Positions 1 to 64,000 of a DNA stretch of 64,000 bases are shown here, one piece after another. The position numbers and the translations under genes were made by a program. Each line of letters opens with the position of its first letter. The first letter of the stretch is position 1. Under the pieces are notes generated by a model. It made no database searches, was not told the DNA's origin, and was given only the letters and a program-made list of their open reading frames with translations. The DNA is from Tomocerus qinae (taxonomy: Eukaryota > Arthropoda > Collembola > Entomobryomorpha > Tomoceridae), in assembly GCA_020055645.1 (NCBI GenBank), contig CM034546.1:120950375-121014374 (forward strand), written 5' to 3'.

Positions 1-25
1 GTAGAGGGAGAGAAAATGAACTCAC

Positions 26-262
26 CAGTAACTTATGCGGTAGTATATTCTCTTTGTCTGCCTCGACAGAGTCCCAGCTCTTGGGTTGAAAGTCGAAAGA
101 GGAGGTTGTCGGTGTAAGCGGGTGAGTATTTGCAACAAGAGCTAATGTTGGGTTTTCTGGACTGAAGATTTCAACGGGAAGAGGCCACTCCGGTAGGAGA
201 ACCAAAGGGATCCTATTAGCACTGCCTTGTCCAGAATAGCTCCTTCCTCTCAGCTCAGTCTT
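26..262 (-). CDS. Putative coding exon of minus-strand gene leaving the window
   Basis: On the minus strand a 237-base stretch (79 codons, phase 0 at both ends) is open and is bounded by a plausible acceptor (TTATCCCAG, just above 262) and a strong donor (GTGAGT, 25 downwards). The product is Pro/Ser/Thr-rich (for example PLVLLPEWPLPVEIF) and I do not recognise a domain. It lies downstream, on the same strand, of the receptor-like exons at 2141-6237, so it may be a later exon of that gene, for instance a linker region. This is inference: splice-site quality and open frame are the only support, and it could belong to another transcript. Confidence 0.4.
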
Positions 263-2137
263 CTGGGATAAATTATGCGTGAAGCCGTAATCGTAGGAAA
301 TGCACAGGAACAGACCTACTCCCATTTCATAACAAACAACACAAAGACAAAGGATAAAATTTACCACAAAAAAAAATATCTCCCGCCTTGTGGTACCTTA
401 CAGCTTTGTCTAGTCAGCGTAACCCAACAACTGCGTTTAATATCAAATCCTAAGCACCACGAGCTCCACATATTTGAAATTACCATTTCACAGACCTGGA
501 GCGTTGTGCAAACACATTATGATTTTATACTCTGTCCCCAATCTCCCTCCTATGCACTTTATCTAATATGATAAAAACACGACAGTTAGTATTCTTCAGC
601 TTTCGATTATGCTCTTCGAGCAAATGAAGAAAAATGGCACAAGTTGGGTTTTATGGGGTGAAAGGTGAATTCCAGAGAAATTGAACTTTCACTCGTTAGT
701 AGACTACCTTACTCTCCTACCTTAACTACTGCACACCAAAGTGTACTGTGGACGTGGGATGCCTCTTTATTTACAATTTTTACAAAATACCACAGAATCC
801 TTGCTGTTTTACGGTCTTCTCGACTCCCTTTATGATCACGCCTCATTGCTCTGCCCCAATTCAGTAGTTTTGTCTACCATTATCATAGTCTCCTGCATTT
901 ATAGACTCAAACCTTTAGTACTATTATCAGAAGAAAGAGAATAGACATTCGTAGTAACTATTGCCAAAAGTTTTCTCTTCTGATTGAGTCTAGAGTGAAC
1001 TTTAATTCGTAAATCCTTTATCAATTATTGACAAAAGTGACGTGAACTTGATTGTACGAGGATGGGGAATATACTTTATGCTATTCAGGATGATCAAATA
1101 ATGAGATATGTAAACACTGAGTTCCTCCTAGATAGTTTGTTCCGTTTCTAGCATAAGAAAATGTTGATTCTTTGATTCATTCCTCATAGTCACTTACTGA
1201 CTCACTCACTTTAGATGAATGGAAAGGAAGGCGTGATTTTCGACTGGAGGTAGAAAGTGGAAAGCGAACTCTGTGTAAAATAACCCCCGGGGAATTTATG
1301 GCTGCTAAAGCAAAGTGCCCCAGTCACTCAAGTCATAATATTCTACTTGTCAGAAGTTGATAAAGTTGCATAACTTGGTAGCTGTATATAACTCATATCA
1401 ACCCATATTATACTTGCTCTACAGTTAGTGGCTTAGCAGGTTCAATACTTTGTTGCACAGTGTCTGTTCAATTTCCACAAATTCATGGCAGCTGGAGCTT
1501 AGAAAAAAAGACAGGCCAAAAAAACATCGCACAAGGTAAATGTTCATAAAAATAGTCGACAGTCTAATGGATAGCATCCTCATCTCGCTCCTTCTATTTT
1601 AAGAAAATGATTCAGGTAATATAAGATTCATGTCTTGCGCTTCTTCCTTTTTATTTTTTTTGAAGGATCTACCAAAAATGAACCTGAGTCACTTTTATCC
1701 CTTGCAATATACGATCTATTCACTCTATTACACATCATTTCACTTTATTTATTTTAAATCTACTAAAAAATGCTCCAGTTCTACTATGTTTTCATCTACG
1801 GAGTAAATCTAATAGAGACAGATACAAATGCATTCTTAATGTTTGCTAAGTAGGTACTATGATATCAAATAGTTGCAACTTAGGTAGGCATTATGTAATA
1901 AATGTCGAAATTGAATTGGGACTTACGGCGGAATATTCTCAGTATACAACTTCCTGCAGAAAATTAAATGCTCACTAGTGTACATGTAATATCGATATCA
2001 TTCAACTCTGCAATTCAACTTTCTTTGCTCTGCACTCCCTTTGAATTGGAGCTTGTGGTGCTTTCTCTTTCAATCTTCCTTCTCTATGCAGTTAGTATAG
2101 TACTTACTCTAATCTCTGTATTTATTTCTAGGGCATA
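263..2137. other. Intronic or intergenic AT-rich stretch, nothing recognised
   Basis: This stretch lies between two putative exons of the minus-strand receptor-like gene. It has only short, low-complexity open frames without convincing splice sites or protein-like composition. I see no RNA gene or repeat in it. Confidence 0.4.
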
Positions 2138-2140
2138 AGC

Positions 2141-5100
2141 GTTTGGGAGTAAAGGAAAAACATTACGATCTGACTTGACTGACCATCAAGATTTTTAGTG
2201 ACAGAAGTAGCTTCGTACTGATCCAAATCTTCGTAATTGCCTAGAATCATGACAGATAGGTTATCGTTATTCCGGCTGTCCTTTTGCAGATAAGCTCCGA
2301 TTTCATCGCAGTATGGACTCCCGTCTGTAAAATATTATTCCATTATTAAATCAATTTGGGTGACACATGTCTCTACACAGAAAGTACCATCACTTAAACT
2401 TTTATACCAAGTTTTGATCTGAAGAATTATTATTCCGCAGGATGTTCCTACGATATTTATGAGTTTACTGGCAATGACTCAATACTAAGTTAGAGACGAC
2501 AGCATAACTCTTTTTTCAGAGTCCATAAAATAACATGTTAGAAGTACTCCAGACTAGGACACCAAAAGAATAATGCAAATAGTACAAGAAAATCAGTTTT
2601 TCTAAAAGTAAAATAATTACAGTATGAGATTTGCGTTTCAATTCAAAGTATTCAAAGATCTTAGAGAAAGATAAACAAAACAAGTTGATTAATGTAATGG
2701 GGCGAGTGTTGTAATGTACAAGGCTCATTTCTGTAATTTAGCACGTGCTGGTGCAATGAAATCAGAAATGAATAGCAGATCAACGCTAAATCAGGTAAAA
2801 TATCACGCTGGTTGAAACTAAATTATTAGCTAGAACGTAGAGCCAAGTTGATAACAGTAATTCAATCAGCTGGCTATACGTCATGCTGCTGTGCTAGGGG
2901 AAATTCATTTATCTCCATATAAATTAAATGTATACGTGTGAAACCAGTCTTTCGTTATCTCATATTTTCTAAGGGACAGTTCTACATTTTCATTGCGAAA
3001 CTTGACTCACCGAATCGGGATTTGGTGAGAGCAACGTTATTCCAGCCAAAATACCTCAACATCCGCTGAATGGCTAATATCACATCAAAATGCGGTGGCT
3101 TAAGCGAATTCACTCCGGGCATCTAGAACGTTCATATTAATATCATCATACATATTTACATTGTGTTGCAATCCTTATTAACAAAAGTGTGCTAAGCAGA
3201 AATCAACTCTTTAAATTTGCATATACATCTGAAACTATCTTCACTCTACTAAGAGAGCCTGCTGTTATTTATGTACTTTCGTCCGAAACGTGTTTTAGAA
3301 ATAGTATCATTCTACTCCACAACTTCAAACTTCGGCGTTTATTACTCTCTCACTTCCATATTATGTACAAGTCGACAAATAATAGAAGACATTTGACATT
3401 TGCTATACTTGCTCGATAAAACTAATTCTATCTTATCTAAAGTTATCTATTTAAAAAAAGCAAATTCTTTGTTCATTTTTCCCTGGCGTAAAATTGTAAA
3501 AGTTAATTTCTTTAAAGGAGATATTTGCTAACTGTAATAAACACAAACAGCTTGTTTCGGTTTGTTGTATCTGCAGTTAGGCAAAACAATTGTCGACTGG
3601 AGATCAAGAAGGGCCTTTTGATTTTTATTTATTTGAAAATTTTAAAGTAAACAAATTACAAGGGGCCATTCATTAACTATTTAGTCAACTATGACTGAAT
3701 TTAGGCAGCGCTACTTAACTGTCTCCGCTGTTGCCGCTAGGAGGTATGGGAGGTTAGTGGCAACGGTGGCGACACGCTACAACCACTAGCGGCAACAAAG
3801 TACCACTGCCTAAATTCAGCCTCAACTATTTGTAACTATGACCACATACAGATACTGAAATTATGAGATTCTTTGGAAAAATTCCTATCCTGTGGATACG
3901 AATACTATTTCTGTCTGTCTGTCGGTCCCTGTACATTATAACTTTCGAACGGTTGACCAAACTGGGCACAAACAATGCCTGTAGACCGGTGACAAACTCT
4001 ATTGATTTCGGTTCAAATCGACTATAAATTGCTGATATAGCGCGCGCTCACTAAGTCTTCATATTGATAGTCAAAGTCAGGGCCGCAGCCAGAAAACAAT
4101 TTTGGGAGGGGCACCGAGAATTCGCGCGAAAATTTTAGCGATTTTTTACAATTTCAAACAAAAATTTCTTTATTTTTATCGATTTCGGGGGAGGAGGTCA
4201 TGTGCCCTGGTGTCCCCCCCTCGCTGCGGCCTTGGTCAAAGTAGAAAATGGGGATTGAAATTTTCCGATCAATTTTAGAGAACCTTAGATTTTACAATAA
4301 AGCAAATAAAACCGGTAGATAACTACGAATAGCTATTTCGTGTCAAATGTTTTATACTTCGAATTCTTATTCATTTTGATAATCAAAATTAGTCTATTTT
4401 CTTCTGACCCAATTTTGATTTTAAGGGAATAGGCATAATTCAGAAGACCAATGTCTTTTGTCACAAATGGGGATGTTGTTTACTGGGAAATATGTTAGTC
4501 GAGAGATCATTTGCGTATCTAGTATCTATCTGTGCACCCGGGCTTTAATACTCTAATAGTGTAATGTTCTATTGATTTTAATACTCGATATTAATCAATT
4601 TTGATTTTCTGTTGATTTTAATACTCGATATTAATCAATTTTGATTTTCTGTCGATTTTAATACTCGATATTAATCAATTTTGATTTTCTGTCGATTTTA
4701 ATACTCGATATTAATCAATTTTGATTTTCTGTCGATTTTAATACTCGATATTAATCAATTTTGATTTTCTGTTGATTTTAATACTCGATATTAATCAATT
4801 TTGATTTTCTGTTGATTTTAATACTCGATATTAATCAATTTTGATTTTCTGTTGATTTTTATTGCTTCTTCCTTTCTCTTACCAAACATGTGTGCACAGC
4901 CATTCACATATCCAGAAACTTGGTCAAGGGGGAAATCAACCAAAAATAATGACTAAAATAAAATATATTCGCGCGAAGCACGAAAAACATTTTGCAATTT
5001 TTGGAAAAAATCTGCTCTTTTTCTCTGATTTAGAGGGCGCTGCGACGCCCCCGCCCCCTAATGTTTACGTGCTTGTGCACAGCTCCCTCACTCAGCCACG

Positions 5101-6237
5101 TAAATTTGACATGATTTCATGTTTAAATTCTAAGTAGATTCGCATTTTTCGTGCTACATTTTGATGCAAGTCCCGAGTCCCAGTGTCTGTTTGTCCCATT
5201 CTAGCGAATTGATGGTAAAATTATCCGTGACAAGATTATCACAATTGAAACTCAATTTACTCCAAATTATGATCTTCCTTCAAGCTGGGTGCTATTTTTG
5301 AACGACCCCGTAAAATGTCAAAGTTTGTTGCTAGGTATACCAATTTATTTAGAAAATCGAAAAGGCCCTTCTTGATCTCCGATCGACAATTTGAAAGAAA
5401 TTGCGGTTACAAAATTAACCTACTTTAGAACATGTCCACGAAATAAATTGTCCTTGATTCAAATGACAGAATGTTGCAGCTGTTGGACACAAATGCGGCT
5501 GAAGTGAAGCAATCATTTGTCCCTGCGGGTCTGCATATGCCATTGAGATAAACTTCAGTAACCCTTTGCTCCCATCACAGATTTCTGCAAAAGTAATCCA
5601 CAAGTAGTTATAACCATCCGATGTATTAATTTCCACTTTGTTCGTATCATTTTTCATCCCTGTCACTTAGCAGTGTATCTTAACTACATTAAGATGTAAC
5701 ACTATGAGGTATGCTCACAAGGATACTAGACACTACAGATACGCTAAATATTATGTTAAAGAAATGTTGAAGATATGCTAGAAGAGAGAGGCATATTAAA
5801 AATGTGTTTCAGATAATAGGAGACTAGAAATATGCTTTATTGTGTAAATAAACGAATTGTGGGAACTACTAAATCTACTTACCATGCTTTAAAAAATTTT
5901 ATTCTGAATACTACAAACTAAAATGTCGTTAATCTTGGAAAAATCAAACATTTTCAGTCTAGTACTTACAAATAAGGAATGAATTGAAAATGAAACACAA
6001 TTTTAAGAAATAATAGAATTTTAAGGTTTCTTTACCTTCAGGTCCCACAATATTCAATGAAATTTGGGTCTGCTCGTCTCGAATTCCCAGTTCAACCATA
6101 CTCCTTACCCATGTCAAATTCACTTTTCCAGATAAGCTACATATTTCTGGCAGAATAATGTTAAAATCAGAGTTGCAGCTTTGTGGGGCGGTGAGAAGAC
6201 ATAAAAGAACGAAATGTTTTGTCCATGCAATTATCAT
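2141..6237 (-). CDS. Spliced gene with ANF-receptor / receptor guanylate cyclase-like ectodomain (partial)
   Basis: Four minus-strand exons can be joined in frame with GT-AG introns: 6237-6036 (ATG, hydrophobic signal peptide FVLLCLL), 5659-5424, 3122-3011 and 2324-about 2141. Phases agree at each junction (1, 0, 1). The product looks extracellular. Exon 2 has the pattern LCPTAATFC followed by FISWTC, and exon 3 has an LRYFGWNNVAL stretch. These match the ligand-binding fold of natriuretic-peptide-type receptor guanylate cyclases, where a GP-C-x-A motif, an I-S-x-x-C strand and an F-G-W-N-x-V-A strand occur in this order. The last exon reaches an in-frame TAG at 2138-2140, so its true donor lies before that, or the stop ends a short isoform. 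No transmembrane, kinase-like or cyclase domain is in the window; they would lie beyond base 1. A repeat element occupies the intron between exons 2 and 3. The family call is moderately secure, the exact exon ends less so. Confidence 0.55.
3675..3841. repeat. MITE-like hairpin flanked by direct repeats
   Basis: The segment 3695-3819 starts with CTGAATTTAGGCAG and ends with its exact complement, and the arms match further in (TTGCCGCTAG against CTAGCGGCAA). Imperfect direct repeats of 18-20 bases (AACTATTT...AACTATGA) lie on both sides, at 3675-3694 and 3824-3841. It could be a small fold-back transposon inserted in the larger element. Confidence 0.5.
4571..4858. repeat. 40-bp tandem repeat, about seven copies
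   Basis: A 40-base unit containing TACTCGATATTAATCAATTT repeats head to tail about seven times with almost no divergence; the only regular variation is GTTGAT against GTCGAT at the unit start. It is part of the inverted-repeat element at 3588-5391. Confidence 0.9.
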
Positions 6238-6333
6238 TGTGAATTGAATATCTGTCATGAATGGGCTGGTGCAGAATTCTGTGCTATTTGAATGAAAGTA
6301 CTTTTGACAATAAACAGGTAAATCTGATTTCAA

Positions 6334-9300
6334 TAGGAATCTTCTTTTCTAGAGTACACTCTTTCGCTGCTGGCTGTCTTCAGAGTTGAGTTCGTTGCCT
6401 AAATATAAATAAATGAATAATGTTACATTGTCAGTCAGTACATCATCAAAACACTCAATGCGATTCCAAGTATTTACATAAAAGCCGAACTTTATATTAC
6501 TGCATTCCAAATTCCAACAATCTCTTAGGTACTCTTTGTACTTACTCACGCGATACTTCCCCACATTAAATTATCTCTGAAGTATACCTTCCCATTCTGG
6601 GAAACTTTTACATGAGAAAGTCAAGCTCACATTGTTAAACAAATTGATGCTGAAGTTTTGAACAACTATTGTGCTGGAAATTTTAAAAGGTTGAATAACC
6701 ACTGCCACCCGCTTATGGAAAATATAGAAAGTAGCAGAAAACAAACTATGCTTAAACCAGAACCATTTTCAGAAGACTAAATTACTCTTGATTGTTGATT
6801 AATACATCAATAATCAAGTTGGCACACCATAAATCAAAACTGTATAACGATAAATAAATAATCTTACAAAATCACAGTTCACGACATAAGCTGAGAGGTG
6901 TTTTGAAGAGAAATCTAAGCAGGAATTCATCTGTCTACTGATATGCAACATTTTATTTGTGTTATTGTATCTGAAAAGATTGATATTAAATAAATACTTG
7001 CAACTTTTATGTATGCTTATATGGCTTACAACTTATCTAAACATTATCTAAAGCCTCGAAGAGAACTTTTGAGGTAGTCAACAATAATTCGTTTTGAATA
7101 CGAGCATTAAGGTCCATACTTTGAAATGACGATTTAGATCCCCTAAAAGTAAAATTTCTTAAATAGATTTTTTTGGATTTGGGCTTATAAATATACCCTT
7201 GCAAAATAAGCTTGTGATTTGTCAGATGGATAAAACCCAACATCAACAGTCTATTCCAACAGAAGGTACGATTTTGATTCTCTGTTGATTTGTCCTAGCA
7301 TGGTATGCGGTGAACTGACCTAAATAACTGGCCCAATAAGGAAAAAGACTGTTCAACTACAGATAGTACTAATGAAAACGATTTTCCATGATTCAATCAA
7401 TACCCGACTTGGTACAAATCTTGGGAGGTAACAAGCGTAACTCGTGGTATTTAGCACTGAATCTTAAATGGGTTGTCCCCTTTGTCTTTTTGATTACAAC
7501 AGTAGGACAAATAATTTATTCGATTTTTTGTATACCTATATTGGTTTCAGACTACCTAAGTACAACCGTCCTAAGTTGTAATCTACAATGGTTAACCGAC
7601 TACCACCGACATTATGTTTCTTTAATAAGAAGGATATTAGGGCAACAGCTCGCCGCCACAGCGATGTGTCTTCAGAAATAGATTGCACTAACTTATCAAG
7701 AAACAAGTTGATGAAACCAAGACGAAAAATTAGTTTCTTAACCTGAGGAAAAGTAATGAGACGAGTCTGAATTTACCTTCATCTTATTCCCCCAGGTTTT
7801 CTACTTCATTTACTTTTTCATGGATTTTCTGACAGGATTTCATAGCTAGTATTTTTCTAGTAGTATCCATGTGAGTATAATCTGAGATAGCTGTTGGCTA
7901 TCTTGTACCTCTATATATAATTCTGTGTAACATTGAGTAGTTGCTTTCACTGCTACCTACTACACACATTACAAAGGATTATGCTGCCTTTTACCATTAT
8001 TACTATGTATCATTAGATACATGTAACAGAGCAGATAGTCTGTAACTGCCGGAAGCAAATAAGAATGTCGTCATACTTTTCTGTAATGTCAAAGTACTAA
8101 TGTTGGGCGTAGTATCATCAATCGTCATTTGTTGAAACAATGTCTAACAACTAACCAATGTCAACATACAATTTAAATGGAATAAATTGCAAATAGATAC
8201 AAAATGTTCGCCCGTGGTGTAAAACTAGAGTTTTCTAATATTTCCACATATTTTAAGTATATTATTTGAATAATGTGATTGTGGTAGTAAATGGATTTCT
8301 TTATGCAACATAAGCAACCTTTTAGACTACAATATTTTTCATTTTTATAGCAGGAGATTCAGAAATGACATTATTTTGAATGGCTTAGTCAAAAGTTAGG
8401 TACCATATGCAATAAATACGTATTGATCTAGCCTGGTATCCGTAGTAGACTGTGACAAATATTACAAGTGAAGTGTTTGAAGCAATTACCTTCATTTCTA
8501 CTCTCATTTTGTTTACGAACGTAGCCAGAAGGAAAATACGAGAAAAATACGCTTTAGTTGTCAGATAAATTATGATGTGCTTTTTACAAGATTGGTTGGT
8601 AAATCGGGATTTCTTAAGAAAAACAAACATGTTAAGTATAAAAAGAAAGTTGACCCCTTAGGGCAAATATAAAAATATTCGGGAATGACAATAGGAGTAG
8701 AGGGAAAACATAACCACGAAAGTTGTTAGCGTAGCTCATCGATAGTGTAGTAAGCACCAAACAAGGACCAATCAAATCTGCTAGGAGAATCATAAAAGTT
8801 TTTCTTTTGCAAGTCAGTGTCCCTGTTCTGTCTCCGTAGCTGTCTACCTCCTAACTATTAAACTGCACTGACTAGACTACAATAGAGTTCTCGACTAGAC
8901 AAGACAGACTCCATAGGAGCTATTAATACACATATGACACAGTGTGTATCCTTCTAACTTCATGTATAGCTCTTGACACAGCAAAAGTCGAAACTTTAAC
9001 TCGCTTTTCATTCCTTCCCTGTGTCCTCTCATTTTCAAGACTTGCAAACTATATCCAACTTGCTCTTCGTCTGTGCTATTTTCTGAATTGTGATTTCTCC
9101 CTGCTTTTTCGACATTATCAAGTTGGGCAGTGTATAGAGACACAGGAGTACGAGGTTCTCTCAGCAGTAACAAGTACAGAGACGTTGTCGAGTATAATGT
9201 CGAATGTAAACTTTCATGTTCTTTTCCCCACCAAGAAACCATTTCATGAGGTTTACGATTCAGTAACTTTATAGCAGCTTCTCATGATGACAGCCGCTTC

Positions 9301-12189
9301 ATTTTATTCTGTACGCTCCGTTGCCCGAATTTCTATTCTGTTCCCTCTAACCATTTCCTGATGATGATGCTGAAAGTGAAACTAGTTCGGATTTAGCTTT
9401 GCTTCCTTTCCACAATAAATACATGTCATATATTTACTTTCCCTTCGAATTACTAATACTCGACTCGTGTTTGTCCTTTTGACTGATATTATTATGTGTA
9501 CCTAGAGTAATAACAAACCTACTCGTCAACATTACTCAGCTAAAGCGACATTCACCTTTGACAAATTCATTTCACATATTTACTACACACACGAGCCACA
9601 TGACAAAACATGAGCGGAAGGAACTTTATTCCTCCACTTTGCCTTTTAACTTCCCAACTAAACCAATCACGGTTGAACTGAATTACTCAAACGTAAGATT
9701 GAACTTAGGCTTCACTGACTACATTATTATTTGACTTTGGAATCTCAAGTACTTAGGATCATAATAGCACGCGTTCACTTCTCAGACTCGACAGATTTAT
9801 TAGAAATTCTTTTCAACTGGTAGAGATACGAACCTGAACAACCTGCACAAAGATATAACCTCCTAAGAATGTAATGTCCGGAATTTACTGCCCTAGTATA
9901 AATCAAAAATATTTATGTTCTGCTCTTTGTAAACAGTAAACCTTAGAATTACTTGGGAGGAAAGATACTAATTTAGATTTTATTACGAATGCTCCGCTAC
10001 TTTAAATCTACTAGAATATCTTAAAGTTAATATCTCCATGTCACGGACAAGGTCGTTTTCTGATAATAAATGTGCATAATATTATTTTCCTGCAGAAAAG
10101 CCCTTTTCATCGATATTATACTATTGCATGGTGTGAAAAGTACTTTCTAAAGTTTGAGGTATATAGGTATATCATTTTCTATTGTAGTAGTAGATTAAAA
10201 TATCATATTGTTAGTATATTTGTTTATCCCACATTTTCCACCGTCTGTAGAGAGAGATAAGATATGATAGGAAGATAGTAGTGAAAGCAATTAGCAAAGT
10301 TTACTAATTAAATTAGAAATAATGGCCTTACCTTTGCCGAGAAGCTGTTTGGGTTAATTTGTTTACTTAAATAATCACTTTACTAGCACTCTTCACTCTG
10401 TTTGTGTATAGGGAACGTATGTTGATATACACACTCGACGAGTGTTTACAAAATGTTGTTAATAAAAGTCTATAATGTATACACGCAATTGTTCACTTGC
10501 ACACAACAACTGAAAGGGTTAGAAAGAATGTGTGTTAACGTCCCAATGTGAATGTGTAACACAAACAAAGTACAGATTAATCCTTTTGATACTATAGGAA
10601 AACATAACCCACTAGTAGTAAAGCGAAAGAATTCTCGTTGGCCAAAGGATTTACTTTCCTTTTAGTGTGTTCTGAAGGGAAGAATTACATCGACTCGAAA
10701 CACTACTAGTCCCTACATATAAACCAAGTACCGTCCTAAGTATCTTTTGACTCTCTCAGCAAAAATACTCAGTCTGGTAGTACATCGATGGAATTATGTG
10801 AACAGAGTCTGCATGCAACTGGAAATCCACTGCTAAACCTCTTAAAAAAGAAATCCCTTCTTTGACTTTCTAGCCAGTACGGCTTAGCCTGAACGTGTTA
10901 AGTCCGGTTCAATTGAGAGTATCAACTCAAACTAGAGAATTAATCTATTTTGTAGTATACGTAAGTACTTATTGCAATATGCAAACGTGAGATGAGTTTC
11001 AACAAAGACTTTAATTGTATTTCTACCCTTTAGAGACTAGTATAATATACTATTTTAATTCTGCTTAGATTGATTACCAAAAATATGGCGTTATATAATA
11101 AATAGGATTTAATACATATATTTAGAATGGCATCTTGTTACTAGCAATAAAGTAAAGTTCTGTTATGCTATTACCAAGAGCTAATAAAGTAGATAGTCAT
11201 GAATTCTTTCGTTGGCACGTTTCCTTAGTTGTAGTAACAAGTGCTCTATAATATTATAGTAGTAGTAAGTAAGTACCTGTTCAAGAATGGAGGTGAAAGT
11301 AAAGAAGCTGGAATAGAACATCAGCAAACACGAAAGTGCGAGTGAAAGTGCAACAGAGAAGGGGACAGACCAAACAAACTCGTTTCAATCTTTTCACAAA
11401 CTAAAAGTGACTCGGGTGGTGGACTGCGAATGACAAAGAAGGGAGAGAGAGCGTTGCCTCTAACAATTCCAGGATATGACTGAGGAGAATGTGAATCGCA
11501 TCCTCTTTTAAATCCACTGTCCCTGAGTGGGTTTCCTAACTTCGCTTCTTAAGCTGAGACTAGGCTTGGAGTCAGTCGGAGTCACTGCAGCACGGAGAGA
11601 GAGTCTTGAATGTTCTTCCCTGGCTCTGTGCCTGGTCTACTTTCTCCACGCCAGACCTCCTTTCCTTCTTTCGTTGCAGCCATCTGAACTCATTGTACTA
11701 CAGAGAGGAGTGTGGCTTTGACTTCCCTATAGAACTACTGCGGTGAATTCAATAGACCCTGGACTCACTCCCTCCACTCTACCAACAGGCACAGAGATAC
11801 ACATTCTCTGTCTGTGAATGACTTCTCTCCGGAACTGATCTCCCTCCCTGCCACTGGACTCTCTATACTACACAACCAACTGCCAACCAATATCATTATT
11901 GAATCCTCTCCAACATATAATATTGGAAACACTTTGGAAAATTCAAGTGCCCAATACAAATATATTGTACTGCCACAACAGAAATGCCAACTTAAACACC
12001 TAATAATTCTCACACGTCGCGACAATTCACTTCTGAAAATATTTTCACATTTGCTTACAACGCAATACTTTTTTTCAAACTTTCAACTACTATGGTAAAA
12101 GAACTAGTATGAGTTAGACGAACTATATTGCTATGCTATGACATACTTGGAATTGCAACATAAATAAGTGACTTCTATTTGATTGTTAT
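6334..12189. other. Long AT-rich region without recognisable genes
   Basis: This stretch is upstream (5' side) of the receptor-like gene's signal-peptide exon. Open frames here are short, overlap on opposite strands (for example near 8,900-9,270) and lack domain-like composition or good splice context. It may hold regulatory sequence or non-coding exons, which cannot be judged by eye. Confidence 0.4.
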
Positions 12190-12410
12190 TTATAACTCGT
12201 GAGTTAACAACCAATATCCCCCATTTGGAGTACCAGTTTTGTTTTTGCTAAACCAATATCTAACCCGATTCATAAATATTAATTTATTGGACAGACCAGT
12301 GACATATGTAGGCCCATATTGTTCATACTTATATTTTTCCAATTGATAAGAACTTAAAGTAACTTCATTCATCTGTAAAACCATTCCAAATTGTTCTTGG
12401 TAAACGTAGC
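12190..12410 (-). CDS. Possible coding exon, function unknown
   Basis: On the minus strand an open frame begins right after a good acceptor (TTATTACTTAG) and reads about 73 codons to a TAA. The peptide has protein-like composition, rich in Tyr, Trp and Phe (such as NRVRYWFSKNKTGTPNGGYW), unlike the random frames around it. I do not recognise it. It may be a terminal exon or a degenerate gene fragment, and no partner exons were found. Confidence 0.3.
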
Positions 12411-15400
12411 CTAAGTAATAAAATGAAGGAACTAGCACGTTCAAATAAATAATGACTTGAGCAAATTGATCATTTTAATTGTACTCAAGATTGAATATTG
12501 ATGAATTAACTTAATAATAAGATAGTTTTAGAGCTAGCTTAGAGATAGCTTAACAAATCGATATAGAAAAGTAAACTATACCAATACCAAATTGAAAGTC
12601 AGCAGGTACTGCTTTTATAATTGAAATCCAAAACGTAGAGCGATAATAGAAAATATTTTGTATTAAAAAAGTATAAAAGATCTATCTTGAGCTGCGGAAT
12701 GTTTGGTACAGTGTTTTTACAGCAGTCTGTTTGGGACAGCAATCCTCTCAAGATTAATAAAAACAACTTTTATGTGCATGGCCTTGGCCATGCATTTCGC
12801 CACATAAAATGACATTAAGTAGAGAAAGTTGTGAAGGTCATAGGTAGGCCGAAATATTACACTTCTGGTGGTGAATAAGTATCATAAAAATTTTTTTGTC
12901 AAGATGTTATATATTTAAAAGCTCAAAACAGAGTACAACATCAATATTGCTTATTAGCAGATGCAAGCCCTCTTTAAATACCTTTAGTACATCATAGTAT
13001 ACTCAAAGCCTGTAGTTTATTGCATACTTGAATATCACAAATAAAATATCAAAAATAACCATTCATATTTTTGTACTTCAGTATATCGTTTTAATTTATG
13101 AAAGCATTATTTATTTATCCAACTTAACTAACAACTCACCAACTTTCTCCCAGTGTTATCACCAACAGCACATGAAATAGTAGGTACTACATCTTTCATT
13201 TACTTTTTGCACATGCCATAATAAGAAGTATGCATCTGGATTGGGAAACCGGAAAGGAAAAGTATACAATCTCACTACTATATACGTTGCGCTGTTTAGT
13301 AGATTTTGAAAATTAGGTCTTTATGGTAAAAGATGAAAGATGATTTCCACAAGAAATGTCTTCCACAACTGGAGCATTAGTTAATTTTCAAGGAAAATTA
13401 AGTGTTCAAAGGAGAATGGTAAACAGATTCGAAAATATTAATAAACAATGGGCAATGTTTTCAAAAATAAGCATGCTTTATGACTACTGAGTACACATGG
13501 ACATTTGGGGCGAACTACTTAAGTGCACATCTATCTAAACCTAACCCTTCGCAAACAATTTTAAGATTGTGTTACAGATTCCTAGAAAAGTTAGCTGTTG
13601 GGATATTTGAACAGAAGTCATAATGATAGTTAACTACTTTTCCATTGAAAGTCCATTTATTGTCAGTTGAGTATCCTTAGGGTATTCCTTTTCAAGACTT
13701 AGTATCTATTATCAACTGATAATTAGAAAACCCATTCCCTTGCTTGAACGTCAATGCCAGTGCTTTTCAATTAATCGAGGAGTACACAATCAGAACTAAG
13801 ATTGTATTTCGCCAAAGAAATTCTTAGAAGACAACAGACGAAAGGACAATTGGGCAAACCCATTCCTACAACCTCGATCATTTCCAGCGAGCTTGGAAAT
13901 CTCTGTTCTTTTATTGTCCAAGTCTTTAAGTATACTGTAACCTTAGTCAGACCTAAGTAAACATAATACAACATGAATCTACTGTATGTATATATGTGAC
14001 CCTTATATTCAGTGAGACAAAGAAAATCAAACAATATTATAATTTGTGCCCCTCTATCTCTATATAATAAAGTTGTTTATACGTATGTGGCATGTAACTA
14101 TCTATTCCATGGTAAATACGGCTTTTTGTTGCAATGAACATGCGCGTAAACAAAACATTTTTCATAAAACAAGAAAATCCAATATGAGTGGACATTAACT
14201 TATTTCGAAAATTAAAAATTGTTAATATGCTATACCTAATAATTTTGAAATTCAGCATTAGTACTAGGGGCCTAGTAAGGTAATAATTTTTAAAAGCTAT
14301 CTGTATTTGAAAAATTACGGAGATAATGCTTGTATTTTTTATGTAGTATTGTAGGGTTAATTGTGAATGTCCTTCCAGCATCTACTACAGTAAGTATAAG
14401 TATTATGAATGAATCTCTTCCTAAAAGTCAGTATAGAAGAGTAGTAAATTTGATAATAAGAATACTACCGTTGTGGTAAGTGATATACGTATACTCAACA
14501 TGTAGAGATATACTAAATGTAAAAAGACATGATGAAGGCGCATTAGCTTTTATGATATATCTCGGTATGATGCTAGAATTGTTTGGTAACCATTTATGAC
14601 AACGATTTTCATGAGAAGTAGGCTAAAATATCAACAACAGACCTATTAAACACTGTTTGGACCGTATAGGAACTGAAATAATATATTGTTTTTTGGCAGT
14701 AAAATATAATGAGGACAAAGAGGTAAGAGTATAAACATAGAAAAGCAATAAAGTAAATATTTAATAGGGTAACAGATGCTTATAACAAAAACAAGTACTA
14801 CTTGTTATGATGTAAGACAATGGATAATACCCTAAACCTAAGCATGTTTACCATCATAATGGTAATACTACAGATAGCGAATATAATATAAAGGCTAATG
14901 TTTATGTGAAGCTGTTTAAAGCTAAATACCAAAATAATGGTATATTTAATGTGTGTATTGAATATTGTGTTGAATATTTTGTAGAATTAGATTGGACTGG
15001 GATTTGGCCAGAGCTTGTTCAGTTTTCGACGAGGTTCATTGTTCTTATACTAATTGCAGTTGTAATGTGTGGACTTGCAATAAAATATTTCTTGCATGCC
15101 TATTCAAATAGTTGTGGGTTCCATGGAGTTGCACATTCATTATTTACAAATGCATGAAGTGTGATATTAAATGTGCTAGAAATGCAACTGTCGGGAATTT
15201 ATGTATATATTTAGAACTTGCACAAACTTATTCTCGTCAACGTAAATATATATGCAGAATGGGTTGAGGATGAGCTGAGACCGCGGGTGAGTATATCCGT
15301 ACAACAAAAGATGCACAGTTATATAGTGCACCAAGAATAACAACAGAAATGGCAATATGTTTGCAAGTTGTCTGTGAATATGAGATCCCAAGTGCTTTGT

Positions 15401-16159
15401 AGTCAAATGAAAGGGATTGAGGAGGAGAAAGAGATCTGCTAACAATTCTGCTCATGTGAACCTATGAGAGTAAACCAACAACAATGCATATCTATCTCAA
15501 TTGTCTAAATTACGCAGTATTTGATATTAGGAACACAGAAGTTAATATTAATGCTAGCCGCTAAGTGCACATCAGACAGGGAAGTAATAAGGAAGCAAGC
15601 CTCAGCTCAACTCAACAGAATACATAAAATTTCTCCTAGTTCCTTAAGCTCTGTCGTTGAGAGGAGAGAAATGGGAAGAGTTTCTCAGAACGTTAGTAAT
15701 GAAGACATTCTTCTGATCTGCTTCGTCTAGTCTGCAGTCTTCCTTTCATCACAAGAGATTGCTTTATTTGATGATAATGAATTAGGAGCAAGAGCGGTGA
15801 ACACGTTTATACCCCAAGACTAAACAGAATTCCCACTCCTCTAAAGACCTCGCACGCTTTTCAATGACGATGAATATCTCCAGAATTTTTTTCATTCTCC
15901 CTCTATATGTACTTGTCTCCTACTTAATCGCAACTTATTTGAAAAGAATTCGCTCATTTACGTACCTAGTACATCAGTCTACCACTTACTTGCACGGATA
16001 TATATGTGGTAGTCTGAAAGAGCAAGGGTGCCAGTAGATCTAATCGCTACTGGCTAAAGGAGATCTAATGGCTAAAGGCTCTTGTGGCTTAGCCATAAGA
16101 GCTATCCTCTTTAGTCATGCTCTGCTCTGGCCCTATGGACAAAAGTCGATAGATCTTAT
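12411..16159. other. AT-rich region without recognisable genes
   Basis: Open frames are short and of low-complexity composition. No tandem repeats, RNA genes or transposon termini stand out. A short direct-repeat patch at about 16,030-16,080 (variants of GATCTAAT-GGCTAAAGG) precedes the satellite. Confidence 0.35.
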
Positions 16160-16525
16160 GGCTCAATTGGGAGGAAATTACCACGAGAGGTAGTTGTACT
16201 TCAATTAAGGTGAAATTACAACGAGAACTAGCTGTACTTCTATTAGGATGCAACTGCCACAACTCTTTTGCAGGTGTATTCAATCTGGATGCAACTGCCA
16301 CATATCTTGTGCATATGTACTCAATCGGAATGCAACTTCCAGAAATCGCTTGTAGTGTACTTCAATTGGGATGCAACTGCTTAACTGGCAGAAATTTTTG
16401 GTTGTTGTACTTCCTTTAAAATGCAACTGCCAGAAATCTTTTGCGGTGTATTTCAATTAGGATGCAACTGCCAGAAATATTTGGGGTGAATTTCAATTGG
16501 GATGCAACTGGCAGAAATTCTCGGT
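16160..16525 (+). repeat. Minisatellite block, forward orientation
   Basis: Divergent copies of the satellite core TACTTCAATTGGGATGCAACTG occur here about every 50-60 bases, separated by variable linkers. This is the left edge of the satellite field that continues at 17.1 kb and, beyond the gypsy insertion, at 46.7 kb. Confidence 0.85.
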
Positions 16526-17120
16526 TGTTGGGTATCATCTTAATACCCCTCGGATTGCAATACCCCTCCTATTGTAATACCCCTCCGTTGTACTTCCCCT
16601 CGGTGTAATACCCCTCCGTGGGACTACCCCTCGGTTGTACTACCCCTCCATTGAACTACCCCTCGATACGACTCTTGTTATTGATATCAAAGTTAGTCAG
16701 TGCTAATGTCAATTGAAGACAAAATAAGATAAGGAAAAATGGAAAGAACCAAACTGGTCACTACTATTTTTACTTCATAGTAGCATGTTATGCATCTGAA
16801 GTTAGTAGTGATGTCCAAAGTGGTCAACCAGACTTCTAACAAAAGTACAAACGCTTAAAACATTGTTTAGAGGCAATAACAATACAAACAAATGTTACAT
16901 GACTATTTGTGACTATACACATAACATATTATTATGACGTAAAAATAGTAGAGACTAGTTCCGTTCTTACCATTTTTCTTGATAAATTTTTTTTGTGTTA
17001 AATTGACAGTAGTACTAACTAACATAGATAGCAAAAGCAAGAGTCGTATCGAGGGGTAGTACAACGGAGGGGAAGTCCCACGGAGGGGTATTACACCTAA
17101 GGGTAGTACAACGGTTGTTG
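16526..17120. mobile_element. Fold-back element with subrepeated arms
   Basis: The left arm (about 16,530-16,685) is a run of TACCCCTC-type subrepeats ending with CGATACGACTCTTG. The right arm (about 17,038-17,115) is the inverted counterpart, beginning CAAGAGTCGTATCGAGGGGTA. The centre is AT-rich and non-coding. Satellite copies lie directly on both sides, so it was inserted into the array. The pattern fits a fold-back (long-inverted-repeat) transposon; no protein is encoded. Confidence 0.6.
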
Positions 17121-17824
17121 TACTTCAATTCGGATGCAACTAAAGATTATCTGTTGCGGTGTACTTTAATTGGGATGCAACTGGCCCCACTATTGTCTAC
17201 TTCAATTGGAATGCAACTGACTCCACTTCTGTGAACTTCAATTGGGATACAACTGGTTCCACTTCTGTGTACTTCAATTGGGATGCAACTGGCTCAACTT
17301 CTGTGTACTTCAATTGGGATGCAAAAGCAACAAATTTGTTGCAGTTGTACTTCAATTGGAGTGGAACTGGGACGACCGATCCTATTGTACTTTAAATGGA
17401 GTGGAACTGGGACGACCGATCCTAATTTACTTCAATTGGAGTGGACCTGGGAAGCCTTTTGCACAATTGCTTTCTGGTCACCAGTTGAAGTGAACCTCAG
17501 TAGATGGAAACATAGTAGTTTCAGGCTTTTTTAATGTATAATTTTCTTCCTCCATCTACTGAGGTTCACTTCAACTGGTGACCAGAAAGCAATTGTGCAA
17601 AAGGCTTCTGGGTCGACCGATCATATTTTACTTCAATTGGAGTGGTACTGGGACGACCGATCCTATTGAACTTAATTGGAGAGAAACTGGGACGACCGAT
17701 TCTATTGCACTTAATTGGAGAGAAACTAGGGTGACCGATCCTATTGTACTTCAATTTGAGTGGTACTGGGACGACCGATCCTATTGTACTGCAATTAGAA
17801 TGGTACTGGGACGACCGATCCTAT
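17121..17824 (+). repeat. Minisatellite block, forward, with GGACGACCGAT variant
   Basis: The TACTTCAATTGG core continues here. From 17,340 the linker changes to a family carrying GGGACGACCGATCCTATTG, with about 40-60 bases per unit. The gypsy 5' LTR is inserted in one of these units. Confidence 0.85.
17451..17608. repeat. Perfect 58-bp inverted repeat (hairpin)
   Basis: Bases 17,451-17,508 are the exact reverse complement of 17,551-17,608, with a 42-base AT-rich loop. The arms begin GAAGCCTTTTGCACAATTGC. The hairpin interrupts the satellite. Perfect arms mean it is either recent or maintained. Confidence 0.9.
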
Positions 17825-18833
17825 TGTCAGGTAGATTTACATTGTCATCTACTTATTAGTCATAAAAAGCTTTGCTTATATAGTCCTATGCTAACAATAA
17901 TAAGTAGCAGCCGATTCTTTGTGATTTGTATGTTTACCACCTAATTACATATACCTATATCGCTTGTATGCTATATTCTTATACAATACCAAGAATAGAT
18001 GCCCAACTTTACTTATTAAATGTAAATAAGCTTAAGCAAAGCCAGCCGAGAAGGTCGATGGCTGGAAAACAGATAAGAGATTGTTAGATTTTTAGTTAGA
18101 TTGGTTTTGAGTTGAACTGGACTCGGTCGTGAAGCAATTATCGTCCGACATTTTTTTTTCTTTTTCCCAAATATTGTATTCTCAACACCAAACACGTTTT
18201 TCAAAACCCCAATCTCTTTCGTATAAACAGTTACACATCTCTGTAAAAATTCAGTTCAACAGTTACTTCATTTCCACCCTTAAATTCCACTTTCAACGCT
18301 GATTTGTATCCCTAGCCATATTTTCCGCATTGATATCGAAATAAGATAATTCCCTACTTCTGTACGGTGTCGGTACTTTATAAAAATATAGAAAATACTC
18401 TTTTCCCACTACCATTTTTGTGAATCAATTTAAGTAATCTATACGAGTTGTCTTTCCACTTGGGTTTTTATCCTCACGAAATTCTAAAGGTTTCCCAAGT
18501 ATCATTATTATTCACATTAATCAAATCCTTCAATAAAAACTTAAATACATCTTTGCAAATTAAAAAGACCAATCTCTGTGTTGTGCATTTCTTCAGTTCC
18601 AGACATTCTCTTTAGTGCACAGACTGTTAATCGAACAATAATATAGCCATTCATCCCATTACATCCAACCCACATCTCGGAGCCTATGATAGAACGGACT
18701 ATCATATGCACATCAACTTATCCCTTCATATTCCATAAGACTTCTTTACCCAAAATAACGCAAGAAGAAGAAGATATATATTAGAAAACATTAAAAACAG
18801 AAATATATGAAATTCACATTAAAATCCGTAAGA
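17825..18833 (+). repeat. gypsy 5' LTR
   Basis: The LTR begins TGTCAGGTAG and ends CCGTAAGA, without the usual terminal CA. A TATAAAAA box lies at 18,379 and an AATAAA signal at 18,532, so U3, R and U5 can be placed roughly. I could not recognise a tRNA primer-binding site immediately after it. Confidence 0.9.
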
Positions 18834-19930
18834 AGATAAAGGTCCTGAACCCCGCCTGAATCGGCTCGCCCGGAGAACCTGAACTAAGCACCCTCCCGCT
18901 TACGTCACCGTTTCCTTGGACAGACAACCGAGTACTTTCTGGCCTGTTTGCTGTATCAGCCACGTCTCTCTCTTCTATATAGAAGGTATAAAGAGTAAAT
19001 TATTTTTCCTTACACATTATTGAATCAATCCCATCAATGAAATTACGTAATTGAATCTGTCCCTGTGCATGCGTAATCCGGCGGTCGTACTCACAACTAA
19101 GCAGTGCAATATTATAAAATTTATGTAGAACAATAATTCAATTGCAATTTACGGCCACTGTCCGAGTATCCAAATCTACCGTTTGAGTTACATTATTCTC
19201 TCCCCAACCCCCGCTCTTTTTCACAATAATATTGAACTACATGTTCGTAAATATTCATGTATAATATTCCTAATCACTTTCAAACTCTTTTAATCATTCT
19301 CTAGTAATCCTAACCCGTCAGTTATCATTCCAAATGCATCAAAATTCATTTCTTTGATCTTAAATTAACTTAAAACATTTCTTGAAACGCTGGAAAGAGA
19401 TTTAGAAATATAATTCGATACGTAACGATCAATTTATTTGTTCCCAGCCAATCCGCATTTCCTTTGTCTAAAAGTTGTTTGACCCCACATTCTCTTTCCG
19501 TCAAAAATACGTACCTACCTAATAAGCATAAACCGTCACAGATTAGCCACTGTCCAGTATAACGACCATCAATTGAGTCAACGTTACAGCCCTTACGTTA
19601 TATACGGCAATTCAGTTAGGTACATTATATAAGTACATAATAGGTCACTGTAAAGCTACTTCTCCGTGAACCTTATTCATAACGTACATTTATCCACAGC
19701 AATGAAAATAACTTTTTATTATTTTTCTTGAAATTCTGTATACTTAAACTAAATGTTCACAAAGTCAAATCAACAGTTCCTTTCTATTCAAATGAATTTA
19801 TTTCTACTTCTGTCTCAGTTCACTTAAGTTAACAATTTACATTACATACTTTATTCTCCATAAACAGTCAAAATATTATTCTGAATATACTATGAGTCCT
19901 TTCTATCATTAATATCTGAACTGCTACAAT
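18834..19930 (+). other. gypsy 5' leader
   Basis: About 1.1 kb of untranslated leader between the 5' LTR and the first ORF. No primer-binding site or packaging structure could be identified by eye. Confidence 0.6.
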
Positions 19931-20215
19931 ATGCAATGGTCTATATCCCTTAACTTTCAAGTACCAGAATTTGCTGCATATAGTCAACTCACAACTAGAG
20001 ACTCTTTGATAAATTTAGTTGCTCATGCTGTATCTTTAGTCTCCGATGCAGAAGTTATTCCTTCAGGCACAGCAACAAACTTAAATATCTCTGTACAATA
20101 TTTTGACACAGAAAGTTTATGTAACCTCACTATCAACGCAATCTGTCACCAAATAGATTTACATTACCCAATCGAACACGACGCACGCATTTTCAAAGTC
20201 ACCCATCATCAGTAG
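19931..20215 (+). CDS. Small leader ORF upstream of gag (94 aa)
   Basis: A 94-codon ATG-initiated frame lies between the leader and gag, ending 72 bases before the gag ATG. The product (begins MQWSISLNFQVPEF) has no transmembrane segment and no motif I recognise. Its position before gag is like accessory or regulatory upstream frames of some retroelements. It might modulate gag translation, or be a random frame. Codon composition looks protein-like, and it is intact, as are gag and pol. Confidence 0.45.
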   Translation: MQWSISLNFQVPEFAAYSQLTTRDSLINLVAHAVSLVSDAEVIPSGTATNLNISVQYFDTESLCNLTINAICHQIDLHYPIEHDARIFKVTHHQ

Positions 20216-20287
20216 TAGATAAATAGTAGTTTCTCATTTCCACTTATCTAACTTTTTTCATTTATCTACACACTAATCCAAGCAAAA

Positions 20288-21658
20288 ATGGCAGAAGACA
20301 GAGTTATCGAGTTAGAACGTTTGTTACGTGAAGCACAGGCACGCATATTACAATTTGAGCAGAGAAACAGACAACAAGCTAATCAACAGAATAATGATGA
20401 TGAGTTAGCACGTCTTAGGCAACAAGTTCAACAATTGATTGATAATCAGAATGCAAATGCTAATGATAGGCCCCCCAGGTGGGTACACAATGAAGCTCTT
20501 AACCAGTTAAGACATTTTGATGGGACTTCTAACGTTACTGAGTATTTGGCTCGACTTGAAACTGACATGAACGCTTTTGGAATCACTCAAAGTTGGATGA
20601 TAAATAATTTAGACAGAATTTTAGAAAAGGATGCCCAATCATGGTGGTCATCCAAATCCCAACTCATGCACACCCGACTAAATGCCCAAGACGCTGATCC
20701 TGAAGCCATTTGGACTGAAATAAAACGAGAGCTAGTTCAATTTTTCGATCACTCCTCACAAATGGCAGTATACAGAGCGCGAAACAAAGCATGTAAATTT
20801 ACACTTGGCGATGAACCTCAAGAGTATGTAACTAAGAAATTAGCTATATTAGGACAGTTAAGACCCCAAATGAGTGAGGAAGACAAAGTCAGGCACTTAA
20901 CTGAAGGACTACCTCAAAGCATTCGAATGAATTGGGCAATGATTACCTTTGCATCATCAGTTGAATTCTTAACAGCTTTGCGAAAATTAGCAGAACAATT
21001 TGCATCTGGTGGAAACACTCCACAAAAGCAGTCCACACACACTGAATCAAATTCACAATCCACTTCCAATACATCACAAAACACTGGCAATTCCCAAAAC
21101 AAGGTGACATGCGATTATTGCAATCGTGACCATTTAGTGGAAGTATGTAGGGACAAACGCAATGGAGTTCCCCCTAGAAATCCCAATTATGGCAGGAAAA
21201 AGCCCCATGAACAAGAAGTATGCACGTGGTGCGGTGTCTTTGGACATAATTATGACATCTGTAGGAAACGACTTTACTTTTGCACAAAATGTAATCGAGA
21301 TGGGCACACTGATCAGAATTGCAGGACTCATCCAACTAATCGATCTAGTAGAAGACCACAGAATTCTAATAGATATCAGGGACAAAATCGAAACTATAAC
21401 AATTATTCTCAGTCCAATTCTTACTCTCGTCCTCAACAACAGCAACCTGTTTTGAACATGCCATATCAACCAAGATATCAGGGTAACACTCAACAACAAC
21501 CTCTTGTAGTGCAGAATGCTCAGGCTCAACCTACTTTTGCATCTATTCCTCAAAATCAGGCTAATTTTGTTCCTCAGCCCACTGTTCAATCCAATCCAAC
21601 TGCAAATCCTACCCAATACACTTCTCCAGTCTTCCATTCGGAAAACTTCAAACAATGA
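20288..21658 (+). CDS. gag: gypsy Gag with three zinc knuckles (456 aa)
   Basis: This is the structural protein that forms the cytoplasmic virus-like particle and binds genomic RNA. The N-terminus (residues 1-60) is a charged Gln-rich coiled coil. Residues about 65-240 form the retrotransposon Gag (capsid-like) region with the typical WW pair in AQSWWSSKS. At 270-360 are three zinc knuckles: CDYCNRDHLVEVC (shortened, C-x2-C-x3-H-x4-C), CTWCGVFGHNYDIC and CTKCNRDGHTDQNC (canonical C-x2-C-x4-H-x4-C). The C-terminus is Gln/Asn-rich and disordered. The stop TGA overlaps the pol start in ATGA (21,655-21,658), so pol lies in the -1 frame and is likely expressed by frameshifting or by reinitiation. 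Confidence 0.95.
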   Translation: MAEDRVIELERLLREAQARILQFEQRNRQQANQQNNDDELARLRQQVQQLIDNQNANANDRPPRWVHNEALNQLRHFDGTSNVTEYLARLETDMNAFGITQSWMINNLDRILEKDAQSWWSSKSQLMHTRLNAQDADPEAIWTEIKRELVQFFDHSSQMAVYRARNKACKFTLGDEPQEYVTKKLAILGQLRPQMSEEDKVRHLTEGLPQSIRMNWAMITFASSVEFLTALRKLAEQFASGGNTPQKQSTHTESNSQSTSNTSQNTGNSQNKVTCDYCNRDHLVEVCRDKRNGVPPRNPNYGRKKPHEQEVCTWCGVFGHNYDICRKRLYFCTKCNRDGHTDQNCRTHPTNRSSRRPQNSNRYQGQNRNYNNYSQSNSYSRPQQQQPVLNMPYQPRYQGNTQQQPLVVQNAQAQPTFASIPQNQANFVPQPTVQSNPTANPTQYTSPVFHSENFKQ

Positions 21659-24600
21659 CGAAACCCTCCCCATGTGGATCATCTTTTGTTAATAATCAAT
21701 CCTTCTCAACTCAACCTTCTTACGCTGATGTATTAAAATCATCACAAATTGTAAATAGCCCTCACACTTCAAATATGCATCAACTCTCTCACTCTGATGC
21801 CACACCTATTAATTTAGTTCAAAACTCTCAAACTCATGTAAATAATCCTCCCAAGACTTCTCTTGGCACTCATACTCACAAAGTAAATCACAATGTAGAC
21901 CCAAAAATGCATAAACTCGTGGAAAACGCTCAAATTATCAAACCCACGAAGAAACTTCCAAATCATTTAGCCTATTTCAATCCACGGCTGGCAAAATTTG
22001 AAAAGTCCAAGAATATCAATTCTAACTCACCCAATTTTGAAGATATTACCAAACACTTCCAAGGTCAATACTCACTTTCCAACCCAGTATCAATGCCAAC
22101 TTCTTTATGTACCTTCCCTACTAACTACTCGGTAGATACAGACACAACTCCTTGCACACAGACTTATAAAGGCATTTACCCAGTTAGGTTTCGCAGCAAA
22201 GGTAGGCAAAGGAAACTTAGAGGTTGCACAGTAAAAACTCACAATTTAATCATACCTACTTTAACTGATACTGGAGCATCAATTTCAGCAATTAACCCAG
22301 ATTGTCTTAGTGAAATTCGATATAGAGGTGCATACGATACTATACATAGGTATTATCCCTTAAAAGAACCATTTAGAGTAAAACTATCCATAGACAACGG
22401 CCGCACTATTCCAGTAACACACGCAGTAGAAATGTTTATTTCTGTAGACGGTAACAAAGAGATACTTTGGCAGTTTTTCGTAGTTCCAAAACTCACTAAT
22501 CCATTAGTGCTAGGAGTAGATTGGTTAACAAGCTATCATGTAATAATTGACTGTAAAACTGGTTTATTCACATATGGCATAGATATGAACTTAGATGCAC
22601 CCAGAGATCATGGCAAAGTTAAATTAAAATCTCGATTTGTCAAACTTCAACGTAACAAAAAGGAAATGTTTGAAATTCAGGATATTAGTTCAAAGGCCTC
22701 AACATGTTCAGATCAACAATCCTGTTCTAGTTCTTCCCCAACAGTTTATGCCGAAATAATACACACCAAACCTCAACACTCTGAGCCAGTACCCAACATC
22801 ACCAATTCTCACACAGATAAGCACAAACCTTCTCCCAAACCCAAAGCGACTATCCGTAGTATTAGAAGATTTGTACATAAACAAAACAAGAAGAAACGAT
22901 CTCAGGATTCAAAAATTGGCACACACACACTTTACACTTTGAGGCTTACACAATCTCATACTTTTGAACCTGGAACTGCAACTGTTGTTAGTACCTACAC
23001 AAAGTATAATCCACCTTCACAAGATCTGTTAGTAACTCCCAACAAAAACTTGCAATTTAAATCAGGAATCACAGTAGGTAGAGCAATAGTACACATGGAA
23101 TTTAACACTGAAAATGAAAGGAAAGAAGCTCTCATTGTAGTTCTCAATACTTCCAAAGAACCTGTCACATTAAAGGCAAACTCAAATATTGGCAAATGTG
23201 AGAAATTTAGTGATAAGGACATTGTAGGTAGTCCCGATTTAGAAGAACAAATCCTGAAATCCAATAGATCTCAAACTCCTTCTGTAGATGTTAATGCACA
23301 CGAAAATTACGAATCCCTTTGCAACTTAGATCCCGCATACTTAAACTATTTAAATGAAGTAAAGGTGAATCCAAACCTCACTGATCAACAGAAAGATGAT
23401 ATGTACAATCTATTAGCTAGATTTCCTGATGTATTTAAGCAACACCCAAATGACATTGGTCAAACGCATTTAATCAGTCATGTAATTGAAACCACTGACG
23501 AAGATCCCATCAGACAACGCCCTTATCGTACATCTTATGCAGAACGTCAAAAGATCAATGAAATAGTTAAAGAACAATTAGAAAAAGGAGTTATTGAAGT
23601 CTCAGATTCAGAATGGTCAAGCCCTGTTGTCTTAGTACCCAAACCCAACAATGAAACAAGATTCTGTATTGACTACCGTAAACTGAACGCTAAAACGAAG
23701 TTATCACAATACCCATTACCCAGAAATGATGATTGTTTAGACAGATTTGCAGACACAGAATTTTTCTCAGGTGCAGACTGTGTAGACGCATATAATCAGA
23801 TCCCAATGCATCCAGATTCCATTCAGAAAACAGCTTTTATTACCGCTGACGGACTATTTCAGTATAGGTCAATGAGTTTTGGTTTATGTGGAGCTAGCCA
23901 AACTTTTCAAAGATTGATGGATGCAGTTTTAGGAGGCATGAAATGGACCATTGCCCTTGCTTACTTGGATGATATTATAATTCATAGCAGAGATTACCCA
24001 AGCCACCTCATACATGTAGAAGCTGTATTAATGGCACTTCGTAATGCAGGACTTAAGCTAAAACCCAACAAATGTCATTTCGGCCAAACAGAACTTAGAT
24101 TTTTAGGACACATTGTTTTCAAAGAAGGTATCAGACCCCTTCCAGATAAGACCAAAGCAGTTAGAGAATTTGCAACCCCTAAGAAAGTCAGAGACGTTAG
24201 ATCCTTTGTCCACTTGTGCGGATATTATAGGAGATTTATCCATAATTTTTCCAAGAAAGCCAAAATCCTAAACTTGCTTACACGCAAAGACGCTAAATTC
24301 ATATGGACACCCGAACACCAAAAGGCATTTGATCAGCTAAAAGAAGATTTATGTTCATCACAAGTCATGGCTCACCCTAGGGATAACGCCCCAACTAAAG
24401 TTTTTAGTGATGCCTCATTAGAAGGTCTAGGTGCCACTCTAGAACAAGAACAACCTAATGGCCAATGGAAAGTAGTAGCTTATGCATCACGTAGTTTAAA
24501 GAAGGCAGAATTAAACTATCCTGCTCCACACTTAGAATGTCTTGGTATTTTATTTGCAATTGAAACATTTCGCCCCTATATAGATGGCCGTCCTTTCACA

Positions 24601-24712
24601 GTCGTAACTGATCACAGTTCACTAACTTCACTTATGAGAAATAAAAATCTTACAGGAAGATTAGCTAGCTTTGCTTTACGACTCCAACCTTATACTTTCA
24701 CCATCGAATATC
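21655..24712 (+). pseudogene. pol: gypsy pol, 5' part: protease, reverse transcriptase, RNase H
   Basis: This is the first part of the gypsy polyprotein, open from its ATG to the Polinton insertion. Residues 1-180 are Ser/Asn-rich. The retropepsin active site is LTDTGAS (Asp 205), with the partner strand LVLGVDW near 285. The reverse transcriptase region spans about 630-830 with FCIDYRKLN and the catalytic YLDDIIIHS (770). The RNase H domain begins at KVFSDASLEG (Asp about 919) and continues to VVTDHSSL. After FTIEY the frame runs into Polinton sequence and stops at 24,813. The continuation of pol is at 41,379. Within this part there is no frameshift or stop, so only the insertion disables it. 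Confidence 0.95.
24707..24712 (+). repeat. Polinton target-site duplication, left copy
   Basis: The hexamer AATATC directly precedes the element terminus TGATGATTAT and recurs directly after the other terminus at 41,379-41,384. Six bases is the duplication length typical of Polinton/Maverick integration. Confidence 0.9.
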
Positions 24713-24780
24713 TGATGATTATAAAAAGCATCCGCCATGACAGGCGTTGCCTGTCATGGCAGATGCTTTTTATATATTGG
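24713..24780 (+). repeat. Polinton left terminal inverted repeat with internal hairpin
   Basis: It matches the inverted right end over about 64 bases, with about six differences. Inside it, 22-base arms around a 5-base loop (CGTTG) form a nearly perfect palindrome with one mismatch, centred at about 24,750. Known Polinton ends usually start AG; this one starts TGATG. Confidence 0.9.
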
Positions 24781-25066
24781 AAAATAATTTTAAAAAAAAA
24801 TTTAATGGGGTGAAAAATTCGCTCTAGTACTAAACATCTGTATTCATGGGAAGTAAGTTATGAATAGTTCACACATCATATTTAATATGAAGACTTAACC
24901 TATAAAGAACATAAAAGTTTTATGAGAAAGTTATAAAAGTAAAGCGTCTAGACATATGGATTTCAACAGATTTACAAATCTTGAAATACAACATCTTTTA
25001 GGTATTTAGGTCATTAAAAAATAAATAAATTACAAAAAAAAAAATACAGTATAATATAAATGATTC
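24781..25066. other. Polinton left subterminal non-coding stretch
   Basis: Very AT-rich, with homopolymer A and T runs. No open frame or promoter was recognised. Confidence 0.5.
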
Positions 25067-25450
25067 ATGTCATCTACAATGTGTCAGTCGACAACTGAGC
25101 TCCAAAGCAAAATGAAAATAAAAGTGGTTGTTAGCTCGGAATATCACCAATACCCTTCAATCCTGAACAAACCATGTAGAAAGAAAATAAAAATTGATTA
25201 CAAACCAATCACTATTCACACAGAGCTAACACTAACTACATCTAAAGATAAGGATGTAGTGTGCTATAGTGTAAACCAACGACAAAAGATTACACAACAG
25301 TCGTCATCGTCATTTACACCACCTGTTCTTAATTTCCAGTCTATTACCCCAAAAACGTTGTTATCGACTAATGAGCCTTTTCTGGCTTTACAAACTTTAA
25401 ATACAGCCGTAAAAGATTCATTAGACATTAATATTTCACCTCTACAGTAA
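25067..25450 (+). CDS. Unrecognised Polinton protein (127 aa)
   Basis: An uninterrupted ATG frame that is the first gene from the left end. The product has basic segments (KPCRKKIKIDYKP) and a Ser/Thr/Pro-rich middle, without membrane segments or metal-binding motifs. I do not recognise the family. Being open in an element where most genes are broken makes it more likely to be real. It might be a structural or host-interaction protein specific to this lineage, but there is no direct evidence. Confidence 0.5.
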   Translation: MSSTMCQSTTELQSKMKIKVVVSSEYHQYPSILNKPCRKKIKIDYKPITIHTELTLTTSKDKDVVCYSVNQRQKITQQSSSSFTPPVLNFQSITPKTLLSTNEPFLALQTLNTAVKDSLDINISPLQ

Positions 25451-25654
25451 AACAAATTTTGTCAAATCAGTAAAAATGCTTTCAGGATCTAATTTAATCA
25501 TCTAATTCTAAATGTGTATTATTATTTTATAGTATTAAAATAGCTCAGTTTTGTTATCCATGCCATTACAAAACAACCATTTTTTTCAAAACGTTTCTAC
25601 ATAAAGTTTATAACGAGGAGTAACACAATAAACTGTTTCCACTTATTATTTCCC

Positions 25655-25691
25655 TATAAATACTTTTGAAGTACAGAATAACTCTTCATTT
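25655..25691 (+). promoter_or_regulatory. TATA box and initiator upstream of the minor capsid-like gene
   Basis: TATAAATA at 25,655-25,662 is followed 33 bases later by TCATTT (A at 25,688), matching the arthropod initiator TCAKTY at the expected spacing. The next ATG is at 25,747. Confidence 0.5.
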
Positions 25692-25746
25692 ACATTTAAC
25701 AATTACATTGCTTAACATAAATAAACAAAATAATTACATTTTTAAA

Positions 25747-26167
25747 ATGAAATCCATATATACTTTTTCCGACGGTCATTATTTAGAGACTCTTCAATCC
25801 CAAATTCATAAGGGGACACCTTATAGCGTTAGTTCTAGGGTACAAAGAGGAGGGGTTTGTTCTCTACAATGGCAAGATATGTATTGCCAGTCATCAAAAA
25901 ACATGTCATTGCTAGCGCAAAACGAGCGGCGATTAAAACAGCATCAGATGTGCTCTGTGGAACATCCATAAAGCAAGCCATTAAAACAAATGGAATTAAT
26001 TTAGCAAAGGAAATTGGAAAGAATATTATTTCTTCAGTTAACCAAAAGGTTCTGGGAAAGTAAGAAAAAGGAAGTTGTTGACTTCCACATTTGACCATAA
26101 CGAAAAGAAGAAGAAAAATTCAGAGAATAAAACCACCAGTTTTAAAGAAGGGTATCAGGAGAAATAA
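25747..26167 (+). pseudogene. Minor capsid / membrane-active (pVI-like) protein, frameshifted
   Basis: The first frame (ATG 25,747) has a Tyr/Gly-containing head that ends near RVQRGG. The reading continues one frame over from about 25,852 with an amphipathic, Lys/Ala-rich helix region (ARYVLPVIKKHVIASAK). It then changes frame again near 26,060 into a Lys-rich tail ending at about 26,167. A Gly-rich head followed by R-x-V-L-P and a basic amphipathic helix is the pattern of the small Polinton capsid protein often compared with adenovirus pVI. It lies directly before the major capsid gene, as is usual. Two small frame breaks make this copy inactive. Family assignment is from pattern memory, so moderate. 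Confidence 0.5.
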
Positions 26168-26185
26168 AATAGACATACTGTCATA

Positions 26186-27440
26186 ATGTCTTTACTCCAC
26201 ACATCATCTCAACCAGCGATTCGTGATCAGGCAGACTTATTTTCATCATTATTAACAGGTAAGTTACTTTATATTTTCTACACTAATTTACTGACGGTTA
26301 ATTTACATTTTCTCAATAGATACAACTGTAGAATCGAGTTTCTATGTTGAATTTAAACCTGTCGTGAACATCCAGGACTCTGATGCAAAATTAGAATTTA
26401 AAATAATGGGTAATAGCAGCCACTACCTGAATCTTGGGGATCATTTTTTAACTCTATGTGTACGTTTGGAACAAAACAATGGTGATCCCATACCTCAAGA
26501 AATAGACATTAGCGTCACCAATAACACATTTCATTCTTTGTTTCTTCAATGTGAGGTATATGTAAACAATCAAATTGTATCTACAACGAATAATTTGTAT
26601 CCTTATAAAGCTTATTTCGAGGTAGTGTTTTCTTATAGTAGGGATTATTATGAGTCACAAGCGTCCTGTACGTTATTTAACCCTGAAGATGACGCGTCTG
26701 TGGTAGATACTGCAAATGGTGGTTACTCTGAAAGACGAGATTTATTTAAGGGATCCAAAAATGTAGAGTTAGTAGGAAAACTACATATTGACTTGGGTAA
26801 TCAAAGCCGTTACATTCTTAATGATACAAACGTAAGCATTGTTTTGACTAGGTCCCCTGATAACTTTGTCATTTTATGTACAAACACCACTCTTGACGAA
26901 GATGCTGCTAGTACATTTATCCCCAGAATAAAATTTTTAGACGCAGGATTGTTCATTAGAAAGGAAATTTTGTACCCAAGTTTGGTTGTTGCCCACCAAA
27001 AGCTCCTAGACAAGGAAGAGATTGCAAAATATTTTTATCAAAAAAAAGGTTTAAAATATTTTACAATCCCAAAAGGGAACCAGTCTTTTGTAGAGGAGAA
27101 TGTCTTTGTAGCAAATGTTCCCAGTAAAGTAATTTTGGCTTTCGTATCTAGCAGAGGTTTTAATGGAGATCTTGCCTTAAATCCATTCAATTTCTATCAC
27201 TACGATGTCAGCTACGTAGGTGTTTCTGTTAACAATTACTGTACAGGAAACACTTTCTTTGCATTCGACATTTGCCCCTCAGATAGTGAGAACAACATCC
27301 TACATTTGGAAAAGTCAGGTAGTGTCCGTATAGAGCTAAAATTTCATACAGCTCTACCAGAAGCTGTTCACTGCCTTGTATATTCAGATACCCAGGCTGT
27401 CTTAGAAATAGATAAGTATCGACAGGTGGTATCTCACTAA
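26186..27440 (+). CDS. Polinton major capsid protein (double jelly-roll type), spliced
   Basis: Exon 1 (26,186-26,258) begins ATG and encodes a head with the LH...DLFSSLL pattern. A 61-base GT-AG intron (26,259-26,319) joins it in phase to exon 2 (26,320-27,440), about 397 residues in all. The conserved block HSLFLQCEVYVNN followed by NLYPYKAYFE and later RYILNDTNVSIVLTRS is typical of the hexon-like capsid protein of metazoan Polintons (annotated as F54H12.2-like in many animal genomes). It forms the icosahedral shell. No stop or frameshift was seen, unlike the neighbouring core genes. Its TAA overlaps the next ATG (TAATG at 27,438-27,442). Confidence 0.85.
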
Positions 27441-27928
27441 TGGATACATTACAATTACAATATATTTTACAACACACAATTGCCGACAGTAATAAATTTG
27501 TAAACGTTTTGTCGTGCGATAAATTGGAATTTGTTCCCAACGAAGAATTTGCCATAATTGTTAATTCAGACCCTTCTACAAAACCTGGCTGTCATTGGTT
27601 AGCATTCTTTAAAGAAAAATCAGACAACTATGTTGAATTTTTTTGATAGTTTTGGATTTCAATTAGCTACTATAATTTAGAATTTCAAAAATTTGTAAAT
27701 AGATTAAATCTTAATGTAAGGTTAAGCAAAAAACAATTGCAATCACCAAGCCGGATCGTATGTGGTCAATATTGTGTATACTTTTTGCTAAATAGAAATA
27801 TCCACAAAAAGTTTCAAGATATTATTCAACCCTTTGGGAAAAAATTAACTAGTAACGATAGATATGTAGACAAATTTGTCCACTCTATACCGCTATACAA
27901 TTCTCCTTTAATAAAACATGTAAAATAG
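27440..27928 (+). pseudogene. Adenain-like cysteine protease, frameshifted
   Basis: This is the maturation protease that cleaves capsid precursors. The catalytic His lies in PGCHWLAFF and the Cys in VCGQYCVYFL, with an acidic residue after the VEFF strand (DSFG pattern in the shifted frame), matching the His-Asp/Glu-Cys order of the adenovirus/Polinton protease family. One extra base in a run of seven T at about 27,638-27,644 closes the first frame. A second shift near 27,665 restores the frame that ends at 27,928. The start overlaps the capsid stop by one base, which suggests translation coupled to, or a transcript shared with, the capsid gene. Confidence 0.75.
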
Positions 27929-28019
27929 ATTGTTTGTCTTGTTATAAATGTCATGATACATATAAAAGAAATCCTTATATTCAAACTATTATATCATTAT
28001 CTAAACATGTAAAATAAAA

Positions 28020-29014
28020 ATGAAGAATAAATTTGCAACTATACCTCTCTGTCAATCTGTGTTTAGTCTTTATTGGGTTAGCATGTCTAACAACTTAATT
28101 CAGTCCGCTTATTTAAATCCAAAACATCCAGCGAGTTTTGGAGGCATAAATAGATTAAAAGACGCATTTCCATCAGCATCAATTAAACAAATTCACACTG
28201 TGTTGCGAAAAGAAGATTGCTATACTAAACATAAAAATATACGTAGAAGGTTTAGACGCCGCCAAATTATTGTTCCAGGTAAAGATTATATTTGGCAAGC
28301 CGACCTAATTGATGTGAAAAAATACAGACGAGAGAACGATGGTTTTAACTTTATCTTGACCATTATTGACGTGTTCAGTAAATATGCCATTGCTATACCT
28401 ATTCAAAATAAATCCGCCAAAGAGGTAACAAAAGCTTTTAAATACGTATTTAGTAAGGGAAATACACCAAAATTTCTGAGCACTGATTTTGGGAAAGAAT
28501 TCTTCAATCGTAAATTAATATCGTATTTAACTGACATTAACATTATTTTATTTCTCGTAATTTTTCAGACAAGAAGTGTAGTGTAGTAGAGCGTTTCAAT
28601 AGAACATTATTTCTAAGATTATCTAAACTATTTACGTTTCAACAAAATTGTAATTACACTAATAATTTACAGAATGTAATTACCTCATACAATAACTCAA
28701 TTCATCGCAGTATTGGTATCCAACCATCTAAAGTTAACAAATATAATCAATTTGATATCTGGCTAAAACTATATGAGAAAACAATTTCTTTCCGTAATAA
28801 ATCCAAAACTCTTTTTCATGTGAACGATGAAGTGAGAATTGTGAAAGATAAGAATTTATTTCAGAAAGGATATGATTCTAATTTTTCTTCGGAAACATTT
28901 ATGATCTGTAAGGTAGTTAATACCACCCCAGTTACATATAGAATAAAAGATAAAAATAATATTTGTATTGACGGTATTTTTTATAACGAGGAAATGATTA
29001 AAATAAGTGCTTAA
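28020..29014 (+). pseudogene. Polinton RVE-family integrase, one frameshift
   Basis: This is the integrase that inserts the element and makes 6-base duplications. The N-terminal helical region is followed by the RVE core with catalytic Asp residues in WQADLIDV and LSTDFGKEF. The catalytic Glu (in VVERFNRT) sits in another frame after a break around 28,545-28,555, close to a T run. The shifted frame then stays open to 29,014 and contains the conserved NNSIHRSIG segment and a small beta-rich C-terminal domain. Translation may start at 28,020 or at the internal Met at 28,083. All three acidic residues are present in the DNA, but no single frame encodes them. Confidence 0.85.
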
Positions 29015-29058
29015 TGACATTAACACCCCATTCTTAGTTTATGGATTGACTCAAAAGG

Positions 29059-29791
29059 ATGTCCTTCCATATGTATCTAACGTCCTCTTGTTCTAATTAT
29101 TTCCCTGATAATACCACCAACAATTTCAAGGTACAATTGCCATCTAACCTTAACATCCAGGCACATGAATACGAAGTTTCACTTACCGAGTTGTCACTAA
29201 AAATCAAAACAAATTGTAACGAAAACAATTTTTTTATTAAAAAGTGCTCAAACGACATTAAATCGAATAGTTTTAAAAGCTTTTCAATTCCCAATAGTTC
29301 CTTCAGGACTGTATCTAGCTTAGTAGCTTATATACAATCCATTATTGAAAAAACTGACTATAAAGATCATATAACATTTAATTTTTCGAACATAACGAAT
29401 AGAGTGTCAGTGACAATATATAATTGTGAGGTAAAATTTAGCAAGCAATTGGCAAGTACAATAGGTTTGTGTGAGTTTTATAGCAACGATAGCAGTTGAG
29501 AGGTAATGTAATTGTAAATAGTTTAAATCCAAGTACTAACATATTCATTTGTAGTAATATTGTCGAGTCAAGTATCTTTAACAGTAATTATGAGAAGATC
29601 TACGTTGTATACCTGTGAAAACTGGTAATACAGACAGTGTATTTCACCACCTTAGTGATCAATATTTCAAGGTGCCTGAAGGAACATATAATAGTATAAG
29701 TATATATTTGAAATCAGATAAAGAGGTGGATATATGTTATGAAATTGACGTTGTTAAACTACATTTTAAAAAAGTAATTAATAAAACATAA
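29059..29791 (+). pseudogene. Polinton penton-like minor capsid protein, frameshifted
   Basis: The N-terminus has the YFPDNTTNNFKVQLP pattern followed by EYEVSLTEL, the signature of the single-jelly-roll minor capsid (penton) protein of Polintons. The first frame stops at 29,499. A continuation with NPSTNIFICSNIVESS lies one frame over (about 29,515-29,625), and the C-terminus (VDICYEIDVVKLHF) is in a third frame ending at 29,791. There are at least two frame breaks. It is placed between integrase and ATPase on the same strand, 45 bases after the integrase stop. Confidence 0.7.
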
Positions 29792-29797
29792 CATATT

Positions 29798-30430
29798 ATG
29801 ACTAATGTAAATGAAAACGAATATAAGTTCAAACATCCTTGCTCAATCGTTATAGCTGGCACCTCAATGTCAGGCAAAACGACATTTGTAGAAAAAATGT
29901 TAGAACACTTGAGCACATTGTTCAGTTCTTCAATTACGAATATTGTAATATCCTTTGCTAAAGAACAGAGTTTATACGACCGAATTAGAAATAAACATCA
30001 AAAACGTAACGTTTGTAAACAACCTTGAGCTAGATGATTATTATGATTCATTAATCGTCATCGACGATCAAATGACAGATGTAGCAAAAAGCAGGAAAAT
30101 TCAGGAGTTATTTATTAAAGGAGTTCATCATAATAGAAATACAGTTATATTAATTAACCAAAATCTATTTCCTCAGGGACAATTTGGGAAGGATATGAGG
30201 TTAAACACACATTATTTATGTATTTTCAAATCCCCCTCATTTCTGTCTCAAGTACAATATTTAGGAGGACATATTTTCCTCTTCACCCTTCATTATTAAC
30301 CCATGCGTATTTAGATGCCACCAAGTCTCCATACTCATATTTATTTATAAACTTACACCCAGAGTGTGATGATAGAATACGAATCAGAACCTGTATTTTA
30401 CCTAGTGAAGATGAGGTGATTTATACGTAA
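29798..30430 (+). pseudogene. FtsK/A32-type genome-packaging ATPase, frameshifted
   Basis: Walker A is AGTSMSGKTTF (residues about 24-34) and Walker B is SLIVIDDQM in the next frame. They are followed by the LFIKGVHHNRNTVILINQN segment typical of Polinton and NCLDV packaging ATPases. The frame changes near 29,990-30,020 and again near 30,270. The last part (DATKSPYSYLFINL to the stop at 30,430) matches the usual C-terminus. The start is only 6 bases after the penton stop, so the late genes are tightly packed. The order penton-ATPase supports the call. Confidence 0.8.
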
Positions 30431-30475
30431 GAAGTTTTCTAATCATTTAGCTTTCTCACTCCATCATTCTTGTTT

Positions 30476-30884
30476 ATGAGTTTGGTAGATGAGTATCGTA
30501 TTTTGGTATTGTCTATGTTTCAGTTGAATATGAGTAGGTGTACAGATAGAAACAAGTTATTTTTGGAACTTTTAAGTAAAGCTAACCCAATTCAAAGAAA
30601 TAAAGCAATTAAAGAGGCTACTGCTGACAATCTTCATTGTATCACAGAGGTGGCTGTGAACACATTGAAGGGCAATATCCCAATAAAACCAGAGCTAAAA
30701 GAAAAATTAAAAAGTATAAAGTTCAATTCGAAAATTTTCTGAAAAAAAAATTATCTGTTAAAAAAAAGAAAAAAACATTTTAAAGTATAGTAAGCATCTG
30801 CCATTATTGTTACAACCATTTTTGTCAGCAAGAGGTATCATTATTGGTAGAGTTGAAAGCTCACATTTAAATTTACAGTAAAAA
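30476..30884 (+). pseudogene. Small conserved-type Polinton protein, C-terminus frameshifted
   Basis: ATG 30,476 opens a helical Lys-rich protein of about 88 residues with the pattern NIPIKPELKEKLKSIKF. Downstream of its stop (30,742) another frame encodes a Lys-rich stretch and a hydrophobic tail (PLLLQPFLSARG) up to about 30,882. I recall similar small proteins (helical head, L-T-x-x-x-K-x-x-L-K-x-x-K, then basic and hydrophobic tail) between ATPase and other late genes in animal Polintons. The function is unknown. The A-rich region around 30,742-30,780 is where the frame is lost. Confidence 0.45.
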
Positions 30885-30901
30885 GTTTTAATAAATTTTA
30901 A

Positions 30902-31662
30902 ATGTCGAAGCGCATGAAACTAATTCCTGAAAAGGAATACCATCATCTACATACATTAAAAGCAAAGCATCTACAGCTTCCACAGTTGTTAGAAGAATCC
31001 TCAGTTATAACAAAAGATAACGAGGCTTCAAATATATTAACATCTCAAATTCCAGACGATATAAAAAGTCAAATGTATAGTAGTATTATGAAAAGCGTAG
31101 GGGAAAATATACAATTGATTCTTAGGAAGCCAATTAAAGTAGAAATCGGTGAAACAAAAGCTAATTTGTCTGGACTGGCACCTATAGAAACCCCAGTTTT
31201 AAATCAAGACGATATAATATTAACACCTGAGGATAAGCTACTATTAGCTTCAGTTCCACCATCAAATAAATCTGCGGTAAAACACATTATGAGCCTTCTC
31301 AAGGAAAATGAGCAGATATCTTGGGATAATAGAGGCACTGTGAGATTCTTTGCCCAAATCCATGTGAGGGCTCGAATATAATTGATTTGATAAGCTACAT
31401 TACTAGAAATCTTAAGTGGGTTGTACATCCACCAGGAGTTAACAGATTTTTGTTAGTTTGCAAAAAAATTAATATTCCTAGCACATTGTTAAATACTCGG
31501 TTACGTAAAGAATGGTGTCAACCTACTTTAAAACCTAGAGGAGATAAAACTCGCATAAGTGCCAATATTCTACAGCCTTCAACTTCATCTGAGGTTTCCT
31601 GGACAGCATTACGGAAAGAAGACCAAATTATAACGTTGGACGAATCAGTGAATAGCAGTTAG
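30902..31662 (+). pseudogene. Polinton late protein of unknown function, one frameshift
   Basis: ATG 30,902 follows a TAAAATTTTAA-like stretch. The first frame (159 codons) starts MSKRMKLIPEKEYHHL and is helical and charged; it stops at 31,381. The second frame, open to 31,662, continues with SNIIDLISYITRN. The combination of a K-R-M-x-L-I-P-E head and an N-I-x-D-L-I segment recalls an uncharacterised conserved Polinton virion-associated protein. I cannot assign a role. The break lies around 31,350-31,375. Confidence 0.45.
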
Positions 31663-31738
31663 TAGAAGACTAACATGTAAGAAATTTTAATGTCATTCAA
31701 TATTATGATTTCAATCTATACACAACAAAAATTTGAGA

Positions 31739-32473
31739 ATGGCATCAAAATATTATATTTGTACTACAGGACATGGTATATATAATTTAGATATGGTGAC
31801 TTTACAGTCTAGAATTTCCTCTTATACAAATATCAGGCTACAGTATAGTAACGTTTTTCTATTAAATTTGGTAAAATGTGGTTTTTATTACTCAGAAATT
31901 GAAGATAAGTTGTTTTGCTACTTTTGTGGGTGTACTTTATTAAAAATTTCAATAGTGATAATCCATGGTTGGAACACTCAATTTCCTATCCAAGGTGTCC
32001 TCATTTGCTTCTGCATAAAGGAAATAACTCCAAAGAACCAGACACCAACCTAGAAACCCTTATGGTATGCTTTTTGCTATAATTTAAAAAATGTTTTAAT
32101 TTAATATTAAATTTCAATTTTACTTTAGAAAGTTGATGACATACCATGCATTGCGGACATACGTAACTCAGACCCATGGAGTAATGGTGTGTTGAACGTC
32201 TACTACTACTATTATCATAAATGTGTTTTATTTGCTAAATATATTTTAAACTTAAATTGCATTGTAGATTTTGTTCAGAAAGCGTTTTTTGTTATGGGTG
32301 AAAATTTATGTCAAATTTGTATGGAGAAAGAATCCATATATATGATGTCACCTTGTAATCATCTTGTATATTGTTCTAATTGTATTTGTACCCAACAGAA
32401 ATGTATAATTTGTCGTGTACCTCATGTTGGTTTTATGAAAGTTTTAAATCATAATGTTTTAGTTTTATTGTAA
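31739..32473 (+). pseudogene. IAP-like protein: one BIR domain and a C-terminal RING, spliced, one frameshift
   Basis: Members of this family block caspases and can ubiquitylate partners. The BIR half begins with an Arg-Tyr-rich strand and has LVKCGFYYS, CYFCGC and, one frame over after a break near 31,945, the zinc ligands EHSISYPRC (C-x2-C...H-x6-C). An intron (32,065-32,128, GT-AG) joins to an exon that encodes CQICMEKES, PCNHLVYCSNC and CIICR, a complete RING-HC of about 40 residues near the C-terminus. Single-BIR plus RING is the architecture of baculovirus IAPs and insect IAP1-like proteins. It lies at the end of the late-gene strand, where accessory genes are expected. Whether it came from the host or a virus cannot be told here. 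Confidence 0.75.
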
Positions 32474-32592
32474 TATTTCTTGTAAAATTTATCAATGAAA
32501 ATAAATCACTTGTTCGAGAATAAAATGAAGACTTGCTCAATGTTTATTAACGCATAAAGGAGTAAATTATTCAGTTAATCTTATAATTTCAT

Positions 32593-33035
32593 CTACGAAT
32601 TATCCTCCCGATATCTTGAAAGAGCGATCTCATATTGGTCATCTCTTGGATTGTCTATCATCTCATCTGCATACTTCATAACATTTAACCATATTACATT
32701 ATGATTGTCCCTTAGTCTCCGAAGATCAAATTTTTCATTCCTGTTAACATACAATTAAAACATTAGTCAACAAATTTTGGTTTATGTAAATGATTAATTA
32801 CTCACTCTTCAGCCATGTCCAAAAGTGCTGTCATCAATGACCGAATTGTACGACTCCAACGGTGTATGGTACCCACGCGAAGTTCCTCTTTAATAATTTC
32901 AGCGATTAAAAGAATTCGTAGTGCAGACCTATTGTGACCCAAAGTACTTACATACACTGTCGCCCCATAATAAGATAAAAGTTCTTTTGCCATATTGATA
33001 CATGTTTGAGATCTGTGATTTGGGTTGTAAGACAT
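32593..33035 (-). CDS. Unrecognised two-exon Polinton gene (125 aa)
   Basis: Minus-strand exons 33,035-32,806 and 32,740-32,593 are joined by a 65-base intron with GTGAGT donor and TTAACAG acceptor, in phase (230 + 148 bases). The product is helical and charged (for example RWSRTIRSLMTALLDMAEE) with no metal-binding or membrane motif. I do not know the family. The correct splice phase and uninterrupted frame in a decayed element support a real gene. It is transcribed convergently with the IAP-like gene, their ends being about 120 bases apart. Confidence 0.6.
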
Positions 33036-33348
33036 GATGGCTAAATAAAGTATTGCGAGATGCTGATTCGGTTAAGAGAAATAACTTAATGATAAACAAC
33101 TACTATAAATTCTCTTCTACCACGTTTGTTTTGACTGTCCTTCTAATCACTGCACCGTTTCAGAGCGTGATAGTCAAAAGAGTTCAACTTGTTCTCACAC
33201 AACATCAAATACGGTTTATGATTACTACCGTGCATTCACCTACTATAAAATAGATTTTCTTGACCAGTCACTTACTGAAGGAGTAGCAAGAAGAAGTGGA
33301 TTCCTCAGAAAATGTCATATCTATATTACGCTACGACTTGTGATTTAG

Positions 33349-34152
33349 GCCTTGCCCTATAAGGTTGTCTAACAATGCAGCAGGATACTCCATTCTCAGG
33401 TGACATACTTTTTTGTTGACACATATTTTTAAAATCTATATTTGTGAATATGTATTTAAATGAAATACCCTTGTTAACTGCATTTTACACAGTAAATTCC
33501 ACTATACTGATGCAGTACTTTCGTTCATTGTTAGCATATACAAATCAAATGACCTATATTATGGTATATGATTTTGTTAGTTCTTACATGAAAAATTTGA
33601 AATTCAGTCACAGTATATGTGGTTTCAGTTGTATTGTAAAGTCTATACAGTGGGTGTATTTTTTACTGATAGTTAAACTGTAAATAATACTGTCACATAA
33701 TAAGTCACATAAATGCAACAGAAAAGTAATGTCATCTATTTACGTTTACAGCCCGGTTGACGAAGTTATAAAACAACATGATTCATATCTCCTGAACACC
33801 TGTCTATCAGTAAAATTGCCTGTAGGAACCTACGGAAGAATCACTAACACCAACGAGTTGGCTTGGGTTAGCGGAATTGATGTTTCCAGTAAGTAACTGT
33901 TCTGTAAATTGTAAAGATGTTAGTTTTCGTAATATAATAATTAAAGTAACATAATAACTAAAAATTAAATTTTAAAATGAAATCTCAACAGTTGGCTACG
34001 TTGATCCTGGGGATTGCAATCCTATCCTGGTATTGTTACGAAACACATCTGACACTGACTATCACTTCTTCAGAGGCGAACCTATTGCCCAATTAATTGT
34101 TGAGAAGTATGAAAGCTGCGTATTAATTCCACTTAGTTCTTTAAATGGGTAA
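33349..34152 (+). CDS. dUTPase-like protein, spliced, start unresolved
   Basis: Three exons give a trimeric dUTPase pattern: about 33,349-33,399 (motif I, SNNAAGYSIL), 33,752-33,888 (PVGTYGRI, motif II region degenerate) and 33,992-34,152 (GYVDPGD as motif III with its Asp, GEPIAQLIVE as motif IV). Introns are GT-AG and phases match. dUTPases hydrolyse dUTP to keep uracil out of DNA, and many DNA viruses carry one. The usual motif II serine pattern (RSSLA) is altered to TNTNELA, and the glycine-rich motif V is not seen after motif IV, so activity is doubtful. The 5' end is unclear: an upstream exon is needed, or a frameshift separates the Met at about 33,312. Confidence 0.65.
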
Positions 34153-34354
34153 TACTAACCAGACGAAATAAAACAAATGAGAGGATAATGTGAATTGATT
34201 TGTGTATTTATTCATGTACATTCATGTATTTATTTATTTATATATATATATATAAGTCATTCAAATGTACAGAACCAGTATTAATTAATTTATTATTATA
34301 TTAATATAATCTAATATACTAAAAATGTAAAAAAGTAATAATCATATAATGATA

Positions 34355-37300
34355 TTACTTTAACCTTTTTAGTAGAAAATGGTTGTGAGCCAATGTATTT
34401 ATTCCGTCAGGGAGAATGTATCTTTTCGAATCAAAAGGATGCATTCCCTCTTATTGGATCTTATCGTATGAATAGCATGATTTTTAGACCTAATTGAATT
34501 CATGGAGAAACTCAAATTTTTCTGCCTCTTTAATACCTTTTGATACATCTTGTGGTCGACACTAGCTTTAACTACATACTTTTTAATACCCTTTTGCAGC
34601 CTTTTTCCCGGCGTTAGGTCCCTCCATACTATACATTTTGGGGGAAATACCTATCCAAGAGGTAATAATTTCCCCATGGTTATCTTCCGACACACACCCA
34701 ATTTTTTTCTTGTTTACCAGGCTAAAACATTTATGGGATTTTTCAAAATCACTGGTGTCAAACAATTCTTTGTTGTCTAGAATATCTGCGTAAAAATCAG
34801 GAGTGAAAATCCTGTATATAAGGCTATCAGTATCAGTTCCTAAAAGTAGTGCCCTGGGACCGTATTTATCCTTCATGAAATCATAATGAAATCTATACAT
34901 ACATAATTTACTAATTTCAAGCACAGAGAAAGCGATATAAATAGGTTTATTTAAAACTACTCTTTTTTTACCCATTACATATATAGCCAAATTTTCATTA
35001 ATTATATTAAATGTTTGGAAATTACCTTGACTACTTAATTTTCTCCCATATACAGGATCATTAACGATTTTTACTATGGTTCTCTTTCGCACATTTTCTG
35101 CAGATTTCCCAAAAGTTAAGTTCATGCAATTTTTCCAGAAAGCTTTTGGCAAATGCAGAAAGGGCTAGACCTCTTTCTCTCCCACATAATGTTATGTATG
35201 GTTTCATCCATGCCTCTTGGTAAAACTGAACAATCCTATGCACCTTTTTAAGAACCATACCTTTCAATAAATAGTATTTTAGATTCCTATAATGACAGAC
35301 GTAATTACTTCTGCTTCCCAAATGCGGAATTAGCTTTTTGTTACTTGAATTATATTTGATATGTAATTTGGAATTTAAGTTCTGTTGATATTCAGATAAA
35401 GATTCAAGAGGGATTGATATTTTCTCTGGGGCTAGAGGATAATCATTGTGTTCTACGTGAAGAATATCAGGGTACTCTAAGTCTACTTCTAAAATGTAGC
35501 CCATTTCCCCTTCATCGCTCAGGTTTAAAACATAATTATAGTCCCAATTAATAAGATCGTCTTTTGGAACCCATTGGAAGTCTGATACAGGGAGGTTAGG
35601 GAGCATAGCTTCACTATACAAAGAATTTTTGTCAAGATAAGCAATATAAGCCTCCTTTTGAGAGTTTTTACTACTTTGATTCACATATCTGTTTTCCACT
35701 TCAGCCTCCCTAGTAGTAATCATGCTAACCCCACCACGTAATGAGCTTTCTATCATATTATACATCTCTAAATCCGCCAAAAGTTCTAATTCTACCTTAG
35801 ACACCTTTAAACTAGCATCCCAACAGAAACTAGCTAAACTAAAGTAATATGCAGGATCTAACCCAAAACTTTGAATACCCAAATCCCTAAAATTTTCGAA
35901 TACAGACGCTAATAATAACACATCTGTTAAAACATACAGGTCATGATAGTCACCCATGTTTTTGACAGTAAATGTCAAATACCGACCTACCATAGTCATA
36001 ATCCTCCTTACTTTACGCCAGACTCTGTGACTTCGTTGTAGAATTCTTCCATTGTAGGAAATGTTTTATTTTCAAAAACACCCCAGTGGTTAATATAATC
36101 ATAGGGGTAAACCCTTTCCTAGAAAGAATTTTTGCTTTGTGTAACCCAAACACAGACACCAATGGACTAAATTTTAATTCGAATTCCTTATCTGTGGCAC
36201 ATGATGATTTTAATACGTCCACTAATTCACTCAAAGAGGAATTAAGAAACATATTGCTATCTATAAACTGAAAGTTTTCACATATCACACTTAAGTACCT
36301 TTCAGAATTGGTGGGAATAACTTCAATCTTTCCTTTATATTTTTCAAACCCTTTAACTATGATATGGCTATCATAAGTTTTGAAACTGTGCAATGTTACA
36401 CATACCTTTTGTGGTTGTTTATAATTTAAATTGCAATTTCTACAGGCTGCATTTGTGAACGTCCCGTCTAGGTGATTGTGGTCACGACATTTTTCACCTA
36501 GAGGTATTTTCTCTTCGCAAATATGACAAACCTTAGTGGCTTTATAGCTTAACCACTCAGACTTCGTAAGTCGATTCATTTTAACAGGATTTTTATATTC
36601 CTTTAAAATAGAGTCACAAATCTCCTCAATTCTTTCAAAAAAAATATCCACACAATCCTCTCCCCGATATACATCATGCCTTACTTCACCTACTCCTGAT
36701 TTTATAACAACCAAGCTGAACCCTGATGGTTCATGAGTTGTAAGAGATTTAGTTTTCAACCCAAACGTTGAATCTTTAGGTGAAGAAGGTATTTGTAATG
36801 CTTCAAAATCGGCATATATGATATAACCCTGTCTTAATTTATTACAGTAGTTTTTTGAATTTAAGCACGGTGGGAGAACCATCTTCCTGCAATTCAGGAA
36901 GTACTGTTGTTTGTGGTTTAAAATTTTTACAATTTTCAAATGCTCTTTTAAGTCATGTTTCTTTGTTAACCTATTCAAACAGTTAAAGCACAAGTGTTTT
37001 CTTCTCCTGTTTTGTGTTCCGAGAAATTTATTGATGTCTGTTATTGTAACATAGTGACCAACCGTGTGTTGTGGGTTTTTAAAGTATAATAAATTTACAA
37101 CTTTGTAAGAACTTCTGTAGCATAATTTCGAAATTCTCATTGGAAATAACTCTCCACTTTTGTAGAATGATTGGTAACCAAATATATTGACAGCAATCTT
37201 TCTGTGGGTATTACGTTTTTCAAATAGATCAATTTGCGATATCTTGACTGGGTAATGTAAACCATAAAAATCATACTTACTTTCAAATTCCAAATAACTA

Positions 37301-38203
37301 CTCTGTCTCTTTACATTCTTGTTTTTTTGTGGGTCTATGCAAAGCAGCAATAACTGCCCATTTAAAACATTGGGTATTTGTGTTGTTAATATTTACAACA
37401 CACCTCTTATGCACTATTTCCGGTGGTAGGTCAGCATAACATCCCCCTCTAAACGGTGTAAAAGATGCTATTTTAATATCTGATCCTAGCACAGCAGCTA
37501 AAATCCAAGAAGAACCATTTTGCTCAAAAATATTTGCTCCCTGTTCATTTTGCTGCATTGCATTTTGGTAAGGTTTCAGAAACATAATGATCATTCAAGC
37601 AGATTTCCATATTGCTATTGACAAAATGCTCATATCTTTCCTCACCACCAATAATCGTTCTAGTGAAGAGACAAAGTACAGAAATTTGACATTTTATTGA
37701 TTTAAATTTTGTAATGATGATTTAAAGATCTTTACCACCACATCATCAAAAGTTGAGAAATAGGAATTGACACTAATGGAAGCAAATTCTGACTATGATT
37801 TCTACCATATCTGTGTCTATGTTTTTAAAAACCCTCGTAATGCTTTGATTTCTTTGAATGGGTAAAAACTACTGTTGGTTAGACCTGTCCCTACCTGAGC
37901 ATTACAGTATAGTTTATGTTGTTCTACCTCACTAAAGCTGGAACTGCTATACGTACATAAATTACATCGATGGTTGCTATTAACATGTTGATTTAATTCT
38001 AACAGTGATTTACATATCTTCCCACATAAATGGCAAAGTTTTTTGCTTACAATATGTCTCCCTTTTCTGCTCCGATGTTGTAGCTTTATGTGACGATGTA
38101 GTTCATCAGATGTTTCGAAACGACAAAAACAATTCATACATTGAAATACCCAATGGATATCCTCCGACCCGAAATCATCTTCAGATTCAGCCTCATCTTC
38201 CAT
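34355..38203 (-). pseudogene. Polinton DNA polymerase B (protein-primed type), multiple frameshifts
   Basis: This is the element's replicative polymerase with a proofreading exonuclease. Reading from 38,203 downwards: two C2H2-like fingers (CMNCFCRF...H, CHLCGKIC...H), a linker with SGW-like and QCFKWAVIAAL segments (about 37,510-37,350), a Cys-rich patch (CFNCL), exonuclease motif I IYADFEALQ (about 36,820), a degenerate motif II (LHSFKTYDSHII, Asn replaced by Ser), motif III LYVLTDVLLL, polymerase motif A YLDKNSLYSEAM and motif C GTDTDSLIY (about 34,835). The C-terminus (KRYILPDGINTLAHNH) ends at 34,355. Frames change near 37,320, 36,010, 35,100, 34,590 and 34,440, and also between 37,600 and 37,815. 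The gene is therefore dead in this copy, though all main motifs remain readable. Confidence 0.9.
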
Positions 38204-38611
38204 GCTAAAAATTTAAGAAAATATATATAATTTACATTCATTTTGATACGTAATATAATATACATTTCCTAAAATAAAATTATAATTTATTCTTTATCTT
38301 ACTTTACTTGTTCTGTATAAGTCTATTTATGGCGATTCCCGTCAAGTTGAGTATATCTGGGTTGTGTTGCTCAGTAGTTTATTTCTATTGTATATGGACA
38401 ATATTGTCCACTGACAATAATTTAACGAAGTGAATGAATTTATGGAAAATTAGTGACTTGTATCTTATAATGTAGAAATTATCCAGTAGTTGTCCGTGGG
38501 AAAAGGACTGACCTGTAATGTAATTCCATCTAAACTATTCATTCCTATGTCTAATATGCATATATCACACGTATAGTATAAACTGAGGTTATGTCTTGAC
38601 TTTTGCTACTA

Positions 38612-38648
38612 TATAAATAGCCACACTTTGTTTCTTAACCATCAGTCC
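38612..38648 (+). promoter_or_regulatory. TATA box and initiator of the PC4-like gene
   Basis: TATAAATA at 38,612-38,619 is followed at the correct spacing by TCAGTCC (A at 38,644, 32 bases from the TATA start), the consensus arthropod initiator TCAKTY. The first ATG, at 38,729, starts exon 1 of the downstream gene. Confidence 0.7.
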
Positions 38649-38728
38649 TACTTCGAGATTCTTCACTTCTCATCTCTTCACCTCGTTAAAGTCGTTACTT
38701 TTTCCAACTACTTCCAATTCTGTGAATA

Positions 38729-39385
38729 ATGCCTTCTGGTAATTCCACTTCTTGCTACATAATATCAATACATTTATTTCTAGTATTAACATTTCTTGAT
38801 TTTTGATAAGTAAATGTTTAATTATTGGTTGGGAAATTAATATCTAATTCTACATGTTGTTTTTTAAATTTAGAATCTGAGTCTTACAGTGGGTCATCTT
38901 CAGATGAGGACGAAATTGCTGTAGCCGCACAGACAATGGCAACCGCAAATCCGAGATCCCAAGCTTTTAAGGATGCTGTTGCTATCGTGAAGGCTGCAGA
39001 GAAGAAGAAAATTCCTGTGGTCGCATCGAAGGTGATTCGCAAGAGGAAAACATCTTCCAAGCCAAAGAGAGCATCAAAGAAAATTGCTCCTGAAACACAA
39101 CATCCCCCTCAACCACCCTGTGGCGACAGTGTTCCTGTCACTAATAACTACGCCCAAAACGAAAAGGCAGAGTGTTCTAAAGATTTACAGTATAATGGGT
39201 ATGTAGGACAAGGGTGGTTTGTTCGGATCTCAAAATATGAGAAAAATAAGAAGCAATATATTTGTATCAGGCGGTTTGAAGAAAATAGTCCTGGGAAATA
39301 TGGAGCCAATATTTCTTTCGAATTAATAGAAAACTTGAAACAAGCTGTGGATGATGTTTATGCGATGATTAAATCGCTTGAATAA
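38729..39385 (+). CDS. PC4/p15-like ssDNA-binding transcription cofactor, spliced
   Basis: Exon 1 is only ten bases (38,729-38,738). A 135-base GT-AG intron joins it in phase to exon 2 (38,874-39,385), giving about 173 residues. The head is acidic and Ser-rich (SESESYSGSSSDEDE) and is followed by a Lys-rich nuclear-localisation-like segment (IRKRKTSSKPKR). Then comes a 60-residue C-terminal domain with GWFVRISKY, ICIRRFEE, GANISFELIENLKQAV and AMIKSL, matching the PC4 fold (beta sheet plus helix) of eukaryotic positive cofactor 4. The acidic-Ser, basic, PC4 order is also that of animal PC4. Cellular PC4 binds single-stranded DNA and promotes transcription and replication; a similar role for the element is inferred. 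The frame is intact and has its own promoter. Confidence 0.7.
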
Positions 39386-39750
39386 ACATACCAAATATAA
39401 AGGTTTGGATTCAGATTTTGTTAAATTTTAGTAAGTTCTCCTATTAATCGATAAATAATGTGTTGCTAAATAATTATAAATTAAATTTTATCTGTAAGCA
39501 AAATTTATCTGTTATTAGACACAATAATAATAAATATTTCCATTATTATAAATATAAAAAAGTATAATATGAAATATTGGTGTATACTTAAAATAAAGGG
39601 TTATAATTCAATTGCAACTAATAAAATTTATGATTAGTTAATTCAACTAAAACAACTTTGATTTTCCAAGAATTTTACTACTAATCAAGGTATTAGAACC
39701 AAGCTAGTGATAATAGAGAAAAACTTATTTAAAACCTTCCATAGAATTAT
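39386..39750. other. Polinton AT-rich non-coding stretch
   Basis: No supported open frame. The stretch holds AATAAA-like signals after the PC4-like gene (for example near 39,595) and otherwise low-complexity AT-rich DNA. Confidence 0.4.
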
Positions 39751-39992
39751 TTACTTATTTGTAGAAGCTTTCACAGCTCTCTCAATCAGCTTTCTGTGTC
39801 TGTAAGTGAATTTATTTTCGATTTTCAGTTTCTTGTCTGTATATTTTCGGGAAGCATTGAAATCTTTATCATTTTTCAAGGCTCTCTTGTATTTCCTCCG
39901 CTTGACTTAACATCTTTTGCATCTTTGAATTCTTGCTTTTTTTAGGTATTTTGAAAAATTCTGTGAAATCTTTCTTCTCAAACCCATCCTAT
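39751..39992 (-). pseudogene. Possible small basic protein, broken
   Basis: On the minus strand an acceptor-like TCCTAATAG precedes a Lys-rich frame (GFEKKDFTEFFKIPKKSK) that ends in a stop. A second frame, from the middle to a TAA at 39,751-39,753, encodes KYTDKKLKIENKFTYRHRK. Both are strongly basic and helical, as if one small gene had lost its frame near 39,900. I do not recognise it, and an upstream exon could not be fixed. Confidence 0.3.
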
Positions 39993-40179
39993 TAGGAAAT
40001 AATAGGGGTTAATTAAAATTGGACAAAATTAATATCGTTAAGTTTAATTTTTCCAAAAAATAGTCAAAATTAAATTCTTACATGATAATTGTAGCAAAAA
40101 GCTAATATAAACAAAATTACATCACAAGTTTTGTGTCTATAATACACATTCTCGGAAAACATCATAAGTAGAAATTAAT

Positions 40180-40316
40180 GTTTTCGATAATCTACCGTAA
40201 AACAGTTTACCTGAGATCCGCCACATGAAATGTAAATATGTCGGGTACCTTTCAAAGGTATTCGACAGCGTTATGTGGACTTCGGGTAAACCGCTTTCGA
40301 GTACATTATCGAAAAC
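40180..40316. repeat. 137-bp imperfect palindrome near the Polinton right end
   Basis: GTTTTCGATAAT at 40,180-40,191 is complemented by ATTATCGAAAAC at 40,305-40,316. The arms continue (CAGTTTACC against GGTAAACCG, CCACAT against ATGTGG) to a centre TACCTTTCAAAGGTA at about 40,253. A few indels separate the arms. No coding use is evident. Confidence 0.75.
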
Positions 40317-40711
40317 ACAAATTCTCACAATGGTCCTTCATTTACCTTACTGTATTGGATAGTCCAGGATATTTCTGGAGATTTTTCCCTGTTAAGTCTA
40401 GATCTATAATGAAAAAATAAAACCTGTGAACTCTTCAACTCACATACTCAACACACGTAACACTCAGCACTCGATTAATAAGTGCTATATACGTATGTAT
40501 GTATGCACAGCGATCGCTGTACGTATCCGAGCTCACCTTTTAGCTGATTCCAATTTAATAGCACTTTGTCTACGCTGTATTTTGGTATCTGTGTCACTGA
40601 AAAGCGGTAAGTTATAAATAAGTTAATATTTAAACATATTTATTACACACAGTATATAATATATTATACATATATTACTTTACAGTAAATTGTCTATTAA
40701 AAAGTATATGG

Positions 40712-41122
40712 TTACCCTTCAACGTAATCCATACTTTCATGGATTGTCGATCTACTTTGTAGTTTCTTTAGCTTATGTCGTCTTCTCTTCTCTCGCTTTC
40801 TCTTTATCCTAAAAAAAAAAAGAATCACATAATTGTCATAAGCGGATATAGAGATTTAATGTGCCACAATTGTATAATTTTACTTACTTATTGTCAATAC
40901 CATCGTTACAATGTCCTAACTTCTTCAGTTGTTGCTTCAAATGGTGTATCTGGTTTTTGACTTTCCGCTTACTGCTTATATTTGTAGCGTGGCTGAAATA
41001 AAAACAGTTTCTGGGTATAAACCTAGAATTTATATTTACTAGTTAAAATAAACAAAAATATCATAAAATGTTAACCTTTTAGCTTGATCCATGATATCAG
41101 CTTCTAGGGAACTTGTAAACAT
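40712..41122 (-). CDS. Three-exon gene for a very basic 82-aa protein
   Basis: Minus-strand exons 41,122-41,076, 40,992-40,888 and 40,808-40,712 join in frame (47 + 105 + 97 bases) across GT-AG introns of 83 and 79 bases. The central part is a Lys/Leu-rich helix (KNQIHHLKQQLKKLGH) followed by a strongly basic stretch (KIKRKREKRRRHKLKKLQ). This suggests a nuclear, nucleic-acid-binding or virion-core protein, perhaps a short coiled-coil dimer with a basic arm. I do not recognise the family. The ATG lies 256 bases inside the right terminus. An intact frame over three exons is unlikely by chance. Confidence 0.6.
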
Positions 41123-41310
41123 GATATTTTACAGTTTAGCGCTAATGCAATTATAGAAAACTGTCAATACAGCAGTTTTTCAATTCATGTATATGGGTCA
41201 GTTTGTAGAGTGAGCTGACGACTAAACAAAAGCAATGAGATGTACACATATTATGTATTCTCACCAACATAAGCATGTAGCGATAATAAACAAGCATGTA
41301 AACTCTACTC

Positions 41311-41378
41311 CGTCATTATAAAATGCATCTGCTATGACAGGCAACGCCTGTCATAGCAGATGTATTTTATAATCATCA
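41311..41378 (-). repeat. Polinton right terminal inverted repeat with internal hairpin
   Basis: This is the inverted counterpart of the left end (about 90 percent match over 60 bases). Arms of 27 bases around a CAACG loop form a nearly perfect palindrome. The element ends ...AATCATCA and is followed by the duplication AATATC. Confidence 0.9.
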
Positions 41379-44300
41379 AATATCGTAAAGGACCCAAACA
41401 TAACAATGTAGATCCCTTGTCCCGAAATCCAGTGAATAAACCAAATGAAAATGACAAGGAACCTTTAGAACAACCAGCAGATTTATTCAAGTTTCAATCA
41501 GTAGATCAATTATCACTCACTCAGAATTTAAAGACTTTAAGCAAAATACATGACGATATAGGTTTCACAATTCTTCAACGTAATGATCCCAACTTGTTAA
41601 AAATTATCGAAGCATTAGAGGCAGACACCAACTCACCTGAACGTCCATACAAACCCCATTACCCATCTTACACTCTTAGTAATGATATGCTTTTAAAATC
41701 TGGATTTGATGAACATGGTCGCAATTGGTTACTTGTAGTGCCACAGACATTACGTACTAAACTTATGAAACAGACACATGAAGATATTGGACATTTAGGT
41801 TTTGCTAAAATGTACGACTCCATTCAGAAGAATTTTTATTGGTCCAAGATGTATAGACAGATCAAACGTTTTTGCCAATCCTGTCACACATGTCAAATGC
41901 ACAACAAACCAACCACAGCCCCTCCAGGCCCATTACAACCCGAAACTCCACCAACTGATCCATTTCACACCATCAGTATAGATTTTGCAGGTCCCTTTCC
42001 TTCAACAACTGTTGGTCGCTGGAAATATGTTTTAGTTATGGTTGATCATCTTACTAGATATATAGAATTAGCTCCAACCAAGGCAGCGGATGCAGAATGT
42101 GTAGTTAAAGCACTTCAGAACTACATCTTTTATAACCATTCTATTCCCCGTAAGATAGTTTGTGACCAAGGCACTCACTTTACATCTAAGGAATTTCAAA
42201 ACTTTTGCCAAGGCTACAACATTAATTTATCTTTTGCATCTACATACAACCATCAAACTTGTGGCATAGTAGAAAGGCATATAGGTACAGTTAAATCCAT
42301 AGTAAAGAAATATGTGAACTCTAGACATAGCGATTGGGATAAATTCGTGAACAAGTGCAAATATTCCATAAATAGTACCATTCACGCAGATACTGGTTTC
42401 TCACCTACCTACTTATTAAAAGGCTTTCACCCACGAAAAATTAGCGACACACAATTCCCTGAACCCTACCAAGAACCTGACACTGAACCAATAGCTCGAC
42501 GAACACGACTATTGACTAAAGCTAGAGCTGACGCTAGAGACAAGACTATCAGACAGCAGGCTTTAAGTAAACTCAAATGGGACGCTAAACACCCACCCAA
42601 AGTGTATCAACCAGGAGATTTTGTTCTATTAGTCAATTTAGTCAGAAAGAAAGATTTAGTAGCCAAATGGCTCTCCTGCTGGAGAGGACCCTTCCAAATA
42701 GTAGAAAGAGTCAATGAAATTAGCTATCGCTTAAAAGATTGTCGCCCTAATCCTGTAGGTAAATACCGAATTGAAAACGTTAGGCATATGAAACCCTACC
42801 ACCATGAATTTGAAGAAAGCGATGTAGAATACCATACTGATTTAGATTACGATGAAATACCCGACAGCCTTCGCCCAGATACTTCTAACAATTCAGATTT
42901 CAGTAGTAATAATAATTTTGTACCTAGCATTTCAGTTTATAATGAAGATAAACCCTATCAACCATCTATTACTGCAACAACTACTGTAGTCCCTTCTGTA
43001 CACACCGAACATTCTGAACAGGCTAATTCAAGTACTTCTTCTCAAATACCTTCCATTCTATCCAACACGAATAAATCTACAGTCAGTATAGACAGTACAG
43101 AACCTTCAGTCAATAACAACAGCATTCCATCTTCTATTAATTCACCAGAACTTTCAATTCCTTCAGAACAATCGTCACATCATTCAACAGAGTCAATTTC
43201 ACGCCCACATTCTGAAATGGAGATCCCAAATGCTCCACCTAGAAAACCATCCTCGTCCAGAACTTCTACTCCACTCACAATGGATCCTTTATCGGATGAG
43301 GTTGCATCAACTGACAGTGAACCACCAGTCACTGCTGGAACCCCTGAAATGTTTTCACCACCCCTTTTCAGTCCACCAGAAACAGTTAGCGCTAAGAAAA
43401 AGACAAATAAGTATACACCTCGTGTACCTACACGCAAAGCATTTACACCAACTTCCAAAAGCTCCAAAGCAAAAGTTTCTAAACCAGTCACTTCAGACTC
43501 CTTTCAATCCTGTTCTTCTGACCCAGAGGCCCCACCCCAGCAACCACAAGCGCCCCCTGTAGTCCGTAGTAGTGCGAGAACAGTTAAGCAACCAAAATGG
43601 TATGTAGGTTCGGATTATGACACGAAAGCTCAATCCCGTATTTTACATTCTATACCATCAACCAAGGCAAAATCTACATCAACTAGAACCACTCCAACTT
43701 CCACTATACCTACTACATCGAAATCTACAGTCACAGGAAAAACAAACTCCACCACCAAATCTACTGTTACTGGAAAAACAATAGCTTCCAAATCTACAGC
43801 AATTCCAAAGAAAGGCACTTCAACCAAAGCCCCCTCAACTAAAACCAATTCCAAGAAAATGACAGAAATGCTATGCTCTACACAATCTAACTTATCATAT
43901 TCAACTTATAACTCTTATGCTAATTCCCAATTTGTAGATAGTGATCCAGACGACGACCAGGAGTTAGATATTTCAACTATTCTACCACTACATATAATTC
44001 CAACACCAAACGGGCCCATTTATGTACAAATAGCTAAAGACACACCCAGGTCTGCCGTCAACGAACAATTTGTTGAGCACTTGAAAGAAACGAATTATGA
44101 TTTGAAAGTTAAATTCTTAAAGATTCCTCAGGTTTTTGATCTTTCCAGATGGTCATTATCATCCGAAAATAATTATGAAATTTCTAAAAGTACAGCCAGA
44201 TTTGATTGCCCAATAAATGGTTATCCTATTCAATCTGATTTTCTCATACTTAAAAATCTTCCCTGTCACATAGTACTCGGCATTGATGTCGTCAGTCGTT

Positions 44301-44401
44301 ACAGTATCGGAGTTGATCCTGACACAAACAAAATTCAAGTGTTAAGCAAATCGTCATTTCTAAATGCCACTAAACCAATCCACGTACCGACGAGAAATTA
44401 G
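41379..44401 (+). pseudogene. pol: gypsy pol, 3' part: integrase and long C-terminal extension
   Basis: This is the continuation of gypsy pol after the Polinton. The first motif is YRKGPKHNNVDPLSR, the usual end of the RNase H to integrase linker. The integrase has an HHCC finger (HEDIGHLGF...CQSCHTCQ) and the catalytic triad D (codon 41,981), D (42,164) and E (42,272) with D35E spacing, then a GPF-type WRGPFQIV segment. About 500 further residues follow: a Ser/Thr/Pro-rich disordered tract (42,850-43,900), then a folded-looking end (about 43,960-44,400) with YVQIAKDTPRSAVNEQF and CHIVLGIDVVSRY. That end resembles a retropepsin fold with an altered active site (DTP instead of DTG). Open throughout. 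Confidence 0.9.
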
Positions 44402-44516
44402 GATTTAACCTGAAAATAATCATACAAATCAAATCAACCCATTACTCAATTAACATTAACCAATTAACATTATATTATTATTTTGTATTAATATTTGTCG
44501 TTCAAACCAACAGGTC

Positions 44517-45230
44517 ATGGAGAACGACGACGTTATTGATCTGACATTGGAAACAGCTGAGTTGACTCTACATGATGATGACTTGGAGATTATTACCCCA
44601 GAAAATATAGATCAAGCCCTTTTAGGATCGTCAATTCCTCAACGTGAAGAACCAGGTCCTTCCCGTAGACGTTTTGTAACAGCTGGAACCATTTCCCCTT
44701 GTCCTTCATCCGTAAACATCCGACGTAGAACCCCACCAACATATACTCAGAGAATGTTGAATCAAGACACTCCCGCCATCCAACCACTACAAACCATTTT
44801 AGACTTTCCAAGATTTGTTCCAAATCCATTCTACAAAACCCCGTCTAGACCAAAACGAAGACGAGCCCCATCATCCCCTCCTCCCACTGGAAGATGTCGC
44901 AAATCCGGTCTACAATGCTGGATGAACCGTAAAAGACACCGCCGCAATTTACCCACCCCTGAAACAATCCTGAGAAACCGAATGGCCCTGTCCCGAATGA
45001 AACGTGCACTTGAAAGGAATCTCATAGATGAAATTAAACAAAACAACTCTCAACCAAACCCTATCTTTGTACCCGTTCCCCAAACTCTTCGTGTTCCTAA
45101 TTTTCAAGTGAGGATTCAAAACAATCAACCTCCACCAATCCCATTGTTGAACATAAGATTCAGTCGAACAGAATACCAGCACCTTTCCCGTCAACATCAA
45201 ACTTTTCTTCGCACCCACCCATACTTTTGA
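44517..45230 (+). CDS. gypsy 3' ORF: Arg-rich protein with SUMO-interaction-like motif (237 aa)
   Basis: This frame occupies the env position between pol and the 3' LTR. It starts 115 bases after the pol stop and right after an acceptor-like CAACAG, so it may be read from a spliced mRNA. The N-terminus carries DDVIDLTLE, a classical hydrophobic-acidic SUMO-interaction motif pattern. Clusters of Arg/Lys-Pro (SRPKRRRAPSS, NRKRHRRNLP) look like nuclear-localisation or nucleic-acid-binding segments. There is no signal peptide or transmembrane helix, so it is not an envelope glycoprotein. The function is unknown; a nuclear or host-factor-binding role is inferred. Confidence 0.65.
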   Translation: MENDDVIDLTLETAELTLHDDDLEIITPENIDQALLGSSIPQREEPGPSRRRFVTAGTISPCPSSVNIRRRTPPTYTQRMLNQDTPAIQPLQTILDFPRFVPNPFYKTPSRPKRRRAPSSPPPTGRCRKSGLQCWMNRKRHRRNLPTPETILRNRMALSRMKRALERNLIDEIKQNNSQPNPIFVPVPQTLRVPNFQVRIQNNQPPPIPLLNIRFSRTEYQHLSRQHQTFLRTHPYF

Positions 45231-45659
45231 AACCCTTGCAATCGATTCCGTCCACTTGAAATGATCTCAACAAATCCAATCATCCACTACCTCAACATTA
45301 AATAATTATAATTAAATACACTTACTGTTTCTCCTAGAATATAATTCATAGTTACGTAATTTTCTGTCAATATTTCCAAACACCCATTCTTGTAAATAGC
45401 AATACGTTTGGCTTACTTATATAAGATAGCAGTTAGCCTCTACACTTACTCTTCCTTCTAGTTAATAGTTAATTCTAACACTTACACAATGTCTTTCCCA
45501 AATACCCCAACATTTAAGTTTTTCCTCAGTTAGTACAAACACATGTTATAATACCCGTTCTTTTCACTATATCATAATATCAATGTAATTCAACCCTTTC
45601 TCTCTTTTCCTCATTTAAAAAGGGACTATAATTATCAAAATACCCAATCAATATAAAAA

Positions 45660-45680
45660 TATAGGAGGGACCGCAGAGGA
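45660..45680 (+). promoter_or_regulatory. gypsy polypurine tract
   Basis: AGGAGGGACCGCAGAGGA lies directly before the TG of the 3' LTR, the position required for plus-strand priming. It is mostly purine, with a CC interruption. Confidence 0.65.
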
Positions 45681-46689
45681 TGTCAGGTAGATTTACATTG
45701 TCATCTACTTATTAGTCATAAAAAGCTTTGCTTATATAGTCCTATGCTAACAATAATAAGTAGCAGCCGATTCTTTGTGATTTGTATGTTTACCACCTAA
45801 TTACATATACCTATATCGCTTGTATGCTATATTCTTATACAATACCAAGAATAGATGCCCAACTTTACTTATTAAATGTAAATAAGCTTAAGCAAAGCCA
45901 GCCGAGAAGGTCGATGGCTGGAAAACAGATAAGAGATTGTTAGATTTTTAGTTAGATTGGTTTTGAGTTGAACTGGACTCGGTCGTGAAGCAATTATCGT
46001 CCGACATTTTTTTTTCTTTTTCCCAAATATTGTATTCTCAACACCAAACACGTTTTTCAAAACCCCAATCTCTTTCGTATAAACAGTTACACATCTCTGT
46101 AAAAATTCAGTTCAACAGTTACTTCATTTCCACCCTTAAATTCCACTTTCAACGCTGATTTGTATCCCTAGCCATATTTTCCGCATTGATATCGAAATAA
46201 GATAATTCCCTACTTCTGTACGGTGTCGGTACTTTATAAAAATATAGAAAATACTCTTTTCCCACTACCATTTTTGTGAATCAATTTAAGTAATCTATAC
46301 GAGTTGTCTTTCCACTTGGGTTTTTATCCTCACGAAATTCTAAAGGTTTCCCAAGTATCATTATTATTCACATTAATCAAATCCTTCAATAAAAACTTAA
46401 ATACATCTTTGCAAATTAAAAAGACCAATCTCTGTGTTGTGCATTTCTTCAGTTCCAGACATTCTCTTTAGTGCACAGACTGTTAATCGAACAATAATAT
46501 AGCCATTCATCCCATTACATCCAACCCACATCTCGGAGCCTATGATAGAACGGACTATCATATGCACATCAACTTATCCCTTCATATTCCATAAGACTTC
46601 TTTACCCAAAATAACGCAAGAAGAAGAAGATATATATTAGAAAACATTAAAAACAGAAATATATGAAATTCACATTAAAATCCGTAAGA
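45681..46689 (+). repeat. gypsy 3' LTR
   Basis: Same length (1,009 bases) as the 5' LTR and, as far as I can compare by eye, identical in sequence. It is followed by the duplicated CTAT and resumed satellite. Confidence 0.9.
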
Positions 46690-46693
46690 CTAT

Positions 46694-48425
46694 TGCACTT
46701 AATTAAAGAGAAACTGGAGCGAGCGATACTTTTGTGCTCCAATTGGAGTGAAACTGGGACGATAAATCTGTTGTGTACTGCAATTGGAGTGGAATTGATA
46801 CGACTGATCCAATTATATTTCAATTGGGATGTGACCGGCACAAAGCTTCTGTGTACTTCAATTAGGATGTGACCAGCAAAAAGGTTCTGCTTACTTCAAT
46901 TGGGATGTGACCGGCACAAAGCTTCTGTTTACTTCAATTAGGATGTGACCGGCAAAAAGCTTCTGTGCACTTAAATTGGGAAGTGAACACCACAAATGTT
47001 TGTGTACTTCAATTAAGATGCAACTGACACATATATTTGTGAATTTCAATTTGGATGCAACTGGCACAAATTTTTGCGAACTTCAATTTTGATGTAACTG
47101 TCACAAGTTTTTGTGTACTTCAATTGGGATGCAACTGGATTTTGTGTACTTCAATTGGGATGCAACTGGATTTTGTGTACTTCAATTGGGATGCAACTGG
47201 GCTTTTGTGTACTTCAATTGGGATGCAACTGGCACAAATGCTTGTGTGCTTCAATTGGGATGCAACTGGCTCACATTTTCGAGTACTTCAATTGGGATGC
47301 AGCTGACACAAGTTTTTGTGAATTTCAATTGGGTTGCAACTGGCTAAAATTTTTGCGTACCTTAATTAGGATGCTATTCGCACCTTCTTTGTTTACTTCA
47401 ATTGGGATTCAATTGCCACAAATGCTTGTGTACTTCAATTGGAATGCAACTGGCACAAATGCTTGTGTACTTCAATTAGGATGCAACTGGCACAAATGTT
47501 TGTGTACCTTAATTGGGATACAACTGGCACAAATGTTTGTGTACCTTAATTGGGATACAACTGGCACAAATGTTTGTGTACCTTAAGTGGGATGCTATTG
47601 GGCCTTTTGTTTTGTGCACTTCAAATATGCTGTAACTGACACAAATTTTTATGTACTTCAATTGGGATCTAACTGGCACGAATGTTTGTGTACGTCAATT
47701 GGGATGCAACTGACACAAATGCTTGTGTACTTCAATTGGGAGGCAACTGGCGCAAATGCTTGTGTACTTCAATTGGGATGCAACTGGCCAACATTTTTGG
47801 TTGTACTTCAATTGGAATACAGCTGGCAAACATTTTTGGTTGTTCTTCAATTGGGATGCAACTGGCAAACATTTTTGGTTGTATTTCAATTGGGATGCAA
47901 CTTACAAACTCTTTTGGTTGTAATTCAATAGGGATGCAACTGGCAAGCATTTTTGGTTGTACTTCATTTGGGATCCAACTGGCAAACATTTTTGGTTGTA
48001 CTTCAATTGGGATGCAACTGGCAAACTCTTTTGGTTGTACTTCATTTGGGATGCAACTAGCAAAGTTTTTTGGTTGTACTCCATTTCGTACCTCCAGAAA
48101 TCTCTTGCGGTGAGATGGTCCCACTTTTGAATACTTCAATTGGGATCAACCGGTCCCACTTTTGCGTACTTCGATTGGGATACCAAGTGGTCCCACTTTT
48201 TATGTACTTCAATTGGGATGCAACCGGTCCCACTTTTGTGTACTGCAGTTTGGATCAACTGGTCCCACTTTTGTGTACTTCGATTAGGATATCAAGTGGC
48301 CCCAACTTTTGTCTACTTAAGTTGGGATGCAACTGGCCCCATGTTTATGTACTTCAATTGGAATGCAACTGGTCCCACTTTTGTGTACTTCAATTGGGAT
48401 GCCACTGGCAAAAACATTTTGCGTG
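46694..48425 (+). repeat. Minisatellite block, forward orientation
   Basis: Dozens of copies of the core TACTTCAATTGGGATGCAACTG are separated by linkers that vary from about 8 to 20 bases (for example GGCACAAATGTTTGTG, GGCAAACATTTTTGGT, GGTCCCACTTTTGTG). Several open frames are produced by unit lengths divisible by three, but they encode only the repeat. Confidence 0.9.
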
Positions 48426-51400
48426 GTTGCAGTTACACCCCAATTGAAGTACTACCCCAGTCGCCTGTCGGTTGCAACTGCAGCCTAATTGAAGTACCAC
48501 CACGGTCTCCTGTTGGTTGCAGTTGCATCCCAATTGAAGTACAAACACAGTCGCCTGTCGGTTGCAGTTGCACCAAAATTGAAGTACCACCACAGCCGCC
48601 TGATGGTTGCAGTTGCATCCCAAATAAAGTACTTCGGTAATCGCTCTTCGGTTGCAGTTGCACCCCAATTGAAGTAGAACCACATTTGCCTGTCGGTTGG
48701 AATTGCACCCCAATTGAAGTAGAACCACATTCGCCTGTCAGTTGCAGTTGCATCCCAAATGAAGTACGTCAGTAATCGCTCTTCCGTTGCACCCCAATTG
48801 AAGTACGTCAGTAATCGCTCTTCCGTTGCACCCCAATTGAAGTACAACCACAATCGCCAGTCGGTTGCAGTTGAACCCCAATTGAAGTGGAACCACTGTT
48901 GCCTGTTGGTTGCAGTTGCATTCCAATTAAAGTAGAACCACAGTTGCCTGTTGGTTGCAGTTGCATTCCAATTGAAGTTTGTCCATAATCGCTCTTCGGA
49001 TGCAGTTGCACCCCAATTGAAGTACAACCACAATCGCCTGTCGGTTGCAGTTGCATACCAATTGAAGTACAACCACAATCGCCGGTCGGTTGGAATTACA
49101 TCACAATTAAAGTACAACCACAGTCGCCTCTTGTTTGCAGTTGCATCCTAATTAAAATATGTCTGTAATCGCTCTTTGGATGCAGTTGCACTCCAATTGA
49201 AGTACAACCACAATCGCCGGTCGGTTGAGTTTGCATCCAAATTGAAGTACTTCGATAATCTCTCTTCGTATGCAGTTGCACCCAAATTGAAGCACAACTA
49301 CAATCGTCGGTCAGTTGCAGTTGCATCCCAATTGAAGTACATCCAGTCACCCGTAGGTTGCAGTTGCATCCCAATTGAAGTACTTCGGTAATCGCTCTTC
49401 TGTTGCAGTTGCATTCCAATTGAAGTACAACCACAGTCACCCGTAGGTTGCAGTTGCATCCCAATTGAAGTACAACCTTAATCGCCGGTCGGTTGCAGTT
49501 GCATCCCAATTAAAATATGTCTGTAATCGCACTTTGGTTGCAGTTGCACTCCTATTGAAGTGTATCCGGATTCGCCGGTCGGTTGCAGTTGCACTCCTAT
49601 TGAAGTGTATCCGGATTCGCCGGTCGGTTGCAGTTGCACTCCTATTGAAGTGTATCCGGATTCGCCGGTCGGTTGCAGTTGCACTCCTATTGAAGTGTAT
49701 CCGGATTCGCCGGTCGGTTGCAGTTGCACTCCTATTGAAGTGTATCCGGATTCGCCGGTCGGTTGCAGTTGCACTCCTATTGAGGTGTATCCGGATTCGC
49801 CGGTCGGTTGCAGTTGCACTCCTATTGAAGTGTATCCGGATTCGCCGGTCGGTTGCAGTTGCACTCCTATTGAAGTGTATCCGGATTCGCCGGTCGGTTG
49901 CAGTTGCACTCCTATTGAAGTGTATCCGGATTCGCCGGTCGGTTGCAGTTGCACTCCTATTGAAGTGTATCCGGATTCGCCGGTCGGTTGCAGTTGCACT
50001 CCTATTGAAGTATATCCGGATTCGCCGGTCGGTTGCAGTTGCACTCCTATTGAAGTGTATCCGGATTCGCCGGTCAGTTGCAGTTGCACTCCTATTGAAG
50101 TGTATCCGGATTCGCCGGTCAGTTGCAGTTGCACTCCTTGAAGTGTATCCGGATTCGCCGGTCGGTTGCAGTTGCACCCCAATTAATGTACAACCTCAAT
50201 TGCCGGTCGGTTGCAGTGGCACCCCAATTAATGTACAACCTCAATTGCCGGTCGGTTGCAGTGGCACCCCAATTAAAGTACAACCTCAATTACCGGTTGG
50301 TTGCAGTTGCATCCTAATTAAAGTACAGCCACGGTCACCTGTAGGTTGCAGTTAGCAGTTGCATCCTAATTAAAGTACAGCCACAGTCACCTGTAGGTTG
50401 CAGTTGCATCCCAATTGAAGTACTTCGGTAATCGCGCTTCGGTTATTGTTGCACCCCGATTGAAGTACAACCTCCGTCACCTGTCGGTTGAAATTGCATA
50501 CCAATTGAAGTACAACCACAATCGCCGGTCGGTTGCAGTTGCATCCCAATTAAAGTATGTCTGTAATCGCACTTTGGTTGCAGTTGCACTCCTATTGAAA
50601 TGTATCCGGATTCGCCGGTCGGTTGTAGTTGCACCCCATTTAAAGTACAACCTCAATTGCCGGGCGGTTGCAGTGGCACCCCAATTAAAGTACAACCTCA
50701 ATTACCGGTTGGTTGCAGTTGCATCCTAATTGAAGTACAGCCACAGTCACCTGTAGGTTGCAGTTGCATCCCAATTGAAGTACTTCGATAATCGCTCTTC
50801 GGTTGCAGTTGCATCCCATTTGAAGTAGAATGACAGTGTCCTGTCGGTTGCAGTTGTATACCAATTGAAGTAAATCCGTAATCGCCTTTCGGTTGCAGTT
50901 GCATCACTATTGAAATACAAACACAATTGTTCTTTGGTTGCAGATGCACCCCAATTGAAGTAGAACTACAGTTGCCTGTCGTTTGCAGTTGCATACCAAT
51001 TGAAGTACAACTACTAGAGATTGGTTGCAGTTGCATCCCAATTGAACTACAACTAATAGCGATTGGTTGCAGTTGCATCCCAATTGAAGTACAACTCTCA
51101 GCGATTGGTTGCAGTTGCACCCCAATTGAAGTACAACTCTCAGCGATTGGTTGCAGTTGCACCCCAATTGAAGTACAACTCTCAGCGATTGGTTGCAGTT
51201 GCATCCCAATTGAAGTACAACTCTCAGCGATTGGTTGCAGTTGCATCCCAATTGAAGTACAACTACTAGCGATTGTTTGCAGTTGCATCCCAATTGAAGT
51301 ACATCCGTTATTACTTGCAGTTGCATCACAATTTAAGTAGGACTAATATCGATTGGTCGCATTTAGACCCCTATTGATCTACAATTGATTAGTTGCAGTT

Positions 51401-51950
51401 GTATCATAATTAAAGTATAACTACTATCAATTAGTTGAAGTCACAAACCAATTGAAGTTTAACTACTATCAATTGGGCACAGTTACTCCCCAATTGGAGT
51501 GCAACTACAGTCGATTGGTTGCAGTTGCACCCCAATTGAATTACAACTACTATTGATTGTTTGCAGTTGCATCCCAATTGAAGTACAACTACTATTGATT
51601 GGTTGCAGTTGCATCCCAATTGAAGTACAACTACTAGCGATTGGTTGCAGTTGCATCCCAATTGAAGTACAACTACTAGCGATTGGTTGCAGTTGCATCC
51701 CAATTGAACACAACTACTAGCGATTGGTTGCAGTTGCATCCCAATTGAAGTACAACTACTAGCGATTGGTTGCAGTTGCATCCCAATTGAAGTACATCCG
51801 TCATTACTTGCAGTTGCATCCCAATTGAAGTACATCCGTCATTACTTGCAGTTGCATCCCAATTGAAGAACATCCGTCATTACTTGCAGTTGCATCCCAC
51901 TTGAAGTACAACTACTAGCGATTGGTTGCAGTTGCATCCCAATTGAAGTA
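48426..51950 (-). repeat. Minisatellite block, reverse orientation
   Basis: From about 48,425 the same core appears inverted (CAGTTGCATCCCAATTGAAGTA). Linkers are richer in CpG (for example CAACCACAGTCGCCTGTCGG). Units of 38, 42 and 45 bases form local homogeneous runs, including a 42-base type with ACTACTAGCGATTGG or CTCTCAGCGATTGG linkers. Confidence 0.9.
49540..50150 (-). repeat. Homogeneous 45-bp subarray
   Basis: About 13-14 head-to-tail copies of a 45-base unit (GTGTATCCGGATTCGCCGG plus the core variant GTTGCACTCCTATTGAAG) differ at only a handful of positions. This points to recent local amplification. Because 45 is divisible by three, every frame without a stop stays open across the block. 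Confidence 0.9.
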
Positions 51951-52888
51951 CAGGGTGTCCCAGAATGATGTATACACGAACTTTGACCTTTAATAACTGA
52001 CGATTGGTTGGGTGTATTACAATGATATGCACACCACGTGAAAGAGCATGCGTTTTTTAATGAGATTTCCGAATTTGAAGACCCTCCATTTCCAGGTACC
52101 GGCGTAATCGCTTCAGCACTGACCGACCTGAATTTTTACAAAATTTCTGACTTATTTTCCATTTTTGTAACAATGCATTGGCGTAGTTTCAATAATGTTG
52201 TTGACTTTTCGGCATAAATCTTATCCTCAACGATTCCCCCACGACAGAAATTACAAGGTGATAAGTCCTGTGATCTTGGTGGCCATGTAACCGGTCCTCC
52301 CTCACCCATCCATATGCCAAGGAAATGGGTATCAAACCATTCTGTAACATTTGAAAGTCTGAAATGCGCAGGTGTCCCATCTTGCAAAGTAACTAAACGA
52401 TTGTGATTTAGAATAACTTGATTAAGCTGGCCATATTAAGTGATTTAGCATTGTTAAATGGCACAACCGGCGCATTTCAGTTTTTCAGATGTTACAGAAT
52501 GGTTAGATACCCATTTCCTTGGCATATGGATGGGTGAGGGAGGACCGGTTTCATGGCCACCAAGATCACAGGACTTATCACCTTGTAATTTCTGTCGTGG
52601 GGGAATCGTCGAGGATAAGATTTATGCCGAAAAGTCAACAACATTATTGAAACTACGCCAATGCATTGTTACAAAAATGGAAAATAAGTCAGAAATTTTG
52701 TAAAAATTCAGGTCGGTCAGTGCTGAAGCGATTTCGCCGGTATCCGGAAATGGAGGGTCTTCAAATTCGGAAATCTCATTAAAAAACGCATGCTCTTTCA
52801 CGTGGTGTGCATATCATTGTAATACACCCAACCAATCGTCAGTGATTAAAGGTCAAAGTTCGTGTATACATCATTCTGGGACACCCTG
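51951..52888. mobile_element. Palindromic mariner/Tc1-like element (two inverted transposase fragments)
   Basis: The 938-base segment begins CAGGGTGTCCCAGAATG, ends with its complement and is flanked by TA on both sides, as for Tc1/mariner elements. Two copies of a transposase C-terminal fragment face outward from the centre: one on minus (52,387-52,136) with QDGTPAHF and WPPRSQDLSPCNF, one on plus (52,458-52,703) with matching sequence. These are the second and third catalytic regions of IS630-Tc1-mariner transposases, with the usual Asp in SQDLSP. The two arms are nearly identical, so the element is an inverted dimer of a truncated copy. It encodes no complete enzyme. Confidence 0.8.
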
Positions 52889-54877
52889 TACATCCGTCAT
52901 TACTTGCAGTTGCATCCCAATTGAAGTACAACTACTAGCGATTAGTTGCAGTTGGTTCCCAATTGAAGTACATACGTCATTACTTGCAGTTGCATCCCAA
53001 TTGAAGTACATCCGTCATTACTTGCAGTTGCATCCCACTTGAAGTACATCCGTCATTACTTGCAGTTGCATCCCAATTGAAATACAACTACTAGCGATTG
53101 GTTGCAGTTGCATCCCAATTGAAGTACAACTACTAGCGATTGGTTGCAGTTGCATCCCAATTGAAGTACAACTACTAGCGATTGGTTGCAGTTGCATCCC
53201 AATTGAAGTACAACTACTAGCGATTGGTTGCAGTTGCATCCCAATTGAAGTACAACTACTAGCGATTGGTTGCAGTTGCATGCCAATTGAAGTACAACTA
53301 CTAGCGATTGGTTGCAGTTGCATCCCATATGAAGTACAACTACTAGCGATTGGTTGCAGTTGCATCCCAATTGAAGTACATCCGTCATTACTTGCAGTTG
53401 CATCCCAATTGAAGTACATCCGTCATTACTTGCAGTTGCATCCCAATTGAAGTACAACTACTAGCGATTGGTTGCAGTTGCATCCCAATTGAAGTACAAC
53501 TACTAGCGATTGGTTGCAGTTGCATCCCAATTGAAGTACAACTACTAGCGATTGGTTGCAGTTGCATGCCAATTGAAGTACAACTCTTAGCGATTGGTTG
53601 CAGTTGCATCCCAATTGAAGTACATCCGTCATTACTTGCAGTTGCATCCCAATTGAAATACAACTACTAGCGATTGGTTGCAGTTGCATCCCAATTGAAG
53701 TACAACTACTATTGATTGGTTGCAGTTGCATCCCAATTGAAGTACAACTACTATTGATTGGTTGCAGTTGCATCCCAATTGAAGTACAATTGATTAGTTG
53801 CAGTTGTATCATAATTAAAGTATATCTACTATCAATTAGTTGCAGTTGCATCCCAATTGAAGTACAACTACTAGCGATTGGTTGCAGTTGCATCCCAATT
53901 GAAGTACATCCGTAATTACTTGCAGTTGCATCCCAATTGAAGTACAACTACTATTGATTGGTTGCCGTTGCATCCCAATTGGATTACATCCGTAGTCGTC
54001 CTTCGGTTGAAGTGGTACCCCAATTGAAGTACACTGGCTGTCCTCAGACGGTTGCAGTTGCACACCAATTAAAGTACGACTGGGCTGGCCTGTCGGTTGC
54101 AGTTGCACCCCAATTAAAGTACGACCGGGCTAGCCTGTAGGTTGCAGTTGCACCCCAATTAAAGTACGACCGGGCTGGCCTGTCGGTTGCAGTTGCACCC
54201 CAATTAAAGTACGACCGGGCTGGCTTGTCGGTATCTCAATTGAAGTACATCCTCAGTCACCCAAGGGTTGCAGTTGCACTTTAACTGAAATTCAACCACA
54301 CATGCCTGTCGGTTGCAGTTGCAACCCAATTGAAGTATATCCACAGTAGACGGTTGGTTGCAGGTGCATCCAAATTACAGTACATCCTTATTCGACTGTT
54401 GGTTGCAGTTGCACCCCAATTGAAGTACATGCGACATTTCCCGTTGGTTACAGAAGAACCTCAATTGAAGTACATTCCCAGTCGGTGGCAGTTTGCACCG
54501 CAATTGAAGTACATTCCCAGTAGGTTTCAGTTGCACCCCAATTAAAGTACATTCCTAGTTGGTTGCAGTTGCTCCCCAATTGAAGTACTACCACAATCTC
54601 ATGTCAGTTGCCGTTACATCCGTAGTCATCCTTCGGTTGCAGTGGAACCCCAATTGAAGTACACTGGCTATCGCCAGACGGTTACAGTTGCACCCAAATT
54701 GAAATACACCCGCTGTCGCCAGACGGTTGCAGTTGCACCCCAATTAAAGTACGACCGGGCTGGCCTGTCGGTTGCAGTTGTAGCCCATTAATGTGCGACC
54801 GGGCTAGCCTGTTGGTTGCAGTTGCACCCCATTAATGTACGACCGGGCTAGCCTGTTGGTTGCAGTTGCACCCCAAT
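52889..54877 (-). repeat. Minisatellite block, reverse orientation
   Basis: It continues the array interrupted by the mariner derivative, with alternating 38-base (CATCCGTCATTACTTG linker) and 42-base (AACTACTAGCGATTGGT linker) units up to about 53,960. More divergent units with GACCGGGCTGGCCTGTCGG linkers follow. Confidence 0.9.
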
Positions 54878-55031
54878 CAGGCCTCTCATGCTAGTTGGAA
54901 TATTCCTATACCGCTTGCGAGGGTTGTTTTTTCGGGCGTCACTTGTAAACACTGAACTGTTTGTAACTCCGTTTGTCATGACATTTTTAACTTCTTTTTC
55001 GAATATTCAAAAAATTTCAAAAAGTTTTGAC

Positions 55032-56800
55032 CAAGTTTCACAGATTAGACCCAAACTTGGCAATTTGGGGTAATTAAATGCGCTGATTACGGATAAAATA
55101 CTCAAATTATATTAAACCTTACCTATCGCGCACCATTGCAGCGCATTGGCCGCGCAAAAGTCAAGTTTCACAGATTAGACCCAAACTTGGTAATTTGGGG
55201 TAATTAAATGCGCTGATTACGGATAAAATACTCAAATTATATTAAACATTACTTTTCGCGCACCATAGCAGCGCATTGGCCGCGCAAAAAGTCAAGTTTC
55301 ACAGATTAGACCCAAACTTGGTAATTTGGGGTAATTAAATTCGCTGATTACAGATAAAATACTCAAATTATATTAAACCTTACTTTTCGCGCACCATAGC
55401 AGCGCATTGGCCGCGCAAAAGTCAAGTTTCACAGATTAGACCCAAACTTGATAATTTGGGGTAATTAAATGCGCTGATTACGGATAAAATACTCAAATTA
55501 TATTAAACCTTACCTATCGCGCACCATTGCAGCGCATTGGCCGCGCAAAAGTCAAGTTTCACAGATTAGACCCAAACTTGGTAATTTGGGGTAATTAAAT
55601 GCGCTGATTACAGATACAAAAATTCAAATTATATTAAACCTTATTTTTCGCGCAACATAGCAGCGCATTGGCCGCGCATAAGTCAAGTTTCACAGATTAG
55701 ACCCAAACTTGGTAATTTGGGGTAATTAAATGCGCTGATTACGGATAAAATACTCAAATTATATTAAACATTACTTTTCGCGCACCATAGCAGCGCATTG
55801 GCCGCGCAAAAGTCAAGTTTCACAGATTAGACCCAAACTTGGTAATTTGGGGTAATTAAATGCGCTGATTACGGATAAAATACTCAAATAAGAGTTAACT
55901 TTAGCTTTCGCGCCCTATAATAGCGCAATGTTAGCGCAAAAGCTAAGTTTGTCAGATTAGACCCAAACTTGGTAAATTGGGGTAATTAAATGCGCTGATT
56001 ACAGATAAAATACACAAATAAGAGTTAACTTTAGCTTTCGCGCCCTATACCAGCGCAATGTTAGCGCAAAATTCAAGTTTGTCAAATTCAATCTAAATTT
56101 TGGATTTTGGGGTAATTAAATGCGCTGATTACGGATAAAATACTCAAATTATATTAAACCTTACCTTTCGCGCACCATAGCAGTGCATTGGCGTAATCAG
56201 CACATTTAATTACCCCAAAATCCAAAATTTCTATTGAATCTGACAAACTTGAATTTTGCGCTAACATTGCGCTGGTATAGGGCGCGAAAGCTAAAGTTAA
56301 CTCTTATTTGTGTATTTTATCTGTAATCAGCGCATTTAATTACCCCAAAATCCAAAATTTGGATTTAATCTGACAAACTTAGCTTTTGCGCTAACAGTGC
56401 GCTGCTATAGAGCGCGAAAGCTAAAGTTAACTCTTATTTGAGTATTTTATCCGTAATCAGCGCATGTAATTACCCCAAAATCCAAACTTTAGATTTAATT
56501 TGACAAACTTGACTTTTGCGCTAACAGTGCGCTGCTATAGAGCGCGAAAGCTAAAGTTAACTCTTATTTGAGTATTTTATCTGTAATCAGCGCATTTAAT
56601 TACCCCAAAATCCAAAATTTAGATTAAATCTGACAAACTTGACTTTTGCGCTAACAGTGCGCTGCTATAGAGCGCGAAAGCTAAGGTTAACTCTTATTTG
56701 AGTATTTTATCCGTAATCAGCGCATTTAATTACCCCAAAATCCAAAATTTTGTTCAAATATGATTATGCTAACATTTGCGCTACTGTTGCGCTTCTATAG
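55032..56800. repeat. 130-bp tandem repeat with internal inversion
   Basis: Copies of a roughly 130-base unit (containing TTTGGGGTAATTAAATGCGC and a GCGC-rich hairpin-like part) run in one direction up to about 56,190. The inverted form (GCGCATTTAATTACCCC) then follows to about 56,800. The unit has two subfamilies, one with CATTGGCCGCGCAAAAG and one with CAATGTTAGCGCAAAAG. Confidence 0.85.
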
Positions 56801-56950
56801 CGCGCAAATGGCAATGTTACATCGAATTTCAAAATTTTAATGCATAAGCGCATTAAAAACACTGATTAGAGTAATTTATAACTGTATTTTCACTAGTTTT
56901 ATCTTAAATTATTTATACTATTTTTTCGGGCGGGTTCTTCCGCCCCCGTG

Positions 56951-59900
56951 TAGTGATGCCGCGAATAGTACTATTCGAATTTTTTCGAATACCGAATATT
57001 CGACCAAATTTTTTTTTCGAATATCGAATATTCGACTTCGAATAGTGGCATGTGGGATATCATTCGAAAGCTCATTTCTTACTGAGTTAAATAGCATGTG
57101 TTAAAAAGCCCGGGAACTATATGGTAATTCCACGTTTTCGTAACGACTGTTATTTGTTGATTTGAGGCTTCAATTACAATTTCGGTCTTTAGATTAGACT
57201 TTACTCGTCTGTGAGTAATCCTCTAATCCTAATTACTAATTAGCATACAAAATGGAATTGGAAATTATGGAAGTTAGTGAAAACAACAATGAAGAAAACG
57301 AAAATAGCGAAGAAGACTCCTCCATTTCAAGTACACAAGGTACATAATAATACAATAATAGTCAAGTAGAATTTTTTGGCATTAACATTAATTAATAATT
57401 AACTATTATTTCATTTAAAAAATGGATATATGACTTCAATAGGCAGAATTGACAATGAGAATTCTTGCTATTTGTGTAAGGATTAAATAAATCAAACTAA
57501 AGAATAATTATTTATTTTGGGTATCGTTTAAAAGGAACTAGAGATAGGTCGGTGTCTCTGCCTCTAAGGACCAGCTATGAGAAAAAGAGCAAAGTGTGGA
57601 CATATTTTGACGAAATATCATGTACAAAAGCAAAATGTTTATTATGCAAAACGTCAATATCGCGTGGAGGAGGCATAAACAAAAAAGCGACAACAACGTC
57701 CATGAGAAACCATCTGAAAAACAAGCATCTTGACGAATATCGCAAAATGGTGAAATCGGAGTGCTCGTGGGATACCTCAAAGAGTTCTCGTGTATCAGAT
57801 AAAATTCAAGTTACTTTGGAAGATATGATCAACAGAAATACTCCATGGAATATAAACGATGAAAAGGCTGTCAAAATACACTACAAGATAGCCGAAATGA
57901 TAGCATTGGACAATCAACCGTACGCTATTGTAGAAGATGAAGGTTTCTGTCGTTTAATGAAATGTGTAGCTCCCCGTTACGATGTTAGTAGTGATAATTA
58001 CAATTACAATTCACAAATTAAATAGTACCATAAACAATTGTTCTAAACAATGTATTTGGATACTTTAATTTAACATTATGAATTGAATTATAATTTAAAT
58101 TACTTAGGTACCGGGAAGAACATATTTTACTGAAAAAATTATACCAGATGTATACCATCGTTGTCGCCAAACAGTAAGCAAACTTCTAGAAGAAGCTGAG
58201 TATATATCCTTGACATCGGATATATGGACTTCCTCTGCCAATAATGAAAGCTTCATCAGCTTCACAGGACATTGGATAAACAAGTCAGTTGAATCAAACC
58301 ACGCAGTCTTAAATGCAAAACACTTTCCAGTAAGTCATACAGGGGAAAATATTTCCACAGTATTGACAGAGATGTTGGCCGAGTGGAATATCAGCGAAAA
58401 AAATGTGCATATTTTAATTCGTGATAACGGAACAAATATTGTCAAAGGTGTAAACGACGCGGGATTAGACAGCGAATCATGCTTCATTCATACCCTGCAG
58501 CTAGTAATTAAAGACTCGATTCTGAAATCCCAAAGATCAGTTAAAGATATGATAGCAGTTTGCAGAAACATTGTCTCACATTTTAATCACTCTTCGTCAG
58601 CTTGCGCGAAACTGAAAGACATTCAAAAAAACTTGGGCATGAAACAATTGAAACTGATTCAGGATGTTTCCACTCGATGGAATTCTACATTTTACATGTT
58701 GGAAAGAATTTTTCAACAAAGAATCAATGCCATTACTATTTTTGCCACTGATTTCGATATCACTAACTTAAATAGCAATCAATGGAACCTAATTGAGGCT
58801 GTCTTGTCTTTACTCCAACCTTTCGAAGAAATAACCAAAATGATCAGCAGTGCTGAATCAATAATATCTGAGGTCATTCCCACTGTTGCAACTTTGACTC
58901 GCTATCTTGAAAGAGATAATATCACTCATTTTGGAGTAGGAAGTATGAAGGATACTCTAAAATCTAGTATTCAAACTAGATTTAGTAGCTTAAACACAAG
59001 AAAATCATTTTTATTTGCTACAATGCTGGATCCAAGATTTAAATCGTCATTTTTTCAGTCGCCGTCAGGGAAAAAAACAAAAAGTGACCTATTGGAACTA
59101 CTTGTTAGTGCATTTGATACTGTCACTGACACTGACACAGCATCATCAACGTTTACCTCAGTTTCAATTTCTACGGCTAACACCCCATTAAGAGAACAGA
59201 ATCATTCTTCGTATTGGGAATGCTTTGACGTAGTTGGAAACGACAAAACTTTTACGGGTCTAAACCAAGCTGAAGAATCTGGAGATTCTCCAAATTACGG
59301 AGTTGAAGTCGAGATTGGAAAGTGAATTAAATTCATATTTGATCTTAACCCGTATTGACCCGAAAAATTGTCCTATAACATGGTGGAAGGATAACCAGAT
59401 GTTTTCCCCAATTGACTCATTTCGCCAAAAAATATTTATGTGCGCCTGCTAGTAGCGTTTACAGTGAGCGATTTTTTCTGAAACAGGCAACATTTATGAG
59501 AAGAAGAAGAAACCGGTTGCTACCAAGACATGGAGAATATTTGGCGTTTATTCACCATAATTTAAAATATTTGAAATATTCATACTAAAAATATTCATAC
59601 GAAAAAAATCTTTCATCTTTTTATTTTATAAATTAAATTAATCAGTAGTGCTAATACCAAAAACTAAGTCAATTCAATTAAATTGCCAATAAATTTGCAT
59701 GTTAGTTATGTTATGTTAACATTTAACATCTTTCTGGAGTAGCTAGTCAATCTTTTTGTCAACGGTTGACGGTTATTGAAGTTTTCGTTTCGTTAATATG
59801 TTATAATAAATAATAATAAAGGACTATTTCGTATTTCGTTTTAATCTTTAACCGGTTTCTAATATTCTTTAGTATTATTTTGCTGCATGTTATGTAAGAA

Positions 59901-60162
59901 TCTAATGTAATAGTCCTTATAGCAAGCAGTAAGTAGTATAAGTAGTAAGGTTGAAGAAGCAACATTACGGAACGGTAAATAAACCATTATTTAATATTAT
60001 ACATCATGCCATTGAACGCAGTAAATTGAGAGCTCTCGAATGATACCCCACATTAAAGTATTCGAAGTCGAATTTTCGAATACTCAGGTCGAATATCGAA
60101 TATTCGAATTTCGAATATTCGAAGTCGAATATTCGAACATTCGAATATTCGCGGCATCTCTA
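56951..60162 (+). mobile_element. BED-finger hAT transposon, nested
   Basis: Ends TAGTGATGCCGCGAATA and, inverted, TAGAGATGCCGCGAATA are flanked by an 8-base duplication CCCCCGTG (56,943-56,950 and 60,163-60,170). Subterminal regions are packed with TTCGAATATTCGA motifs. It encodes one transposase on the plus strand and is inserted in the element at 54,878-60,234. Confidence 0.9.
57252..59588 (+). pseudogene. hAT transposase (BED finger, RNase H-like core), C-terminus frameshifted
   Basis: Exons 57,252-57,339, 57,535-57,983 and 58,108 onwards join in phase over GT-AG introns. A BED-type finger (VWTYFDE...CLLC...HLKNKH) binds the element ends. The RNase H-like core has TSDIWTS and RDNGTNIVKG with catalytic Asp positions and CFIHTLQL typical of the family. 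The frame is open to 59,325. The dimerisation (hATC) region is still recognisable beyond it (SYLILTRIDP, FSETGNIYEK, RLLPRHGEYL) but in different frames and with two stops near 59,450, so the enzyme would lack dimerisation. The stop of the last piece is at 59,586-59,588. Confidence 0.85.
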
Positions 60163-60234
60163 CCCCCGTGTTACTGACAAAATCTGGACCCTCGCAAGAG
60201 GTATAGGGATATTCCAACTAGCATGAGAGGCCTG

Positions 60235-60997
60235 ACCCCAATTAAAGTACGACCGAGCTGGCCTATTGGTTGCAGTTGCACCCTAATTGAAGTACATGTG
60301 GAGTCTCCTATCGGTTACAGTTGCCACCCTAATTGAAGTATATCCTCGGTTGTCTGTCGGTTGCAGCTGCACCTCAATTGAAGTACATCCAAAATTGCCT
60401 GACGGTTGCAGTTGCTACTCCAATTGAAGTACATAAGGAGTCTCCTATCAGTTGCAGTTGCCACCCTAATTGATATATGTCCTCAGTGGCCTTTCGGTTG
60501 CAGTTTCACCGCAATTGAAGTACATTCCTAGTCGGTTGCAGTTGCACCCAAATTGAAGTACATTCCCATTAGGTTTCAGCTGCACCCCAATTAAAGTACA
60601 TTCTCAGTCAGTTACAGGTGCACCCCAATTGAAGTAGGTTCCTAGTCGATGGTTGGTTGCGGTTGCACACCAATTAAAAAACATCTGCTGTCAACGGTTG
60701 GTGCAGTTGCCACCCTAATTGATATATGTCCTCAGTGGCCTTTTGGTTGCACTTGCATCTTAATTGAAGTACAACCAAAATTGCCTGTCGGTTGCAGTTG
60801 CATCCCAATTGAAGTACAACCAAAATTGCTTGACGGTTGCAATTGCTACTCCAATTGAAGTACAAGTGGAGTCCCTTATCAGTTGCAGTTGCCACCCTAA
60901 TTGATATATGTCCTCAGTGGCCTGTCGGTTGCAGTTGCACCTCAATTGAAGTACAACCAAAATTGCCTGTCGGTTGCAGTTGCATCCCAATAGAAGT
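60235..60997 (-). repeat. Minisatellite block, reverse orientation
   Basis: More divergent core copies with linkers such as CATCCTCGGTTGTCTGTCGG and CAACCAAAATTGCCTGTCGG. Confidence 0.85.
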
Positions 60998-61487
60998 TGT
61001 TGGTGTTATGGTATGCACACTATTTGCAAACCCGTCAACTAAACTAATAATATAAGATCAACGGATGCGGTGCAAGTATGATTGCCGATTCTCGGGGGAT
61101 GAATTCTATTGTGCCACAAATACAGCAATGCCAGTTCAACGCAATAATAGTTTATCTCACAGTTCAATTATTATTTTAGCCAGATATTTGCACTCAAATA
61201 GATTCAATAAGAAATGATAAGTATAGTAGTAACTGAAAGAATAAGAATTAATAATCAATTGTAATTCAAATATGATTCGAAAGAATGGCGAAGCACGACA
61301 GGCAGACCACAACAAGATTGTCGTTGCAGGAGCTAGAGCCGAAGAGTAGTGGTCGAGGCCTAAGCCCGAAGAAGAGTGTTCTGAGTCAGTTGGGTTTCGT
61401 CGTCGTTGTTTGATTTGCTCCTCCTTTCCCTCTACCGCTAATTTCTCTTATAGTGCATCAGCGCAGGCCATATTATACGGCCTAATA
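60998..61487. mobile_element. Possible solo LTR
   Basis: A 490-base non-satellite insert starts TGTTGGTGTTATGG and ends CGGCCTAATA, with AAGT on both sides. It has no coding frame and no inverted termini, which fits a solo LTR of a retroelement. The 3' end does not finish in CA, so this is tentative. Confidence 0.35.
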
Positions 61488-63850
61488 AAGTACAACCACT
61501 GTCTCTTGCCGGTTGCAGTTGCATCTCAATTGAAGTACATCCTCAGTCACCCAAAGGTTGCAGTTGCACTTTAACTGAAATTCAACCACACATGCTTGAC
61601 GGTTGCAGTTGCAACCACAATTGAAGTACATTATCAGTGGCCTGACGGTTGCAGTTGCATCCCAATTGAAGTACATCCTTAGTCGACATTCAGTTGCAGT
61701 TGCACTCCAATTAAAATACAGATACTATCGCCTGTCGGTTGCAGTTGCAACCCAATTGAAGTATATCCACAGTAGACGGTTGGCTGCAGGTGCATCCAAA
61801 TTACAGTACATCCTCGGTTGCCTGTCGGTTGCAGCTGCACCTCAATTGAAGTACAATCAAAATTGCCTGACGGTTGCAGTTGCTACTCCAATTGAAGTAC
61901 AAGTGGAGTCTCCTATCATTTGCAATTGCCACCCTAATTGATATATGTCCTCAGTGGACTGTCGGTTGCAGTTGCACCTCAATTGAAATACAACCAAAAT
62001 TGTGTGTCGGTTGCAGTTGCCTCCAATTGAAGTACATCCGCATTTCCCTGTTGGCTGCAGTTGCAACCCAATGGAAGTACATCACCAGTCGGTTGCAGTT
62101 GCACACCAATTGAAGTACATTCCCAGTCGGTTGCAGTTGCACCCCAATTGAGGTACATCCACAGTCGAAGGTTGGTTGCCGTTGCACACCAATTAAAGTA
62201 CATCCGTTCAACGTTTGGTTGCAGTTGCATCCCAAATTGAAGTACATCCATAGTCGATGGTTGGTTGCAGTTACACACCAATTAAAGTTGAACCACAGTC
62301 AGCAGTTTCATTTCAATTGATGTACAGCCGCAGTCGACGGTTGGTTGCAGAAGCACCCAAATTGAAGTACTTGCGAAGTTCCCCGGTGTAAACAGATTCA
62401 CCAAAATTGAAGTACATTCTCAGTCGGTTGCAGTTCTTCCCCGATTGAAATACATCCGCAGTCGGCAGTTGGTTGTAGTTGCACCCCAATTGAAGTACAT
62501 CGGCAATCGACGGTTGGTTGCAGTTGCACCCAACTTACAGTACATCCTCATTTCACTGTTGGTTGCAGTTTCACCCGAAATGAAGTACATTATCAGTCGG
62601 TTGAAGTTGCACCGCAATTGATATATATTCCCAGTCGATGGTTGGTTGCAATTACTTACCAATTAAATTTGAACCGCAGTCAATGGTTGGTTGCAGTTGC
62701 TCCCCAATTGAAGTACAACCGCAGTCGACGGTTGATTGCGGTTTCATGAATCCTAATCGAAGTACATCCACAGTAAAAGGTTGGTTGTTGTTGCCCCAAA
62801 TTGAAGTACATCCACAGTCGGCGGTTGGTTGCAGTGCATCCAAAGTACCCCTGATTAGGTTGCAGTTGCATTTTAAATTACTCTCAGTTAAAGTACATTC
62901 CCAGTTGGTTGCAGTTGCACCCCAAATTAAGATACATCCACAGTCGAAGATTTGTATTGCCGTTGCACACCAATTAAAATACATCCGCAGTCGACGTTTG
63001 GTTGCAGTTGCATCTCAATGGAAGTACATCCATAGTCGATAGTTGGTTGCAGGTACACACCAATTAAAGTACATACGCAGTCGACGTTTGGTTGCAGTTG
63101 CATCTCAATTGAAGTAAACCCACAGTCGAAGGTTGGTTGCAGTTGCCTCCAATTGAAGTACATCCGCATTTCCCTGTTGGCTGCAGTTGCAACCCAATTG
63201 AAGTACATTCCCAGTCGGTTGCAGATGCACACCAATGGAAGTACATTCCCAGTCGGTTGCGGTTGGACCCCTGATTGAAATACATTCCCAGTCGGTTGCA
63301 GATGCACACCAATTGAAGTACATTCCCAGTCGGTTGCGGTTGGACCCCTGATTGAAATACATTCCCAGTCGGTTGCAGATGCACACCAATTGAAGTACAT
63401 TCCCAGTCGGTTGCGGTTGGACCCCTGATTGATATACATTCCCAGTCGGTTGCAGTTGCACCCCAATTGAGGTACATCCACAGTCGAAGGTTGGTTGCCG
63501 TTGCACACCAATTAAAGTACATCCGTTCGACGTTTGGTTGCAGTTGCATCCCAATTGAAGTACATCCATAGTCGATGGTTGGTTGCAGTTACACACCAAT
63601 TAAATTTGAACCACAGTCAGCAGTTGCATCTCAATTGAAGTACATCCGCATTTCACTTTTGGTGGCAGAAGCACCCAAATTGAAGTAATTGCGAAGTTTC
63701 CCGTTGTATGGAGATGCACCCCAATTGAAGTAAATTCTCAGTCGGTTGCAGTTGCACCCCAATCGAAGCACACGATTAGTCGGTTGAAGTTGCACCCCAA
63801 TTGAAGTACATTCCCAATCGTTTGCAGTTGCGCCCCAATTAAAGAATAGC
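61488..63850 (-). repeat. Minisatellite block, reverse orientation, 38-bp CATTCCCAGTCGG type
   Basis: Core copies alternate with linkers of the ACATCCACAGTCGACGGTTGG and ACATTCCCAGTCGG types. A short higher-order repeat (GGTTGGACCCCTGATTG unit alternating with a GATGCACACCAATTG unit) runs at about 63,190-63,440. The array ends near 63,850, and unique AT-rich sequence follows to the window end. Confidence 0.85.
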
Positions 63851-64000
63851 CGATCGGTGGCAGTTCTGGCATGGAGGTAGTAGATTCTTTTGGTTATGTC
63901 GTAGGGTTATTTTTTAAATTTCTAAATTTATTTTTAAAGTTTTAGAATTCATTTAGCATGGAGTTTGTAGGCTGATAGGTACATGCAGTACTTTGAGGTT

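What the first reader, a model, noticed from the sequence alone, without database searches (positions are those of the whole stretch)
24713..41378. Complete-length Polinton/adintovirus-like element landed inside a gypsy pol gene
The boundaries are visible to the base: inverted termini starting TGATGATTAT, a 6-base duplication AATATC, and an open gypsy pol frame up to and directly after the insert. The gene set (integrase, PolB, protease, ATPase, two capsid proteins) is that of Polintons. An insert of a virus-like element into a retrotransposon inside a satellite gives a clear three-layer stratigraphy.
Basis: partly seen in the sequence, partly recalled or inferred. Interest (0 to 1): 0.75.

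Follow-up and report, generated by a model that had tools for sequence, protein, structure and literature searches.

The report
Young Polinton virus with hairpin ends
A 16.7-kb integrated copy of a DNA virus of the Polinton/adintovirus kind sits inside a gypsy retrotransposon, itself set in satellite DNA of what is likely an animal genome, and its two ends are palindromes that are predicted to fold into hairpins and likely help the virus copy its DNA.

Summary
A 16,666-bp element (24713-41378) has TGATGATTAT...ATAATCATCA ends and a 6-bp duplication, AATATC. Leaving it out with one duplication gives an open 2,054-codon gypsy frame. The gypsy's LTRs are identical. Eight copies were found in the genome, each with both ends; seven have matching 6-bp duplications.

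Genes are Polinton/adintovirus-like: double-jelly-roll capsid, adenovirus-type protease, rve integrase, family B polymerase, possible ATPase. "Complete-length" fits the size, not the coding state: the window capsid gene lacks 43 codons and its polymerase is split, while some siblings are open.

A sister family has a longer, different palindrome at the same place; 7 of 23 aligned pairs changed on both sides. In the capsid tree the clade is otherwise environmental contigs (37 of 41 rows). An IAP-like gene (BIR, RING) is carried.

Best reading: a recently mobile Polinton lineage whose ends likely act as snap-back origins for protein-primed replication. New variant of a known kind.

The parts
24713..41378 (+). 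Whole Polinton/adintovirus-like element, 16,666 bp
   Evidence: Ends shared by eight copies in the genome; ends read
24707..24712 (+). Target-site duplication AATATC, left
41379..41384 (+). Target-site duplication AATATC, right
24713..24774 (+). Left terminal repeat: TGATGAT tip plus palindrome 24720-24774 (stem 26, loop 3)
41317..41378 (-). Right terminal repeat: palindrome (found as 41315-41373, stem 28, loop 3) plus ATCATCA tip
26295..27440 (+). Major capsid protein gene, 43 codons missing against seven siblings
   Evidence: fold of relative P0009:
27416..28015 (+). Adenovirus-type protease region (place approximate, carried over from the sibling copy on C3; frame not whole in the window)
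28005..29014 (+). Integrase region; rve core in the frame 28005-28586, a second frame 28541-29014 follows
   Evidence: the sibling frame ends at about the same place
29050..29499 (+). Fragment of a 247-aa sibling gene without family match; minor capsid protein only by position and size (inferred)
29949..30299 (+). Fragment of a 168-aa sibling gene with weak P-loop ATPase matches (place approximate)
31709..32473 (+). IAP-like gene: BIR (31709-32053) and RING (32129-32473), apparently split by GT-AG introns (by eye)
34583..38212 (-). Family B DNA polymerase, broken into several frames; the C2H2 piece 37817-38212 lies inside the 1,285-aa frame of open siblings
38822..39385 (+). 187-aa frame of unknown function, also open in two siblings
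20252..24712 (+). Gypsy gag and 5' part of pol (target)
41385..44401 (+). Gypsy 3' part of pol (target)
17825..18833 (+). Gypsy 5' LTR
45681..46689 (+). Gypsy 3' LTR, identical to the 5' LTR

Best explanation
This is a young integrated copy of a Polinton (adintovirus-like DNA virus) that a retrovirus-type integrase, likely its own, inserted into a gypsy retrotransposon, and whose palindromic ends are predicted to fold into hairpins that likely act as snap-back replication origins. How it would work: (1) integrase joins the CA-3' ends of the linear DNA to a staggered cut and leaves 6-bp duplications (duplications shown; the enzyme is inferred). (2) The linear genome would be copied from each 5' end by its polymerase, primed by a protein as in known Polintons; the tip TGATGAT doubles a triplet, which suits the jump-back start of adenovirus (recalled; inferred here). 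(3) A strand displaced during copying would fold its end into a short duplex 7 nt from the tip, and so make its own double-stranded origin without pairing of the two genome ends (inferred). (4) Arms that stay complementary while their letters change are the trace of that folding (changes shown; cause inferred). (5) The window copy, with part of its capsid gene gone, could move or be packaged only with help from siblings (inferred).
For: Eight copies with both ends; seven of eight with matching and mutually different 6-bp duplications; rve integrase, adenovirus-type protease in a sibling, double-jelly-roll fold of the nearest capsid relative, polymerase relatives. Only two stems of 18 or more in 64 kb, both at the ends; longest stem 15 in 40 simulations. 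Sister family: same TGATGAT tip, different and longer palindrome, 6-bp duplication TGTATG. Four distinct ends: 87 of 92 cells paired, 7 of 23 pairs changed on both sides, 31-41 of 80-88 cells when slid. Youth: 3-20 substitutions per about 7.2 kb between seven copies and a target gypsy with identical LTRs.
Against: No activity data. The open 1,285-aa polymerase frame of a sibling matched no polymerase model in Pfam; identity rests on its relatives. Terminal-protein and OTU-like domains were not tested. Only two families show the palindrome at the very end, four distinct ends in all, and a distant family of the same genome has palindromes further inside 135-141-bp repeats, so palindromes in the repeats may have another, general role. 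One sister end has extra mispairs (L033). One of eight copies has no duplication.
Confidence: 0.6

Rival explanations
1. The terminal palindromes are docking sites for the integrase or a by-product of DNA repair and play no part in replication; the element is otherwise an ordinary Polinton.
For: The palindrome abuts the integrase-processed tip; a distant Polinton of the genome has palindromes away from its tips; no replication data exist.
Against: Stem length and letters changed together between families while pairing stayed, and the palindrome makes up nearly the whole terminal repeat. Neither excludes the rival.
Confidence: 0.3
2. The ends are covalently closed hairpin telomeres (or parvovirus-like foldback ends) of the free genome, opened only for integration.
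For: Both ends are near-perfect foldbacks.
Against: Seven bases lie outside the stem at each end in both families, and the genome encodes a relative of polymerases that in Polintons are protein-primed (PMC11071308, passages); no Rep-like or telomere-resolving enzyme was recognised in the frames scanned.
Confidence: 0.08
3. The frame breaks of the window copy are assembly errors, so this copy may be less damaged than it looks.
For: 17 private gap columns against 6 private substitutions in about 7.2 kb, 11 of 17 in homopolymers of 4 or more, which hold 10.3% of the bases; one sibling (C2) is alike with 16 and 3, five have 0-5 gap columns.
Against: The gypsy on both sides is open over 2,054 codons and its LTRs are identical; homopolymers are natural indel sites too; the 129-nt capsid gap is no such error type.
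Confidence: 0.5

Closest known systems
Vertebrate Mavericks/Polintons (PMC8097293, passages read)
   Same: Integrase, family B polymerase, protease, capsid gene, terminal inverted repeats, 6-bp duplications, a repeated short motif at the tip
   Different: Tips there are (AG)3 or (AGT)2; here (TGA)2. Here the terminal repeat is only about 62 bp and almost all palindrome. An IAP-like gene is carried.
Adintoviruses (definition from PMC11071296, passages)
   Same: Adenovirus-like capsid and protease genes joined with a retrovirus-like integrase and family B polymerase
   Different: OTU-like polymerase domain and integrase chromodomain, part of the definition, were not tested; terminal palindromes were not mentioned in the passages seen.
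Nematode Mavericks with cargo genes (meeting report PMC10680173, one passage)
   Same: Polinton that carries genes of host type
   Different: Cargo there: wosp proteases and krma kinases; here BIR and RING.
Bidnaviruses (PMC11071308, passages)
   Same: Polymerase of Polinton origin; foldback-like ends are a lead from memory only
   Different: Parvovirus-type capsid and single-stranded genome there; double-jelly-roll capsid and integrase here.
Polinton family F5 of the same genome (L040, L045, L046)
   Same: 6-bp duplication AATACT, doubled triplet tip AGTAGT, palindromes in the terminal repeats
   Different: Repeats of 135-141 bp, palindromes lie inward, capsid about 31% identical over the matched part.

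Membership tests
Polinton/Maverick | Retrovirus-type (rve) integrase | tested here: met
   PF00665 E 4.3e-10, above its cut-off, 28005-28583
Polinton/Maverick | Family B DNA polymerase | tested here: met
   4,968 relatives, the best listed about 50% identical, several with PF03175. Against: the open sibling frame itself has no Pfam polymerase match
Polinton/Maverick | Polymerase is protein-primed (terminal protein, OTU-like domain) | not tested
   No fold of the N-terminus was run
Polinton/Maverick | Adenovirus/Ulp1-type cysteine protease | tested here: met
   PF00770 E 4.2e-7, above its cut-off, in the sibling on C3; frame not whole in the window
Polinton/Maverick | Packaging ATPase | tested here: inconclusive
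   P-loop matches only (Pox_A32 8.4e-4, PRK 5.9e-4), all under the curated cut-offs
Polinton/Maverick | Double-jelly-roll major capsid protein | tested here: met
   Relative P0009, 49% identical: predicted fold, pLDDT 85.4, matches Sputnik, iridovirus and PBCV-1 capsids. The window protein itself was not folded
Polinton/Maverick | Minor (penton) capsid protein | not tested
   247-aa candidate without family match; no fold run
[quoted passage not shown]
   one of eight copies lacks the duplication
Vertebrate Maverick end-motif group | Tips (AG)3 or (AGT)2 | tested here: not met
   Tips are (TGA)2; motif as given in PMC8097293
Adintovirus | OTU-like domain in the polymerase, chromodomain in the integrase, capsid recognisable by BLASTp against adintoviruses | not tested
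   No adintovirus reference set was compared; definition from PMC11071296
Gypsy retrotransposon (target) | RT - RNase H - integrase order, LTRs, short duplication | tested here: met

The most novel reading that the evidence does not exclude
This is the first host-linked member of an animal virus lineage otherwise seen only in environmental contigs, whose linear genomes end in snap-back hairpins 7 nt from a doubled triplet: adenovirus-style protein priming joined with a self-made duplex origin at each end, a state that could bridge Polintons and foldback-ended bidnaviruses.
Probability: 0.22. Interest if true: 0.8.

Novelty: new variant of a known kind. Interest (0 to 1): 0.5.

Why it matters
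It ties a capsid clade that otherwise consists of environmental contigs to a likely animal genome in which it moved recently, and it shows a kind of viral genome end, a near-complete palindrome kept by paired changes, that can be tested directly on the ends of those environmental contigs. A recently mobile Polinton with an IAP-like gene also bears on whether Polintons still make virus in animals.

Tried and rejected
An apparent internal copy of the terminal repeat at 30769-30804 is 72% over 36 nt; a search with the core found only the four terminal arms: taken as chance. Solved structures: polymerase piece P0003 gave 0 matches, the integrase only weak HTLV-2 integrase at E 0.45-0.49. Scans of viral contigs with the window capsid and with 30 relatives confirmed none. 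Rfam at gathering score and ARAGORN on the window: none. Host by named gypsy relatives: frogs, a pseudoscorpion, spiders and others, no answer. Host by mitochondrial contig: none recognised among 18 contigs sampled of 115, 300 bases each. Ends of family F2: not in the stretches read. Right ends of two more sister copies: not found by exact match in the 6-kb stretches read. The MAFFT alignment of the ends misplaced the tips and was replaced by an ungapped pairing of the arms. Weak endonuclease VII matches in polymerase piece P0001 (E 5.1e-4) were not followed up.
Full report
WHAT IS THERE. The element runs from 24713 to 41378. Its ends read AATATC|TGATGATTAT and ATAATCATCA|AATATC. A search of the window's own genome (334,443,149 bases in 115 contigs; window at C1:120950375-121014374) with the first 400 bases of the element finds eight left ends and eight right ends that pair into eight copies, and no solitary end (16 of 16 candidates scored, though the tool calls such counts lower bounds). 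Lengths: 16,666 bp for the window copy, 16,781-16,819 for five siblings, 17,421 and 19,008 for two with inserts. Duplications: AATATC (window), TATATA, TTTAGG, TACAGG, TACTGG, TATATT, AACGTC. The eighth copy, C1:62.0 Mb, has GAATAT and CAATCC, so none. Seven of eight is what integrase-made insertions give.

STRATIGRAPHY. Left of the element lie gag and a pol frame with reverse transcriptase and RNase H; right of it pol goes on with H2C2 and rve. Joining the flanks with one AATATC removed gives an open frame of 2,054 codons, and in 7 of 7 homologues compared (of 120 listed) the protein runs through the join. The gypsy LTRs, 17825-18833 and 45681-46689, are identical over 1,009 bp, with CTAT on both sides, next to a 40-bp satellite. 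So the order satellite, gypsy, Polinton is right, and the Polinton came into a gypsy that is itself very young. Whether empty gypsy copies exist elsewhere did not complete.

GENES. In the window: rve integrase, BIR and RING (nearest solved structures are baculoviral-IAP-repeat proteins), capsid protein and polymerase by homology. In the sibling on C3, whose frames are open: adenovirus-type protease (E 4.2e-7), a P-loop protein (weak, under the cut-offs), BIR (E 6.6e-11), a 422-aa capsid frame and a 1,285-aa polymerase frame. That polymerase frame has no polymerase match in Pfam; its identity rests on 4,968 relatives found with one window piece, several of them marked PF03175. The nearest capsid relative, P0009 (49% identical), is predicted to have the double-jelly-roll fold (pLDDT 85.4) and matches Sputnik, iridovirus and PBCV-1 capsid proteins; in a viral library its first match is a protein of Cotesia sesamiae bracovirus, 30% identical. 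A second capsid protein was not shown.

STATE OF THIS COPY. Its capsid gene lacks 129 nt, 43 codons, that all seven siblings have; the frame is open in five of the seven. Its polymerase is split, while the frame is open in two of the six siblings that were covered over the whole gene, a seventh being covered in part. Over about 7.2 kb, against six siblings, the window copy has 6 private substitutions and 17 private gap columns, 11 of them in homopolymers of 4 or more, which hold 10.3% of the bases. The C2 copy is alike (3 and 16); the other five have 0-5 private gap columns and 1-11 private substitutions. Such an excess of one-base gaps looks like assembly error, but the gypsy on both sides shows no frame break in 2,054 codons. 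I leave this open and name no copy as functional.

AGE. Pairwise substitutions number 3-20 in about 7.2 kb among seven copies, 0.04-0.28%. With a target whose LTRs are identical this means recent movement. No absolute date is claimed.

ENDS. In the 64-kb window only two palindromes have stems of 18 or more, and they are the two ends; in 40 first-order Markov simulations of the element the longest stem was 15. Each end is predicted to fold as seven unpaired bases plus one hairpin (DNA parameters). The sister family (capsid 61-69% identical; four left ends and one right end read) has the same TGATGAT tip, a palindrome with a stem of 36-37 instead of 26-28, and TGTATG duplications in the one copy read on both sides; one of its left ends, L033, pairs less well. 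Pairing the arms without gaps over 23 positions in four distinct ends: 87 of 92 cells pair, 16 pairs do not vary, 7 changed on both sides, none on one side only; slid arms pair in 31-41 of 80-88 cells. Two of the seven changes lie between the left and right end of the window family. The sample is small. A distant family of the genome (F5, C1:75.1 Mb) has AGTAGTAATG tips, AATACT duplications and 135-141-bp repeats with palindromes further in, so palindromes as such are not peculiar to this clade.

PLACE AMONG RELATIVES. A capsid tree of 67 rows (rows of 350 residues or fewer dropped; of ten host capsid stretches fetched nine were used, C1:82.3 Mb left out) puts the window family and its sister in a 41-row clade with support 100/100; the other 37 rows are environmental. 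Seven other Polinton copies of the same genome and two Folsomia candida proteins lie outside. The longest contig listed for those 37 rows has 19,745 bases (P0030), about one genome length, while the Folsomia proteins lie on contigs of megabases. This suggests free genomes but does not show it, since environmental DNA also holds animal fragments. The genome has at least 136 capsid matches (a lower bound; one gene may match in pieces).

MECHANISM. Shown: ends, duplications, palindromes with paired changes, gene families. Inferred: the element's integrase made the insertion; the polymerase is protein-primed, as described for Polintons (PMC11071308, passages); the doubled triplet serves a jump-back start as in adenovirus (recalled); the hairpin makes a duplex origin on a displaced strand. 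The main rival is that the palindrome serves the integrase or is kept by repair alone.

LITERATURE. Tips and duplications of vertebrate Mavericks: PMC8097293 (passages). Adintovirus definition: PMC11071296 (passages). Cargo genes in nematode Mavericks: PMC10680173 (one passage). Searches for hairpin or palindromic Polinton ends and for IAP genes in Polintons or adintoviruses were seen as listings of the best 12-20 papers; none of the titles is devoted to either. The library lacks most subscription papers, and the paper that proposed adintoviruses was not held, so no claim is made that these features are unpublished.

HOST. Not settled. The capsid hits that bear an animal name (P0055, P0056, P0058) and the first polymerase hit are from the springtail Folsomia candida. 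From memory, the assembly size resembles that of the springtail Tomocerus qinae; PMC10432511 and PMC12693562 (passages) confirm only that such a genome exists.

Noticed in passing
31709-32473: IAP-like gene (BIR, RING) inside the Polinton, apparently with GT-AG introns; looks like a captured genomic host gene. BIR is shorter in the window than in a sibling (E 1.7e-5 against 6.6e-11).
   Followed up: partly
24713-41378 against 20252-24712 and 41385-44401: The window copy is rich in private one-base gaps against its siblings, while the gypsy around it has no frame break: real defects older than the insertion, or local assembly error.
   Followed up: partly
L040, L045, L046 (G000 C1:75.1 Mb): A distant Polinton family of the same genome has AGTAGTAATG tips, AATACT duplications and two palindromes inside each terminal repeat.
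   Followed up: partly
L005/L012 (C1:62.0 Mb) and L023/L042 (C1:25.06 Mb): Two sibling Polintons carry inserts of their own, about 0.6 kb (with about 22 bp doubled) and about 2.2 kb; the first also lacks a matching target duplication.
   Followed up: no
17825-18833 and 45681-46689: Identical gypsy LTRs; the identical stretch starts TGTC but ends AAGA, not CA.
   Followed up: no
55032-56750: A 130-bp tandem array that turns into its reverse complement at about 56192 (by eye from the consensus units).
   Followed up: no
57501-59325: BED zinc-finger frame (174 aa) followed by a 405-aa frame; possibly a hAT-type transposon (recalled, not tested).
   Followed up: no
L059 (G000 C100:1-300): Open frame that looks by eye like a polyketide-synthase methyltransferase piece on a 17.5-kb contig: horizontally acquired gene or bacterial contamination.
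   Followed up: no
G000: At least 136 capsid matches in the genome, many in open frames of 400-480 aa: several young Polinton families side by side.
   Followed up: partly
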